NCBI GenBank assembly: GCA_021234155.1
Contig: JAJEKV010000054.1
Location: 5,255,962-5,319,961 of the forward strand
Length of the DNA: 64,000 bases
Reading direction: 5' to 3'
DNA from: Isoetes taiwanensis
Lineage: Eukaryota; Streptophyta; Lycopodiopsida; Isoetales; Isoetaceae
The notes below the pieces were generated by a model. It worked only from the letters and a program-made list of their open reading frames with translations. It did not search any database and was not told the DNA's origin. Shown here in pieces: positions 1 to 64,000 of this stretch (position 1 is its first letter; every line of letters starts with the position of its first letter). The translations under genes were made by a program, and so were the position numbers.

Positions 1-554
<554 letters not shown>

Positions 555-1313
555 ATGGGACTGGCAGAAACAAAAAAGAGGGAACTGAGGATGCTGGGTC
601 GTCATCAGACTCAGGTGCCAGGTGCCGGAACAGGGGGAGCCGGATGTATCAAGAAAACAGGGAACCTGGTTTTTTCCTCCACAGAATCGGAAGCTCCAGA
701 GAAAACTGAGGGTACAGTGACCAAGCAAGATCTGTTAGATGCCGTTGGCCAGATGAGGGCAGCCATGGAATTCTCAACCCTGTCTATGAAGACATCAATG
801 GAGGCCTCTGTCCAAAACATGGTAAGTGATTTGAAATCTTTCTTGTTAGCTCATGTGCAAGCAGAAGTGGAGAAATGTCAGCACAATATGATAATGGAAT
901 TAGAGTAGTTCAAGACGGGGATTAAAGTAGAATTTGAAGCTTTCAAGCAAGAGGTTTTGAGTGAAGATAGTGATTGCGAAGATGATGTAGAAGAGCAGGA
1001 AGAAAAGGACATCTCTAGAATCCAAAAGCAATTATCAGCTTTTATAGAAGAGCAAGAAAGGAGAGAAAAAGCATTGAACATCCGTTTGATTGGCATACCG
1101 GAAGAGACCAGAGAAAAGACCAAAGACATTGTTCAAAGCTTTTGTGAAAATGAACTGGCGGTGATAGATTCGGGCATTACGGATGCATTTCGAATTGGCA
1201 AGCAAACTGATAGGGATCGTCACATTATTGTCAAATTCAGATCAAAGGAAGACAAGATTAATATCTTGAAAAAAGAAGACCATGCTCAAGGGAAAGAAGA
1301 TCCGGATCAATGA
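555..1313 (+). pseudogene. LINE-A ORF1 (L1 ORF1p-like RNA-binding protein), one in-frame stop
   Basis: The frame runs from 555 to 1313 with a single in-frame TAG at 906-908. The N-terminal half is charged and likely helical. The C-terminal half contains IRLIGIPEE followed by a segment ending DRHIIVKFRSKEDK. This arrangement (a coiled-coil-prone N-terminus and an RRM-like domain with an 'R-x-I-G-I-P-E' strand) is typical of L1 ORF1 nucleic-acid chaperones. After 1313 basic coding continues in another frame up to about 1440, so the end is frameshifted. The role would be RNA binding and RNP assembly for the LINE. Confidence 0.6.
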
Positions 1314-1464
1314 TGATCTTACTAAGAACCGGTTTCAAGAGTACAAGGAACAAAAGAGATCCTCAAGGAAGCAAGGCAAGGGGAAAAAAAGCGCATCTTG
1401 GCGACGGGGGAAGGTCATGGTGGAAAATCCAGAAAATGCATAGGTATTTGAGACCACTAGGATA

Positions 1465-2309
1465 ATGTGTTGGAACATAAATTCTATTAGTCAGTATAAA
1501 ATAGATGTAGTAGATGATCTATTTTCAAATGTAGATGTTTTGTTCTTCTTAGAAACTTGTGAAAATGAAGAAAAAGGTTTACCGGACATACATGGGTTTA
1601 CTTTGTTGCACTCGTTTGGCACAATAAAGGCCGGGCGCCTAAAAGGACATGGCGGGATTGCATGCTATGTAAGGTCAGGCATGAAACACTTGGTGAAAAT
1701 AATGAATGAAAGAGGATCATTGCAGCATATCTGGGTGGAGTTACAAGGCCAGAAAGGTAAGATCTTTGTGGCGGGATGTTACTTTCCGCCCGAGAGAATC
1801 ACCGATTTATGACTCGGACCACGGATCGGGATGACCCCTTTTTAGCTTAGAACAGAATGTGCTTTCATTCTTTGCCGGATGGTGATGTTCTCTTATTAGG
1901 AGATTTCAACGGGCGCATTGCTACCAAACAAGCAGCTATCGCTAGCATGGAAGGGGATCCCGTATGGGTCGAGATGCTTGATGATAAGGAAGTATCCCAG
2001 GAAGGATGGAGTAGAACCACGGCAGATAGAATAAGATGGCCTACACCCCAAGGCAACCATGTGCTTAATATGTGCAGCGGGCTTGATTTATTGGTTTATA
2101 ATGGCACACAACGGTTTCCAGGTACAGGTAAGTGCACATGCAGAAATGCAAGTGTTGTTGATCTCGTTCTTGCTACATCCCAGTTTGCAGAACAGGTGTT
2201 ACATATGTCTATAGGGGAAGAGATGGAAAAGATCTCAGATCATACACCGATAACAGTTGTGTTGAGCACCAAGAATTACACATGCCACCAGCACGCGTTG
2301 TGTCTCTAA
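1465..2309 (+). pseudogene. LINE-A ORF2, apurinic/apyrimidinic endonuclease domain (frameshifted)
   Basis: The frame opens with MCWNINSISQYK, the first strand of an exonuclease-endonuclease-phosphatase fold. Later come VLLLGDFNGR (the GDFN metal/phosphate motif) and ISDHTPITVVL (the SDH catalytic motif near the end of the domain). A shift to another frame occurs between about 1812 and 1857, where a short stretch looks deleted or rearranged. In an intact LINE this domain nicks the target DNA to prime reverse transcription. The same polyprotein continues into the reverse transcriptase. Confidence 0.75.
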
Positions 2310-2476
2310 GCCTCCTGACACGTATGAAATATCATAAAGTGGAAAGCTATATGAAGAAGTGTGAGGCAAGAGCCTTCACAACAAATTGGCCCAAATGATT
2401 AATCGATAAATTAAGTGACAAGATTGCAGAGTTAGTTCTAGATGTTGCCACTGATTGTTTTGTCTCACGCAGAAAG

Positions 2477-4663
2477 ATGAAGGGGTTGCCATGCAATAGT
2501 TGGTTTGATGCGTCTTGTAGAGCAAAAAGAGAGGCATTTAAGCAGGCAAGGGGGGAAGATAGACAGAGATTGAAGAAAGAATATTTTGCACTTACGAAAT
2601 CAAAAAAGAAAAAGTATGTATATCAGAGACAGCAGGAGCTGATCCGTGACACTATAGCAGATCCCAAAAAATTCTGGAATGAGCTTAAGCCTAAGATGAA
2701 GCAGGAGACCCACCTGGAAACCATGGCTTTATTAAGCCAAGTGCGTAAGCTGTATCACATGCCGGAGGCCAATGTCGGTAATATTGACTTACATGATGTA
2801 GGCTGGTGCTTTGATTTGGAAGACTTAGAAGAAGGGTTAAGTCATCTTGCCAACGGGAAAGCGGCTGATTCAATTGGGCTGGTAGCTGAAATGTTCAAAT
2901 GGGCAGGTAACTCAATACATGTTGCATTGTTGTCATTATTTAACAATGTTTTGCGCAAAGGGTTTCCTCGCACTTGGCAGCTGAACAGAGTTATCCCCTT
3001 GCATAAAGCTGGAGATGAGAATGATCCTGGAAATTACCGAATGATTCTGGTTAGTAGTTTATATGCCAAATTATTTGCTGCTATGCTGAATTGTAAATTG
3101 AGCACCTGGGCTGAAAAACATAATGTTAGAGCCACTGGACAGCAGGGCTTTAGACCAAAAAAGATCTGATTGATCATTTGGTTACTTTGCGAGCTATGGT
3201 TGATTCGGTTAAGGGTAAGAAAAAACCCCTTTATGCTCTTTTTGTTGATTATGCTAAGGCATTTGACACGGTATCTCGTAGTAATTTATGGGAGAGGATG
3301 GAGGCCCTAGGGGTACCAATTGAGCTTAGACATGCAGTGAAGATACTTTATGATAAAGTTTTGGTACAGCTATCATCCCCCTACATTGAGCAATCTTGCA
3401 GATGTGGTAGAAAGTAATATTGGAGTGAAGCAAGGGTGCCCATTGTCGCCCACGCTATTTGGCCTATTCATAGACCAACCTGCAGCTTGGATGTCCGAAT
3501 ATGGCGGGGAGGGGACCCCATTGTTTAGAATGCATGGTTCATTTGCTCTTATATCTTTGATGATGTTGTTCTTCTTTCCGATTCGATTGGAAGGCATGCG
3601 AGAAGCATTTAGATTTGGTACATTTCGTGAGCGAGAAAAGTATGAGGGTAAATATGTCAAAGACTAAGATGATGGTATTTGGGACAAATAAAGTAGATCA
3701 TCTTAAATTTCTCTATCATGGAGAACACCGTGGAAATTGTCACCTCATATAAGTATCTAGGGATACATGTGGACAAGGGGCATATTTGGAACTCTATTTG
3801 TTGAGCATAGAGTAAATGGGGGCCTGAAAGCACTATATAGCATGCTGGCGTAAAAGTGGAAAAAGAAATATGGGACTTTAGCTTTGGCATTACATTATAT
3901 CGAAGTCTTTGGTCCAAACAGGTTTTGCTCTATGGGTGTGAAGTATGGGGGCCGGGATTATCTCGTAGAATCTGGAAAAAGGTTGAGAAAGTGCACGAAG
4001 TTCTTGAGAACAGAATTGGGTACTAAAGCTCAAACTCCATATGATATCTTTGCTTGTAGAGTGTGGCATGATGCCACTAGAGGTGAAGCCCTATGCTTAA
4101 GCGCTTACATATCTCTCTAAGTTGCTATTTGATATGCCAGAAGATAGCTTACCAAGGCTAGCATTAGAAGAAACAAGAGACAAGGGATGGTACTCAGATA
4201 TTAGGGAATGGATGAGGAAGTGGGGGATGGACATTCATGGTATACATGAGAATAAGGGCAATCTAAGAGAGTGGGTGCATGAGCACCTCATTAGAAGAAG
4301 CTGGAGAGTCCCGGAGAAAAAAAAAAACATTTCTATAGACAGTATATAAATCCCACTCTCCAAGAGGCCAAATACCTCAAGGAAGGTGTGTCTTTTGGCG
4401 CCAGACAGATGATCAGCAGGATGCGGCTTAGCTCCCATAGGCTTGGGGTTCAAGTAGGACGTTGGAGTAATATTCCCCATGAATTGAGATTTTGCAAAGT
4501 ATGCAATATGGGAGAAGTAGAAGATGAATTACATGTCATCGTAAGGTGCCCGTCATACTCAGGGATTCGAGATAAGTACAATATCCATTCAAACTCTTTG
4601 CTGGAATTCTTTGATATGCCTGGACATCACATTGGGAAATACTTGAAGGAAATATTGATCTGA
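2477..4663 (+). pseudogene. LINE-A ORF2, reverse transcriptase and C-terminal region (multiple frameshifts)
   Basis: Reverse transcriptase blocks appear in order across several frames: NRVIPLHKAGDENDPGNYR, then QQGFRPKK, ALFVDYAKAFDTVSRSN (palm, first catalytic Asp) and GVKQGCPLSPTLFGLFID. A degenerate FDD version of the catalytic box lies near 3550. The thumb and C-terminal part continue to 4663, ending with a CKVCNMGEVEDELHVIVRC Cys/His segment typical of LINE ORF2 tails. At least four frame changes make it inactive. The C-terminal part is clearly homologous to LINE-B, LINE-C, LINE-D and LINE-E. Confidence 0.85.
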
Positions 4664-4844
4664 GAGAGGCGGTTAATGAGTATTAAAGATTGTAATGTTA
4701 TACATGATGAGAGATGGGAAGAGTCTAATGCATTCTTGTCAGAAGATGCATTAGAGGATATCTTTTATAACGTTGAATATGTACATTGATCCTCTCATAG
4801 ACCTGGTGGTCTACAGACGTAATAAATACAACATTTCATTTCAT

Positions 4845-5727
<883 letters not shown>

Positions 5728-6838
5728 AATGCACAAGCACATTTTTGTGCTCACGGATATGCAGGTGAACCTAGAGAAAACAAAAATCATGGCAGTTGTC
5801 ATACTTAAACATGTAGAGTGTTTTCAGTATAATGGGGCCATGGTCTAGGTATATGATTCATATAAGTATCTTGGGTTGTCTATTCATAGGAATCACGGAT
5901 GGAATGCATGCATAGCTCAATGAGTGGAAGGTGGCTAAAGGCACTATATTCTTTGCAAAGTCTTAGTAGAAAAATACATTTATGGTCATGGGAATTAAAG
6001 ATTATGCTCTTCTTTGTTCTAGTGCAAACTGTTGTCGTCTATGGATGTGAGGCATGGGGGCCAAGCCTATCCAAGGGCCTTTGGGAGGACATTGAGCAAA
6101 TACTACAAAAATTCTGGAGGCAGGAATTAGGAGTTAAAATGCAAACTCCATTTTCTATGCTTCTAGCGGAATGTGGGCCTATGCCAATGGAAGGGGAGGC
6201 TATAGTAAGTTGCATTAGATATGTGAGAAAGCTGAAGAAGCCTTAATGTATGATGGGGACATTAGACACTGGGTAAAACATAAAGTGATGGCCAAACTAT
6301 AGATGAACCCGCAACCGAAAATGAGTATGTATGAGCACCAGATGAACCCAAGTTTGAGACAGGCCAAACACCTTCAGGAAAACATTTCGGTGGGTAAGAG
6401 ACATGCGATCAGCCGGATGCGATTGAGCTCTCATAGACTTGGGATCGAAACAGGACGTTGGGGGAAGATTCCTAGAGATAGACGAACATCTAAGGCTTGT
6501 GGTAGCATGGACGTGGAAGATGAGCATCATGTGTTGATAAAGTGCCTTGCTTACATGGGGGTCAGAGATAGATATGGCATATCTGTAGATGATTTGACCC
6601 AATTATTTGTCGTAAACTCTCATGTGGTGGGATCCTTTATTATCGAGGTTCTACAACATAGAGAGAGATATGTAAAACAGTTACATATATTGTTAGATGA
6701 TGAGAGTAGTGATGATTGGGATGAGAGCACTGTGGAAGCCCCTGATGTGGACTTCCCAGATAACTTATTGTAAACTGTTGTACTATCGTCTACTAGACCT
6801 GTGAGGTCTCCATAAACGTAATACCATACCATTTCATC
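5728..6838 (+). pseudogene. LINE-C, 5'-truncated LINE 3' end
   Basis: The copy begins within the thumb region. 'VYGCEAWGPSL' and 'KFWRQELGVKMQTPFSML' match the part of LINE ORF2 just after the palm. It continues through RMRLSSHRLGIETGRWGK and VEDEHHVLIKCLAY to a stop near 6773, then a 3' end with a CATAAACGTAATACC motif and TTTCATC. There are frameshifts at about 5885 and 6245-6303. It lies directly behind LINE-B in the same orientation. Confidence 0.8.
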
Positions 6839-6877
6839 TCTCTCCCTCCCCCCCCTCCCTCCCTCCCTCTCTCTCAC
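6836..6877. repeat. CT/C-rich simple repeat at LINE-C 3' end
   Basis: A run of CT and CCCT units immediately follows the LINE-C tail. It is the third CT tract at a LINE end in this window. Confidence 0.9.
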
Positions 6878-8569
6878 AGACCTTTGACCTTTGAAATCAA
6901 TAGAGAGTAATAATGGAAATTCAATAATAATTATTTATTATATTGAAAATTTAATACAACGGTATTTAACACTCGAGATCCGAATTTCCAAATAATCATC
7001 GTCTATCCCCTGGCATCTCTGTTATTGTTCCACGCTTTTGCTGCGCAAACCTCACTGAGCTACCAACTCTTTCTGTAAGAAGAAATAAGACAAAGATGGA
7101 GTTACTCTTGGGGAGGACTAAGTGGGTAAACTATTCCCTTAACCTGAGACAAATTACTAGTCACATAAACATTACACACAAATGTTAATCACACAAAGAA
7201 CATCTTCTTATAACGTACTGTGATTCAGGGATGATCAATCCCTCACTCGGGTTCACACGTATTCATTTCGAACATGGTCATACGTCTACATATCAATCAC
7301 ATGGTATGCATATTGCTCTACTGCCCAGCCCTTCGGCAACGACAAAAGGTGGGATCTTTCATACAGATTCATTCTTTAACATATCATTATATTCGTAAAC
7401 ACAATCAAAAGAATCAATAACAAAGTATTCATGCAAGATTTTCAACAAATTATCGGTCAGTTTCTGTGGTCTTTGCGAGTCCTTTAAAGATTATTGCAAT
7501 CCCTTATGGCAAACCATACCAATAAGTCTAACTTAAGGTTTTGTTAGAAAAACTTAAAAACTTTGTTAGACGATTTTGATGCTTTGAGATTAATTTAGAA
7601 TGAAGTTTTTTTGAATATTGGATCGAATGTTGTTCATTAAGTTCTGGATCATATGAAATTGTCTTGTCAAAGTAATTTTTCTTTGATATTATACTTCATT
7701 ATTAAGGAATTAAGGATCTGTATATGTGATGGAGCTACTGAGTAGTTAGTTTCATGGATGTGGATGAACTTCAAAGTCTAAGATATAGCTCTAGCTACCT
7801 CAAGTAACATTTCTTTGACTTTGGTTTTGACAAACATTTAATACTACGCTCAGTTAATTGAGGTTGATACTTTGATGAAAGAGCAATAGTTGCAAACAAT
7901 TTTTCCTTTTATAAACATTCTTTTTCCAATAAGCCACAACCAAACCTTAAAATTTTCCATTCATAAATTGCCTTGGGGGATCCTAAGGTGTTCTTTTCCC
8001 AATTCCTTTCTCAAAAAAAATTTATTCTTAAAAAATAGTGATGCATTTACTTTGATTCAGACCCTCTATAAGCCTATTACAATGAACATTTTGAGACATC
8101 TACTATGATTGCAACATAGCATTTGACAATTGGTTTTGGTAATCATGTCATTTTTATAAATCTTTTTGGCTTAAGAGCTAAATTTGAACAAACTTTTAGC
8201 CTTTGTTATGGATCACACCAATGAACCATACATTTTATATCTCCAAAACTTTATTCAAGACTTCTTCAGACAATTCATAGTCTCACAATCTGTAATCCAT
8301 CCAGAATTGCTACATAATCTACAATCAAACTATTAGCAATGATAAAAAGATCTCTATTTGAAGTAATAGGTCAAATAGACACAGGACACAAGTTACACCA
8401 ATAACTTAGATTGGCCAAGCTCTAGTTCACTAAAGCGAGAGCTAGATCCAGATACAATAACCAATCTATGGTAGTTCACCACCCAGCTGGGTCATTCAGT
8501 GCTAAGAACAGGTAGAATTATGGCAAAGTCTGACAATTATCTTCCACTAGTAGCTCCTTCGTTAGGCTT
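6878..8569. other. AT-rich intergenic DNA, no gene recognised
   Basis: No coding potential, RNA gene or clear repeat was seen on either strand. Small open frames here are short and of low complexity. Confidence 0.5.
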
Positions 8570-9356
8570 AGGCTCAGGAATAGTAATAGATTATTGAACA
8601 AGAACAACAGAAGCTCTAGAAAAAAGTAATGGCTTTATTAGAATCAGATTCAAGAGCGGAGGAGTAGAGCAGCCTTCTTTGACCCCTATCACTCTTTCGG
8701 TCATATCTCCCTCATGCGGACGAACTACAAGAAATGCCACCCAATTCAGAAACTAAACTCCGAGACAGTTTTGGGGGAGTAAAAATCGCCTCCATCAGAG
8801 CTCTGGTTGCCGAGCTATGTGCAATTGAAGTTCAGCTTCTATTTATAAACGTCTCCTGTGACTTTAGCTTTTTTTATTTAGCAAGCCCTTTTAGCATCAT
8901 AACTAAATATAGACCTTAGGTTGCCTTTATTGCCTTGCCTTGCCAATAATTTGTCAAACTTAGACACCCATGCTAGTCCACCAAGTCTAACGTCCAAGAC
9001 CACACCCCACACCCCCGAACTACCATATTCGTATCAACATTACTTCCTAATTACTATCAAACCTCTTCGAAACCTTCATGAACTCTGTATTTCTTAGAGA
9101 ATGTTCTCTAAGGGTTGTTCCCTTCCATATTCCTTTCCAATCTCCATAACTGTGACTATGACTGTTGATGTCTCTTTTGGTATTTCTTGTGACCATGACT
9201 GTTGATGTACTCTTTTGGTACCTCTTGCTTTTGCGAGCCCGATTGGGCGGTGAGCTTTGGCCTTAAAGGCTGAAATTTGAATTATTTTATGATTCCTAGT
9301 GTAATTGATGATAGGGTCATTGGTTGTGCGCTAACCTTTGTTTTAGTATCACACCT
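8570..9356. repeat. Divergent LTR fragments related to the 16.8-19.7 kb element, in both orientations
   Basis: On the minus strand, about 8930 to 8570 matches the first half of the 16842 LTR: 'AACCAGAGCTCTGATGGAGG', 'AGTTTAGTTTCTGAATTGG' and 'CTCTTGAATCTGATTCT' occur in the same order. On the plus strand, about 9150 to 9356 resembles the LTR's last part, with TTTGGCCTTAAAGGCTG and CTAACCTTTG. It therefore looks like two opposed remnants of the same family. A 40-bp tandem duplication around 'TGACTGTTGATGT' lies at 9146-9235. Confidence 0.65.
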
Positions 9357-10000
9357 TTCTAGACTTAAAAGAAAAATCTGATGAATCAAATGCTGATCTT
9401 GCTGGTCCATACCATTTTGCTTCAAAGAGGTTGCTTTAAAGGATACTCAAGCATAAAAGAATGGTTTTGTAGCTCGGTTAATGAAACAAAGTGGGTTTTC
9501 TTCCTACATTATTGAACACAAGAAACTACTTGTGCCGAATTCAACCTCTGAGATAGAGCATAAAGAGGGCTGAATTGTAGAAACTAGTTTCGAGACATAA
9601 TCGTTCTGCAGAGATGCATCTTCTCCAAGTGCCCAAGGACATCCACAATAGGAAAGTACCAAATTAAGATTCAATGAAAGGGGCCGGAATTAGGTATCAA
9701 AAGTTGTTTAATGCATGACGAGGATCGAATTTTCTCAGGCAATGCGCAAGAAACACATCAACGCTCCAACATATCCTTAGTCGCCCTCACTAATTCAAGG
9801 ATTGCCTCCTTCGAGCAACCCGACAAACAAATACAAGCATATGTTGAGGCTGCGAAGGAGACAATATAATACGCAACCACATTGAAAGGTTAGAATTCTC
9901 TTACAAAAATTTTAGCATAATGGCAGGACTACAGCTCACTTCCATCAATATCTTCATCATTTAGCATATTTGTCATTTGCAGCATTCTATCAACACTTGT
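9357..10000. other. Intergenic, downstream of the Maf gene
   Basis: No gene or repeat recognised. The stretch probably includes the 3' untranslated region of the Maf-like gene, whose stop codon ends at 10001. Confidence 0.4.
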
Positions 10001-13000
10001 TTACGATACAGTCAATGCCCCGCATTTAATAAGCTTGTCCAATTCTACCGCAAACCTGCATTATACGATAAAACATAATTATTTCTCTGTATAACATATA
10101 AGACCACCATGCTTGATAGAGCTCTTTTTGCCCAAAGAAATGCTTCCTGGATAAGAAAATTCCTTATCATATCGTCTTACGCACGTTGCCAACCTATTCA
10201 ATTATTGCTTAAGCATAACATAATGCAAATGATATACACTTGCTTTATTTTGATGTTTCTGCTCTAAGAGCATTACAGCTTGAACACTGTCATCTACATA
10301 GATAGTTCAGAAGCTCTTGATGGGTTCATGATTTCAAAGATCACTGTAGTGGATTGGAGATACAAAGTGAGTCCTTGATAAGTTTAGTTCTGAAGCTGTT
10401 AAGGGTTTAGGGTGTGTTTCCATGAGCTTCTTCCGAACCCGACTTGGCGTGGTCACGCGCGCCCAAGTCGGGGCGTTTTCTTTTCTGTGGCTTGTTTTCA
10501 TGAAGCGGCGTTTTTGGGCTCATGGAAACAGGGCCTTAGTGTAAGGTGATGTACCGATTGCCTTGTTGACCTTGTAATCTGAGCCATTGATGATGCCATG
10601 TCATCTATCTCGATCTGAGTGCTCATATGGGTAGGATGAGGCACAAGGCACCACCTTTGCACCAGGGGTACACCTCTTGGACACATAAATGCATGACTGG
10701 ATATCTTGAAGGGTATATTGCTGAGCAGAGGAATTAATGAAGATCCCCCTAATCTTCATTTGCGATGTGTTTTCTCTTTGTACGATGCTCTCTGATGTTG
10801 CTTTACTTAATCTGCTAATAAAATGAGGTTCTCTTGGTGCTCTATCCAACCTTAGTTCTTCAAAGAACTAAGTCAAGAGAGAAATGGATAAGAAGGAAAA
10901 TGTACCTTTTAAAACATCTAAACCTGGATAATGCTGTATCATTTCTGTTCAATAACAGAGACGATATGTTCCAGCTATGACATTATGTTCTCATATGGCA
11001 GTGAACCAGCTTGAAAGTTTCAAGTTTTGCCATTATGACAGAATTTGTGGCATCTCTAAATTTTACTTCTTTTTCCAGCATGCAAGTGGATTTAAATAAT
11101 ATAGTTCTCATTGAAAGTTAATTGCATTCACCTGTGGATGGGGAAGCCGACAACATTGTAGAAGCACCCAGTAACAGACTTCACAAGGGAGCCACCTAGA
11201 CCCTGAAAACGAGATTGTATTGGTGTTATGTTAGGACCAAACATGTTTCCAGCACTTCAATTTGGATGGTTTTGCAGGTTTGTAACGCCCTTATAGACCA
11301 TAATCATTTTAACAAATTACAAGTGTTTGAATTTAAAACTTCAATAAGACTTTTGCAAAATTGGAGTTCAATAATCGATGTAACCTTTCCTGTTACCTGT
11401 ATGCCATATGCGCCAGCCTTATCCATTGGATCACCAGTTGCAATATATGCTTTAATTTCCTCATTATCAATCTTTCCAAACTCAACCTTAACTTGTACGC
11501 AGAGACATCATGAGATTAAGTACGATAACATTCACATTAATGACAAAGAAGAGAAGAATCTTACTACTGTCTCCTCCCAAAAAGTTTGCAGAAGTGGAGA
11601 CGGTTCTATTGTAGGATCTAGACAGACAAATACAAATAGATGGTTGCATTTAGTACCAATTTACTTTCTTGTAAATATAGAGGAAGAGACATATTTGAAT
11701 GCAGGGGTTATTAGTTTAGTGAAAACAAATAAAGGTCCTCACAGAGGTCATCACAGGACAAATAAGAACACATAATAGAGCTCATTACAGAGGCATGAGC
11801 AAAACAAATATAGAAGGGGCGATCACATCTTCCATGAAACAAACCTATGTTAAGTAGACAGTATTTAGATAGGAATGGGCCGCTAAAACCTGCATGATAC
11901 AGACTTGAAATGATGTGATGTGTCCCCAATAGTGATATCTTATGTGCAGCAGTAATGATCTTGCCAGCTCAAAGATTTATAGCCTGTTGATAAAGAGACC
12001 TTCCTTGTGGTACTTGGTTAAGCATGTGATAGAAGTAGATGTGGCCTCTGTCAGGGAATGCTAGCAAGCCAATTGCATCCTTGGTCATTGTCAATGTTCA
12101 ATCGCAAGAAGTGACTGCCCAATTGCAATTACCAATCATCTTATAATAAGCTATAGACATCATATAATAAGCTATAGACAGAATGTCACCCTCACAGCAA
12201 GCATCCTGAAATCAATTCAATCTATAGCATATGAGTTAATGATATCCCATTAGAATTGTTAGCACACTTGCTAAGTGCAATCATCAGAGACCATCATATC
12301 CATAAGGTCAAGAGCTTTAACTTCTTCCAAGGCTCAAAGGTTGCTCGAAAAGCTGCATGGAAGAGAGCTGCCCCAAGGGTCCAATTCATATTCCTCTAAG
12401 ATGTTTCATTTTAAGAGCATGCCACCTTCAGCATACGTTCTAAAGTCTCCTTGTATGTCTAAGAGCATGCCACATTCAGCATACATTCTAAAATCTCCTT
12501 GTATGTGACATGCTCAAATCTTGGACTCTCTCTCAATTGTTGCACAAGAAGGTTAAATTATCATGCTCTTTATGTTCGTGATCAATCCCAGGCAGAACTC
12601 GTATGATGAAGATGGCAGCTAACTGATTCCTCTCATTCACCTAATTCGCATCCTCAAATCTCCAAGAATCAAAAAAGGTATGATGTCAAATCAATCACAC
12701 GGTTGAATATTAAAATGATATTTACTAGTCTAACGAAAAAAACTTTTGGTCATTAAAATCAACAACCATTTTTTATTCCCTCTTGCCTTGCACGCTTATT
12801 TTTGTCTAACTTTCTACCATATTATTCCCCACCTCCCACAATAATTTAGGATCACCTTGAAAGATACTGCTCCTGAAAATGCATTAATCGCCAAATTTAT
12901 TGAGAAATTTTGATAATAAATTCATCCTGCCTAGCTTTTAGGACGTGTACGGACAAGGAATTCTGTGATGGGTTACCTGATTTGAACATTTCTTTTTGAT

Positions 13001-15012
13001 CTAATATTATAACTACTATTTGCAGGATTAGATCTATAACATAAGATTCGAGGGCCAGCTCCTGCAAAGGGAAAAGTAATGACCTTGTAATGTCTCTATC
13101 TTTGCTAATTACGCCTTCATTTCTCTCCTTTGAATTCGTGGAAGCAAGGGGCTATATGTGCCTGAAATACAAAGAGAGAAGACTTGCCTGTTGTTGCTGA
13201 AGGCAAAAGAAGTGCAACACCAGTAAAGACCTTATGCTGACGACCTGGAAATAATACCAATTGACTTTTCAAATAACTTCCATGTACATTATAAGCATAT
13301 GCCCTTAAAATCTAGTATGTTTGTATATAAAGGGTTTGACCTATGATGCGATGTGATACTAAACAGACCAACCAAGAGAAATTCCTTTGAAGCAATATTG
13401 CTAATTGACGCTGCAACAGGCATCATAGGAACTATGTTACAAGATTTGTAGTTCAGAGTAATTTTAATTTAATTTATCCAGTTGAATTCATCTACAATAG
13501 CATAACATTCTGCAGCTTCTGCTCCCAATTGAAACGTGATAGTAATCCATAGTGCCATAATTTTGAATTAAATCATCTAGTTGTATTTATCTACTTGAAT
13601 TCATCTCGTCGATATAATCCAAAGAGTATAATCTGCTACTAACACGCTAAGCCGACTGCTAAAACATCTAGATGTATGTCAATTTGGCACGTTCAAAGAA
13701 AAATCGGACACCCTTGCTCATTCAGAGTTCAAGCTTTCTTCAAAGAGAGAGTTCTTTACCTAATGCACTTTAGAATTCTCTTTCTTATGTTCAAACGCCA
13801 GATTAGACAGCCATGAACAAGGAAGATAGCACTTGTCACAGGTCATTGAAATCAGAAGAATCTTAACTCTCTATCATTTCAAAACAAGCATAATAAGAAG
13901 TGACATGAAATAACAATGTTATACTTATAGTAGGTGTCATTGTTGATACAGGACCCAGAGGTTCGGCTCTTTTTCATTACATCTATCACTGTTAGAATGT
14001 ATGCTTTCTGCCTTCGTTGGAGGAGTTATACAAACAAATGATCCACAATGTCCTTAAGGCATTCAATGAATCATTGCTACTGACTGCCACAATTAGCATT
14101 TGAGACAAAGACTGGAGCTGGGAAATGACTGCTAAGAAACAAACAATTTCATTACCACTCAGACTGGAAAGCATGTTGAATGCATCCTGCGTGCTGCATG
14201 GTTTCTCCAGTATTGCTCCCTGCAATGGAACTAAGAACCTTATTCAACATCAGATTACCTATTTTGCAAGTTGTAAGCAACCTAAACTAGCATCTTACGT
14301 CAAGTTCAACAACAGTATCAGCTCCAATAATCAGATCGCCTCTTTTGCAAGCATTTTCCTGTGTGCAATAACAAATCATGCGTCTGCACCACTATAATTG
14401 AAACAAAGCAGCAGAAAAATGCTAACTCGTCTATCGATAGTCAGACACAGAGATGCGTCAAACATGTGACCAGAGAAATAATTAGGGAAATCCAGTAGTA
14501 TTTGCATGAGGACCCCATGGAGAATATGCTCGTATAATAATGAATAACCAACCTCTAAAACACGCCGAGATACCTCAATGGTCTTGTGTTTTGCAGTTGC
14601 AGCAGCATAATCTATCAGACTAACATGTTATTCAGTAGGTTAAAATAGCAACAATTCAAATTGATTTCTTCAAAACATGTTTGTAGGGTATTTTAGAGCA
14701 AAATGTCACGGCACGTTGAATGATTTTGTGAACTTGATTGCAGTAGTGGGATAAAGATACAGCTCAATATTCGGCAATTCAACTCACCGCCTGGATTACA
14801 AAATACGGATTTATCCAAATTCTCGTCGAAGGCAGAGGGAATGACTTCGATTTGCAAGCCCTGCAAAATCGTCTCAATAAACTTTGAAATGCAAATGAAA
14901 AAGCTGGAGAACGTGTTCATACGAGGCCACGAAGAAGCTGAGCTCGGCGAGGTGATGCCGAAGCAAGCACAATGTGTTTGCCAGAAAGCGAACTCAGGTG
15001 CTGTATCAACAT
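10001..15012 (-). CDS. Maf-family nucleotide pyrophosphatase (dTTP/UTP-type), 10 exons
   Basis: Exons, minus strand: 15012-14923, 14860-14788, 14611-14553, 14358-14299, 14219-14156, 13244-13188, 11617-11565, 11486-11397, 11202-11132 and 10055-10001. All phases join, giving 223 aa. Visible motifs are LASASPRR near the N-terminus (the Maf phosphate loop), [32 protein letters not shown] and [17 protein letters not shown], then GFPIHR near the end. These define the Maf/Ham1-like fold, and the [10 protein letters not shown] signature matches the YhdE-like branch and the Maf half of animal ASMTL. The family hydrolyses nucleoside triphosphates (dTTP, UTP, modified pyrimidines) to monophosphate plus PPi, acting as a housecleaning enzyme. 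The start is the only ATG that keeps the motif in phase. The sixth intron (after 13188) begins GCAAGT, a GC-AG intron. No transit peptide is obvious. Confidence 0.93.
10410..10535. mobile_element. Tourist-like MITE inside the last Maf intron
   Basis: A 126-bp element with terminal inverted repeats: GGGTGTGTTTCCATGAGC at the left and the reverse complement of GGCCCTGTTTCCATGAGC at the right. It is flanked by TTA on both sides (10407-10409 and 10536-10538). The TTA duplication and GGCCCTGTTT-type ends are typical of PIF/Harbinger (Tourist) MITEs. It lies in the intron between Maf exons 9 and 10. Confidence 0.75.
12410..12507. repeat. Tandem duplication, about 48 bp x 2
   Basis: Two adjacent copies of a unit containing AAGAGCATGCCACATTCAGC and ATTCTAAAATCTCCTTGTAT with a few mismatches. 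They lie in the long Maf intron between 13188 and 11617. Confidence 0.9.
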
Positions 15013-15284
15013 CTTTGCCTATTCAAAAATTTTCCAAAGGTGTTTTTTGGAGCTGTTCTTTTTTATTTTAATATGCCAGATGCATTAGACATACAACTAT
15101 CTTCAAAGAACTTAAAACAAACCATTAGGCCTACGTCCTAATCTTATATAGAAGTGAACTCCGTTGGTAGCAGAATGTTGTTAGTTAACTTTCACACCAC
15201 GGTTATACTATGTTAATGGTATTTAACTTTAACCTCTAACTATTAGGTCAAATTAAACTAATATATGTGTTAATGTCTCTATGT

Positions 15285-15370
15285 GTTAATGTTTTTTTGT
15301 GTCCATTGAATTAAGGTATGAACTGCAGTTAATGTTTTTTTGTGTCCATTGAATTAAGGTATGAACTCCA
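15285..15370. repeat. Tandem duplication, 43 bp x 2
   Basis: GTTAATGTTTTTTTGTGTCC followed by ATTGAATTAAGGTATGAACT occurs twice back to back with almost no differences. It sits upstream of the Maf start codon. Confidence 0.92.
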
Positions 15371-15469
15371 GAATATGCCAGATGAACATTTACACCTCAC
15401 ACCCATGTACATTAAGACGCTCCCCATACGATCCATGTACGCACATGACGGAGAAATACAGGACAACTA

Positions 15470-15535
15470 AAAACCAATATCACTTCACCTTTTCTTCACC
15501 TGAAAACCAATATCACTTCACCTTTTCTTCACCTG
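15470..15535. repeat. Tandem duplication, 33 bp x 2
   Basis: Two exact copies of a unit that begins AAAACCAATATCACTTCACC and ends CTTCACCTG. They lie upstream of the Maf gene. Confidence 0.93.
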
Positions 15536-15849
15536 ACTGTGCGCAAAGGAGACAAAGAGAAATGCAATTACTGACTAAAACTGAAAGTTACAGAATGTAA
15601 CAGAACCAACAAATGTATCCAAATAAAACATGATATATTACAATGTTCAAACCAAGCGTACAAGTGCAGTGCATAGCTGCATGCATGTGAACTGCTCAAC
15701 AACAGTCACAGCAGAGCATGCTATAGCACTGAAATGAACATGCAAAAGAGGATCCGCCATCACCTCGGAGCCTCACTTATAAAACCAGTGCATGAGAAAG
15801 GCACCTGTAGCAGACCATCTCCACAAAACCCACCCCATTCTAAAGCATC

Positions 15850-16474
15850 TCAAGTACTCCAACTATATAACTCCACCTCGCCTCTACCCTCCAACAACCA
15901 TGTCTCCATCCACATAGTAGCGATTGGAAGAGAAGCTGCACAGCCGATATACTTTACAAGCCAATCCATGGATACAACAAGTGATTGATGAGTGGCAACC
16001 GTCTCCAGCACAGAGAATACAGTTTGTGGAAGAAATCGATTCACAATCAAAGAATCGAATAACACAGCAGAGGAACCCTCAATCAATCCACATGCTACAA
16101 AACTGGAATTACCTAAATACTCCTTCTTGAATATACAGAAAAATCTCTTCACCTCGCATGCAAGCACCCTGCAAGATTCTGACAATGGAAGTCCCATCTG
16201 AATTAGTCGCTGCTACTCCCAAAACAAGCCCTCCAGTTCAGACCAAGCCGAATCGGACAGCAACCTCATGCTCTGCTGCCATCAGAAAATCACCTGGAAC
16301 ATAACCTAAAGCCAAATCTGCCATCGCCAAGCAGCAAAACACAGACTCCACCAGGCCCACGTCGCCAGATCCTACATCTGTAGGCAGCTCCAGGTGTCCG
16401 GCCGGATCCATCGGGCTCCTCTTAGTAGGCTCGTGACTCTCATGCCTTGCTATTTCCGACACTGCCTGAGCCAC
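15850..16474 (-). other. Two unrecognised minus-strand open frames
   Basis: Frames at 16474-16238 (78 aa, starting MAQAVSEIARHESHEPTKR) and 16197-15850 (115 aa, with MDWLVKYIGCAASLPIATMW) lie close together. They are not in one frame, and no good splice pair joining them was found. Neither resembles a family I know. They could be a frameshifted single-exon gene, exons of a gene upstream of Maf, or chance. The AT content is lower than the surroundings, which mildly favours coding. Confidence 0.25.
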
Positions 16475-16841
16475 ACCATAGGCAAAAAAAAGTTTGCCCT
16501 CAGACCATAGGACGCACGAAATTCCTCCCCCCTTTTTTCGGCCTACCTACGCAATAATCATAGGAGAGAGAAATTTTGGCGACGTATTAGGTCAAATTAA
16601 GTAGATTACCACCAACATTTATTACCATTATGTTAAAGTGTAATGGTCCATAAAATTTATGGGCAATAATTTCTTCCTTCTCATGTTCGATGCGCCGGCA
16701 GTAGTGGAGTGTGTAGTTGTACGAGGCGTTGACCTTATGTGGGGAACTATTTGATCTACCAGCACTGCACTCCTGGTATAAGGCCCTTTTTCCACGGTTG
16801 GCTTAAAATATGGCTGTCTTATAACTATAAGACAACATTTG

Positions 16842-17819
16842 TGAGCTCGGGGGAGTGGCCAATATGATTAAGCGTTGGGCAAAATCATATAGAGTTAGTA
16901 AATATCATGATTGGGAACAAAAGACAACGGCAAAGGCAAAGGCAGACCAAAGAAGGCTAAAGTCGCAGAGAGTTCTCTAAATAGAACTTGACCTTCAATT
17001 GGCAATATCTCTGCAACCAGAGCTCTGATGGAGGTGATATTCACTTCACTAGAACCGTCTCAGAGTCTAGTTTCTGAATTGGAGTGGGACATCCCGCAAA
17101 TCATCTGAATAAGAGAGGTATGATCGAAAGAGTGTTAGGGGGGTCAAGAATGACTGCCCTACTCATTGACTCTTGAATCTGATTCTTAGAAAGCCATTAC
17201 CTTTTTCCTAGAGCTTTTGCTGTTCTTGTTTAATATCCTGTTACTATCCTAGAACCTTACTCTTGTTGTATCATATTGAGGACTGCCAGCTCGAGAAAGG
17301 AGCAACAAGAGAAAACTGATTGTCAGATGGGTGAAAGCACGCAAGGGTGTACCATCTAAAGTTCTTTTTAGGGAGTGCAAAACTACCCAGAAAAGTACCC
17401 AGCACTGGGTACTGGGAACTTGCATAAATGTCTCAATAAACAATAAGTTCGAGAGTTGATTCATTTAGTTTAATCTCTAATAGTATTGTGATCCTCTAAT
17501 ACTATAGATTAACATGTTATTGACCTTCAATTCAAAATTTTTGAATTGATTTTAATGGTAAGAAAAAACAGAAAGTGCCAGTTTTAAAAGTACCCAGTGT
17601 AGATACTTTTGAGGGTTCCAAAAGTGGTACACCATAGCATGCTTTCATCCAGATATGCTTTACTGTCTTTTATATTCTAGCATGATATTGCTAGCTGAGT
17701 GGTCCGGTTAGGTGGAGAGTTTTGGGCTAAAGGCCTGGTTTTGAGAATCTTTAATGTTTTAGTGTTGGTTTACTAATTGTTTGATCTTTTGATTACTGGC
17801 CAACCTTTGGTTCGTAACA
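16842..17819 (+). repeat. Left LTR of the small LTR element (978 bp, carries a MITE)
   Basis: Aligned to the right LTR at 19080-19729, it is the same apart from scattered substitutions and a 322-bp insertion at 17329-17650. It ends TTTGGTTCGTAACA and is followed by the primer-site-like TGGTGTCAGAGC. Confidence 0.88.
17329..17650. mobile_element. MITE inserted in the left LTR
   Basis: The left end is GGGTGAAAGCACGCAAGGGT, and the right end, reverse complemented, reads GGATGAAAGCATGCTATGGT, both followed by GTACCA. AGAT flanks both sides (17325-17328 and 17651-17654) and occurs once in the sister LTR near 19563, which gives a natural empty site. No coding capacity. The superfamily is not assigned. 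Confidence 0.85.
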
Positions 17820-18781
17820 AGTGGTGTCAGAGCACGGTTCCGATTTCTCTTGGAGCCTGTGTGTTTTTATTTGACTAAAATTAGTTTACCTATTCTATTA
17901 GAAGTTTTTTAGTATTTCATAAGCAAAGTTAAGAAGTTTAATTCCAAAGAATCAACAATAAGCCTCAGAAAAAGGCATTATATCTCTGAAGCCCTAAACT
18001 TGCCAAAGCTTGCAAAATAAGGTCTTCCCTTCAGTTGAATCTGTAGACTAAGCATGGTGATTTGATTGATCAAGCTCACATCTGCCACATCTGAGCTTTT
18101 AAGCCACCTCTATGAGAAACCTAAAGAATTAGGTAGCTTTAAAAAAAGAAAATTGAAAAGCAGATTTGGATTCCCCTCAGACTCGCCACAGCCTCATTTT
18201 ATTTCACAAATTTGAGGCTAAAATACCAGTCGTTGTAAAATGATTCGATGCCTTTAGGGTATTCCTGAAGAAATTCATGATGCCTTTAGAATGTATTTAA
18301 AACCATTATTTTTGAAAAAGGATCGTGCCATGGTCTCTCCTAGGGTGTGATTGATTAAATCTGCATAAGTATCCGTATTTTATTTGAGCCATTACTTACT
18401 TTGGAATAAACCGTTTCAAGCCTTAGAACTTCCTATAATGTTTATTTGGGTATGTTGAAAGAAAATCATTTAACGCTATGTTAGTAACGAACCATACCAT
18501 TTGATTGGGTTTGCAGGTTCTAATGTCAAAAATGAGTTTTTCACAGGACATAGAAATTATCATGTAGGGAATTATTTTGGGAGATATTCTTACCTTGTTT
18601 TTTGGCACATGAGCAACCTAAGTTTTGGGCATTTGTGGCTATAAGGTAAACGGATATTTGAGTTACATTTGCCTTAGGGAAATTTAAGGTGGAAGTATAA
18701 GGTGTTCTTTTCTTTGTGTAGTGTATAGTAAATCTTGAGACAACTAATATGTCTGTAGCATAATAATTGGAATTGGAATTT

Positions 18782-18950
18782 TTAGCCTAACGGGCTGGAC
18801 TTGAAAGTTTTTAGCCTAAAGGGCTAGACTTGGAAAATTTTTAGCCTAAAGGGCTAGATTTAAAACTTTTTAGCCTAAAGGGCTGGACTTGGAAAATTTT
18901 TAGCCTAAAAGGCTGGAGTTGGAAATTTTTAGCCGAAAGGGCTGGACGTG
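18782..18950. repeat. Six tandem copies of a 28-30 bp unit
   Basis: Units of the form TTTTAGCCTAAAGGGCTGGA plus CTTGGAAAA repeat six times with small changes. Each unit can form an AGCC/GGCT hairpin. They lie inside the small LTR element. Confidence 0.95.
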
Positions 18951-19079
18951 ACTATTTCTGATTGTGTAGTTTGTAGCCATGGATTTGGTTATGCTAATTT
19001 TCCACATAATTTCTTGATCGATGACAATCAATCCCGAGAAGGGGAGGAATTGATATGGTTTAAGGCTAATATCTAATAA

Positions 19080-19729
19080 TGAGCTCGGGGGAGTGGCCAA
19101 TATGATTAAGCACTGGGCAAAATCATATAGAGTTAGTAAATATCATGATTGGGAACAAAAGGCAACAGCAAAGGAAAATGCAGACCAAAGAAGGCTAAAG
19201 TCGCAGAGACTTCTATAAATAGAACTTAAACTTCAATTGGCAATATCTCTGCAAATAGAGCCCCGATGGAGGCGATATTTACTTCACTGGAACCATCTCG
19301 GAGTCTAGTTTCTGAATTGGAGTAGCACATCCCATAACTCGTCTGAATAAGAGAGTTATGACCGGAAGAGTGTTAGGGGGTCAAGAATGACTGCTCTACT
19401 CATTCACTCTTGAATCTGATTCTTAGAAAGCCATTACCTTTTTCCTAAAGCTTTTGCTGTTCTTGTTTAATATCCTGTTACTATCCTAGAACCTTACTCT
19501 TGGTGTATCATATTCAGGACTTCTAGCTTGAGAAAGGAGCAACAAGAGGAAACTGATTGTCAGATATGCCTTACTATCTTTATATTCTAGCATGATATTG
19601 CTAGCAGAGTGGTCCGGTTGGGTGGAGAGCTTTGGGCTAAAGGCCTGGTTTTGAGAATCTTTAATGTTTTAGTGTTGGCTTACTAGATGTTTGATCTTTT
19701 GATTACTGGCCAACCTTTGGTTCGTAACA
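19080..19729 (+). repeat. Right LTR of the small LTR element (650 bp)
   Basis: Direct copy of 16842-17819 without the MITE. It starts TGAGCTCGGGGG and ends TTCGTAACA. Confidence 0.88.
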
Positions 19730-20501
19730 GGTTATCAGTAAATGACTGGAGGAAGGGCATTAATGGGGGATTGTGAATGTCTACGCCCACAATAATGCGC
19801 AGAAGAGGGGAGCATTATGGGCATCTTTGAGGAACAAGGCCAGTGCTTTGGATGCTGGAGTGGCTTGGTTGTTGCTCGGCGATTTCATGGTAGAGGCCAT
19901 TCATGATAGATGTGGCCGAGGATTGGAAGTGGTACAAGATTTCGAGCGAGAATAATGGTTAAAGTTGCTAGATTCTCTACATCTGGTAGAGTCATCTGGA
20001 GACTGTACTTTTACATGGTGCAATCAGTGGACAGGGGTAGGCCGGGCATATGCTAGACATGACAGATGCTATGTGAATACCCTAGTAATGGATCTTGCAC
20101 CCCAGCTCAAGCGGCAAAATATTTTGTTCACCGCGGTCTCTGAACGTACTCCACAGTTAATTTCACAGGGTCTCATTATAGTTTGACCCATGACAACAGT
20201 ATTCAAATTAAATACTAGGTGCTTGAAGGACGCTGATTTCTCTTGGAAATGCCAGCAAATTTGGTTCTGCACTTTTCGGGATAACTTTGGGATGTCATAA
20301 ATGATGAAGGCCTTAGTGGCTGTCAAATCACTCGCAAGGTCTTGGGGAAGACATAAGGCTCAGCAAAAGCGTGAGGCAATGGATGCATTATATAGAGAGC
20401 TTGAAACCCTTAGACTTTGGCCCTTCTGATGGAATACGGGAATATGAGATATTGCGCCTCATTGCAGCTGATGAATCTGAGAGAGCATCTTAGGCAAGGG
20501 T
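19730..20501 (+). pseudogene. LINE-F (plant L1), endonuclease part, left of the chromovirus insertion
   Basis: Degenerate frames read VNVYAHNNAQKRGALWASL, then AWLLLGDFM (the GDFN motif altered to GDFM) and a late segment with CTFTWCNQ and RHDRCYVN, as in plant L1 endonucleases. Stops and frameshifts are frequent. The interrupted LINE resumes at 33555 immediately after the 3' LTR and the repeated AGGGT, where GIAWLREGDINSRMFF follows, as expected after the endonuclease. Confidence 0.8.
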
Positions 20502-22084
20502 TGTGACGTTCCAAGTAATTATACGGTGTACGTATAAATACATTGACACGTCACTCGGTATAGATACGCCACCTGGGGTATGATAACCTAGGGGGTTGGC
20601 CACAAGGGATTTAATTAGCTATGTTAAATTAATTATAAAGGATAATTATCTAAATACTTGCTATTAAGTCACCTAATGGTGGAAAGGCGCCATTTGGCAT
20701 AACCTGAGTGGCCAGCATGGGGGTTTCTAAACTGAGCCACCAAAGGCAGCGCCACCCCCATCTGTACCCCAATTTCGACCCAGCCAGCACCAAGGAGCAG
20801 CTGAGCGCTCAGAGCACAGTTGCTGAACATCTCCGAATCGCCAAGACACCCTCTACCTGTCGCTGCTACCCCAGTACAGCACTATGGAAGTGCCCCTTGA
20901 CAACGGGTCCAGCCGAAACTCCGGTTAGTGGTAGCTTAACTTGCAAATTGTAGAATAATACTCTAGTATTCTTTTCTGGCTAGTTTTGGTTGAGATTAAC
21001 CCTTCTTTGGTAATTAGGAATACTTTTCAATTATGAATGATGCTCTGTTATGGGATGGTCGATGTCTCTATGAGTTAGTTTAGTAGTTCCAGTAAACAGG
21101 GATTAACAGGGGGGTAGAGGCCTCTGAGCTTGAGTATAGAATGCTCCTAGTACTTCCTTTAATACCCTACTAGTTTCGGCCTGTGCACAAAAGACCACCG
21201 GGTCATAGACGCTATGGTCTGGCTTAGCACCGGACAAGGGACACAGTGGTGAAGTAGGGGGTGGGGTCTTGCACGAGCATATAAGGCTCCTGAGACTCCT
21301 ATAGTGGGCTAGGCCTGATAGCCGGTCACGTAGAGGGCCGGGTATGGGTCTGACACTCCCCGGGTGTAGTGGTGTGACCCGTATGGGGCACCATGCACTT
21401 TGAGTAGAATTAGGGTGAGTAAGTCGGGTACGGATGCGGGGGTCGCTGACGCGGCACGTATTCTCTAGCTCACCCATGGAACCACTGTGATCCTGGAAGG
21501 GGACGCCTCCCCGACCTGCCTCATCGGACCAGGTGTCATGAACCTGGAGTAGGCTCAAAGGGTGATACCTAGAGTCTGCGTCTCCGGAAGGCTATAGCGA
21601 AGCCATAGCGTGAATCGACCCATCTGCAAAGTGTGCGCAGGAGGGGCGGATGGAGTGGACAACCCTAGCTGATGTTCTATGCCAGCAAACGCCATGCCAA
21701 GACTCGGTCTGCTGATCTCCTGAGACCCAGCCGTCAGTCGCTCCTCACTAGAGTCTGAACCGGGGTAGAATCTGGGCTTTGGGTGTTTTCTTAGCTTAGA
21801 TGCATATTCTTTGCCGTTGGTACTTGGATGGATGTGCCACCCCTCGTGGTGGTTATTTATATGTGATTTATGTTGTATGCTAACCTTGTATTCATGCTTC
21901 CGCGACGTAGGCGCCCATCGAAGGCGTGGGCCGAATGACCCCTCCGTGTCCTTCACCTGAGCTTCTCTACGTAGACGGCCCGGGTTAGATGGAGGGCCCT
22001 GCCCGTGGCGAGATGGACGCCATGGGAGGGGAAAGTCCCCGTATGTATACGACCGGGGGTCGTATATATTCAGGGAGCGTCACA
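20502..22084 (+). repeat. 5' LTR of the chromovirus
   Basis: Begins TGTGACGTTCCAAGTAATTA and ends GGGAGCGTCACA. It matches 31986-33554 over its whole length. Most of it is identical, but differences cluster in a few short patches (near 20800-20890, 21090-21100, 21310-21335, 21690-21715 and 21960). Confidence 0.97.
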
Positions 22085-22085
22085 G

Positions 22086-22098
22086 TGGTATCAGAGCC
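22086..22098 (+). other. Primer-binding site (tRNA-iMet)
   Basis: TGGTATCAGAGCC one base after the 5' LTR is the classic plant retrotransposon primer site complementary to the 3' end of initiator methionine tRNA. It primes minus-strand cDNA synthesis. Confidence 0.95.
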
Positions 22099-22361
22099 GT
22101 GATTTCGGTTGCTCGAAATCATAGCACTGGCCAAACACTAACTCGTAGCACGGTAGTTAGGACGAGGCTAAGTTAATGTGTGTTAGTCCTCTTTGATGTT
22201 TGGTTCGGTGTTAGGTTAAATTATGAAATTGTAGCTTTAAAGAAGATAGGGCGACTGGAGGGCCCAAGATTGGAAGAGAAGGTGGTTCCATTGGATCGGG
22301 CGTACTCAAATTACCCTAGAACAGTCGTCTCCCAGCGAAAAATGGTCAAGGGCAGGCCCGA

Positions 22362-22552
22362 AAACCAATTCGGGCGCCGCTTGCTTTTTATCGTCTTGCA
22401 GTCACGAAGGAAGAGCCGAAAATGCAGTCGGCGCCCGACCGTATAGACGGGAGTCAACGCGGCCCCGCCAGGTCAACTCGGGCGCCGCTTGTTTTTCGAC
22501 GACCCCCAGTCGAGGCGGAAGCACGTATAATGCAGCCGGCGCCCGACCGTAT
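22362..22552 (+). repeat. Leader direct repeat with paired GGCGCC hairpins
   Basis: About 80 bp occurs twice (22362-22443 and 22474-22552). Each copy has TCGGGCGCCG near its start (22370-22379, 22478-22487) and the exact inverse CGGCGCCCGA near its end (22429-22438, 22537-22546), so each can fold into a hairpin. The position right after the primer site is where retroelement RNA dimerisation or packaging signals are usually found. That function is inferred. Confidence 0.8.
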
Positions 22553-22841
22553 GCCCCGCGTACTTCCGTCGTATAATTATTTTTTGAATAACAAAATTAA
22601 AAAGTTAATAAGAAAAATTTTAAAATTTCAAAAGTTAACTGGCCGTTCAAATTTCTTTTTTTGTTGTCTTATTTCGCCTTGCCTTCAGCGCCTTCGACCG
22701 CCAGAGCTGACGCCCGCCATCGCCACCAGACCTGACTTTGCTCTTCCGCCCTTGTGCCTTGCGAACCCTAGCGCCTCTTTTGCCGTCTCCTTCGCCGCCA
22801 GCGCCTCACTGTCCGCCTTTGTAGACCTTAGTGCCACAGCT

Positions 22842-23651
22842 ATGGCCATTACCAAGAGCGCCCCTGACCCTTCTACCCTAAGCATAGTGGAGATTTATGC
22901 CATGATCGCCCGGTACATGGCTACAGACTCGGCTTTCATCGACATCCTTTTGGATGAGTTGGTGAACCGGTTTGAGAATAATGATAGGATCCCCTATCCT
23001 ATCTATCACTTCTCCGAGCCATTCCTGATCCGGTTGAACCTTCGCCAGCTTTCTTATACCATCGTCGAGCAACACGACATGGTCATGATGCTGATTAAGT
23101 TCTATCCTCCTGAACAAGAGGGGCATACCGAGGAGGAGGACATTAGAACAGAAGCCAAACGCATCAGAGGCTTGGCCCAGGAAGATGACCATTGGGAGAT
23201 AGAGCGAGCAGATACGGCGGCTCGGGGAAGAGAGTACTGGTACCTCGGGGACGGCTTTGCCGTCATAGATGGCAGGGCAATTGAGGTTCCCCCATACCGT
23301 TGGGATGAGGATAACAGCAGCTTTATATGGGGGGAAATCCCCGATATCAGCATAGATTATCTGACAACCATTCAGATGGATATGGGTCAGCGGCCCCAGC
23401 GGTACCATGCTGAACTTCTTCGCCGAAGCGCAGCCCAACATTTCGCTCAGGTTCAAGAAGATCTGAGGAGAGCCCGGGAGGAACGGGAGAGGCTTGAACA
23501 GGAGGAGAGGGCTCGGCAGGACCAGCTGAACCAGCAGGGTGCAGGAGCATCCGGGAGTGGGCGGGACCAATACCCACCGAGCACACGACCATTAAGCACC
23601 GTAAGAAGGCCGTGGCTCGAAAATCCGGCAGTCAATACAAGGATAAATTAA
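22842..23651 (+). CDS. Chromovirus ORF1, unknown domain plus coiled coil (probably fused to H3)
   Basis: A frame of 269 aa from the ATG at 22842 ([20 protein letters not shown]). The same frame is open from an ATG at 22422, but the upstream part looks like leader: low-complexity, with a 3' splice-like pyrimidine tract. The N-terminal 200 residues are acidic and Trp/Tyr-rich ([34 protein letters not shown]) and match no family I recognise. Then comes a charged coiled coil ([19 protein letters not shown]) and a Gly/Ser linker. The frame ends at 23651, but the histone H3 frame overlaps it, open from 23498, in the -1 phase. Every break in pol is also a net -1 step, so a single lost base could have split an ORF1-H3 fusion. 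The function is unknown. Confidence 0.7.
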
Positions 23652-24085
23652 AGACTGTCGGAGCTTTTGGCAAGAATACCAGCTCCAGTCGGAGACAGCA
23701 GCGGGTGGATGACTCCCGACCAGCTGTTGGGACCAAGACGGTGCCAGCACCGAAGAGGCCGCCTACAAAACCCGCCCCACAAAGGAAGCCCCATCGGTAC
23801 CGACCCGGTACCGTGGCCTTGCGGGAAATCCGCAAGTTTCAGAAGTCCACCCAGCTTCTGATACGGAAGCTTCCCTTCCAGAGGCTGGTACGGGAGATCG
23901 CGCAGGAGTTCAAAACCGACCTCCGCTTCCAGACATTTGCAATTTTGGCGCTCCAAGAGGCTGCGGAGGCCTATTTAGTGGCGCTTTTCGGTGACGCCAA
24001 CCTTTGCGCGATCCACGCAAAGAGGGTTACCATCATGCCTAAGGATTTAGCCCTTGCCCGTAGGATTCGGGGGGAGCATCTTTAG
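23612..24085 (+). CDS. Histone H3-like protein encoded in the chromovirus
   Basis: From the GTG at 23612, 157 aa are open. Residues 59-157 align without gaps to canonical H3 residues 37-135. Conserved segments include [52 protein letters not shown] and [15 protein letters not shown], so all histone-fold helices are present. About 14 of 98 positions differ from plant H3 (for example Y54F, E59Q, E105G, T107A, Q125A), and H3 Cys110 and His113 are kept. There is no loop-1 insertion, so it is not CENH3-like. The tail is replaced: it keeps one ARKS motif, has Arg at the K36 position, and is rich in Pro, Lys and Arg. The frame is intronless, consistent with capture from mRNA. No ATG precedes the fold in this frame, so it is probably translated as an ORF1 fusion. 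Nucleosome incorporation is inferred. Confidence 0.93.
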
Positions 24086-24303
24086 CATATTTTGCTGGGT
24101 TCTCCGCATTGTAAATATTTTTTTTTGAGAATTAATAAAAACTTTTGTTTGTATTAAGCATAATTTTTTTTATTTTTATATTACTTAGTGTTAAATACGA
24201 AATTTGCTGACGTCAGCATAAATAAAAGGGAGTTAAAAGAACTTTTAAAGTTCATTTCAATTGTTAGATTTGTTTCTCTTTCTCTCTCCTCCCTTCCAGC
24301 GCC
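24086..24303 (+). other. AT-rich spacer between H3 and ORF3
   Basis: 218 bp containing AATAAAAACTTTTGTTTG (a possible polyadenylation signal for the H3 unit), then the palindrome and TATA-like box, then a pyrimidine-rich TCTCTCTCCTCCCTTCCAG directly before the ORF3 ATG. The last resembles a 3' splice site. Confidence 0.55.
24205..24229 (+). promoter_or_regulatory. Candidate internal promoter: bZIP palindrome plus TATA-like box
   Basis: TGCTGACGTCAGCA at 24205-24218 is a perfect 14-bp palindrome with a TGACGTCA core, the site type bound by plant TGA/bZIP factors. It runs straight into ATAAATAAAAGG, TATA-like, about 75-85 bp before the ORF3 ATG. This spacing suits a promoter driving ORF3 separately from the LTR. 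No transcript evidence is available here. Confidence 0.5.
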
Positions 24304-25707
24304 ATGGCAGCCACCGACTTGCTTGCATGGTACGATGACGGAGAGCACTGGGATCCGCAAGTGGCCTTCGACCAGCTGCGGCCCTTGCTATGCCAGCGCC
24401 TAGATCTCATTACCAACATGCAGCGGCATCCAGATTATGCCGGATTTCTAGACTTCTACATGGAGGAGATGCTCCCTCTGTGTATCCCTCTTGGGGATCC
24501 TCCCCAACTGTATCTGGAGCGGGAGGTAGTCCGGGAGATGTTAGGGGGAGACACCCATGCATATGATGTGCTGAAGGGAAAGCTCCGATGGGGCAAACAC
24601 CTGCCCGTTGTGCAGCATCAGGGGCGGCAATATCTTGAGGTTGCCTTCGCCCTAGCCATCCTCATGGACCAATACGTCGAGGATGAAACCTTGCCTGTAG
24701 AGAAAGGCAAACTGCCTGAGTCTTCCGAGGAGGGGGAAGACGAACACATAGGCATGGGCGACTTCGCCCGTTGGAAGCAGTTAGCGGAAGAGCTGCCACC
24801 ACGCCGTGAGCAAGCTGTAGGCTTGTCAGGGCTAGATGGCCTTCCAGTTATTTATCACCAAGGGCAAGAATATCTTCTCTTGGATGATATTATCTGGACT
24901 TATCACATAGTGGCCGGATTTAGACGCAAGCGTAAAGACCATGTGCTTTATGAGCTTGCGGAGTATTGTATGGACGACTTCATCGACTTCACTTCTATTG
25001 AGCTTCCTCCGGAGGTGCAGCAGCTGCTCCAGTTCCGCCAAGAGACCATAGAGCCGGCTGAGACTCTACTACGTCTTCGGGAGCTGGTGATGCAGGAGCC
25101 GGCCTCCCAGCCCTCACCAGATGCCTTCACGGCTATGGGACCTCACGTCCCAAATATCAATATGGTTGAGGTTCCCTCCGGGTCAGATGACGAGGGAGAG
25201 GATTTATATCATAATCCTGCTCATGTGAAGGAGGAGCAACAGGAACTTAAGGAAGAAGAAGTCCCTATGGATTTGGATAAAGAAGTGGCCACGTCCGAGA
25301 CCCCACAAGGGAAGGTATTGGGAAACCACCTTACCCGCTTCTTCTTATCAGCCTTCCGGCAGGGCCAAGTTCTTTTTATAGCCCGAGATTTAGGGCCGGA
25401 GGCTGAAGCTTCATGGTGGACCCTCCGTGCTCTCTCCACATTGGCCGGGCACAAGAAGCTCCCCTATCGCACGTTTACTTATGTACTCGTGCGACGGGAT
25501 CTTGCCTTGACGGCGTTGGGCCAGGACATTGCACCTTGGATGAGCATGAAACTTCTTACAGCAGCCCCCTTGGCTGTTGCTTATCCACCAGAGGTTGCAT
25601 CCATTGCGGCTGCCACAGTAGACCCCGGGGTGACTCTGCTGCGACACGACCGCCTCCACCACCTCCTAGGCCTACGAATGAAGAGGGAGGACCTAGTTCC
25701 TAAATAA
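24304..25707 (+). CDS. Chromovirus ORF3, 467-aa protein of unknown family
   Basis: An uninterrupted frame from an ATG in good context (GCCATGGCAGCC). No known domain is recognised. A motif occurs twice about 80 residues apart: LPVVQHQGRQYLEVAFALAI near residue 100 and LPVIYHQGQEYLLLDDIIWT near 180, which suggests a duplicated small fold. Two acidic stretches follow (ESSEEGEDEH near 140; GSDDEGEDLY, then EEEVPMDLDKE around 290-325). The C-terminal 140 residues form another ordered-looking, Leu/Ala-rich region (FFLSAFRQGQVLFIARDLG). Acidic tracts are common in histone chaperones, and a partner role for the adjacent H3 is a guess. The frame is intact although gag-pol is broken. A promoter-like palindrome and a splice-acceptor-like tract precede it. 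Confidence 0.75.
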   Translation: MAATDLLAWYDDGEHWDPQVAFDQLRPLLCQRLDLITNMQRHPDYAGFLDFYMEEMLPLCIPLGDPPQLYLEREVVREMLGGDTHAYDVLKGKLRWGKHLPVVQHQGRQYLEVAFALAILMDQYVEDETLPVEKGKLPESSEEGEDEHIGMGDFARWKQLAEELPPRREQAVGLSGLDGLPVIYHQGQEYLLLDDIIWTYHIVAGFRRKRKDHVLYELAEYCMDDFIDFTSIELPPEVQQLLQFRQETIEPAETLLRLRELVMQEPASQPSPDAFTAMGPHVPNINMVEVPSGSDDEGEDLYHNPAHVKEEQQELKEEEVPMDLDKEVATSETPQGKVLGNHLTRFFLSAFRQGQVLFIARDLGPEAEASWWTLRALSTLAGHKKLPYRTFTYVLVRRDLALTALGQDIAPWMSMKLLTAAPLAVAYPPEVASIAAATVDPGVTLLRHDRLHHLLGLRMKREDLVPK

Positions 25708-25900
25708 TTGTACTACACATTTTTGTATTGTGTATGATTGTAAAATTTTGGCTTGGCAAATTCTTTAGCCATTCTATAATATAATATACCCCTTTTCTCA
25801 TCAATTGTGATTACTGTCTTGATGAATACAATTGAGAATTGTTCTTTTCCATGATGTCTTCTTCTAATTATTGGCGTTTAGAATATAATGGAATTACGGA
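25708..25900 (+). other. AT-rich spacer between ORF3 and ORF4
   Basis: 193 bp, AT-rich, with no frame. Its end together with the first bases of ORF4 reads TTACCATTGTCTTGCAG, a good match to a plant 3' splice site. Confidence 0.5.
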
Positions 25901-26389
25901 ATGTTCTATATTCATTACCATTGTCTTGCAGAAGAGACACTTCTGGAATATGAAGAGAGGATTACAGATCTGATCAGGAGGGAGGATCCAAGGCCGCCCG
26001 AACAGGACTATGGCCAAAGATATGGAGAATATTCTGAATGGGATGAAGGTTACGAGATGGAACCCCCGCCACCAGGAGAACCCTATGATCCAGCCAAAGG
26101 GATGGAGATAGTTAATATCCTCAGGGACAGAGCTTTTGAGGACCTGAAGAAAACTCTGTGCCGCACATGGGACTACTGGAGCATGACCAGGCACGAAGCC
26201 TTTGAGGACGCTAACGACCACCTGTGGCAACTCTTTTATGCTTTGAGGAGGCTTTTCAATCTCCTCATTATTAGCCCAACGTGGGAATACCAACCAGTCA
26301 TTGTCCAGGCCTGGGCACGCTACAAGCTCGTTAGGGCTGTGCGTGAGAGTGTTCGCTATTCAATCCTGTACCCCTTTGCGAACCCCTAG
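25901..26389 (+). CDS. Chromovirus ORF4, 162-aa protein of unknown family
   Basis: An intact frame. If translation starts at the ATG at 25901 the first residues are MFYIHYHCLAEE. Alternatively, TTGTCTTGCAG just inside the frame is a 3' splice site, and the protein then begins at EETLLEYEERITDLIR as a downstream exon. The first half is acidic and Pro/Tyr-rich (YGEYSEWDEGYEMEPPPPGE). The second half is helical and basic-aromatic (LWQLFYALRRLFNLLI, WARYKLVRAVRESVRYS). No family is recognised. It is compact, lies between ORF3 and gag in the same orientation, and its flanks are AT-rich like those of ORF3, as if the accessory genes were separate expression units. Confidence 0.65.
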   Translation: MFYIHYHCLAEETLLEYEERITDLIRREDPRPPEQDYGQRYGEYSEWDEGYEMEPPPPGEPYDPAKGMEIVNILRDRAFEDLKKTLCRTWDYWSMTRHEAFEDANDHLWQLFYALRRLFNLLIISPTWEYQPVIVQAWARYKLVRAVRESVRYSILYPFANP

Positions 26390-26607
26390 GCCGGGTCTTT
26401 CTAGTTTCTTTTTGTGTTATATACTGTGTGTGAGCTCAACTTTAAGCTTCAGTCGTATCATGTTATCCTTGTGTAATACTCCTGTATCAACTTTTGACAG
26501 TACTAAGGTGTGAAACTGTAATAGAAAAGTTTTCCTCTTATAATAATAAATTTTCCTTGTATTCTCTCTCTACCCTTTGTCCGACATGATAAAATTTGTA
26601 AGAATTT
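26390..26607 (+). other. AT-rich spacer between ORF4 and gag
   Basis: No frame. The spacer contains AATAATAAATTTTCC, a plausible polyadenylation signal. A splice-acceptor-like TTTTTCATGCTCGATTTAG lies just downstream, at the start of the gag frame. Confidence 0.45.
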
Positions 26608-27840
26608 ATGTGTTATAAGTATGCTTATACCTTTTTCATGCTCGATTTAGACGGTGCACGTAACGCCACCTGGCAAACACCTTCAAATGCCAGTAGACTC
26701 ACACCCGAACAGGAACTGATGTTAATGAAAAGGCAGTTAGGCGAGTTACAAGCCTATGTGTTGCATGCCAACCCACCGCAGCAAACCCAGGAGGATGGAC
26801 CGGAGTTACCCCCGCTACCACCGAGTCCACCTGCACAACAGCCATCTCCCCCTGGAGCCAGTCCTGTACCTGCACCAAGGAGGCCCCATGCTAAGCGTCA
26901 CCGAAGTTCCTCTAAGGATAGTGCCACTTCCTCACGCTCAACTACTTCAGTGTCTTCTGGATCATCGGTATCAGCTGGTGACCACGCAAAGCGCCGGGAT
27001 AAGGAATACCGTGAAGGCGGTTGATCTGACTATAACCGGTATATGGAAGAATAGGAAATTGGCCCGGTTTGATGGCAAATCCAGGCCGGACTAAATGCGA
27101 GAATCCTGGTTTGGACGAGATGAAGGAGTTTGGGAAGTCTTATGGCATGGCGGAGAAGGATCTGAGAAAGGTTGCCACCACCAACCTTACTGGGAGCTGC
27201 CGTGTATTTGGTGGAAGGGCTATGCGGGGCCAAGCATCCGGACAAGAGCGGATGCAACCGGGGAAGTTTGCCAAGGCTTTCAAGTCACATTATGTGCCTC
27301 GCGGCGCACAAGTGCCGACAAATTCAGACCTTTTATAGGTTGGAGCGAAGGGTATGACGGTTCAGGGCTTATAATCGATGAATTTATCTTTGCTGAGGTT
27401 TGTATGTACCGTGTATGACTGAAAAGAGAGCCGTAGAGGGTTATATTGAAGGGTTGGCCCCATCGATCAAACGGATGGTTAAAGCCATAGACCCAAAATC
27501 AGTTGCGGAGGCTGAGGCTAAGGCATTGAGCCTCGAGGAGGACACACCAAGGAACCAAGATCCGGCGTCCCGCTCCCCTACCATGAGCCTCGCCATCCAC
27601 ACCATACAAACCCGGCCGCCAAGCCCGGGCCTCTCAGCCGAGAATTCCTATGGCGCGCGGGAAAGAAAGTTACCTTCACCACGGCGGATAAACAGAGCAA
27701 TGTCGGTAAGGAAGTACGGAACCTCTTACAGTCAATTCCTAAAGAGGCCCGAGAACAGCTCCGCCGGGATAAGGCATGCTACAGGTGTATGCGGCCCGGG
27801 CACTTTATGCACAATTGCCCTTATGTTACGCAGACTGCCC
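26608..27840 (+). pseudogene. Chromovirus gag (capsid and zinc knuckle), several frameshifts
   Basis: The N-terminal part (26608-27024) is Pro/Ser-rich and disordered, probably from the internal Met at 26638. The capsid region follows in at least three frames: KLARFDGKSRPD, then WWKGYAG and KSHYVPR, and a stretch ending with MTEKRAVEGYIEGLAPSIKR, all typical of Ty3 gag. The zinc knuckle at 27777-27818 is intact as CYRCMRPGHFMHNC (CX2CX4HX4C). Gag would form the virus-like particle and bind genomic RNA. As read it cannot make one continuous protein. Confidence 0.85.
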
Positions 27841-28673
27841 AGCTGGCCATGGCCGACCTCGATTGGGACGATCTGGAGTCGACCTTACCTGTCGAAGACG
27901 AGGCTCCCGAGTATATTCACGGTGCGTCTCATATCCTTGCAGCTATAGAAACCGGCAATGCCGAAAGTCAGCCTGCTGTCATTTCCACCATAGGTCAAGT
28001 AGACAGTAAGCCTTTCATAATTCTTATGGATACAGGAAGTACACATAATTTTGCTTCTCCTAGGATGGCCCAGGTCTTACAGCTTGAAACATTAAGATCC
28101 CGACCGAGGCCTGTTACTCTAGCCAGTGGTAAGGTCAGGCATACTCATGGCCGCCGCATCAATCTTAAGATGCAGTTGCCAGGTGCACCAGTTGCTTTGG
28201 GTGCCGAATTGATGGATATTGGCAAATATGACCTCATTGTTGGTATGGAATTCTTGGCATCTGCAAAAGCCAACATAGACTACGAGAAGAGAGAAGTTAC
28301 CTTCAACACCGCTAATGGAGCCCGCGTGACTATCAAAGGTGAACCATTCAACCCTATCATGCAGTCTATGTCCATCAGACAGTTACCTAAAGCTATACGC
28401 AAGGAAAAGCTCCTTTACGTCATTATGCTTGCTTCCATAGAGTCAGATACTAAACAGAAGCAAGTAATCGATACCCTACCAGAGGGGATTGCTCATCTTC
28501 TCCGGGAATTTAGTGACCTTTTCCCAGATGAGATTCAGAAGCTTCCTCCTTCTAGAGGGGTGGAATGTGAAATAACTTTAGAGCCAGGTACCAAGCCTAC
28601 CAGCAAGGCCCCGTACTGCATGAGTCCTCCAGAATTGGCAGAACTTAAGAAGCAACTTCAGGAGCTACTAAAC
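27841..28673 (+). pseudogene. Chromovirus aspartic protease region
   Basis: Same frame as the zinc knuckle. FIILMDTGSTHNF at about 28017 holds the DTGS catalytic motif of retroviral-type aspartic proteases, and YDLIVGMEFL is the later ILG-like strand. It continues through the linker to the RT with EITLEPGTKPTSKAPYCMS, the usual pre-RT segment. The frame is lost near 28670, just before the RT finger motif. The protease would cut the Gag-Pol precursor. Confidence 0.9.
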
Positions 28674-29830
28674 CTAGCGTTTCGCCTTTTGGCGCTCCTA
28701 TTCTCTTCGTTAAGAAAAAGGACGGCTCGCTGAGGATGTGTATTGATTATCGGCAACTCAACAAGCATACTATCAAGAATCGCTATGCTTTGCCTCGAGC
28801 CGATGACCTAATGGATCAGTTGCAAGGGGCTAAGTATTTCTCAAAGATTGATCTACGCTCCGGATACCATCAGATAAGGATCAAGGAGGAGGACATCCAT
28901 AAATCCGCTTTTCGCACTAGGTATGGGCATTATGAATTTACAGTTATGCCTTTTGGATTAACTAATGCCCCAGCCACGTTCATGCGACTAATGAATGATG
29001 TCTTCCGACAATACTTGGATGATTTTGTTGTTATTTTCTTCGACGACATTCTCATCTATAGTAAGACCCTCGAGGAGCATGAGAAACATCTTAGATTGGC
29101 CCTACAAAAGCTAAGGCGTCATCAGCTCTATGCTAAGTTCTCTAAGTGCAAGTTTGCCACTCCGAAGGTCGATTACTTGGGCCATATCATCTCGGCAGAG
29201 GGAATTGCTACAGACCCCGCAAAGATAGAGGCCGTAAGAGAATGGCCTATTCCAGGAAATGTTTCCGAAGTCCGAAGTTTCTTGGGATTAGCAGGATATT
29301 ATCGAAAATTTGTAAGGATTTTGCGAAGATTGCAGCCCCTCTTACAAATCTCACAAAGCAAGAGAAGGTGAAAGATTGGATGGAGCACTGGAAGACAAAA
29401 GTTCAGGAAAGCTTCCAGCAGCTTAAGGATGCCTTAACATCAGCACCAGTTCTCACATTGCCCGATCCTGACCAGGATAAACTGGTGGCGACGGATGCCA
29501 GCAAGATTGCCACCGGGGAGTCCTAATGCAGGAGGGGAGGGTTATTGCCTATGATTCAAAGAAAATGAACGAAACAGAGCAGCGATATCCTACCCATGAC
29601 CAGGAATTGTTAGCCGTTGTCCGTGCCTTGCGAATATGGAGACACTACCTTCTTGGTAGAAGATTCCAGTTGGATACGGATCATCAGAGTCTCCGTTATT
29701 TATCCACCCAGCCGAATCTCAATCTCCGCCAGAGAAGATGGATGGAATTCCTGGAGGAATATGATTTTGAGATTATGTACAAGCCTGGCAAGCACAATGT
29801 GGTTGCGGATGCATTGTCACGCCATCCCTT
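28674..29830 (+). pseudogene. Chromovirus reverse transcriptase and RNase H, two frameshifts
   Basis: The RT blocks include [56 protein letters not shown] and the catalytic box [12 protein letters not shown] (FFDD in place of the common F-I/V-DD). Net -1 shifts occur near 29312 and at a G-run near 29515. RNase H follows: LVATDASK, FQLDTDHQSLRYL and KHNVVADALSRH mark its catalytic Asp positions and end. These convert element RNA to DNA and remove the RNA strand. All active-site residues are visible, but the reading frame is split in three. Confidence 0.93.
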
Positions 29831-31410
29831 GGCGACCCGAACCCATTGCAATGCCATTTCTACACTCACCAGTGAGTTTGGGAAACAGATAGAGCAGACC
29901 TTGGCCACAGATCCGGAGTTCCGTGACATTTGGGATAGTTTGGCTAAGGAAGCTCGCACGGATAAGGAACGCGACGCCTTTCGTGCGTATAAGAAAGAGG
30001 GCAACTTATTATATCATATGGATAAGTTGTGCGTACCTCAGACGTCGGGAGTCCGTAAGCTAATCCTCCACGACACCCACAACAGCCCTATAGCTGGACA
30101 TTCAGGGTTTATGAAAACCTACTTTAAGATTTGTTCCAGTTATTTTTGGCCTTCTATGAAAAAGGACATTGTCAGATACATTAAGCAGTGTCAGGTATGC
30201 CAGCAAACTAAGGCTGAACAGTTAAGGATCCCAGGTGAGTTACAACCTCTAGACGTGTCCAACGCCAAATGGGAAGTGATAACCATGGATTTCATTGTGG
30301 GCCTTCCACGAACTCTCCGGGGGATGCCTTAATGGTAGTCGTCGACAAATTGTCGAAAATGGCTCATTTCTTGCCATGTCGTACCACGGATACAGCTTTT
30401 GATACTGCTCTGCTATTTGCCAAGGAGATCTTCAGATTACACGGAATGCCACGAGTCATTGTATCGGCTGGGATCCCAAATTCGTAAGCGCATTCTGGAA
30501 AGATTTCTTTGCCACCATCCAGACCAAGCTTGCTATGAGTACGGCATATCATCCTCAAACAGATGGCCAGACAGAACGTACCAATCGCATTATAGAGGAT
30601 ATGCTAAGAAGTTATGTGTGGAGTAAGCAATCACAATGGGCTGACTATATTTATCTGGTCGAGTTTGCCTATAACAGTATGAAACAGGAGTCTTCCAGAA
30701 TGTCTCCCTTTATGATAAACTATGGTTACCAATGTCTAACTCCAGACACTTGGCATAACCCCGTTTCTAAGGTGGAGGTTTCTCAAAAACTCCTCCTGGA
30801 GATGCAAGCTCTGGTCGAAGAAGTTCGTGGCTACTTGTTGGCTGCACGCAGTCGTCAGAAGAGTGTAGCCGATAAGCACAGAACCCCACGCGTTTTCCAG
30901 GTGGGCGAATCAGTTTGGCTTAAAATCAAAGTAAAGCAAGCCAAGCTTAGGATTGGCAACTGTAAAAAGTTGGCCCCCAGATGGGCTGGACCATTCAAGA
31001 TTATTGAGCGCGTTGGAGAGCAGGCATATCGCTTAGAATTGCCGCCCCGCTTGAAGATCCACAAGGTCTTTCACGTGAGTCTTTTGAAACAACACACCCC
31101 TGATCCAGAGGAGGTTTTGGATTCCCCAACCCTCCTGGAAATGACGGAAGAGCAACTCGAAATAGTGCCTGAAGCTCTTCTTGATCGAGCTTACAAACAA
31201 ACCAGAAGGACTCAAATGTTGCAATACTTGGTTAAGTGGAAACACTTACCAGTTGAGGACGCTACGTGGGTGATGAAGATTGACCTTGACAAGCATTATC
31301 CGAACTTCATGCGCGAATCTGAAGGCCGCACCATCAACGATGCTATCAACCCCGCAACTGGCGGTAAGCTTAGAAGCTTGATTGCCACAAGTGGCGCCTT
31401 AGAGGGGTAG
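29831..31410 (+). pseudogene. Chromovirus integrase with C-terminal chromodomain, frameshifted
   Basis: The N-terminal HHCC zinc domain is present (HDTHNSPIAGHSGF ... CQVCQQTK). The catalytic core starts at [10 protein letters not shown] (first Asp, about 30288). The frame then shifts near 30320, and the second catalytic region near 30465-30485 is both altered and out of frame, so the usual Asp there is missing. The core resumes at MSTAYHPQTDGQTERTNR with the final Glu in IIEDML. The C-terminus has an SH3-like GPFKIIERVG segment, then a chromodomain around YLVKWKHLPVEDATWV. The aromatic expected at the start of a methyl-lysine cage is not obvious (PEALLDR), as in group II chromodomains. The integrase would insert element DNA, with the chromodomain steering it to particular chromatin. 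Confidence 0.92.
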
Positions 31411-31972
31411 ATGCATCGTAAATAATAACAAGTTACCGATGATGAGATCACTTTGTGTTCTCTAGGACGTGGTGTACTGTCAATAGTGACCTGACCACAA
31501 CTTGTTGCAAAGCATATAAATGGGAACTCGACCAATCCCGATGCTGCAAGGAACTGCAAACCATAGACATCATAGGTTCCCTGATAAATAGTATTTTCTT
31601 TTAATTATTATAAGGGGGTGGTCCCTTCAACCACAATTTCATCATATATACTGATATACTGACATGTCCAGGCCAGTAAGCAGTGCGTGACCTGCCCATG
31701 CTAGAGGGTTACTGATGACCCAAACTCTTCAGTTTTATTTTGTCTACATGTTTCTTTGTGTGTCCACTGATGTTAGTATTGGACTTCTGTTCTTGAACTT
31801 TGTGATTATGATAATCATGTAAAATGCACCACGGTGCTTGAATTGTTTTGCAAACTTTAAAGTTTTGAATATATGTATTACTTTTGCAAAAAAATAAGGA
31901 ATTACCTTCCTTCATAATGTATTTCTTTCTACATTCGTAACTAACCCCAATGCTGAGGACAGCATTAATCCT

Positions 31973-31985
31973 AAGGAGGGGAGAA
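31973..31985 (+). other. Polypurine tract
   Basis: AAGGAGGGGAGAA sits immediately before the TGTGACG of the 3' LTR, the expected primer for plus-strand DNA synthesis. The 560 bp between the integrase stop and this tract hold no gene. Confidence 0.9.
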
Positions 31986-33554
31986 TGTGACGTTCCAAGT
32001 AATTATACGGTGTACGTATAAATACATTGACACGTCACTCGGTATAGATACGCCACCTGGGGTATGATAACCTAGGGGGTTGGCCACAAGGGATTTAATT
32101 AGCTATGTTAAATTAATTATAAAGGATAATTATCTAAATACTTGCTATTAAGTCACCTAAGGGTGGGAAGGCGCCATTTGGCATAACCTGAGTGGCCAGC
32201 ATGGGGGTTTCTAAACTGAGCCACCAAAGGCAGCGCCACCCCCATCTGTACCCCAATTTCGACCCAGCCAGCACCAAGGAGGCGGTGGCGCTTCAGAGCA
32301 CGATTCTTTGAACATCTCGAATCGCCAAGACACCCTCTACACATTGCCGCCGCTACCCCAAGACAAAGACTATGGAAGCACCCCTTGACAACGGGTCCAG
32401 CCGAAACTCTGGTTAGTGGTAGTTTAACTTGCAAATTGTAGAATAATACTCTAGTATTCTTTTCTGGCTAGTTTTGGTTGAGATTAACCCTTCTTTGGTA
32501 ATTAGGAATACTTTTCAATTATGAATGATGCTCTGTTATGGGATGGTCGATGTCTCTATGAGTTAGTTTAGTAGTTCGATGCTTGAGGGATTAACAGGGG
32601 GGTAGAGGCCTCTGAGCTTGAGTATAGAATGCTCCTAGTACTTCCTTTAATACCCTACTAGTTTCGGCCTGTGCACAAAAGACCACCGGGTCATAGACGC
32701 TATGGTCTGGCTTAGCACCGGACAAGGGACACAGTGGTGAAGTAGGGGGTGGGGTCTTGCACGAGCATATAAGGCTCCCTGAGACTCCTATAGTGGGCTA
32801 GGCGATAGCCGGTCACACGAGGGGGCGGGTATGGGTCTGACACTCCCCGGGTGTAGTGGTGTGACCCGTATGGGGCACCATGCACTTTGAGTAGAATTAG
32901 GGTGAGTAAGTCGGGTACGGATGCGGGGGTCGCTGACGCGGCACGTATTCTCTAGCTCACCCATGGAACCACTGTGATCCTGGAAGGGGACGCCTCCCCG
33001 ACCTGCCTCATCGGACCAGGTGTCATGAACCTGGAGTAGGCTCAAAGGGTGATACCTAGAGTCTGCGTCTCCGGAAGGCTATAGCGAAGCCATAGCGTGA
33101 ATCGACCCATCTGCAAAGTGTGCGCAGGAGGGGCGGATGGAGTGGACAACCCTAGCCGATGTTCTATGCCAGCCAACGCCATGCCAAGGCTGATCTCCTG
33201 AGACCCAGCCGTCAGTCGCTCCTCACTAGAGTCTGAACCGGGGTAGAACCTGGGCTTTGGGTGTTTTCTTAGCTTAGATGCATATTCTTTGCCGTTGGTA
33301 CTTGGATGGATGTGCCACCCCTCGTGGTGGTTATTTATATGTGATTTATGTTGTATGCTAACCTTGTATTCATGCTTCCGCGACGTAGGCGCCCATCGAA
33401 GGCGTGGGCCGAATGACCCCTCCGTGTCCTTCACCTGAGCGTAGACGGCCCGGGTTAGATGGAGGGCCCTGCCCGTGGCGAGATGGACGCCATGGGAGGG
33501 GAAAGTCCCCGTATGTATACGACCGGGGGTCGTATATATTCAGGGAGCGTCACA
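31986..33554 (+). repeat. 3' LTR of the chromovirus
   Basis: Direct copy of 20502-22084, with TGTGACG and CGTCACA termini. It is 14 bp shorter because of small indels in the clustered difference patches. It is followed by the target duplication AGGGT and the resumed LINE-F. Confidence 0.97.
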
Positions 33555-35862
33555 AGGGTGAAGGCAGGGATCGCATGGCTGAGAGAAGGTGATATCAATT
33601 CTAGAATGTTCTTTAGGGCAGCTCGGAAAAAGAAATATGCAGCGTCAATGTCGTCATTAAAAATGCCTAATGGCCAGATTCTTCATCTGCCCGCGGATAA
33701 TAAACAGTTTGCATTTCAACACTTTTCTCACTTCTTCCAGGAAAAGAGTTATCAGTATTGTGATGTCTTGGAAGAAATTGTGTTCAACAAGATATCATGC
33801 AAGGTGTCAGTGGATAAAAGGCAAGAATTACAACTAGCACTCATTAAGCAGGAACTTGAGAAAGTGTGCCGCATAACTGGGACTTTTTGAAAGGATGATG
33901 CTAGCCTTTGGTTGTGAGGAGAGTTTCACAGCCATGGTTCTAAAACTCCTTACTTCTGCTAAAGCCAACATACTTCGTCATGGCGAGTCTTCGCTGATCT
34001 TCAGTGTTGGCTGCAGAATTCATCAAGATTGCCCATTGGCTCCTTACTTATTCACCATTGTCGCAAAAGTGTCTTCTCAATTGTTGAACTCTGCTTTGGA
34101 TGCGGGTGCCATAGAGGGTTTAAGGATGTGGATGGGTCGCAACAAATTGAAAGTCATTACGCCGATGATTCCTTCCTTTTCTTCACAAGTTGACGAGATG
34201 AATTTGATAAACATGAAAGAGCTTTTGGACACATGCTCTATTGCGTCAGGCTGTCTAATGAGCTGGATAAAGTGCTCCACATTTTGGCTTTCATCCGAGC
34301 TAATTCCCATCATTTTGTCTAACTTCCCTTGGCATATATAGCCACAGGGTAGATGCTCCAAACTATTGGGTATCCCATTGGGCATCGACATTTCTGCCAC
34401 GGGTATTTGGGAAGATATTTTGGTTTGCGTCGACATCTCAATTGGTGGAAAGGTGGAAAGCTCTCATTAGCCGGCATCTGTCATCCTGGCTCCAGAGAGC
34501 GGTGGTTAAGATTGCATGGTGGAAGTGTGTGCATCCCAAAGCTGCGGGAGGACTGGGAATCTTAGACCTTTCTCTCCATAGCAAGGTTCTGATTTTAAAG
34601 ATTATTTGGGAAATCCTTAGGAATGAGCTTGATTCTCCCGGCATGGTACTGCTTTTTTAGTCTCTTTCTCACTCGGTTGTTTTTCATAAGCATGTTGTTC
34701 CTGTGCGGCTTCCTTGGACGCTATTCTCAAATACCAAGCCATGTGTCAATGCCTCTCCATTTCTGAAGGACCTAATACGAGCCTGGGAGCAGGTTCGCCC
34801 GTTGTTTGAGATCGATACATCATGTTGCATCCAGTTGACATCATCGCCATGGTGGATCCCACTCGCCCTGAGTGCGTTACGATCTATATTGGCCTCATAT
34901 GTTGATCCTCAGATTCAGTGCAAATGGTCACAACATGGGGTTTGCTCGGTGGAAACTTGGTATTGATGGTCAGTTAGTGCCTTGGCAATTATTCCGTGAC
35001 ATGTTTCGACTTAAGGAACGGGACAGGACGATCTGGGCTCGAGTGGCAAATAATCTTCCATTATACCCCCCCACAAGGGACAGGACGGGTATGGCGATGT
35101 AACCCAAAAGATCGATCCTTTAAACTTTGTCAAGTCCTGCTATGAGCTTCTGGCAATTCAAAATGAGTTGCCTTCCTCTGACGGATGGGCTCTACATGTT
35201 CCAGGAGACGATTGGAGTAAAATTTGGAGGTAGGTGTGGATTCCAATTTCGCCTACTAAGACTCGCACGTTATTATGGCAAATAGTGCACCGACCTTTAA
35301 GGGTGAACACGTACGCTCACATGATAAAACTGTTTATCAGTGAATGCGACATCCATACTAAGAACCTGGAACACTGTACATTTTTGTGCACAGAGATTCA
35401 GCCTATATGGCATCGGGTCTGATGCTTATTTCATATTACTCTGAGCAGTCAAAGAGGTTCTTCTGGGAATATATCCTAGTAGATGGCCCCAAGTAAAGAA
35501 ACTAGCTTTCCATCTATGTAAAGCATGGTTACTATGGCTTATATGGAAGAGACAACGCATGAAGTTTTTCAGGAATGAAGAGTTGCAACCTGGCACATTG
35601 ATCCCTCAATTGAGGTGCAAACTGTACCTCTCCCACCAAGCTTCCACTCGAAAAGAACAGTTTAAGATGGCTATTTGGGAAAGGACACTCTTATTGTAGA
35701 CAGTCGCCGTGTACTCATTCCGTGAGAATGGCTTTAGGCTATGTTTATGCAGTATATGGGCTATCATCCGAGCATGATTGCTTGGGCAAGTGTACTCCTA
35801 TATCACTCTTCATGTACTTTGATTCTTATTAATTAATTATATTTTATCCTTCAAAAAAAACA
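33555..35862 (+). pseudogene. LINE-F (plant L1), reverse transcriptase and 3' part
   Basis: It resumes with GIAWLREGDINSRMFF. The RT is internally deleted: the text jumps near 33890 from the linker to a late finger/palm region (SLIFSVGCRIHQDCPLAPYL). Further plant L1 segments follow: SGCLMSWIKCSTFWL, WWKCVHPKAAGGLGILDLS, and a C-terminus with KMAIWERTLLL. It ends in AATTATATTTTATCC plus A8 at about 35854-35861. Stops and frameshifts are frequent, so it was old when the chromovirus landed in it. Confidence 0.85.
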
Positions 35863-35939
35863 GTGTAATGGAATTACATTTTCCAAGTTTTGATTATTGT
35901 TATGTTAAAACCTAATGTAACAAAATTTTATGTACTTGT

Positions 35940-36430
35940 CTTACCAAGAGGCTCAAAGGGTCAAAGGCCGTTGCAACAAATTCTTTCTTGAGCCATTGCA
36001 AATGGTAACTTACGTTGAGTGCAGGGCACTCTTAGTGGCCGATTTGAGAACTGTGGATATAATCCTTGGAATAGGATGTCAAACTTAGTACGATATAAAG
36101 CCCAACTATTGTGAAAGGACTATTGAAGTGTTTATTGATGGACATCCTATAATCTTATAATCTTGAAAGCAGAATATGTAAGTTAATGTGAATCTTTGCT
36201 TTTGTATCCTGAACCAAAGACCTTAATACAAAATGACGACGATATTTCATCTATTTGAGAGATTCTGATTCTGCACCTCAAATCCCTCTTGAACTGTGTA
36301 GTTTCTATAGACAATATGATGATTTATTTAAAGATAAAGAGATTTTGGACCTTCCTCCACCTCAACTGAAGATCATGGTATTTATTTACAACCAAATTCA
36401 AAGCCTCCAAATGGAGCACCAGTGATAACC
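35940..36430 (+). pseudogene. Decayed Ty3/gypsy fragment (protease to pre-RT)
   Basis: Translated with stops, the region reads VADLRTVDIILGIG, then YDIKPNYCERTIEVFIDGHP, and further on LPPPQL and YLQPNSKPPNGAP. These match the end of a Ty3/gypsy protease and the linker before the RT. The family is different from the chromovirus above. Only this piece is recognised. Confidence 0.7.
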
Positions 36431-38942
36431 AACACACTTCCAGAAGGAGTTTCGCCGATTTGCAAGAATTAGCTCCAAACTTCATCAACAAGGTCAAGCC
36501 TTTTTACTCACTTTCTACTCTGTAACCTATAGAGAGATCATGCACCTTGTTATTGTTTGTACTATTCTAGACATGATGTTGCCTTCAGCGACAAGATACC
36601 TCCAGAGCACCAAAGGACGAAGAGGATTCGCAGGGCAAAAAAGGGGTGAAGAAAATTTTGAAATTTTGGGAGTTCAAAAGAAACATAAGGGCATTTATCA
36701 GGACTATGTTATTGTGAAAACTCATATCCCAGCAATGTCTATAAGCGGCCATTTTCTGAATTGTGAGCTTGATGAAGTTCCAACTGAGCATGTCCTCGTC
36801 ATGACGGTCCTATGAGTTTTGTTTTCTCTAAAATCTATCAATAAAACATCACGTGCACTCGCAAGTAAGAACCTCTTTGCCATGCATATTCACCGTGCTA
36901 TCATTGGCCTTCAAGGCTACTTAACTTCTTTTGAAAAAGATCAGGGAATCTAGATTAAGAGCATACTCTAGAGCCACCTTTCTTGCATAAATATTTGAAA
37001 ACCACATCATTGTATAAAACATTTTGCACAGGCAAATTTCCACATTGCATGTGGTTGACCCAGCTGTCATAATATATGCACATTATCAGTACTCAAAATA
37101 GTAACAAACTCATGTTGTAAATGGGAATTTGCTGCAATCTAGTCAAATAGGATGCATTAAAGAGCTTGCCTCCCAAAACTTGCCCTTCATATAGACAGCA
37201 AATACTATAATGCTCTTTCTAAAGGCAGTTATTTATCCCCTAAAGCCTAAGTTGACTGTGTCAATAAGCTGATGCTATATGATTAAGAGTCTGCGTCCAC
37301 ATTGCACTACGGAACAGAGCAAATGCTTTGAAACATTATAACGACCCATCTTTGAACCTGAACTGGACATAAAGTATACTTACATAAGACACAGTTCTGT
37401 TAAATTCAATTGTAGTCACTGAACCGAAGGCATTCTTCTGTACATGTGAAGCAAGCAACCTAATCAGGAACTGGTAAGTTTTTAGATATTTTTTTCCACT
37501 GATATCGCATGCTTGGCTATCTAATGGTGCCAACTTCATAACAAAAGCCAAATTGCTTATTTCAAACCTTAACAGCCCATTAACAGTACATATGGATTAA
37601 ATAGCAACCATGTATTAAATTATTTATCAGTGGCCATTACCTGAAGAAATGGATGTGATAATGAAGCTGACTTGAATGATAGACCATCAGCTGTTACGGG
37701 TTTCTATTGCTTGTTTCCTGTCCAGGTAATACCAAAATGTACCAACAGAGTGTCTCAAGCCTTAGACCATTTTTTGTGCTTAATGCAATATTATCCTTAT
37801 ACATCAAGAAATAATTAGCATGGTTAAATAGATAAACAGCTGCTCACTGAAATGTAAACAAGGGAAATACCGGATCTTAGTTAACGAAAGTCCTAAGTTT
37901 TATTCTTTCTTCTGGATAAACTGGCGAGAAAACATCAGATAGCCATTCCCACGATCATTTCGGGGATTGTAACTTGGTTCATAAATGTGTAGATGCATGC
38001 CCTTTACAGATGATCACATGCAGCCACAATAAAATGTACCTGGAAACGTACCTTTGTTGCCAATGAGCCCGCTTGAAATATCCTTTCTGAATGAAAGCTG
38101 CAGCTGCGAATGCAGGTCTTCGGCAGGGTCTTTGATCAACAGGTTGAGCGGGATAAGAAAAAGGCGAGGCCATAACTGGCAGTTGTAGCATAAATAATGA
38201 ATAGCATTAGAGCAAGTTGAACATGGACTTTTGAAGAACTAGAGAGAACCCAACGTTAGAAGAAACGACCCAAATAGGATTCGCCAAGCTCTTAGTGTTG
38301 CATCACCTGGACCACATTGCGCATGAAAGGAACAGCCATCACCTCTGCTCGCATGGCCTTCGCCGGATAAGGTAATCGGAAAATGTAGATAATTCCAATT
38401 CAGAATAATCTTATATATAGTTAGATTACTACCACGCATTATCCAGAAATGGGAGACCAAGGAGGCAGACGTTTCCATCAAGCACTGTGAACTGAAAGAG
38501 TTGTGGTGCGGATGAATAAAGATTAATCTAGAGAAGAATAAGGTGGCAACATAATACCAGAATAGTAGCAATTTCCACACGTCAGGTAGAAAATGAGGCG
38601 ATATTATTTGCAAACCTAAGGCAGTCTTGAATTTTAGTCGAATAGAAAATAACATCCAGCTCTAAGCATACATAGGTGGTCTTCCTCGTGCCTTGACTAC
38701 AGTTTGATGTTCATTAAAAATTCAAAATAACTACAAAATACTGTTCTAAAATGTTCTCGGGAACATAAAATGGTACATGAAAACTTTACATGCAAGTAGT
38801 CTTTCTTAATGGAATTGAAAGGAAGAAAAACAAATTCTTATATCAATTTGTGTACCTTTCTGGCAAAACACAAGCTGATGCATGCCACGTGAATGTCATG
38901 TTCCATATTCACATTATTTATATAAGAAAAGGTACAAATATT
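36431..38942. other. Intergenic, no gene recognised
   Basis: A 91-aa plus frame at 36540-36815 may still belong to the decayed gypsy fragment. Nothing else was supportable. The part next to 38943 should hold the ATG6 3' untranslated region. Confidence 0.4.
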
Positions 38943-42594
<3,652 letters not shown>

Positions 42595-42785
42595 CTTACA
42601 AATTATGAACACGCTTTGTTGAAAAAGAAGGCAGTCTGAATTATCAAACGGGATCGACTTGTTTCTGTTTTACATGTTCAAAGAGGAAAACGCCCTAAAT
42701 TGTAAATAAGAAAAAAAAAGGGAAGGAGCTATTTAGCAGGGTTGCCTAACCCCCCCTGCACAAAAGGCTGCAATTCTAGCTATGC

Positions 42786-42804
42786 CACGTGTCGTGCCAC
42801 GTCA
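42786..42804 (-). promoter_or_regulatory. Two ACGT-core elements upstream of ATG6
   Basis: CACGTG (G-box, within GCCACGTGTC) at 42786-42791 and GCCACGTCA at 42796-42804 lie about 200 bp upstream of the ATG6 start codon. Paired ACGT cores of this type are classic plant bZIP/ABRE sites linked to stress and abscisic acid responses, which would suit an autophagy gene. Regulation is inferred from position and motif only. Confidence 0.5.
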
Positions 42805-45800
42805 CCCAAAATCAATTTGAGCCGTCCGATTCTCTAATTTCGAATCGTACGGCCAGGGAAATTAGAAAACTCTAAAAATTCTCTGCCGTGCCTTTCGCAA
42901 CTCGGCTATGGCGACGGCCGTGTTTCTCTTTCTTGCTATGGCGGTGGCATAGCTCTTGAGCTCTGCTTGGCACTGCCTTGAGGTACATGCACTAGTTAAT
43001 TTGAATGTGCTTTTGAGAGGGTCTCAATTATGGGCGGGGACGTTCTGCAGTAAGAAGACATTCCGCCGTAAGTAAAGTGTGGAGTGCAAATATATTAGGT
43101 CCCATTTGATCGTGAATGCAGATTTGATAAGGAATCCGGAGATGATTCTCCTTAGTTTCATGCACATCACCGCTCCCATCACCATGGTGACACTTACAAA
43201 CGCATCACATTTAGTACCATCATTACTTGATGAACATGTTTTTCCAAATGGCAATGTTTCGATGCATTGAGGTGCTGGATCCAGTAGTGTGAATGCAAGT
43301 GCTACTCGAAGCAATATCAATGGAAGCAATGGGTACAATAGCAAGGTTAAGATGGATTGAACAAGAAATTATGGGACTTCTGCAAGAGTGAGAATAGATG
43401 CAAGGCGTGGCATGGTTGATGTAGAGCACAATCATTCTCAGAAGACGTGAACTTACATGAAGAGTAGCAAGAAGCCTAACACTTCATATAAAGATGACTC
43501 TACTAACTTCCGCGTTGATTCGTAGAGGTTCGTAACAAAGAGAGATATGTAGGGAAGTTGCACTTGGCATTTGAGATTCTCGACGTGGAATAGGGTTCAT
43601 GTCGAGTAAATCGTCCGCCTATGATAAACTAATTACTAATATGAAGGTAAAAAGAACTACAAGGGGAATGCATTAAGTGGAGCCCTTGTAAGCACAATTG
43701 TTGGGTTGGTCATGAGTAACCCGGGATTAATACCATCCGAGGCTCATGTCTATGGCATAGTGAACAGTTACCTACTTCCTTTAGTCAGTTAACGCGGCCA
43801 GATACCTGAGATATGAAATGGGTCTTGACATCAACCGAAAAGCTTTTGGTTGGTTGGATCTCATAAGTTGTCTATGTAGACATTTATCTTCGTTTATGCA
43901 TCTTTTTGTTTCTTAGAAGGCAATGCATTCTCACCACTAGGTGAATTTCCTAGGATTACTTTAGTGCGTACTTCATGACATATACGTTTTTATAATGTTC
44001 ATAATCCATGGTAGATAGGTAGATATCTATGTAGATAGGAAGGTCGCAGTAGTCATTTTTTTACTGAACCAAGCAGAGTCAAATTGATATCCAATTCTAG
44101 CGTGAATATCAATTTAAGTTGTAATATAAGTTAGTAATGCCAACATTATTGGAGAACCTGCGTGTTTCAGATTCAGCTTTTTAGTTTTATCTTTTCTCGG
44201 TCTTCTTGCACTTTTAATGGCTACTTTTTCGAATAGTTGCAACTATTGTGGATACCATAGTGGCAATGGTTGTAGTACCTCTTCTCTCCCTTGGCTCGAC
44301 GATTGGAAAATCATTTGCCGCAGCTTATGAGGCGCCACATTGATGGAGGTGAGATCCAACTTACAATTTTACGTGAAAAGTTGTTTCGTAATATGTGCTC
44401 TTTATTTACATTCGGGCTAGAGGGATGGTGCATGCGGTTGACAAATATAGCATTTTCTATTTTAAGAATTCGCTTTTATGCCAAGAGATTGCATCTTTTA
44501 GGATTAGCAAATGTTTGCATCCGTGGATGGGCATGGACATTATCAATTGCTTTCCTCTTTGACCCCATTTTAAAAGTGCTAGCTAGTTAAAAGGGCCACC
44601 GCAGATAGTCTTTTATTGTTTATTGCGGTTTCGATAGATGCGTGCAAGGTCCAAACATAAAATTCAGAGTAAATATTTAAGCGGCAATTCTTTTGTCACC
44701 TTGAGCACATGAGGTTTGAAATGGCCGATATTACTCCCCATCGGTTCTTGATGGTATGGTTTCGATCAGAAATGATATTGCGTTTCGAGGTGTTTGAGTT
44801 TAATCATCAAGTAATAGCATCGGGCCTTGCCGCAAACAACCCGATTTGTGCCATATAATTTATCACTCCCTTTGCCTTAGCTTCTTCTATTCCTTCTGAA
44901 CACATGTCGCATATTTCGTGAATATATTTGAAAATTATTGTGCATTTTACTAGAACTTTGCTAATACCCTATGATAAGCACAAAAAATGCATGTGATTAT
45001 GAGTTACAAAGTGTAAATGATGGTGTCCATCTCCGCTCGAGGGAAACATAAGAAAGTAACATAATTCAAAGCCAATAAAATATGATTTAATCTCCTATTC
45101 GTGAAATTTTAGTTCTATGCACGCTTTATCTGGCCGTGAGTAAATTCAGCTCATAGGAACTACTTGTAGGAGCACTATGTATGCCTTTTGGGGTTGTGAG
45201 AATTCTCTAGAAATTATTGATGTTGAGGTTTTACCACCGCAGAGAACCAGATAAACATGTCCTCTTGCGTGGAGTAAGATGGCTCCATATATCACAGAAC
45301 TCGACATTCATTGTTTGCAATGAGACTTAAATGATGGTTTTATTTTATGCAAGCTTTTAGTACTTCTTTATGGTTCACGAAGTGATAATGTTCTTGGCAA
45401 GATGTTATGCGTAAGATTCTAAAGCACATGTGAAACAACATTCTCTCAAGAACGTAGTTTCTTGGACAAATCATATTGATAGGATAGCCTTCGTGGTGGA
45501 AGTATGCAAACACCCCGCTATAGCCCCGATAAAAAGTGGAAGTCTCATAGAAACAAAGGTTGTGTTTGAAGAAATACATATGAAAATTGTCATGACTTGA
45601 ATGCTACGATTGTCTCTTATGCCCAACACGACAAATTAAACAACCCTCTATGTTGTTCTACAACTATATGAATTAAAGCCGGATAACATTGGTTTATTAG
45701 CATTCTTTAGGTATATGCCGTGGTATGCAAAAGAGATGAAGGTAAGCAAATATATCGATCTATTGTTAGCATTGGTCTAGAATGGAACGCCATTATTAGA

Positions 45801-47229
45801 ACAATTGTATTGAATATGTATTGACAAAGTTGTTGTATTTTGGGTTATATAATACATTTATTTGGGTTATACAAGCACAACATTAAGCTCATGGATCCGT
45901 CATTTATTTTGACCTTGTAAATACTAGAGTTGAGCATCACCATTTACGTGCACAAAGAATAAGGCGCTTTGAGAAATTTATTTAACACAAATCAAGTGCC
46001 TAAACAAGAACTTAACCGATATGGACTGGTTTGATAATGTAGCCGGTTCAAAACGTGCCGCAATCAACAGGTCAATAATTCATGCTTACCAAGACCAATT
46101 TCTATCTTTCGTTACACCATCGAAACACAACACATTCGAAAACATAATTTTGCTCTTCTTTGTTTTACTCATAAAAATTGGATAATTATTGAGCATCTCT
46201 ATTATTATGTAGCCGGATCAAAACGTGCCGCAATCAAGAGGCCAATAATTCAGAGCTTCGCATTGAATTACTATGGTGTTACACCATCGAAGTACAATAC
46301 ATCTGAAAACAAAATTTTGCTCTTCTTTGTTCCTTTTCCTTCGCCTCAACCCTGCCCTTCTGCTAGTTATTTATTTATTTATTTATTTTTATTTTTATTT
46401 TTTAAGCAGGCTTGCCTAACCTAACCTGGGGTGCAAGATACGTTACTTGCCACCTCATCTAATATTGTTTCCAACCATTGGATCTTTAAAATTATGCATC
46501 AACGGTTCACGAAATTAGAAAAGCCCTGAAATTAGCCTCCCGGCCTCCTATGACCATGGCTCTCCAGTATCATTACGCGATCGATCCATGTTTTGTGTTG
46601 GTGTAAACTGAGAAGAATGAATTTTGGATTGAGAAACTTAGGCGGAAGGCAGAGAAGAGAGAAGGCAGGACTGAGTAGTGTGTTTTGTTAAGCTTTGGGT
46701 TTTGCATAACAACTTTCTTGAAGAGCTTCGACATGCTACGGTTTTGTTACTGCAGCCTTGTTCATGTTCAAGTGTTCAACTATTGTTGTGCCCAACAATC
46801 AAAGGAGCAGTCCTTCCAATCCTCTGCTAGTGCTCGCCTAGATATCCGAAGCAAACCCCTGTGCATCAACCAACCTCCGCCCTCGGCCGGAGGAACCCTG
46901 GGCCGAACCACGACTTGCTGTGCTCAACCATGGCTTGCTCTGCTCAACCATGGCGACTGCCTAAGCATACTGGATTTAGTGGATTTGGAAATCCACAAAA
47001 CAACATCTCCACTGAAAAAAATATCTTGCAATCTGTTCACTACTCACTTTACAAATTTGCATTCTACTCTGTACTCAACAGCAACAACTTGCTACACAGT
47101 GGCTCGAATTAAATTGGGTTTTCTCGAATTGTCTTCAAGATCATGCAAGCATTTACGTTACTCAGCAGCTGCACTATTGGGATGTCAGATCAGTTCTGCT
47201 ACAAAAGTAGCCGAACATTGTTACATTGA
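42805..47229. other. Long intergenic region, no gene recognised
   Basis: About 4.4 kb of AT-rich sequence with only short, unconvincing frames. The stretches at 42740-42900 and 46395-46540 resemble each other loosely (GGTTGCCTAACC, GAAATTAGAAAA) and may be remnants of one repeat. A frame from 46685 leads into LINE-D, but its first part is not recognisable. Confidence 0.4.
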
Positions 47230-49379
47230 AGAAAAAAAGGCAGCCGAGGTTCCGGTGGGCATGATTTGGAAGGATATTCAGGGAGCTACCAATTGGAACG
47301 GAATGTTGAATCCAATCGTTCCAAGCCTGAACTCCATAGGCCGACAAGAGCGGCATGCAATCCTGACCTGTCTCTTCACGGCATTATTCAATAAAGCATT
47401 GCAAGAAGGCTTCCCTCCGCAGTGGACCACTAATAGAGTTGTGCCCATATACAAGGCAGGGGACCCTCAATGCCCGGCCAACTATCGTACTATTATGGCA
47501 GGGGCCGCTGCTCAAGGATGCCAGCCAACCTTTTTTTTTTTTCCTCAAAAAAAAAAAGAAAAACTGTTGGCTGGCATCCTTGAGCAGCGGCTGACAATAT
47601 CGGCAGAGGAGGCAGATGTGCGAGCTCTCACACAGGCAGGTTTTCGGCCCAGGCATTCCACCATTGATCATATGTTCACTCTGCGCACATTGATTGAGGA
47701 TAGCAGGAATCACCGACAAAACCTGTACTGTTGTTTCGTGGATTTCGCAAAAGCTTTTGACACAGTGCCCCGGGGGACAGGTTATGGGACAGACTGCGGC
47801 AGCTGGGGACCCTCCTTGACTTGCAGAATGCAGTATATAGGCTATATGAGCATGCTCAGGCCGTATCACATCGTCAGGACAGCCGGTAATCAGTAGTATT
47901 GGAGTGCGTCAGGGTTGCCCCCTCTCCCCCACACTCTTTGGCCTATACATTGACCAGTTGGAAGATTGGCTCTCTGAGCATGGAGGTGCGGGCAACCATC
48001 TCATGCATCACACAATCTGGCAACTCATATATGCTGACGATGTCAACCTCCTGGCATATACTCCAGAGGACATACAACGTCACCTGGATGCTCTTTGATA
48101 TTTTTTGCCGATTCACTAGCATGCGAGTTAACTTGGCCAAAACTAGGGTGTGCTAGTTTCATCATCCCATCAGCCACGGCTTCCCTCATTCATTTACCAG
48201 GGACAAGATGTAGAGGTGGCTCCGACCTACAAGTACTTGGGGATCGAGTTCTCTACTACCACCCATTGGGATGCTGCCATCAGGTTGCGGGTCATGGCGG
48301 GTTGGAAAGCACTATATGCCATGCAGAACAACAGCCACAAGGCGGAGTTGTATACCTGGGAACACCAGTCACACTTGTTTCGGGCCTTGGTCGAGCCGGT
48401 CCTTTTGTATGGGGCAAAAGTGTGGGGTCCGGTGATATCCCTTAACACCTGGAATGACCTCGAGCAGGTGCAGAAAGCCTTCTTGGCACGAGCCCTTGGC
48501 GTAAAGTCCACAGTTCCATACCAGATCCTACTCCAGGAGACGGGTTTTCTGCCCCTTCAACGGGCTGCATTGGAACGTCATATCATTTACTTCCAGAAGG
48601 TGGTCGCTATGGGTGATACACGTTTGCCCAACCTTGCTTTGGCCATGGCGATGGGTCCCCAATGCCTGAAAGCCTGCTGGAAGGACAAGCAAGCTCAGTG
48701 GTTCTCACGATGGGGTGTACAAACAAACAGACGCGTACATGTAAGGACAAAGAAAGATCACAAGGCACTTAAGCTGTACCTAGATGCTACTTTCCTTTGC
48801 AAGCTCTAGGATGCAGATGCTCTGACGCACGTTAAGCTGGCACACTATCAGCAGCAAGTCAATCATAGGCTCACGAGAGGCCCACAGCAGTACTTGTACA
48901 CCCAGTTGCCCATGAAGAAGCGCAGACTTATAGCTTCCATTCGCATGGGTGCACATCGCCTCCGCATTGAGACAGGACGTTGGGCTCGGGAAGCACGAGA
49001 GCAAAGGCTTTGCCAGTGTTGCCACCAGGGCGCCATTGAGGATGAATGTCATGCCCTCCAGATCTGCCCAATCCGAGAGCGGTATGTTCGATTACTAGTG
49101 CCTGGCCAACCGTTGCATGAGTTATTGAATACGGCGTCAGTGGGTTTGTTGGGGTCATACCTCCAGGAGGTTATGGATGCACGGACTCAGTTGAGTCCTC
49201 CGGGACGGTATTGAACTGTCCTATACAATTGTACAACGTGCCAGCATACTTATTACTGCTAAGGTTTTTCCCTCGAAAACCCTTCGGGGCGGGGTTTTTT
49301 TAATCCTGTCAATAATAGGCTTGCTGCCCTCTTTTTGTTTGGGTCCCATAGGCCAATCGGTCTCCGTGGACGCTAAAAA
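47230..49379 (+). pseudogene. LINE-D, 5'-truncated LINE with RT and C-terminal region
   Basis: The reverse transcriptase starts near NRVVPIYKAGDPQCPANYR and continues with QAGFRPRHSTIDHMFTLR, CCFVDFAKAFDTVPR, IGVRQGCPLSPTLFGLYID and the catalytic box IYADDVNLLAY near 48030. Thumb and tail follow (LYGAKVWGPVISLNTW, RMGAHRLRIETGRW, a CQCCHQGAIEDECHALQIC Cys/His segment) to a stop near 49213. The 3' end has GGTCTCCGTGGACGCTAAAA. It is broken by a frameshift near 47770, others between 48090 and 48150, and a stop at about 48809. It belongs to the same clade as LINE-A to C and has a foldback insertion at 47504-47591. Confidence 0.88.
47504..47591. repeat. Perfect 26-bp inverted repeat with A/T core inside LINE-D RT
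   Basis: Left arm 47504-47529 (GCCGCTGCTCAAGGATGCCA and six further bases) is the exact reverse complement of the right arm 47566-47591. Between them lie a T12 run and an A11 run that can also pair. The right arm encodes the expected RT residues LAGILEQRL. The left arm is an inverted extra copy. Confidence 0.97.
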
Positions 49380-50151
49380 ATCTATTCTATTCTTCCCAAT
49401 CCATGGCCAACTCCTTCTAAATTGAAACCATGCAAACACAAATCAAATTAAATAGCAATCTCTGTGCCAACAAGCACCTCAATTCGTTGCAAATATACCC
49501 TCCACATACAATTTGGAATACAATACATGGTCCAAATCTTGGCCCAACCATGCCAGAAATATCGCCCCCAAATACCAAACAAAAATATTGGAAGCTTAAT
49601 GCTTCATGTCCTTTTTTTCAATTTATGCATCTTTTGTTTTAGGACTTCAATCTGAAATGCATGGTGCTGAAGTATGAATAAGACTATAGTATGCAAAAAT
49701 AAATGTTTAACCTTGTTACTAAACTTCTCTTATCGATCACTCCCAATAGTCATATTGTGAGCCTAAATGGGACTTGGTCATCTCTCTAAGGAATATTTAC
49801 AAAGCGTGTGCCAATGAAGATTCTCGATTATCAAAAAAACTCTGGGCCAACGGCATCTACCTCAATAGTGGCTAGGTCCAAATTCCAGAACTTTGAAATA
49901 AATGTACATTCCATTTCCTAAGTGTATTGCCTGATCAATAAATAGAGGTGCACTGTGATAAAAATGTTGTAATCACTTTTTTAAGCATATAAACATAGCA
50001 AGGTTTCATGCTCTTAAGAGTATGGTTGCCCTATAGCAAACTTCGATCAAATCCCAGAAATAATATACATTTTGAAAGGCTCAGGAGGCTCACTTTTATC
50101 CACGTTAACTAGGCAGGTAATGTGCTTGGAATGCCTCCAACAATGGTTCAA
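49380..50151. other. Intergenic, downstream of UBC12
   Basis: No gene recognised. The stretch should include the UBC12 3' untranslated region. Confidence 0.4.
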
Positions 50152-51038
50152 TCATATGCATCTTGGAAAATAATGCCCTGCTATATAATTACCAGCCATG
50201 GATCGTTTAACATTTGCTTCAAACTGTCTAGGATTTCCCTTTAAGACTTCTGCAGCTTCATGGTTGAGTGGGTCATCAGGATTAGGATCCTGAGAGCATG
50301 GATAAATATGAATGTAAGAGATAGTTAAACCCTAGTAAGATCAAAAGTACAAACCAATACCAAGAATAAATACTGCAAGCCATAGATAATGGAGTTGATG
50401 CTCAAGACAGGCTTCCAATCCTCCCTCAGAATATTTAAGCACACATTGCCTTCCAAATCAATATTTGGGTGGTAAATCTGAGCGATACCATGCAAACAAA
50501 ATACACACGTATTAATGTAGCATATATTAGCTGACTAGTTGCAAATGGCAAGATTTTTTCAGGGTAAAGAAAAATCAGACTAAGCCAGGTACCTTGGTCT
50601 TGCATTTCACTTTTGGAGCTTCATGAGGATATATCTGGGATACATTGAATGTAAACACGAAATTCCCACCTCTGCAATTATACGTCCAGATGTTCTTTAC
50701 AGGAGTAGAAGATCTGACCATTTTCAATTCATCATAAGTAAGGCTGCAACTTACTGATAGTATCCCTCATCAGGCCTAATCGTGATCTCAAAGCTTAGAA
50801 GGTTGTCTTTCCCATTTGGAAATATGATTGATGTTGTTTTAGCCAAATTTAGCTCACTAATGTCTGCAACAATAAGCTTGTACTATAAAACTATTAGCTT
50901 AATATAGCCACAAAGCATAAGATCTGGACCTTTCTGTAATCTCAATTCTCCAGCACTTTGTTTTTTATTTGCTGGTCGGCCATTGGCACCTTCTGCAGCT
51001 TCCTTTTGTTTTTGCTTCACACTGAACAGCTTAATCAT
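50152..51038 (-). CDS. UBC12: NEDD8/RUB-conjugating enzyme UBC12, 5 exons
   Basis: Exons, minus strand: 51038-50930, 50863-50755, 50671-50593, 50477-50361 and 50289-50152, giving 183 aa, the exact length of human UBE2M. The N-terminal extension [20 protein letters not shown] and the segment [17 protein letters not shown] identify UBC12 (Arabidopsis RCE1 type) rather than a ubiquitin E2; the MIKLF extension docks on the NEDD8 E1. The catalytic cysteine is Cys112 in [20 protein letters not shown], with the usual HPN just before it. The end is [12 protein letters not shown] and a stop. The enzyme takes NEDD8/RUB from the AXR1-ECR1 E1 and, with RBX1, attaches it to cullins, activating cullin-RING ligases. 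All splice sites are GT-AG and phases are continuous. An intron in the 5' untranslated region is possible but not resolved. Confidence 0.97.
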
Positions 51039-53599
51039 GTTGAGAGAATAGCTGCTAAAGAAAGATAAATTCATGATCAACATAAACCTCTACTTAAAAA
51101 TCATGCGCAGCTGCAAAAGCTATTGACATGGAAGCAGCATCTGGAAAAATTTGAAGGAAAGACATATGTCTAGCGAATCATCCAGATGTGTAAAGGGCAT
51201 GAAAATGAAGGAAGTATTGAGAGTAAGAACAAGAAAAACGCACATCCTATGTTTTGTGCCATGGTGTAGGAGTAACTTCTGTTTTAAGAAGCGCAGCTAT
51301 TTACAAATCCAAGCATAACTTTGAGAAGCTCGTAAACTAATTGCTAAATTTTAGATGACGCTTGAAAATCTCATTTAACGGCCGAAGGTAGGGCATCATC
51401 CTCAACTCACAATAACGAACATAAGAGAGTGAAACAAAATTGAAGGAAGGGAATCGCATAGCATAGAGTTTATGGCTGGATCTTTACATGCACACAAAGT
51501 TATTCAACTGCAGCAAATGCCCCTGCCGTCTAAAAATATGATATTGACAACTTACTTGTTCTTCTGCCAGCCGATTCAGCAGCTTCCAGTTCCCGAGGGC
51601 AGAATTCAACACGCCAATCATCCGACAGCGAACCGTGCGGGATCTCTCTTTCCACAGATTAATTCATCAGATCGTAGAGGATTTGTTATTGATACCTAGC
51701 GACGGTATATGCTATTGTGCTATCGGGATTCTTTACATTTTAGCGAGTTGCCCACCTGGGTAGCTCAAATAACTCTAATGAGTCTTTCAACTCTAATCAC
51801 TCTTTTTAAATACAAAAAATAAGGTTCGCAAATTATCTTTGAGTATGATTTTGGTAATGGTTTGGCAGAAAATGAGGGTTAGGGTTTTGATAAAAAAAAA
51901 TTGGACATTGGCTAAGGCTAATGTTGGCAGTTGCGAACTCGTGGCAGCCGCCATTCGAGCATGGTGGCCAGTGGAAGAAGAAGAAGCAGAGAAGCAGAGG
52001 AGGAGCGGGAGAAGCAGAGAATCGGGAAGAAGCAGAGGAACGGGAAATTTTAAAAAAGCGAGATGCGGAGGAGCTGAAAGATGCAGATGCAAGTTGAAAT
52101 TTCAGGCTTCCGTCTTTGTGGCTATGGCGTCTGATGCAAACATGCTTGCAAAACCGGGTTTTGTAGAGGCAGGGGAAACAACAGCAGGTGGAAAGATGGC
52201 GAGGCTGAGAAGGGCCTCACCAGAGCAGCGCCCAGATGCAGTGGCTATGGCGTCTCATGCAAACATGATTTCTTCTTTGCTTTCTGCTTTGTTTATGTAC
52301 CCACACAGGTCGTTTCTGAGGCTTCTTCTGGAGGCTTCTTGGATTCGGAGTTTGCACTTTGAATCCAGAATTGAGGGCTTTGAAGTTTGCAATGTCAAAG
52401 CTCAAATTGAAGCTCTAATTCGGATTGTGCACTGGTTCCGCAGAGGTTCAGAAGAGGACCTCAATTTCTGGTGAAAATGCCACGGTTTCAATAGATGCCA
52501 CATTCTGTTCTTCACTCTCATTTCTCATTTGTTCTTATCTGTGTTTTGTGAATGCACAATGGTTGAATATTCATTTCTTATGTGTATGAATTTAAGTATA
52601 CTATATATGTATATACGTAGTTAGGCATATGGGGTGCGCAAATTTATACGTGGTGCTGATGTGTAAATTCCATGGCCCTTCATTTGGCATATTCATGGAA
52701 TTATGCTTGGATCCAATGATCCAAAAAAAAACAATAAGGATAGTGCAGGAGCCGTTGCTTCAACCATTGAACTTTGATAGGAGAAATCGTGGCCGTACAC
52801 GTGGCAAAAAGAAAAAAGAAAAGGAGAAAACTGCGGATGACGTGGGCGACCCCGCCATCTTCAGGTCCGACCAATCCATCTTATTGATTTCGGGAACCTA
52901 GCTATTTTGAAACCATTTCTAAAACTCTCCCTAAAGAAAATCGATATAGAGTATGCATACATACTAACCGAACGGACAAGAAATAAACTCTGATCTAGGA
53001 TAAACACAGACAAGAAATAGAAGAAAGCAGAATGTGAAGCACAGAGAAGCGAGCAGGGAATCGGTGGGGGATTTGAACCCTTGATCCAACCAGCCAACAA
53101 CCAATGAATAAAATCATCCCGGAGCCCAAAACTCAGAAGCGATCTGTGGGTTTGTTGGTCGCTGCCAGAAAACAAGGAAAGAAGGAGATCGAAATTGGTA
53201 CTCAAAGGTAATTTGCAGAGGAATGGAATTCCAAACATTTGAATCCCCGTGTCATCGTTCCTATACAGCACCAGAAAAGAAAGCCCTGCAAAAACGCCCA
53301 TCTCCAGCACAGGGGAAGAAGTAAACGATCTGCAATTCATCACTTGGAGGCCATAGGGAAAAAAAAAATCCATCCGACGTCTGCAAGGTTTTTCAAAAAA
53401 AAACAACCCCATTAATGACTGAAAGGCTCATGGGGGAACCTAATAGATGTTTGTTCCTAAATATAAAGTCATAGACGGGTTTTGATACTTCAAAGTCAAA
53501 GTAAGTAAGGTGGAAGGAGTTAGATCAGACCCATAAAAGAACAAGAAGTACCAGAGGAAGAGCTTACCCATGCATATAACAAATATATGAAATTTCTTG
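51039..53599. other. Upstream of UBC12; frames without recognisable products
   Basis: A 211-aa plus frame (51839-52474) and a 183-aa minus frame (53412-52861) are open, but both have biased low-complexity composition and no family resemblance. A 27-bp stretch GTGGCTATGGCGTCTCATGC plus AAACATG occurs twice (near 52119 and 52239), differing by one base. Confidence 0.35.
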
Positions 53600-54970
53600 A
53601 GATGAAATGAAATGGAGTGGAATAATTTTTATCGTCCACGGAGACCAATCGACCTATTGGTCCCAATAAGAGAGCGCTTATTACTGTCCGGGTTAAGAAA
53701 CACCCACTCCGAAAGGTTTTCGAGGGAAAAATCATGGCGGTAATAAGAGTGATGTCAAACTGTACAAATATACCTATTTGTAACACATTTACAAGTCAGA
53801 TGAGTGGCCGGGAACATAGATGATCCCACATATCCGTGACCTTTTGAAGGTATGATCCTAGCATCCGTACTGGTCGTACTCAGTATCACATGTGGCGGCT
53901 GGTCAGGCCTGACCATTTCAGCATAGCATGCCCGAATTAATCAACTCTGGAGGGTATGGCACTCATCCTCACGGCTCCCATTTGGAAGCATCGACAAAGC
54001 CTGTCCTATCGTGGTTTCTCAATCCATTTGCCTATCTCAATTTGAAGATGATGTGCACTTATGCGAATCGAGGCAATGAGTCTGCGCCTTTTAAATAGCA
54101 GATAGGTACGCAGGTGGCATTGCGAGCTTCGTTTCAATGTGGGATTTATGTGGCCCCGGTAATGTGCTGCCTTGACTTGTTCAAGAGCGCTGGCATCCCA
54201 GAGCTTACTGAGGAAGCAAGCGACAAGATATTGCCTCAGGTTCTGGTAATCTGCCTCTGTTTGCACCTATATGCACCTATGCTCCTGCATGTTCCATTTG
54301 GAGAGCCACTGAGCTCTCTTTTCCTTCCAGCATGCCTTGGGGCAACGTGGCCCCATTACCATGGTATAAACCAGTCTAGGGAGACAGGCATTATCCATAG
54401 TGACCACCTTCTGAAAGTAGACGATCTGGCGATCAAGGGCTGCCCTCTAAAGGGATAAGAAACCAGCTGCAACATGATTTGATATGGGACCGTGGACTTC
54501 ACCCCAGTGCCCAAGCCAAGAAGGCTTTGGCTGCTTGAAATCTGGTGTCAGCCCCCTTAGACCATCTTCCAGATCCATATGTTCCCAAGTATCTTTACTC
54601 ATTTGTCTTCTCTAGTATTTTCCCTTTATATGTAAATTGTTTGTGCTTTGTTTCTGTTTGAAAGTCACAGTCCTTGTCTTTAATAGGTTGACTGTCAGGT
54701 CTATTTCTATCCAGAATTCCTCTAGTACTCCAGCATTCAGTGCATCTCTCTTGTTTTTATTGACATCCTGCTTAAGCCATCTACATATAGCATTATTGGG
54801 AGTTTTGTGTCCCCTAGTGTTGGTGCATCTCTCTCCCCTTATTTTTCTAGTATGGATTCCTGGAGTGCATCTATGTATATCCCAAAAAGGATCCTTGTTT
54901 TACCCCTCTATCGCATTCGATTTCTTGACCCTCTTCTTTTATCTTTGCATAAATCCGTTGGTATAATCTG
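53600..54970 (-). pseudogene. LINE-E, 5'-truncated LINE on the minus strand
   Basis: On the minus strand, RT palm remnants near 54930-54700 (RGVKQGS, then LYVDG and SRMS) precede tail segments including KRRRLIASIRISAHHLQIEI near 54080. The 3' end at about 53660-53600 reads GGTCTCCGTGGACGATAAAA followed by CATTTCATTTCATC. It closely parallels the LINE-D 3' end (shared TTTTTCCCTCGAAAACC). Many stops. Confidence 0.8.
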
Positions 54971-56669
54971 ACAATTGACTTGAAAATATGAAATATAGAA
55001 AGAAATTTAAATACTAATTCTAGTCATATACGTTTAAAGATCAATTGTTAAAGAAATATCCTCAAGATGAGCATGCAACTGCAGTTTAGAAAGTGGTTAC
55101 CATTTTAAGAGTGATAATCGCCATTCATGATAAAAGTATTCTAGCTTCAATGAATAAATCCCTACTTATTCCAAAAAGTAGAACAAATATAAACTTAATG
55201 CCCAGTTTTACCCGATCATTTGATGAAGCTCCATATCATCCTCTTGCCGGGTTTCAGGGACATCCAACCATGTTGTATATTGATAGCTTAGCTCCACGGT
55301 TAGATTTTGTATTTTCGAACATTTCCTTAGCATTGTTGGAAGCTCTCTTCTGGCCATTGCCATTTTTGGAATCATCCCTAGTGCTCTGATATTTTTGCCA
55401 CTCAATGGCTAGATGGCTAAGGAGCTCAATAGGCAAAATTCTTTATTCAATCTATCCTCATCAAAATCAAAATAGCAAGTAGAATCAAATCTCATATGCA
55501 TTTAAAATGCTGGATTGAGAAATATAGCAGACGGATTTTGTATGTGTTATGTATGTGGTGGGTAGTGTTGCTCTAGTGGACATCTTTTCCAATGGGTCTT
55601 GAGTCCCCCATGTACTCTTTGTATTCTTTTGAGTAATAAAGGTCCACGTTCATAAAAAAACAAGATGCTATCGCATCAATGGGTTGCCCTTTAGAGGAGC
55701 CATTGACGCATGCACAATGATTTAGGATATGAAATGGTGGCAAACCTTCGTCGTGCCACCATTTCAGAGACTTCGTATTAGGCCTAGCAATCCGACATAA
55801 AAGTTAAGCAACAAAGCCCTTTTGCCATGCTTCATACTAAGATTTTCCCCTTTCAGGAATATTAAAATAATGAATTGGAACGATGAGCCCAAAAGAATAA
55901 TTCAATGGTTATTCAACTTGGAAGTTGTTGAAAGACACTTGCCAGATCCAGAATTTCACTTAGAGGAAAAGATGGCCTCCAAGATTCATTAGTGTCAAAG
56001 CTACTCTTGAGCAAATTGAAGGCGTTGAGCTTGCAGATCATTCAATGCGGAGGGACAATGAAAAAACCAGAACTCAAACAGAGGTACGGTGGTTTTGTTT
56101 ACAAAACATTTTGCATGACACTTGAGGTAGAAAGGAGTTATGTGATGTCGCATTGTATAAATGGTTCACAAAGCCTCTCATTTATGCAGAATCACATGGC
56201 TAGACTTGGTCAGGTTGCATAGTTCCTGCAACATCCAAGTATCAACTCCCCTTTAAATTTGAAAAGTTGTATCCATTCACCTTACTTCCCTTGGCAGTGA
56301 CCTTTTACTATAGAACTCATAAACATAGAGCGAATCCTTGTATATGACGTGGTTCTATGAAGATGGTTAATCCATGTGGCACTGCATCATTGGCTTCAGA
56401 ACATCAAGATTGGGCAAAGCAGGGAAAAAAAGAATAACAGTTTTAAGATCCTCAACCAGCATTCCTTTTGCTAGAAACAAATGCCCCATAATGGACCTTG
56501 TCCCTCACATCAATAATTCCTGCAACAAGAATTTCAAAGACAACCCAAAAAAAAGTCTAATGCATAATATAACGCAGGTTTCCTCATTGAGCAGATATAT
56601 TGCCCCTTAAAATATAGAATATGTAAAAGATCGTACAGGAATTTGTCAAGACACCAATCTTGAATATAC
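54971..56669. other. Intergenic with a short LINE-like tail
   Basis: GTATGTGGTGGGTAGTGTTG through TTTGAGTAATAAAGGTCCAC and an A7 run (about 55545-55660) resembles the 3' end of a plant L1-type LINE. No genes recognised elsewhere in this stretch. Confidence 0.4.
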
Positions 56670-57056
56670 CTGTGCTTGCAGCATTTCTTGCAATACCCCA
56701 GTGTATTCCATTATACACCTACAGCCAACAAGATCTAAAGGTAAAAAGATTTATCTAATTTGACCTATGACTTTACTAAGTCATCACAAAAATGTAGAGC
56801 ACTCCTCCATCAGCAAACATTAACTAAAGAAAGAAATCATAAGCACAATTTGTGCTAGGACAGTTCTCTTTCCTTTCTATTAGACTTCAAGAACAATAAG
56901 CAAAACATAACCATTAGCATTAACCTACATTCGGTCTGGCCAAACTGGTAACTTGACTTCATCGAAATCAAATGCGTCCTTCAATGTAGATGGGCCAACA
57001 AGCTTCAAGAGAGGCACAAAAGATGATGACTTCCCCCGCTCCACCAGAAATTTAAC
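56670..57056 (-). other. Two putative exons of an unrecognised gene or gene fragment
   Basis: Minus-strand 57056-56929 lies between a TGCTGCAG acceptor and a GTAGGTTA donor. It reads VKFLVERGKSSSFVPLLKLV, then DAFDFDEVKLPVWPDR. Minus-strand 56718-56670 follows with a GGCTGTAG acceptor and a GTATATTC donor, in phase. The composition looks coding, but I do not recognise the family, and no further exons were found on either side, so it may be a captured gene fragment. Confidence 0.35.
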
Positions 57057-57532
57057 CTGCAGCACCCATTCAACAAGTTTCATATAAAAATCCAACCTTT
57101 CAAAATCACTACATACAAGCTATGGGAGAACATCAGATGTCCACTCCAGCTATGCAGAGCACGAAAATAAGAATCCGAGGTATTCTTGAGAAGGCCAAGG
57201 TCTATTTATAACTTTAAAATAGTCTTGGAGCTTCCCAGCGCGATTGTCCATTCTGATGCTCTCTGTGTGCAGGATAGACGATTTTGAAAAATCTTTAAAC
57301 TGAGGTTTTCCATGTTCAGATACGGCGAAGGGATGCCCATTCTAACTACGCGATTCTGAGGTATTATAAAACACCACAAGGACATATTTATCTTTCGGCT
57401 CCCCTTAAAGACTTAGGGATAGGTTCTATACGTACAAAATTAAAATTCCTGACGTATAAAGTAAAAAAATACGTATTTTTTAATAAAATACGTATTTAAC
57501 GATAAAAACCCGCCGTAGGAAAAAAAATTTCA

Positions 57533-57786
57533 CAGACGCTGAAAGCTTTTGGCGAAAAGCTGTGAAAAAACTTCGGCGTCGCTGAAATACAAATTTCTGT
57601 AGAAAAGTACTGGTCGACTTTTACAGACGCTGAAACTTCAGCCACAGACGCTGAAAAGTTTTTTTCACAGACGCTGAAACTATTTCACGACGACGCGGAA
57701 ACCGGGCGATGTTCGTTCAGACTGGTTTTCACGTTGCAGACGACAAAAAGTTTTCAGCAGACGCTGAATCAAGTTTTCAGCGTCTG
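57533..57786. repeat. Dispersed CAGACGCTGAAA motif cluster
   Basis: CAGACGCTGAAA occurs at 57533, 57624, 57645 and 57668, with CAGACGCTGAAT at 57758. The inverse TTTCAGCGTCTG is at 57775-57786. Spacing is irregular. A pair of ATACGTATTT motifs lies just upstream (57470-57500). Confidence 0.9.
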
Positions 57787-58834
57787 TGAAATTTTTATAT
57801 ATTCATGGGCTGGATTCAGTTTTTGCGCCGCAAACAAGGTATTTCCTGCGCCCAACCTTGCAATTTGCCACCCAAAACCTTTTTTTTTTTTGTTTTTCTT
57901 AGTTTTTAGGGTTTTTTTTGTTGTTTTTTTGATAGGTAGGCCAGGTTAGGTCCGCAGTTAGGCCCTCGCCTGTTGCCCCCCTGTGTAAGGGGCGTAACGA
58001 TGGTGAGTGCCTTGTTCTGTGGGCTGAGCTTGGCCTATTTTAGAAAAAAAAAAAATAATAATAATAATTTAAGCAAATAATAATTTAAGTAAAGTAAAAA
58101 AAAAAAAAAAAAAAAAACCAAAAAAGAAAAGAAATTGGTTGCCTTCCCTTAAACAACAACTGAGAGGGCTTTTTTAGGGTTGCGTGTTGCCAAGAGCATA
58201 GGCATGCCCCTTGCCTGGTATTGCCGCATTTATTTGCGCCATGCCGAGGGTGGGTGGCCTTCTTGAAGCTTAAGGCAACTAGGGTCTCCCTTTAGTAAGA
58301 GTATAACCCTCACCGACGCCGTTGTTGGCCTTGGTCACGCTGGTGTCGAAGGTGTCGCGTTGTACTTTTATTAAGGGTTAGGAGAATGTTTTATCAATTC
58401 ACACCCTAGTTCCTGATGGTGTTGTTGATGAAAGTCCGACACTAATATAGGAACTGGCGTATGTTTTGATAAGCATTCGATTGGTCTCGTCTTTTGAAAA
58501 AAGCGTGACCTAGGACAAGTGCAATGCATTTAAAACTTGCTAGCCTTGCATTTTGGAAGTAGCTGGGCTATAGATCATAAATCGTGTTTTGGTCCTTTTA
58601 TTTGTTACCCTATCCTTGGCCTTGCACATACATACTCATGTTAGGGTCTTAGTGTAGGAAGCATAAAATTAGTGTTTTGTTTTGGTTAAAGTGAGTTGAT
58701 TTACCCTCATGTGCTAAGCACTAAATTGAAAGTTTTATCTTTGCTTGACTTGTAGGTGTTGTTTGTTGTCGGGCTATGATTATCGCGGAGTCGCATTTTG
58801 CTAGCCTGCTAGACAATCCCTTAAAACAAGAAGT
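57787..58834. other. AT-rich region with poly-A/T runs, no gene recognised
   Basis: Long T runs near 57880-57930 and A runs near 58045-58120 suggest retroelement tails. The sequence after 58140 leads into the degenerate ORF block but shows no frame itself. Confidence 0.4.
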
Positions 58835-61800
58835 ATGACTTCAGAAGAGAGAGCGGAAGTTAACTTGCAACCAAATGTGGCATTAGTGTCTCAGATAGAG
58901 CCGCAACCAGTAGAGGCATTGGCGTCTCAAACACAAAGCTCTGAGTCGCAACCCGAAGTCATCTTCGCAAAGACCGCCACAGAAAAAGAAGTAGACCACA
59001 ACAAGCATGGTCTACTTTGAGACCAGATTTCATGAACTGGTTGTGTAATCGGTTTGGCAATGCCTCATTTCGGGATTTGGAATTGATTACTAGCAAAGTG
59101 AGGAAGGATGGCTAGACTACCATGCAGGGCTGGTAAAAGATGCCGAGAGGGCTTTTAAGCTTCGAATGATGGAGCTAGAGCCTGAAAAGAGTGAGCAAGA
59201 GAGGTATACATGGATAGTGGGTAATATTAGCCGCACTACCGGCAATATGATCACAGAAGTTGCAAATTTGAGTAGTCATCGCTGAGGCTAGAGTTGAAAG
59301 AAAAAGCCGCCACATGGAATCTGGCGTGGACCAATGTAAAATTGAAGAAAGAGGCCCATCAACCCCCATCTTGTTAAGAAAGTGTTGGCGCAAAACCATA
59401 AAAAAAGCCAAACGTCCCGGTGAGACAGATAGGGAGTGGGAAGCTCGTGAGAAGAGCAGATGCCAAGACTACTTGGTTTGCCATGGTAGATTCATCACAA
59501 ATAATAAAATGCATAAACTAATTGGTTCTCGGTTCATATGGCGCAGTTGTATAAGTGCAATATTTTAGGGTCTAGTTTTATTAAGGATGAACCTTATTGT
59601 GTAAAACTTCAACATAATAATTTCAAAGCATAGTACGTAACCCAATAAGTTAGTGGAAGCTATCTTTGAAGAACATGAGGGAGTCAGGGAATGCAAGTTA
59701 GGCACGGGTGTATAATCTGTTGCATTGGTAGCACAACCGCCTAGAAAGACAAGGCTTAATTTTCCCTTTTTTGGAATGGAGGTTCGTTGGCAACCTTCTT
59801 TACAAGTCATGGGTCCAATGCCTTTGCAGAGCTTGCATTTAAGAAGTTGGGAGCTGTCCCCAGAGTTGAGACGGACTTGAGGTCGTTTTTTGAGGAGCGC
59901 AGAAAAAGAAAGAATTATTTGTTGCCTCTAGGGTTGGGGACTTAGCAATGTCATTCGTGGCGGCTACTCTAAAGCTCCATCAAGAAAGATATTTGCATAT
60001 GGACTTGCATCCAGGGCAATATATTGCTCCATTTTGATTATGGAAAGGAGAAGGGATGTATTAATCCTCAGGCTGTATACATTGGCATTTGTGATTGGGG
60101 TGAATCCAGGTTGATCCACGAGATAGTGGAGGTAAAACGATGGCATTACAAGGGTATGGATGGCGAAGGTAAGAAAAGAATTGAGATGGAAAGGGCCAGG
60201 CATCCATATATGCATGATGATCTTTTTTTGGTAGTGGCTCAAGACAAAGGTTCGCAAGGGTTGACTTTGATTTACACGGGCAGCAGACATTGTCTACTAC
60301 TTAGCTGACTTTGCTAGTAAGCACTCCTACATGGAGTCAATAGGAAACTTGGAGCAGCAAGGCAAGCATCGGAGAATGTGCGACTATTTGAAACATTGCG
60401 TTGAGTCGCCAATGAGGGACAAAACACGAAAATTTGATATGGCCCAAACTACTTGACACAATGCGGAGCGATTTTCATTGCTCTCCAATTCCGTGCACGA
60501 GGCCACAATTGGAATCAGATTGGATTCTTCAACTTGGCCAGGGTGGCGACGATGCATTAGACCAAGCTGGTCCTAGTCACGCCTAGCGTGCATATTCACT
60601 TACATTCAAACATCCTTGTATTACATAATATTCCAACTAAATTCATTAAACACTTATCTGATGCTACATGAAAGATTATTGTCTATGTGTGTTGTGTAGC
60701 TTAGTTTTCCTTTTCGTGTGTTTTTTGTGTTATTTATTCTATGCTTTTTTATATGTCGCAGCCTAATCTAACATTATAAAGACAAGAAGTCAAAGCACAC
60801 CTATACAAGTCAGTCAGTGCACCTATAGAAGTCAGCAGTCCAAATTATGTCCCACCGAACGGACGAAGAATTGAATCCTGACACACGGAATGTGGGTGCG
60901 TCAGAGCAGCAGGATCAGCATGGATTTTCGGTTCCCTCTAATTTGAGGACCCCCTCTACTCAGTCTCCTTGGCATGAAGGGTTGGAGAACGAGCTTGAGA
61001 TGTCACCGCTTTCGGCAAATGGAGAGAGCAAGCAAAGACATGCAAGGGCGAATGAGTTTCGTGACCAGCAGAAAGTTAAGAAGGTTGCGTGCGATGGATG
61101 AAGTTTCAAAGAGGGATAATTGCACCATCACAGAGGTGCATAATGTAGCTGGCGAGGCAGGGCCTGGCTATTGTCCAAGTGGAGCAGACTACGACGATGT
61201 AATCACAAATTTGGACAAGAATGAGTTTGAAAGTGAGTGGCCTAGTAGACGGGGTAAGTATAAGGCTCACGAGTGCAAGAATGCTGTGGTTCGAGCAAAA
61301 GCACTCGGCGCCATGTCCAAGTGAAGGGACATTTACCCCACAACGGTGAGTTTAGTAAGAGTTTTGGCGCAAGAAGTATACTACGAGCTTGTGAAGGAAG
61401 TGCCCGTAAATTATGGGAGTAGGAAATGGAGGCAAGGAAGCGGTAGTGGCAAAGACGAAGAGGGTCAAGCTATCGGAAGATAGCGAGAGTGGGCCACATG
61501 GTGAGCCCATCACCATTACATACCTTGTTGCCGACGCTTATCCAAACTTTTTGAGGTGACAGGGGTAGCCGCGGCTGGAGCCGTGAATGACCTTGTGGAT
61601 ATTCGGGCCCAACTAGAGAATGAGAGAAGTCGGAACCTGACACTTTCTGAGGAGAATATTCGCTTGAAGGACCGTGCCGATGGGTATGATAAGATGGCCG
61701 CTGAATTAGAGGACGCTTAAACGGCAACTAGCGGCATTAAACGGGGAGGAGGCAACGGTCCTTAGAGAAAACAACGAGCACTTTGCGCTAATTTGACCAA

Positions 61801-62300
61801 ATCGTTAGACTCGACCCTTTTAGGGTGACTTTGAGCAGTCGATATCCTATCTCCCTCGAGTATTTGTATGAGAGTCATTGGGAAGAGCTAAAGGTTGTTG
61901 ATTACGCACATTGCCAATTTTGTGGTGACAACCCCACACGTGGGCTGGTACACTCTAGGGTGTGGGCATCATCGATGCACATGCGATGTGTTCTTGATTG
62001 GATGTTGCAAAGCCGCTTCGTCCAACCTTGCAAGACGGATGGATTTTTCCCGAAGTTACAATATGCCATATTTAATATGCAAGGTCGCATGCCGGGCGTA
62101 AGCCACATTTGACCGCCGCAGGAGGGATGGGCAGATGCACACTTTTCAAACCTTTCGCGAGATGGAATTGTGGAGGGGGGTGGAGGAGCCGCGTGAAGGA
62201 GAGACAGTGCCAGACATTAACCAGTTCTTACCACCACCTCCAGGGCCGCAGGGTGATTATATTGATCCAAATGACCAATGAAAATGAGATATTACATTTT
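58835..62300 (+). pseudogene. Degenerate ORF block of unknown element
   Basis: Discontinuous plus-strand frames alternate across about 3.5 kb. They include a Gln/Ser-rich start (MTSEERAEVNLQPNVALVSQ), INPQAVYIGICDWGESRLI near 60060, a basic segment near 61000, an acidic helical stretch near 61600 (SEENIRLKDRADGYDKM) and a Cys/His-rich part near 61900 (HCQFCGDN and GCGHHRCTC in alternating frames, RING- or zinc-finger-like). Frames are broken every few hundred bases. I do not recognise the family. A decayed multi-gene mobile element or one long pseudogene are both possible. No terminal repeats were seen. Confidence 0.4.
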
Positions 62301-62712
62301 TAGACATGCCAAATTTTGACCTGTATCATTTTGTGAATGGCGGGTATAATGACGTTATTTCAAACAAGGTGTAATGATGTTATCAAAGGATCGAGTAGTG
62401 CTCATAGTAAAAGCATCGAGACTTCCAAATCGCTCTTTCGTTTTCTGTTTGACGAGTAAAGGCATTGAGACTTCCCAATCTCTTTTATCCTGGCTTAGTC
62501 TCTTTTGTTTGTCCTAGTGGTCACCCCGCTCACCCCGGCCGAAGTCTCCTTCGTTTTTCGTTTATCGTGATCTAATTTGCCCCTAGGATGACATCGCCAC
62601 TCGGTGGCTTAATTAGATACGTTAAGGTGAAACTTCGAAAAGGAGTAAGCCAAGAGCGACCCTCTTGGATGGTCATGGTTGGATGGTGAGTGAGTCAAAA
62701 CATCTGCACACG

Positions 62713-62992
62713 CAACCCTCTTGAATGGTTGTCAGGTCACCAGGCCTTATATTCTCAGTGGCAAACAATATAGACTTCTCGAAATTCTTGTTACCTCCTT
62801 TAGAAGGAGCGAGCTTTGCTCTCACTCTCTTTTGCGTGTCTCTGTGTCAATGTATCTTAGATACTTTGCTAGGTTATATTAGATACGCCAAGCAGGAAAC
62901 TCGAAAAGGGAGTAAGCCAAGAGCGCAACCCTCTTGAATGGTTGTCAGGTCACCAGGCTTTATATTCTCCATGGCAAACAATATAGACTTCT
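62713..62992. repeat. Direct repeat, about 67 bp, period 213 bp
   Basis: CAACCCTCTTGAATGGTTGT through CAATATAGACTTCT occurs at 62713-62779 and again at 62926-62992 with few differences. GGAGTAAGCCAAGAGCG also occurs twice nearby (62641 and 62909). Confidence 0.9.
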
Positions 62993-63034
62993 GTAGAAGG
63001 AGCTTGCGATTCTGTGGGTTCATTAGATGTCGTT

Positions 63035-63595
63035 GATTGATGAGTTCAAGCATCGAGACTTCCCAATCTTTCTTTCCCCTCCTCTTTGGGCAATGTAGCT
63101 TAGTTTACATGCTAAGTTCCATTGTTCAAAGAGGGGTGAAAGCAAGGGTTGGGAAGTCTCGATGCTTGTACTCAGGTCTCTTTCATCCTGGCCTGGAGCG
63201 TGATCCTTCGGGTTAATTGGATGTTAGTGATTGATGAGTTCAAGCATCGAGACTTCCCAATCTTTCTTTCCCCTCCTCTTTGGGCAATGTAGCTTAGTTT
63301 ACATGCTAAGTTCCATTGTTCAAAGAGGGGTGAAAGCAAGGGTTGGGAAGTCTCGATGCTTGTACTCAGGTCTCTTTCATCCTGGCCTGGAGCGTGATCC
63401 TTCGGGTTAATTGGATGTTAGTGATTGATGAGTTCAAGCATCGAGACTTCCCAATCTTTCTTTCCCCTCCTCTTTGGGCAATGTAGCTTAGTTTACATGC
63501 TAAGTTCCATTGTTCAAAGAGGGGTGAAAGCAAGGGTTGGGAAGTCTCGATGCTTGTACTCAGGTCTCTTTCATCCTGGCCTGGAGCGTGATCCT
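63035..63595. repeat. Three tandem 194-bp units, each containing a 120-bp hairpin
   Basis: Units start at 63035, 63229 and 63423; the third is cut short near 63595. In each, AAGCATCGAGACTTCCCAA pairs with an exact inverse copy about 82 bp later (first unit 63048-63066 and 63149-63167). Imperfect pairing continues inward to a small loop around TTTACATG. Single arms also occur at about 62409 and 62463. Confidence 0.97.
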
Positions 63596-63604
63596 CTTGA
63601 ATGG

Positions 63605-63770
63605 TTGCCAAATCGCCATTTGGATGCCATCTGGACCTATAATTTGTACCTCCATTCCTTTGGGTGGCACATGCCATGCAAACCCATTTGGGTATTCAGA
63701 GCATGTGCCACCCAGAGGAATAGAGTACTGATTATAGGTCCGTGATAGCATTCAAAGCCCAATTTGGCAT
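63605..63770. repeat. 166-nt near-perfect foldback (hairpin)
   Basis: GGACCTATAAT (63633-63643) pairs with ATTATAGGTCC (63731-63741). ATTCCTTTGGGTGGCACATG (63654-63673) pairs with CATGTGCCACCCAGAGGAAT (63702-63721) with one mismatch. The outer parts around TTGCCAAAT and ATTTGGCAT pair imperfectly. It could be a MITE or a small-RNA precursor. Confidence 0.93.
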
Positions 63771-63857
63771 ACCGGGTTATTCCCGACTTGGGTACCGGTA
63801 CCTTGTGAACCTTCGATGGATCGATTTCGTCCGGCTGGTCCGAGGTCTGTTTGGCCC

Positions 63858-63908
63858 CTTCGCATGCGTAGATTACTTCTCATCAGCAAGATTCTGGCGC
63901 ATGCGAAG
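63858..63908. repeat. 11-bp inverted repeat CTTCGCATGCG / CGCATGCGAAG
   Basis: Perfect arms at 63858-63868 and 63898-63908 with a 29-bp loop, just beyond the larger foldback. No gene is seen between 63771 and the window end. Confidence 0.85.
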
Positions 63909-64000
63909 AGGCAAGCAACAACGGAGGTCGAGACGGGTCTGATCCAACGAAGGTTTTCAGGGCACTGCGGTTACACATGAAAGAAACATAGAAAGAAACA

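Follow-up and report, generated by a model that had tools for sequence, protein, structure and literature searches.

Introduction

Chromoviruses read chromatin by means of a chromodomain. The plant Ty3/gypsy chromoviruses (CRM, Tekay, Reina and Galadriel, together with Tcn1 in non-seed plants) resemble the element analysed here in their LTRs and 5-bp target site duplication, their tRNA-Met-type primer site, the order of protease, reverse transcriptase, RNase H and integrase (PR-RT-RH-INT), and the chromodomain at the integrase end, but differ from it in that a module of about 4 kb, composed of ORF1::H3, ORF2 and ORF3, precedes gag in the present element. An element with a histone gene is not mentioned in the available portions of PMC6317226, PMC2864245, PMC3350952 and PMC3059260.

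Accessory genes in LTR elements are documented in bdelloid rotifers, where, according to the available part of PMC5408684, a captured additional ORF is kept by the element, as it is here, and spliced messages for the extra ORF are reported. The extra ORFs described in that part ("ORF3") are env-like or encode a GDSL lipase, a DEDDy nuclease and other proteins, and the word histone is absent from the main text (PMC5408684). Viral genomes encoding core-histone folds are represented by Melbournevirus and Medusavirus, which, in the accessible parts of their descriptions, are large DNA viruses carrying doublets or sets of core histones; the family considered here, in contrast, is made up of reverse-transcribing elements in which a single H3 fold is joined to a novel protein. 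No description of a retrotransposon encoding a histone was found in the literature searched by title or beginning of the abstract, a search outside which most subscription papers and preprints lay.

The present study concerns a stretch of 64 kb of Isoetes taiwanensis DNA (the window), in which a chromovirus-type LTR retrotransposon had been predicted to encode a complete histone H3. The element was annotated, and its relatives were sought in the assembly from which the window comes, a single genome of 1,658,258,908 bases in 1110 contigs.

Results

Structure of the element

A full-length LTR retrotransposon occupies positions 20502-33554 of the window, as recognised from paired LTRs with TG..CA ends, a target site duplication, a primer site and a polypurine tract. 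The 5' LTR (TGTGAC...GTCACA; 20502-22084) and the 3' LTR (31986-33554) measure 1583 and 1569 bases and are separated by a K2P distance of 0.024 (37 differences over 1563 aligned positions, with 11 gaps, in an alignment that takes in a few flanking bases). The 5-bp duplication AGGGT was read on both sides, at 20497-20501 and 33555-33559. The primer binding site TGGTATCAGAGC (22086-22097), which we take to be of the initiator tRNA-Met type, follows the 5' LTR, and the polypurine tract AAGGAGGGGAGAA (31973-31985) precedes the 3' LTR, as it does in three sibling elements. All internal features lie on the forward strand, as do both LTRs.

The gag region (26641-27900, ends approximate) contains a CX2CX4HX4C zinc knuckle at 27777-27818. 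It is followed by the protease (27945-28316; RVP_2, 2.7e-12), the reverse transcriptase (28649-29371; RVT_1, 3.7e-40), the RNase H with the zinc-binding part of the integrase (29481-30332; Pfam), and the C-terminal part of the integrase with its chromodomain (30403-31410; Chromo PF00385, 3.2e-08; SH3_Tf2-1, 2.4e-22). The Pfam order of protease, reverse transcriptase, RNase H, integrase and chromodomain is that of Ty3/gypsy elements, and the chromodomain at the integrase C-terminus is that of chromoviruses. Both gag and pol of the window copy carry several frameshifts. Inspected by eye, the chromodomain cage misses its first and last aromatics, and the same cage aromatics are absent from type II chromodomains as given in the available part of PMC3059260.

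The 4-kb module ahead of gag opens with the N-terminal part of ORF1 (22842-23591, frame open to 23651), a novel domain followed by a predicted long helix or coiled coil. A second open frame (23498-24085), out of frame with ORF1 in the window copy, holds a basic tail and the H3 fold (23783-24082; canonical residues 36-135) and ends in a stop codon at 24083-24085. ORF2 (24304-25707, 467 aa, conserved) and ORF3 (25889-26389, with an acceptor-like CAG ending at 25931) complete the module. The H3 is thus seen in the sequence within the LTRs, on the element's strand and between primer site and gag, as had been predicted; two further ORFs, ORF2 and ORF3, intervene between it and gag.

The window contains further features of note. 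Two imperfect 79-base direct repeats (76%) lie at 22366-22552, between the primer site and ORF1. LINE-like reverse transcriptase sequence was recognised by eye at 20400-20501 and 33555-34966, so that the element interrupts a LINE-like reading frame, and more such frames at 2399-3169 and 46679-48809. An open frame on the reverse strand (41353-42009) resembles part of plant ATG6/Beclin-1 and is probably a host gene with long introns; its Pfam match is at chance level. At 63008-63595 there is a direct repeat with 194-base spacing and 98% identity, and this region also contains matches in inverted orientation.

Identity of the H3 fold

The frame at 23498-24085 matches the Pfam Histone family (PF00125, 2e-41), and its best PDB match is a plant-type H3.3 (1.8e-53), both identifying an H3 fold. 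Residues 36-135 align to a generic plant H3.3 without gaps and with 14 changes: K36R, Y54F, E59Q, D77E, S86T, H87F, V89I, G102A, E105G, T107A, I124L, Q125A, R134H and A135L. Against one host H3.3 gene (L041) there are 13 changes (87% identity over the same residues), E77 being found in the host as well, and the count of about 14 substitutions in the original prediction was accurate. The assembly holds at least 15 full-length host H3 genes, 97-99% identical to a plant H3.3 query and scoring 270 bits and more, against 193 for the next match; E77 is probably a host feature, because all four of the 15 that were examined have it. Y41 and L90 of the element fold we take to be H3.3-type. The hallmark of CenH3 is a longer loop 1, and the element fold differs from CenH3 by this criterion, no lengthening of loop 1 being present in the ungapped alignment of residues 36-135 to H3.3. 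A search of the protein database with the H3 was uninformative on relatives of the element, the best 120 of 8000 matches being mostly proteins whose length and score suggest a pair of H3 folds.

The prediction of a complete H3 was borne out for the fold, which is complete and gapless over residues 36-135, but the canonical N-terminal tail is missing and K36 is replaced by R. For the 69-residue stretch preceding the fold, alignment to the H3 tail is not significant (1142 of 2000 shuffled sequences score as high), and the predicted start at 23612 was misplaced, falling within this tail. The window's H3 frame has no ATG upstream of the fold. What is encoded is therefore not a stand-alone protein of about 136 aa with a canonical N-tail. 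An ARK(S/T) motif resembling H3K9/K27 is conserved in the element tail: across 25 aligned copies the lysine is invariant and the residue after it is always S or T, whereas R is present in 23 copies and A in 24.

Of the positions considered, 19 of 20 DNA-contact residues and 16 of 18 H3-H3' residues are unchanged, which makes pairing with H4 and entry into nucleosomes plausible. The changes in the fold cluster at 86-89, 102-107 and 124-125, positions presumably near chaperone and H4/H3 contacts and neighbours touching H3, so that the partners may have changed.

The H3 fold as the C-terminal domain of ORF1

In sibling copies ORF1 (MANTKS...) runs unbroken through the predicted coiled coil and the basic tail into the H3 fold, giving a fusion of about 415 aa with the novel domain at its N-terminus and the fold at its C-terminus. 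A single frame of 404-452 aa was found in 18 of 20 siblings, which had been chosen partly for long open frames. Among 150 scored H3 matches, 119 lack an internal stop, and 68 lie in frames of 400 aa or longer, the match being free of stops in 57 of the 68. In the window copy a frameshift parts ORF1 from H3, leaving them in different frames. The prediction that the element itself carries an H3 is supported, this H3 being a fusion domain of ORF1 and not a free histone.

ORF1 returned no protein-database match at E <= 0.01 among 2235 candidates, and its structure model was poor (mean pLDDT 44.8). Only weak, chance-level matches were obtained for ORF1, ORF2 and ORF3 in Pfam, for these three and P0121, the ORF2 relative described below, in NCBIfam, and for ORF2 and ORF1 profiles against the PDB. 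Viral contigs yielded no relatives of ORF1, ORF2, H3, integrase, P0121 or the ORF2/P0121 alignment, and bacterial and archaeal genome contigs none of P0121 or that alignment.

In rows whose match begins where the ORF does, ORF2 is immediately preceded by a pyrimidine-rich (C/T)AG in 22 of 23, and CAG is found at the start of ORF3 in 11 of 13 and TAG at the start of gag in all 13. These acceptor-like sites suggest that the ORFs may be translated from spliced mRNAs. The last 20 or so residues of the window's ORF2 (25648-25707) seem to be a copy-specific frame change, most siblings matching only to about residue 448.

Occurrence in the genome

Recurrence in sibling elements, on which the original prediction had staked itself against a single-copy occurrence, was found. 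At least 150 strong H3-ORF matches, the window included, are distributed over 76 contigs (150 scored of 9,982 first-look candidates), with identities of 79-96% apart from the window itself. At 20 sibling loci of 10 kb, three of which are the same copies as L003, L007 and L008, ORF1 and H3 were present in every case, as was LTR-homologous DNA upstream (a nearly whole LTR in 16), and ORF2 sequence in 19, one of these retaining only the first 26 residues. At the expected 3' end of four siblings, LTR sequence was found in all; three are full-length elements with LTRs on both sides and perfect 5-bp duplications (GTGAA, ACTTA and AAAAT; LTR K2P 0.065, 0.016 and 0.015), and the 3' LTR of the fourth is broken.

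To avoid selecting by H3, loci were also chosen with ORF2 (91 scored of 7798 candidates, window included). The eight loci obtained were the window and seven others, all seven with H3 upstream; L036, L039 and L040 are the L005, L004 and L009 of the first set, and L034, L035, L037 and L038 are new. The fold has a frameshift in L035 and an 11-residue gap in L034. Every locus recovered with its flanks (L001-L028, L033-L040) has ORF1 or ORF2 beside the H3. A large family of chromodomain-bearing Ty3/gypsy elements thus encodes an ORF1 that ends in an H3 fold, in the interval between primer site and gag.

Two loci contain additional copies: a decayed second copy of the same family lies close by in L011 (8678-10000), and in L027 (9023-9998) a diverged subfamily lies close by in opposite orientation, again with ORF1 followed by H3 (58-65% for ORF1; 68% for the initial part of the H3 frame).

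Selection on the fold

Over 25 copies, comprising all distinct loci of the first set except for the second, broken H3 of L011, left out for its stops, the H3 fold gave dN 0.0149 and dS 0.514 (NG86), hence a dN/dS of 0.029 (codon bootstrap 0.016-0.045), far from the value close to 1 expected of a neutrally evolving pseudogene. The list that supplied the copies was ordered by protein similarity, a choice that can depress dN. Six loci chosen with ORF2 and free of gaps in the fold served as a partial control and gave 0.027; four of them, the window included, also belong to the main set. The tail reached 0.189 in the same 25 copies, ORF1 0.119 (22 copies, each matching continuously over a long stretch), ORF3 0.099 (12 copies) and ORF2 0.092 (5 copies). 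In a same-copy comparison of five elements the reverse transcriptase core (70 codons, allowing for a codon deletion in L025 and skipping a stop codon in L009) scored 0.026 and the H3 fold 0.027. Purifying selection on the fold is about as strong as on the reverse transcriptase core.

The dN/dS of the fold drops with distance, from 0.132 at dS<0.1 to 0.020 at dS>0.8, as expected if selection acts on the lineages that transpose, with individual insertions decaying afterwards. Codon simulations, which start from an assumed ancestor and are superseded by the comparison of copies, reproduced substitutions as conservative as those observed in 1 of 400 runs (5-10 of 1000 per setting in a second series), and reached the observed number of multi-base changes in 0-1 of 1000 runs. 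Since many copies keep the fold under very strong selection, the element appears to depend on carrying its own histone.

Origin and age of the fold

ORF2 belongs to a conserved protein family of about 470 aa, and a protein from an ENA contig of 3374 bases (P0121) is 44% identical to it over 83% of the joined query (E 1.1e-105). P0121 itself was not found among 90 scored matches in the window's assembly, where the top match (C1014:208556; L053) has 73% identity and the second (C1014:355137; L054) 63%, the other 88 reaching 43-46%; P0121 may thus stem from another host or from a remote copy. These two loci represent a P0121-type subfamily in which ORF2 is about 44% and ORF1 about 33% alike to the main family, with H3 in the same place.

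Upstream of ORF2, L054 has an H3 fold and two ORF1-like pieces in different frames (36% and 32% identical), the second sharing one open frame of 260 aa with the fold, and L053 has broken ORF1-like and H3 pieces. The L054 fold is 88.8% identical to that of the window and 85-89% to those of six main-family copies, from which it is separated by saturated synonymous divergence (pS 0.84-0.91); the fold has changed far less than the flanking ORF1 and ORF2. K36R, T107A and I124L, relative to host H3.3, are common to L054 and the main family. These shared changes, together with the same position, make it likely that a single capture predates the divergence of the P0121-type subfamily from the main family; the fold was probably taken from a host-type H3 and kept since. 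A host-type source is indicated by the H3.3-like Y41 and L90 and by E77, as in the host H3s. Three folds picked for their likeness to ordinary H3 (L047, L048 and L052) show intermediate sets of changes.

Discussion

The interpretation we favour, though we would put its chances at about even, is that a family whose ORF1 ends in H3 descends from an old single capture, and that pairing of the fold with host H4 brings ORF1 to chromatin. The ORF1-H3 protein would be made from its own spliced mRNA and would oligomerise through the coiled coil; its H3 fold would pair with host H4, and through the resulting H3-H4 pair, whether nucleosomal or bound to chaperones of H3-H4, ORF1 could carry the element complex to chromatin, where arrival may help entry and integration or spare new copies from silencing. 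A more specific form is put forward tentatively: ORF1-H3 may be incorporated into nucleosomes of the host or into complexes of H3-H4 with chaperones, with the ARK(S/T) tail in place of H3K9, so that the element controls its integration site and silencing.

Somewhat doubtful is the idea of an anti-silencing decoy, by which ORF1-H3 would act as a competitor of host H3 for binding to H4, to chaperones or to H3 methyltransferases and leave element chromatin unsilenced. The H3K9/K27-like lysine of ARK(S/T), invariant in 25 of 25 copies, the tail dN/dS of 0.189 and the replacement of K36 by R would suit such a role, but the motif is short and set in a K/R-rich stretch, and over its full length the tail shows no similarity to the H3 tail beyond that of shuffled sequences.

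We consider it unlikely that the fold is a DNA-binding nucleoprotein domain packaged in virus-like particles, with or without H4. Even with the DNA-contact residues kept and a coiled coil that could oligomerise (from a weak model), a gag with a zinc knuckle is already encoded by the family itself, simple DNA binding would not require the H3-H3' positions to be kept, and selection of this strength argues for specific partners.

That the copies are domesticated host H3 variant genes, lying near LTRs or duplicated with them and selected for the host, is very improbable. Amplification of H3 does occur, as fifteen ordinary host H3 genes were found, yet the copies sit at the same place in elements with pol and LTRs, three of them with their own target duplications, ORF1 or ORF2 stands beside H3 in all flanked loci, and dN/dS is higher in close pairs, as expected of dead insertions. 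An array of host genes was rejected on the position within elements and these target duplications, and an artefact of the reading frame was likewise rejected. Capture of host genes by LTR elements is known in general, but a processed H3 pseudogene caught as a passenger by one copy can practically be dismissed, given many copies with a fold fused to ORF1 at a dN/dS of 0.029, its presence in a deeply split subfamily, and 13 changes from host H3.3 in an element whose LTRs differ by only about 2.4%.

Besides the chromodomain, which reads chromatin, this family encodes a piece of chromatin. Selection of reverse transcriptase grade on a retrotransposon's histone fold offers a direct handle on how the element meets host nucleosomes and silencing, and it suggests that the recruitment of core histone genes is not confined to large DNA viruses but can extend to reverse-transcribing elements.
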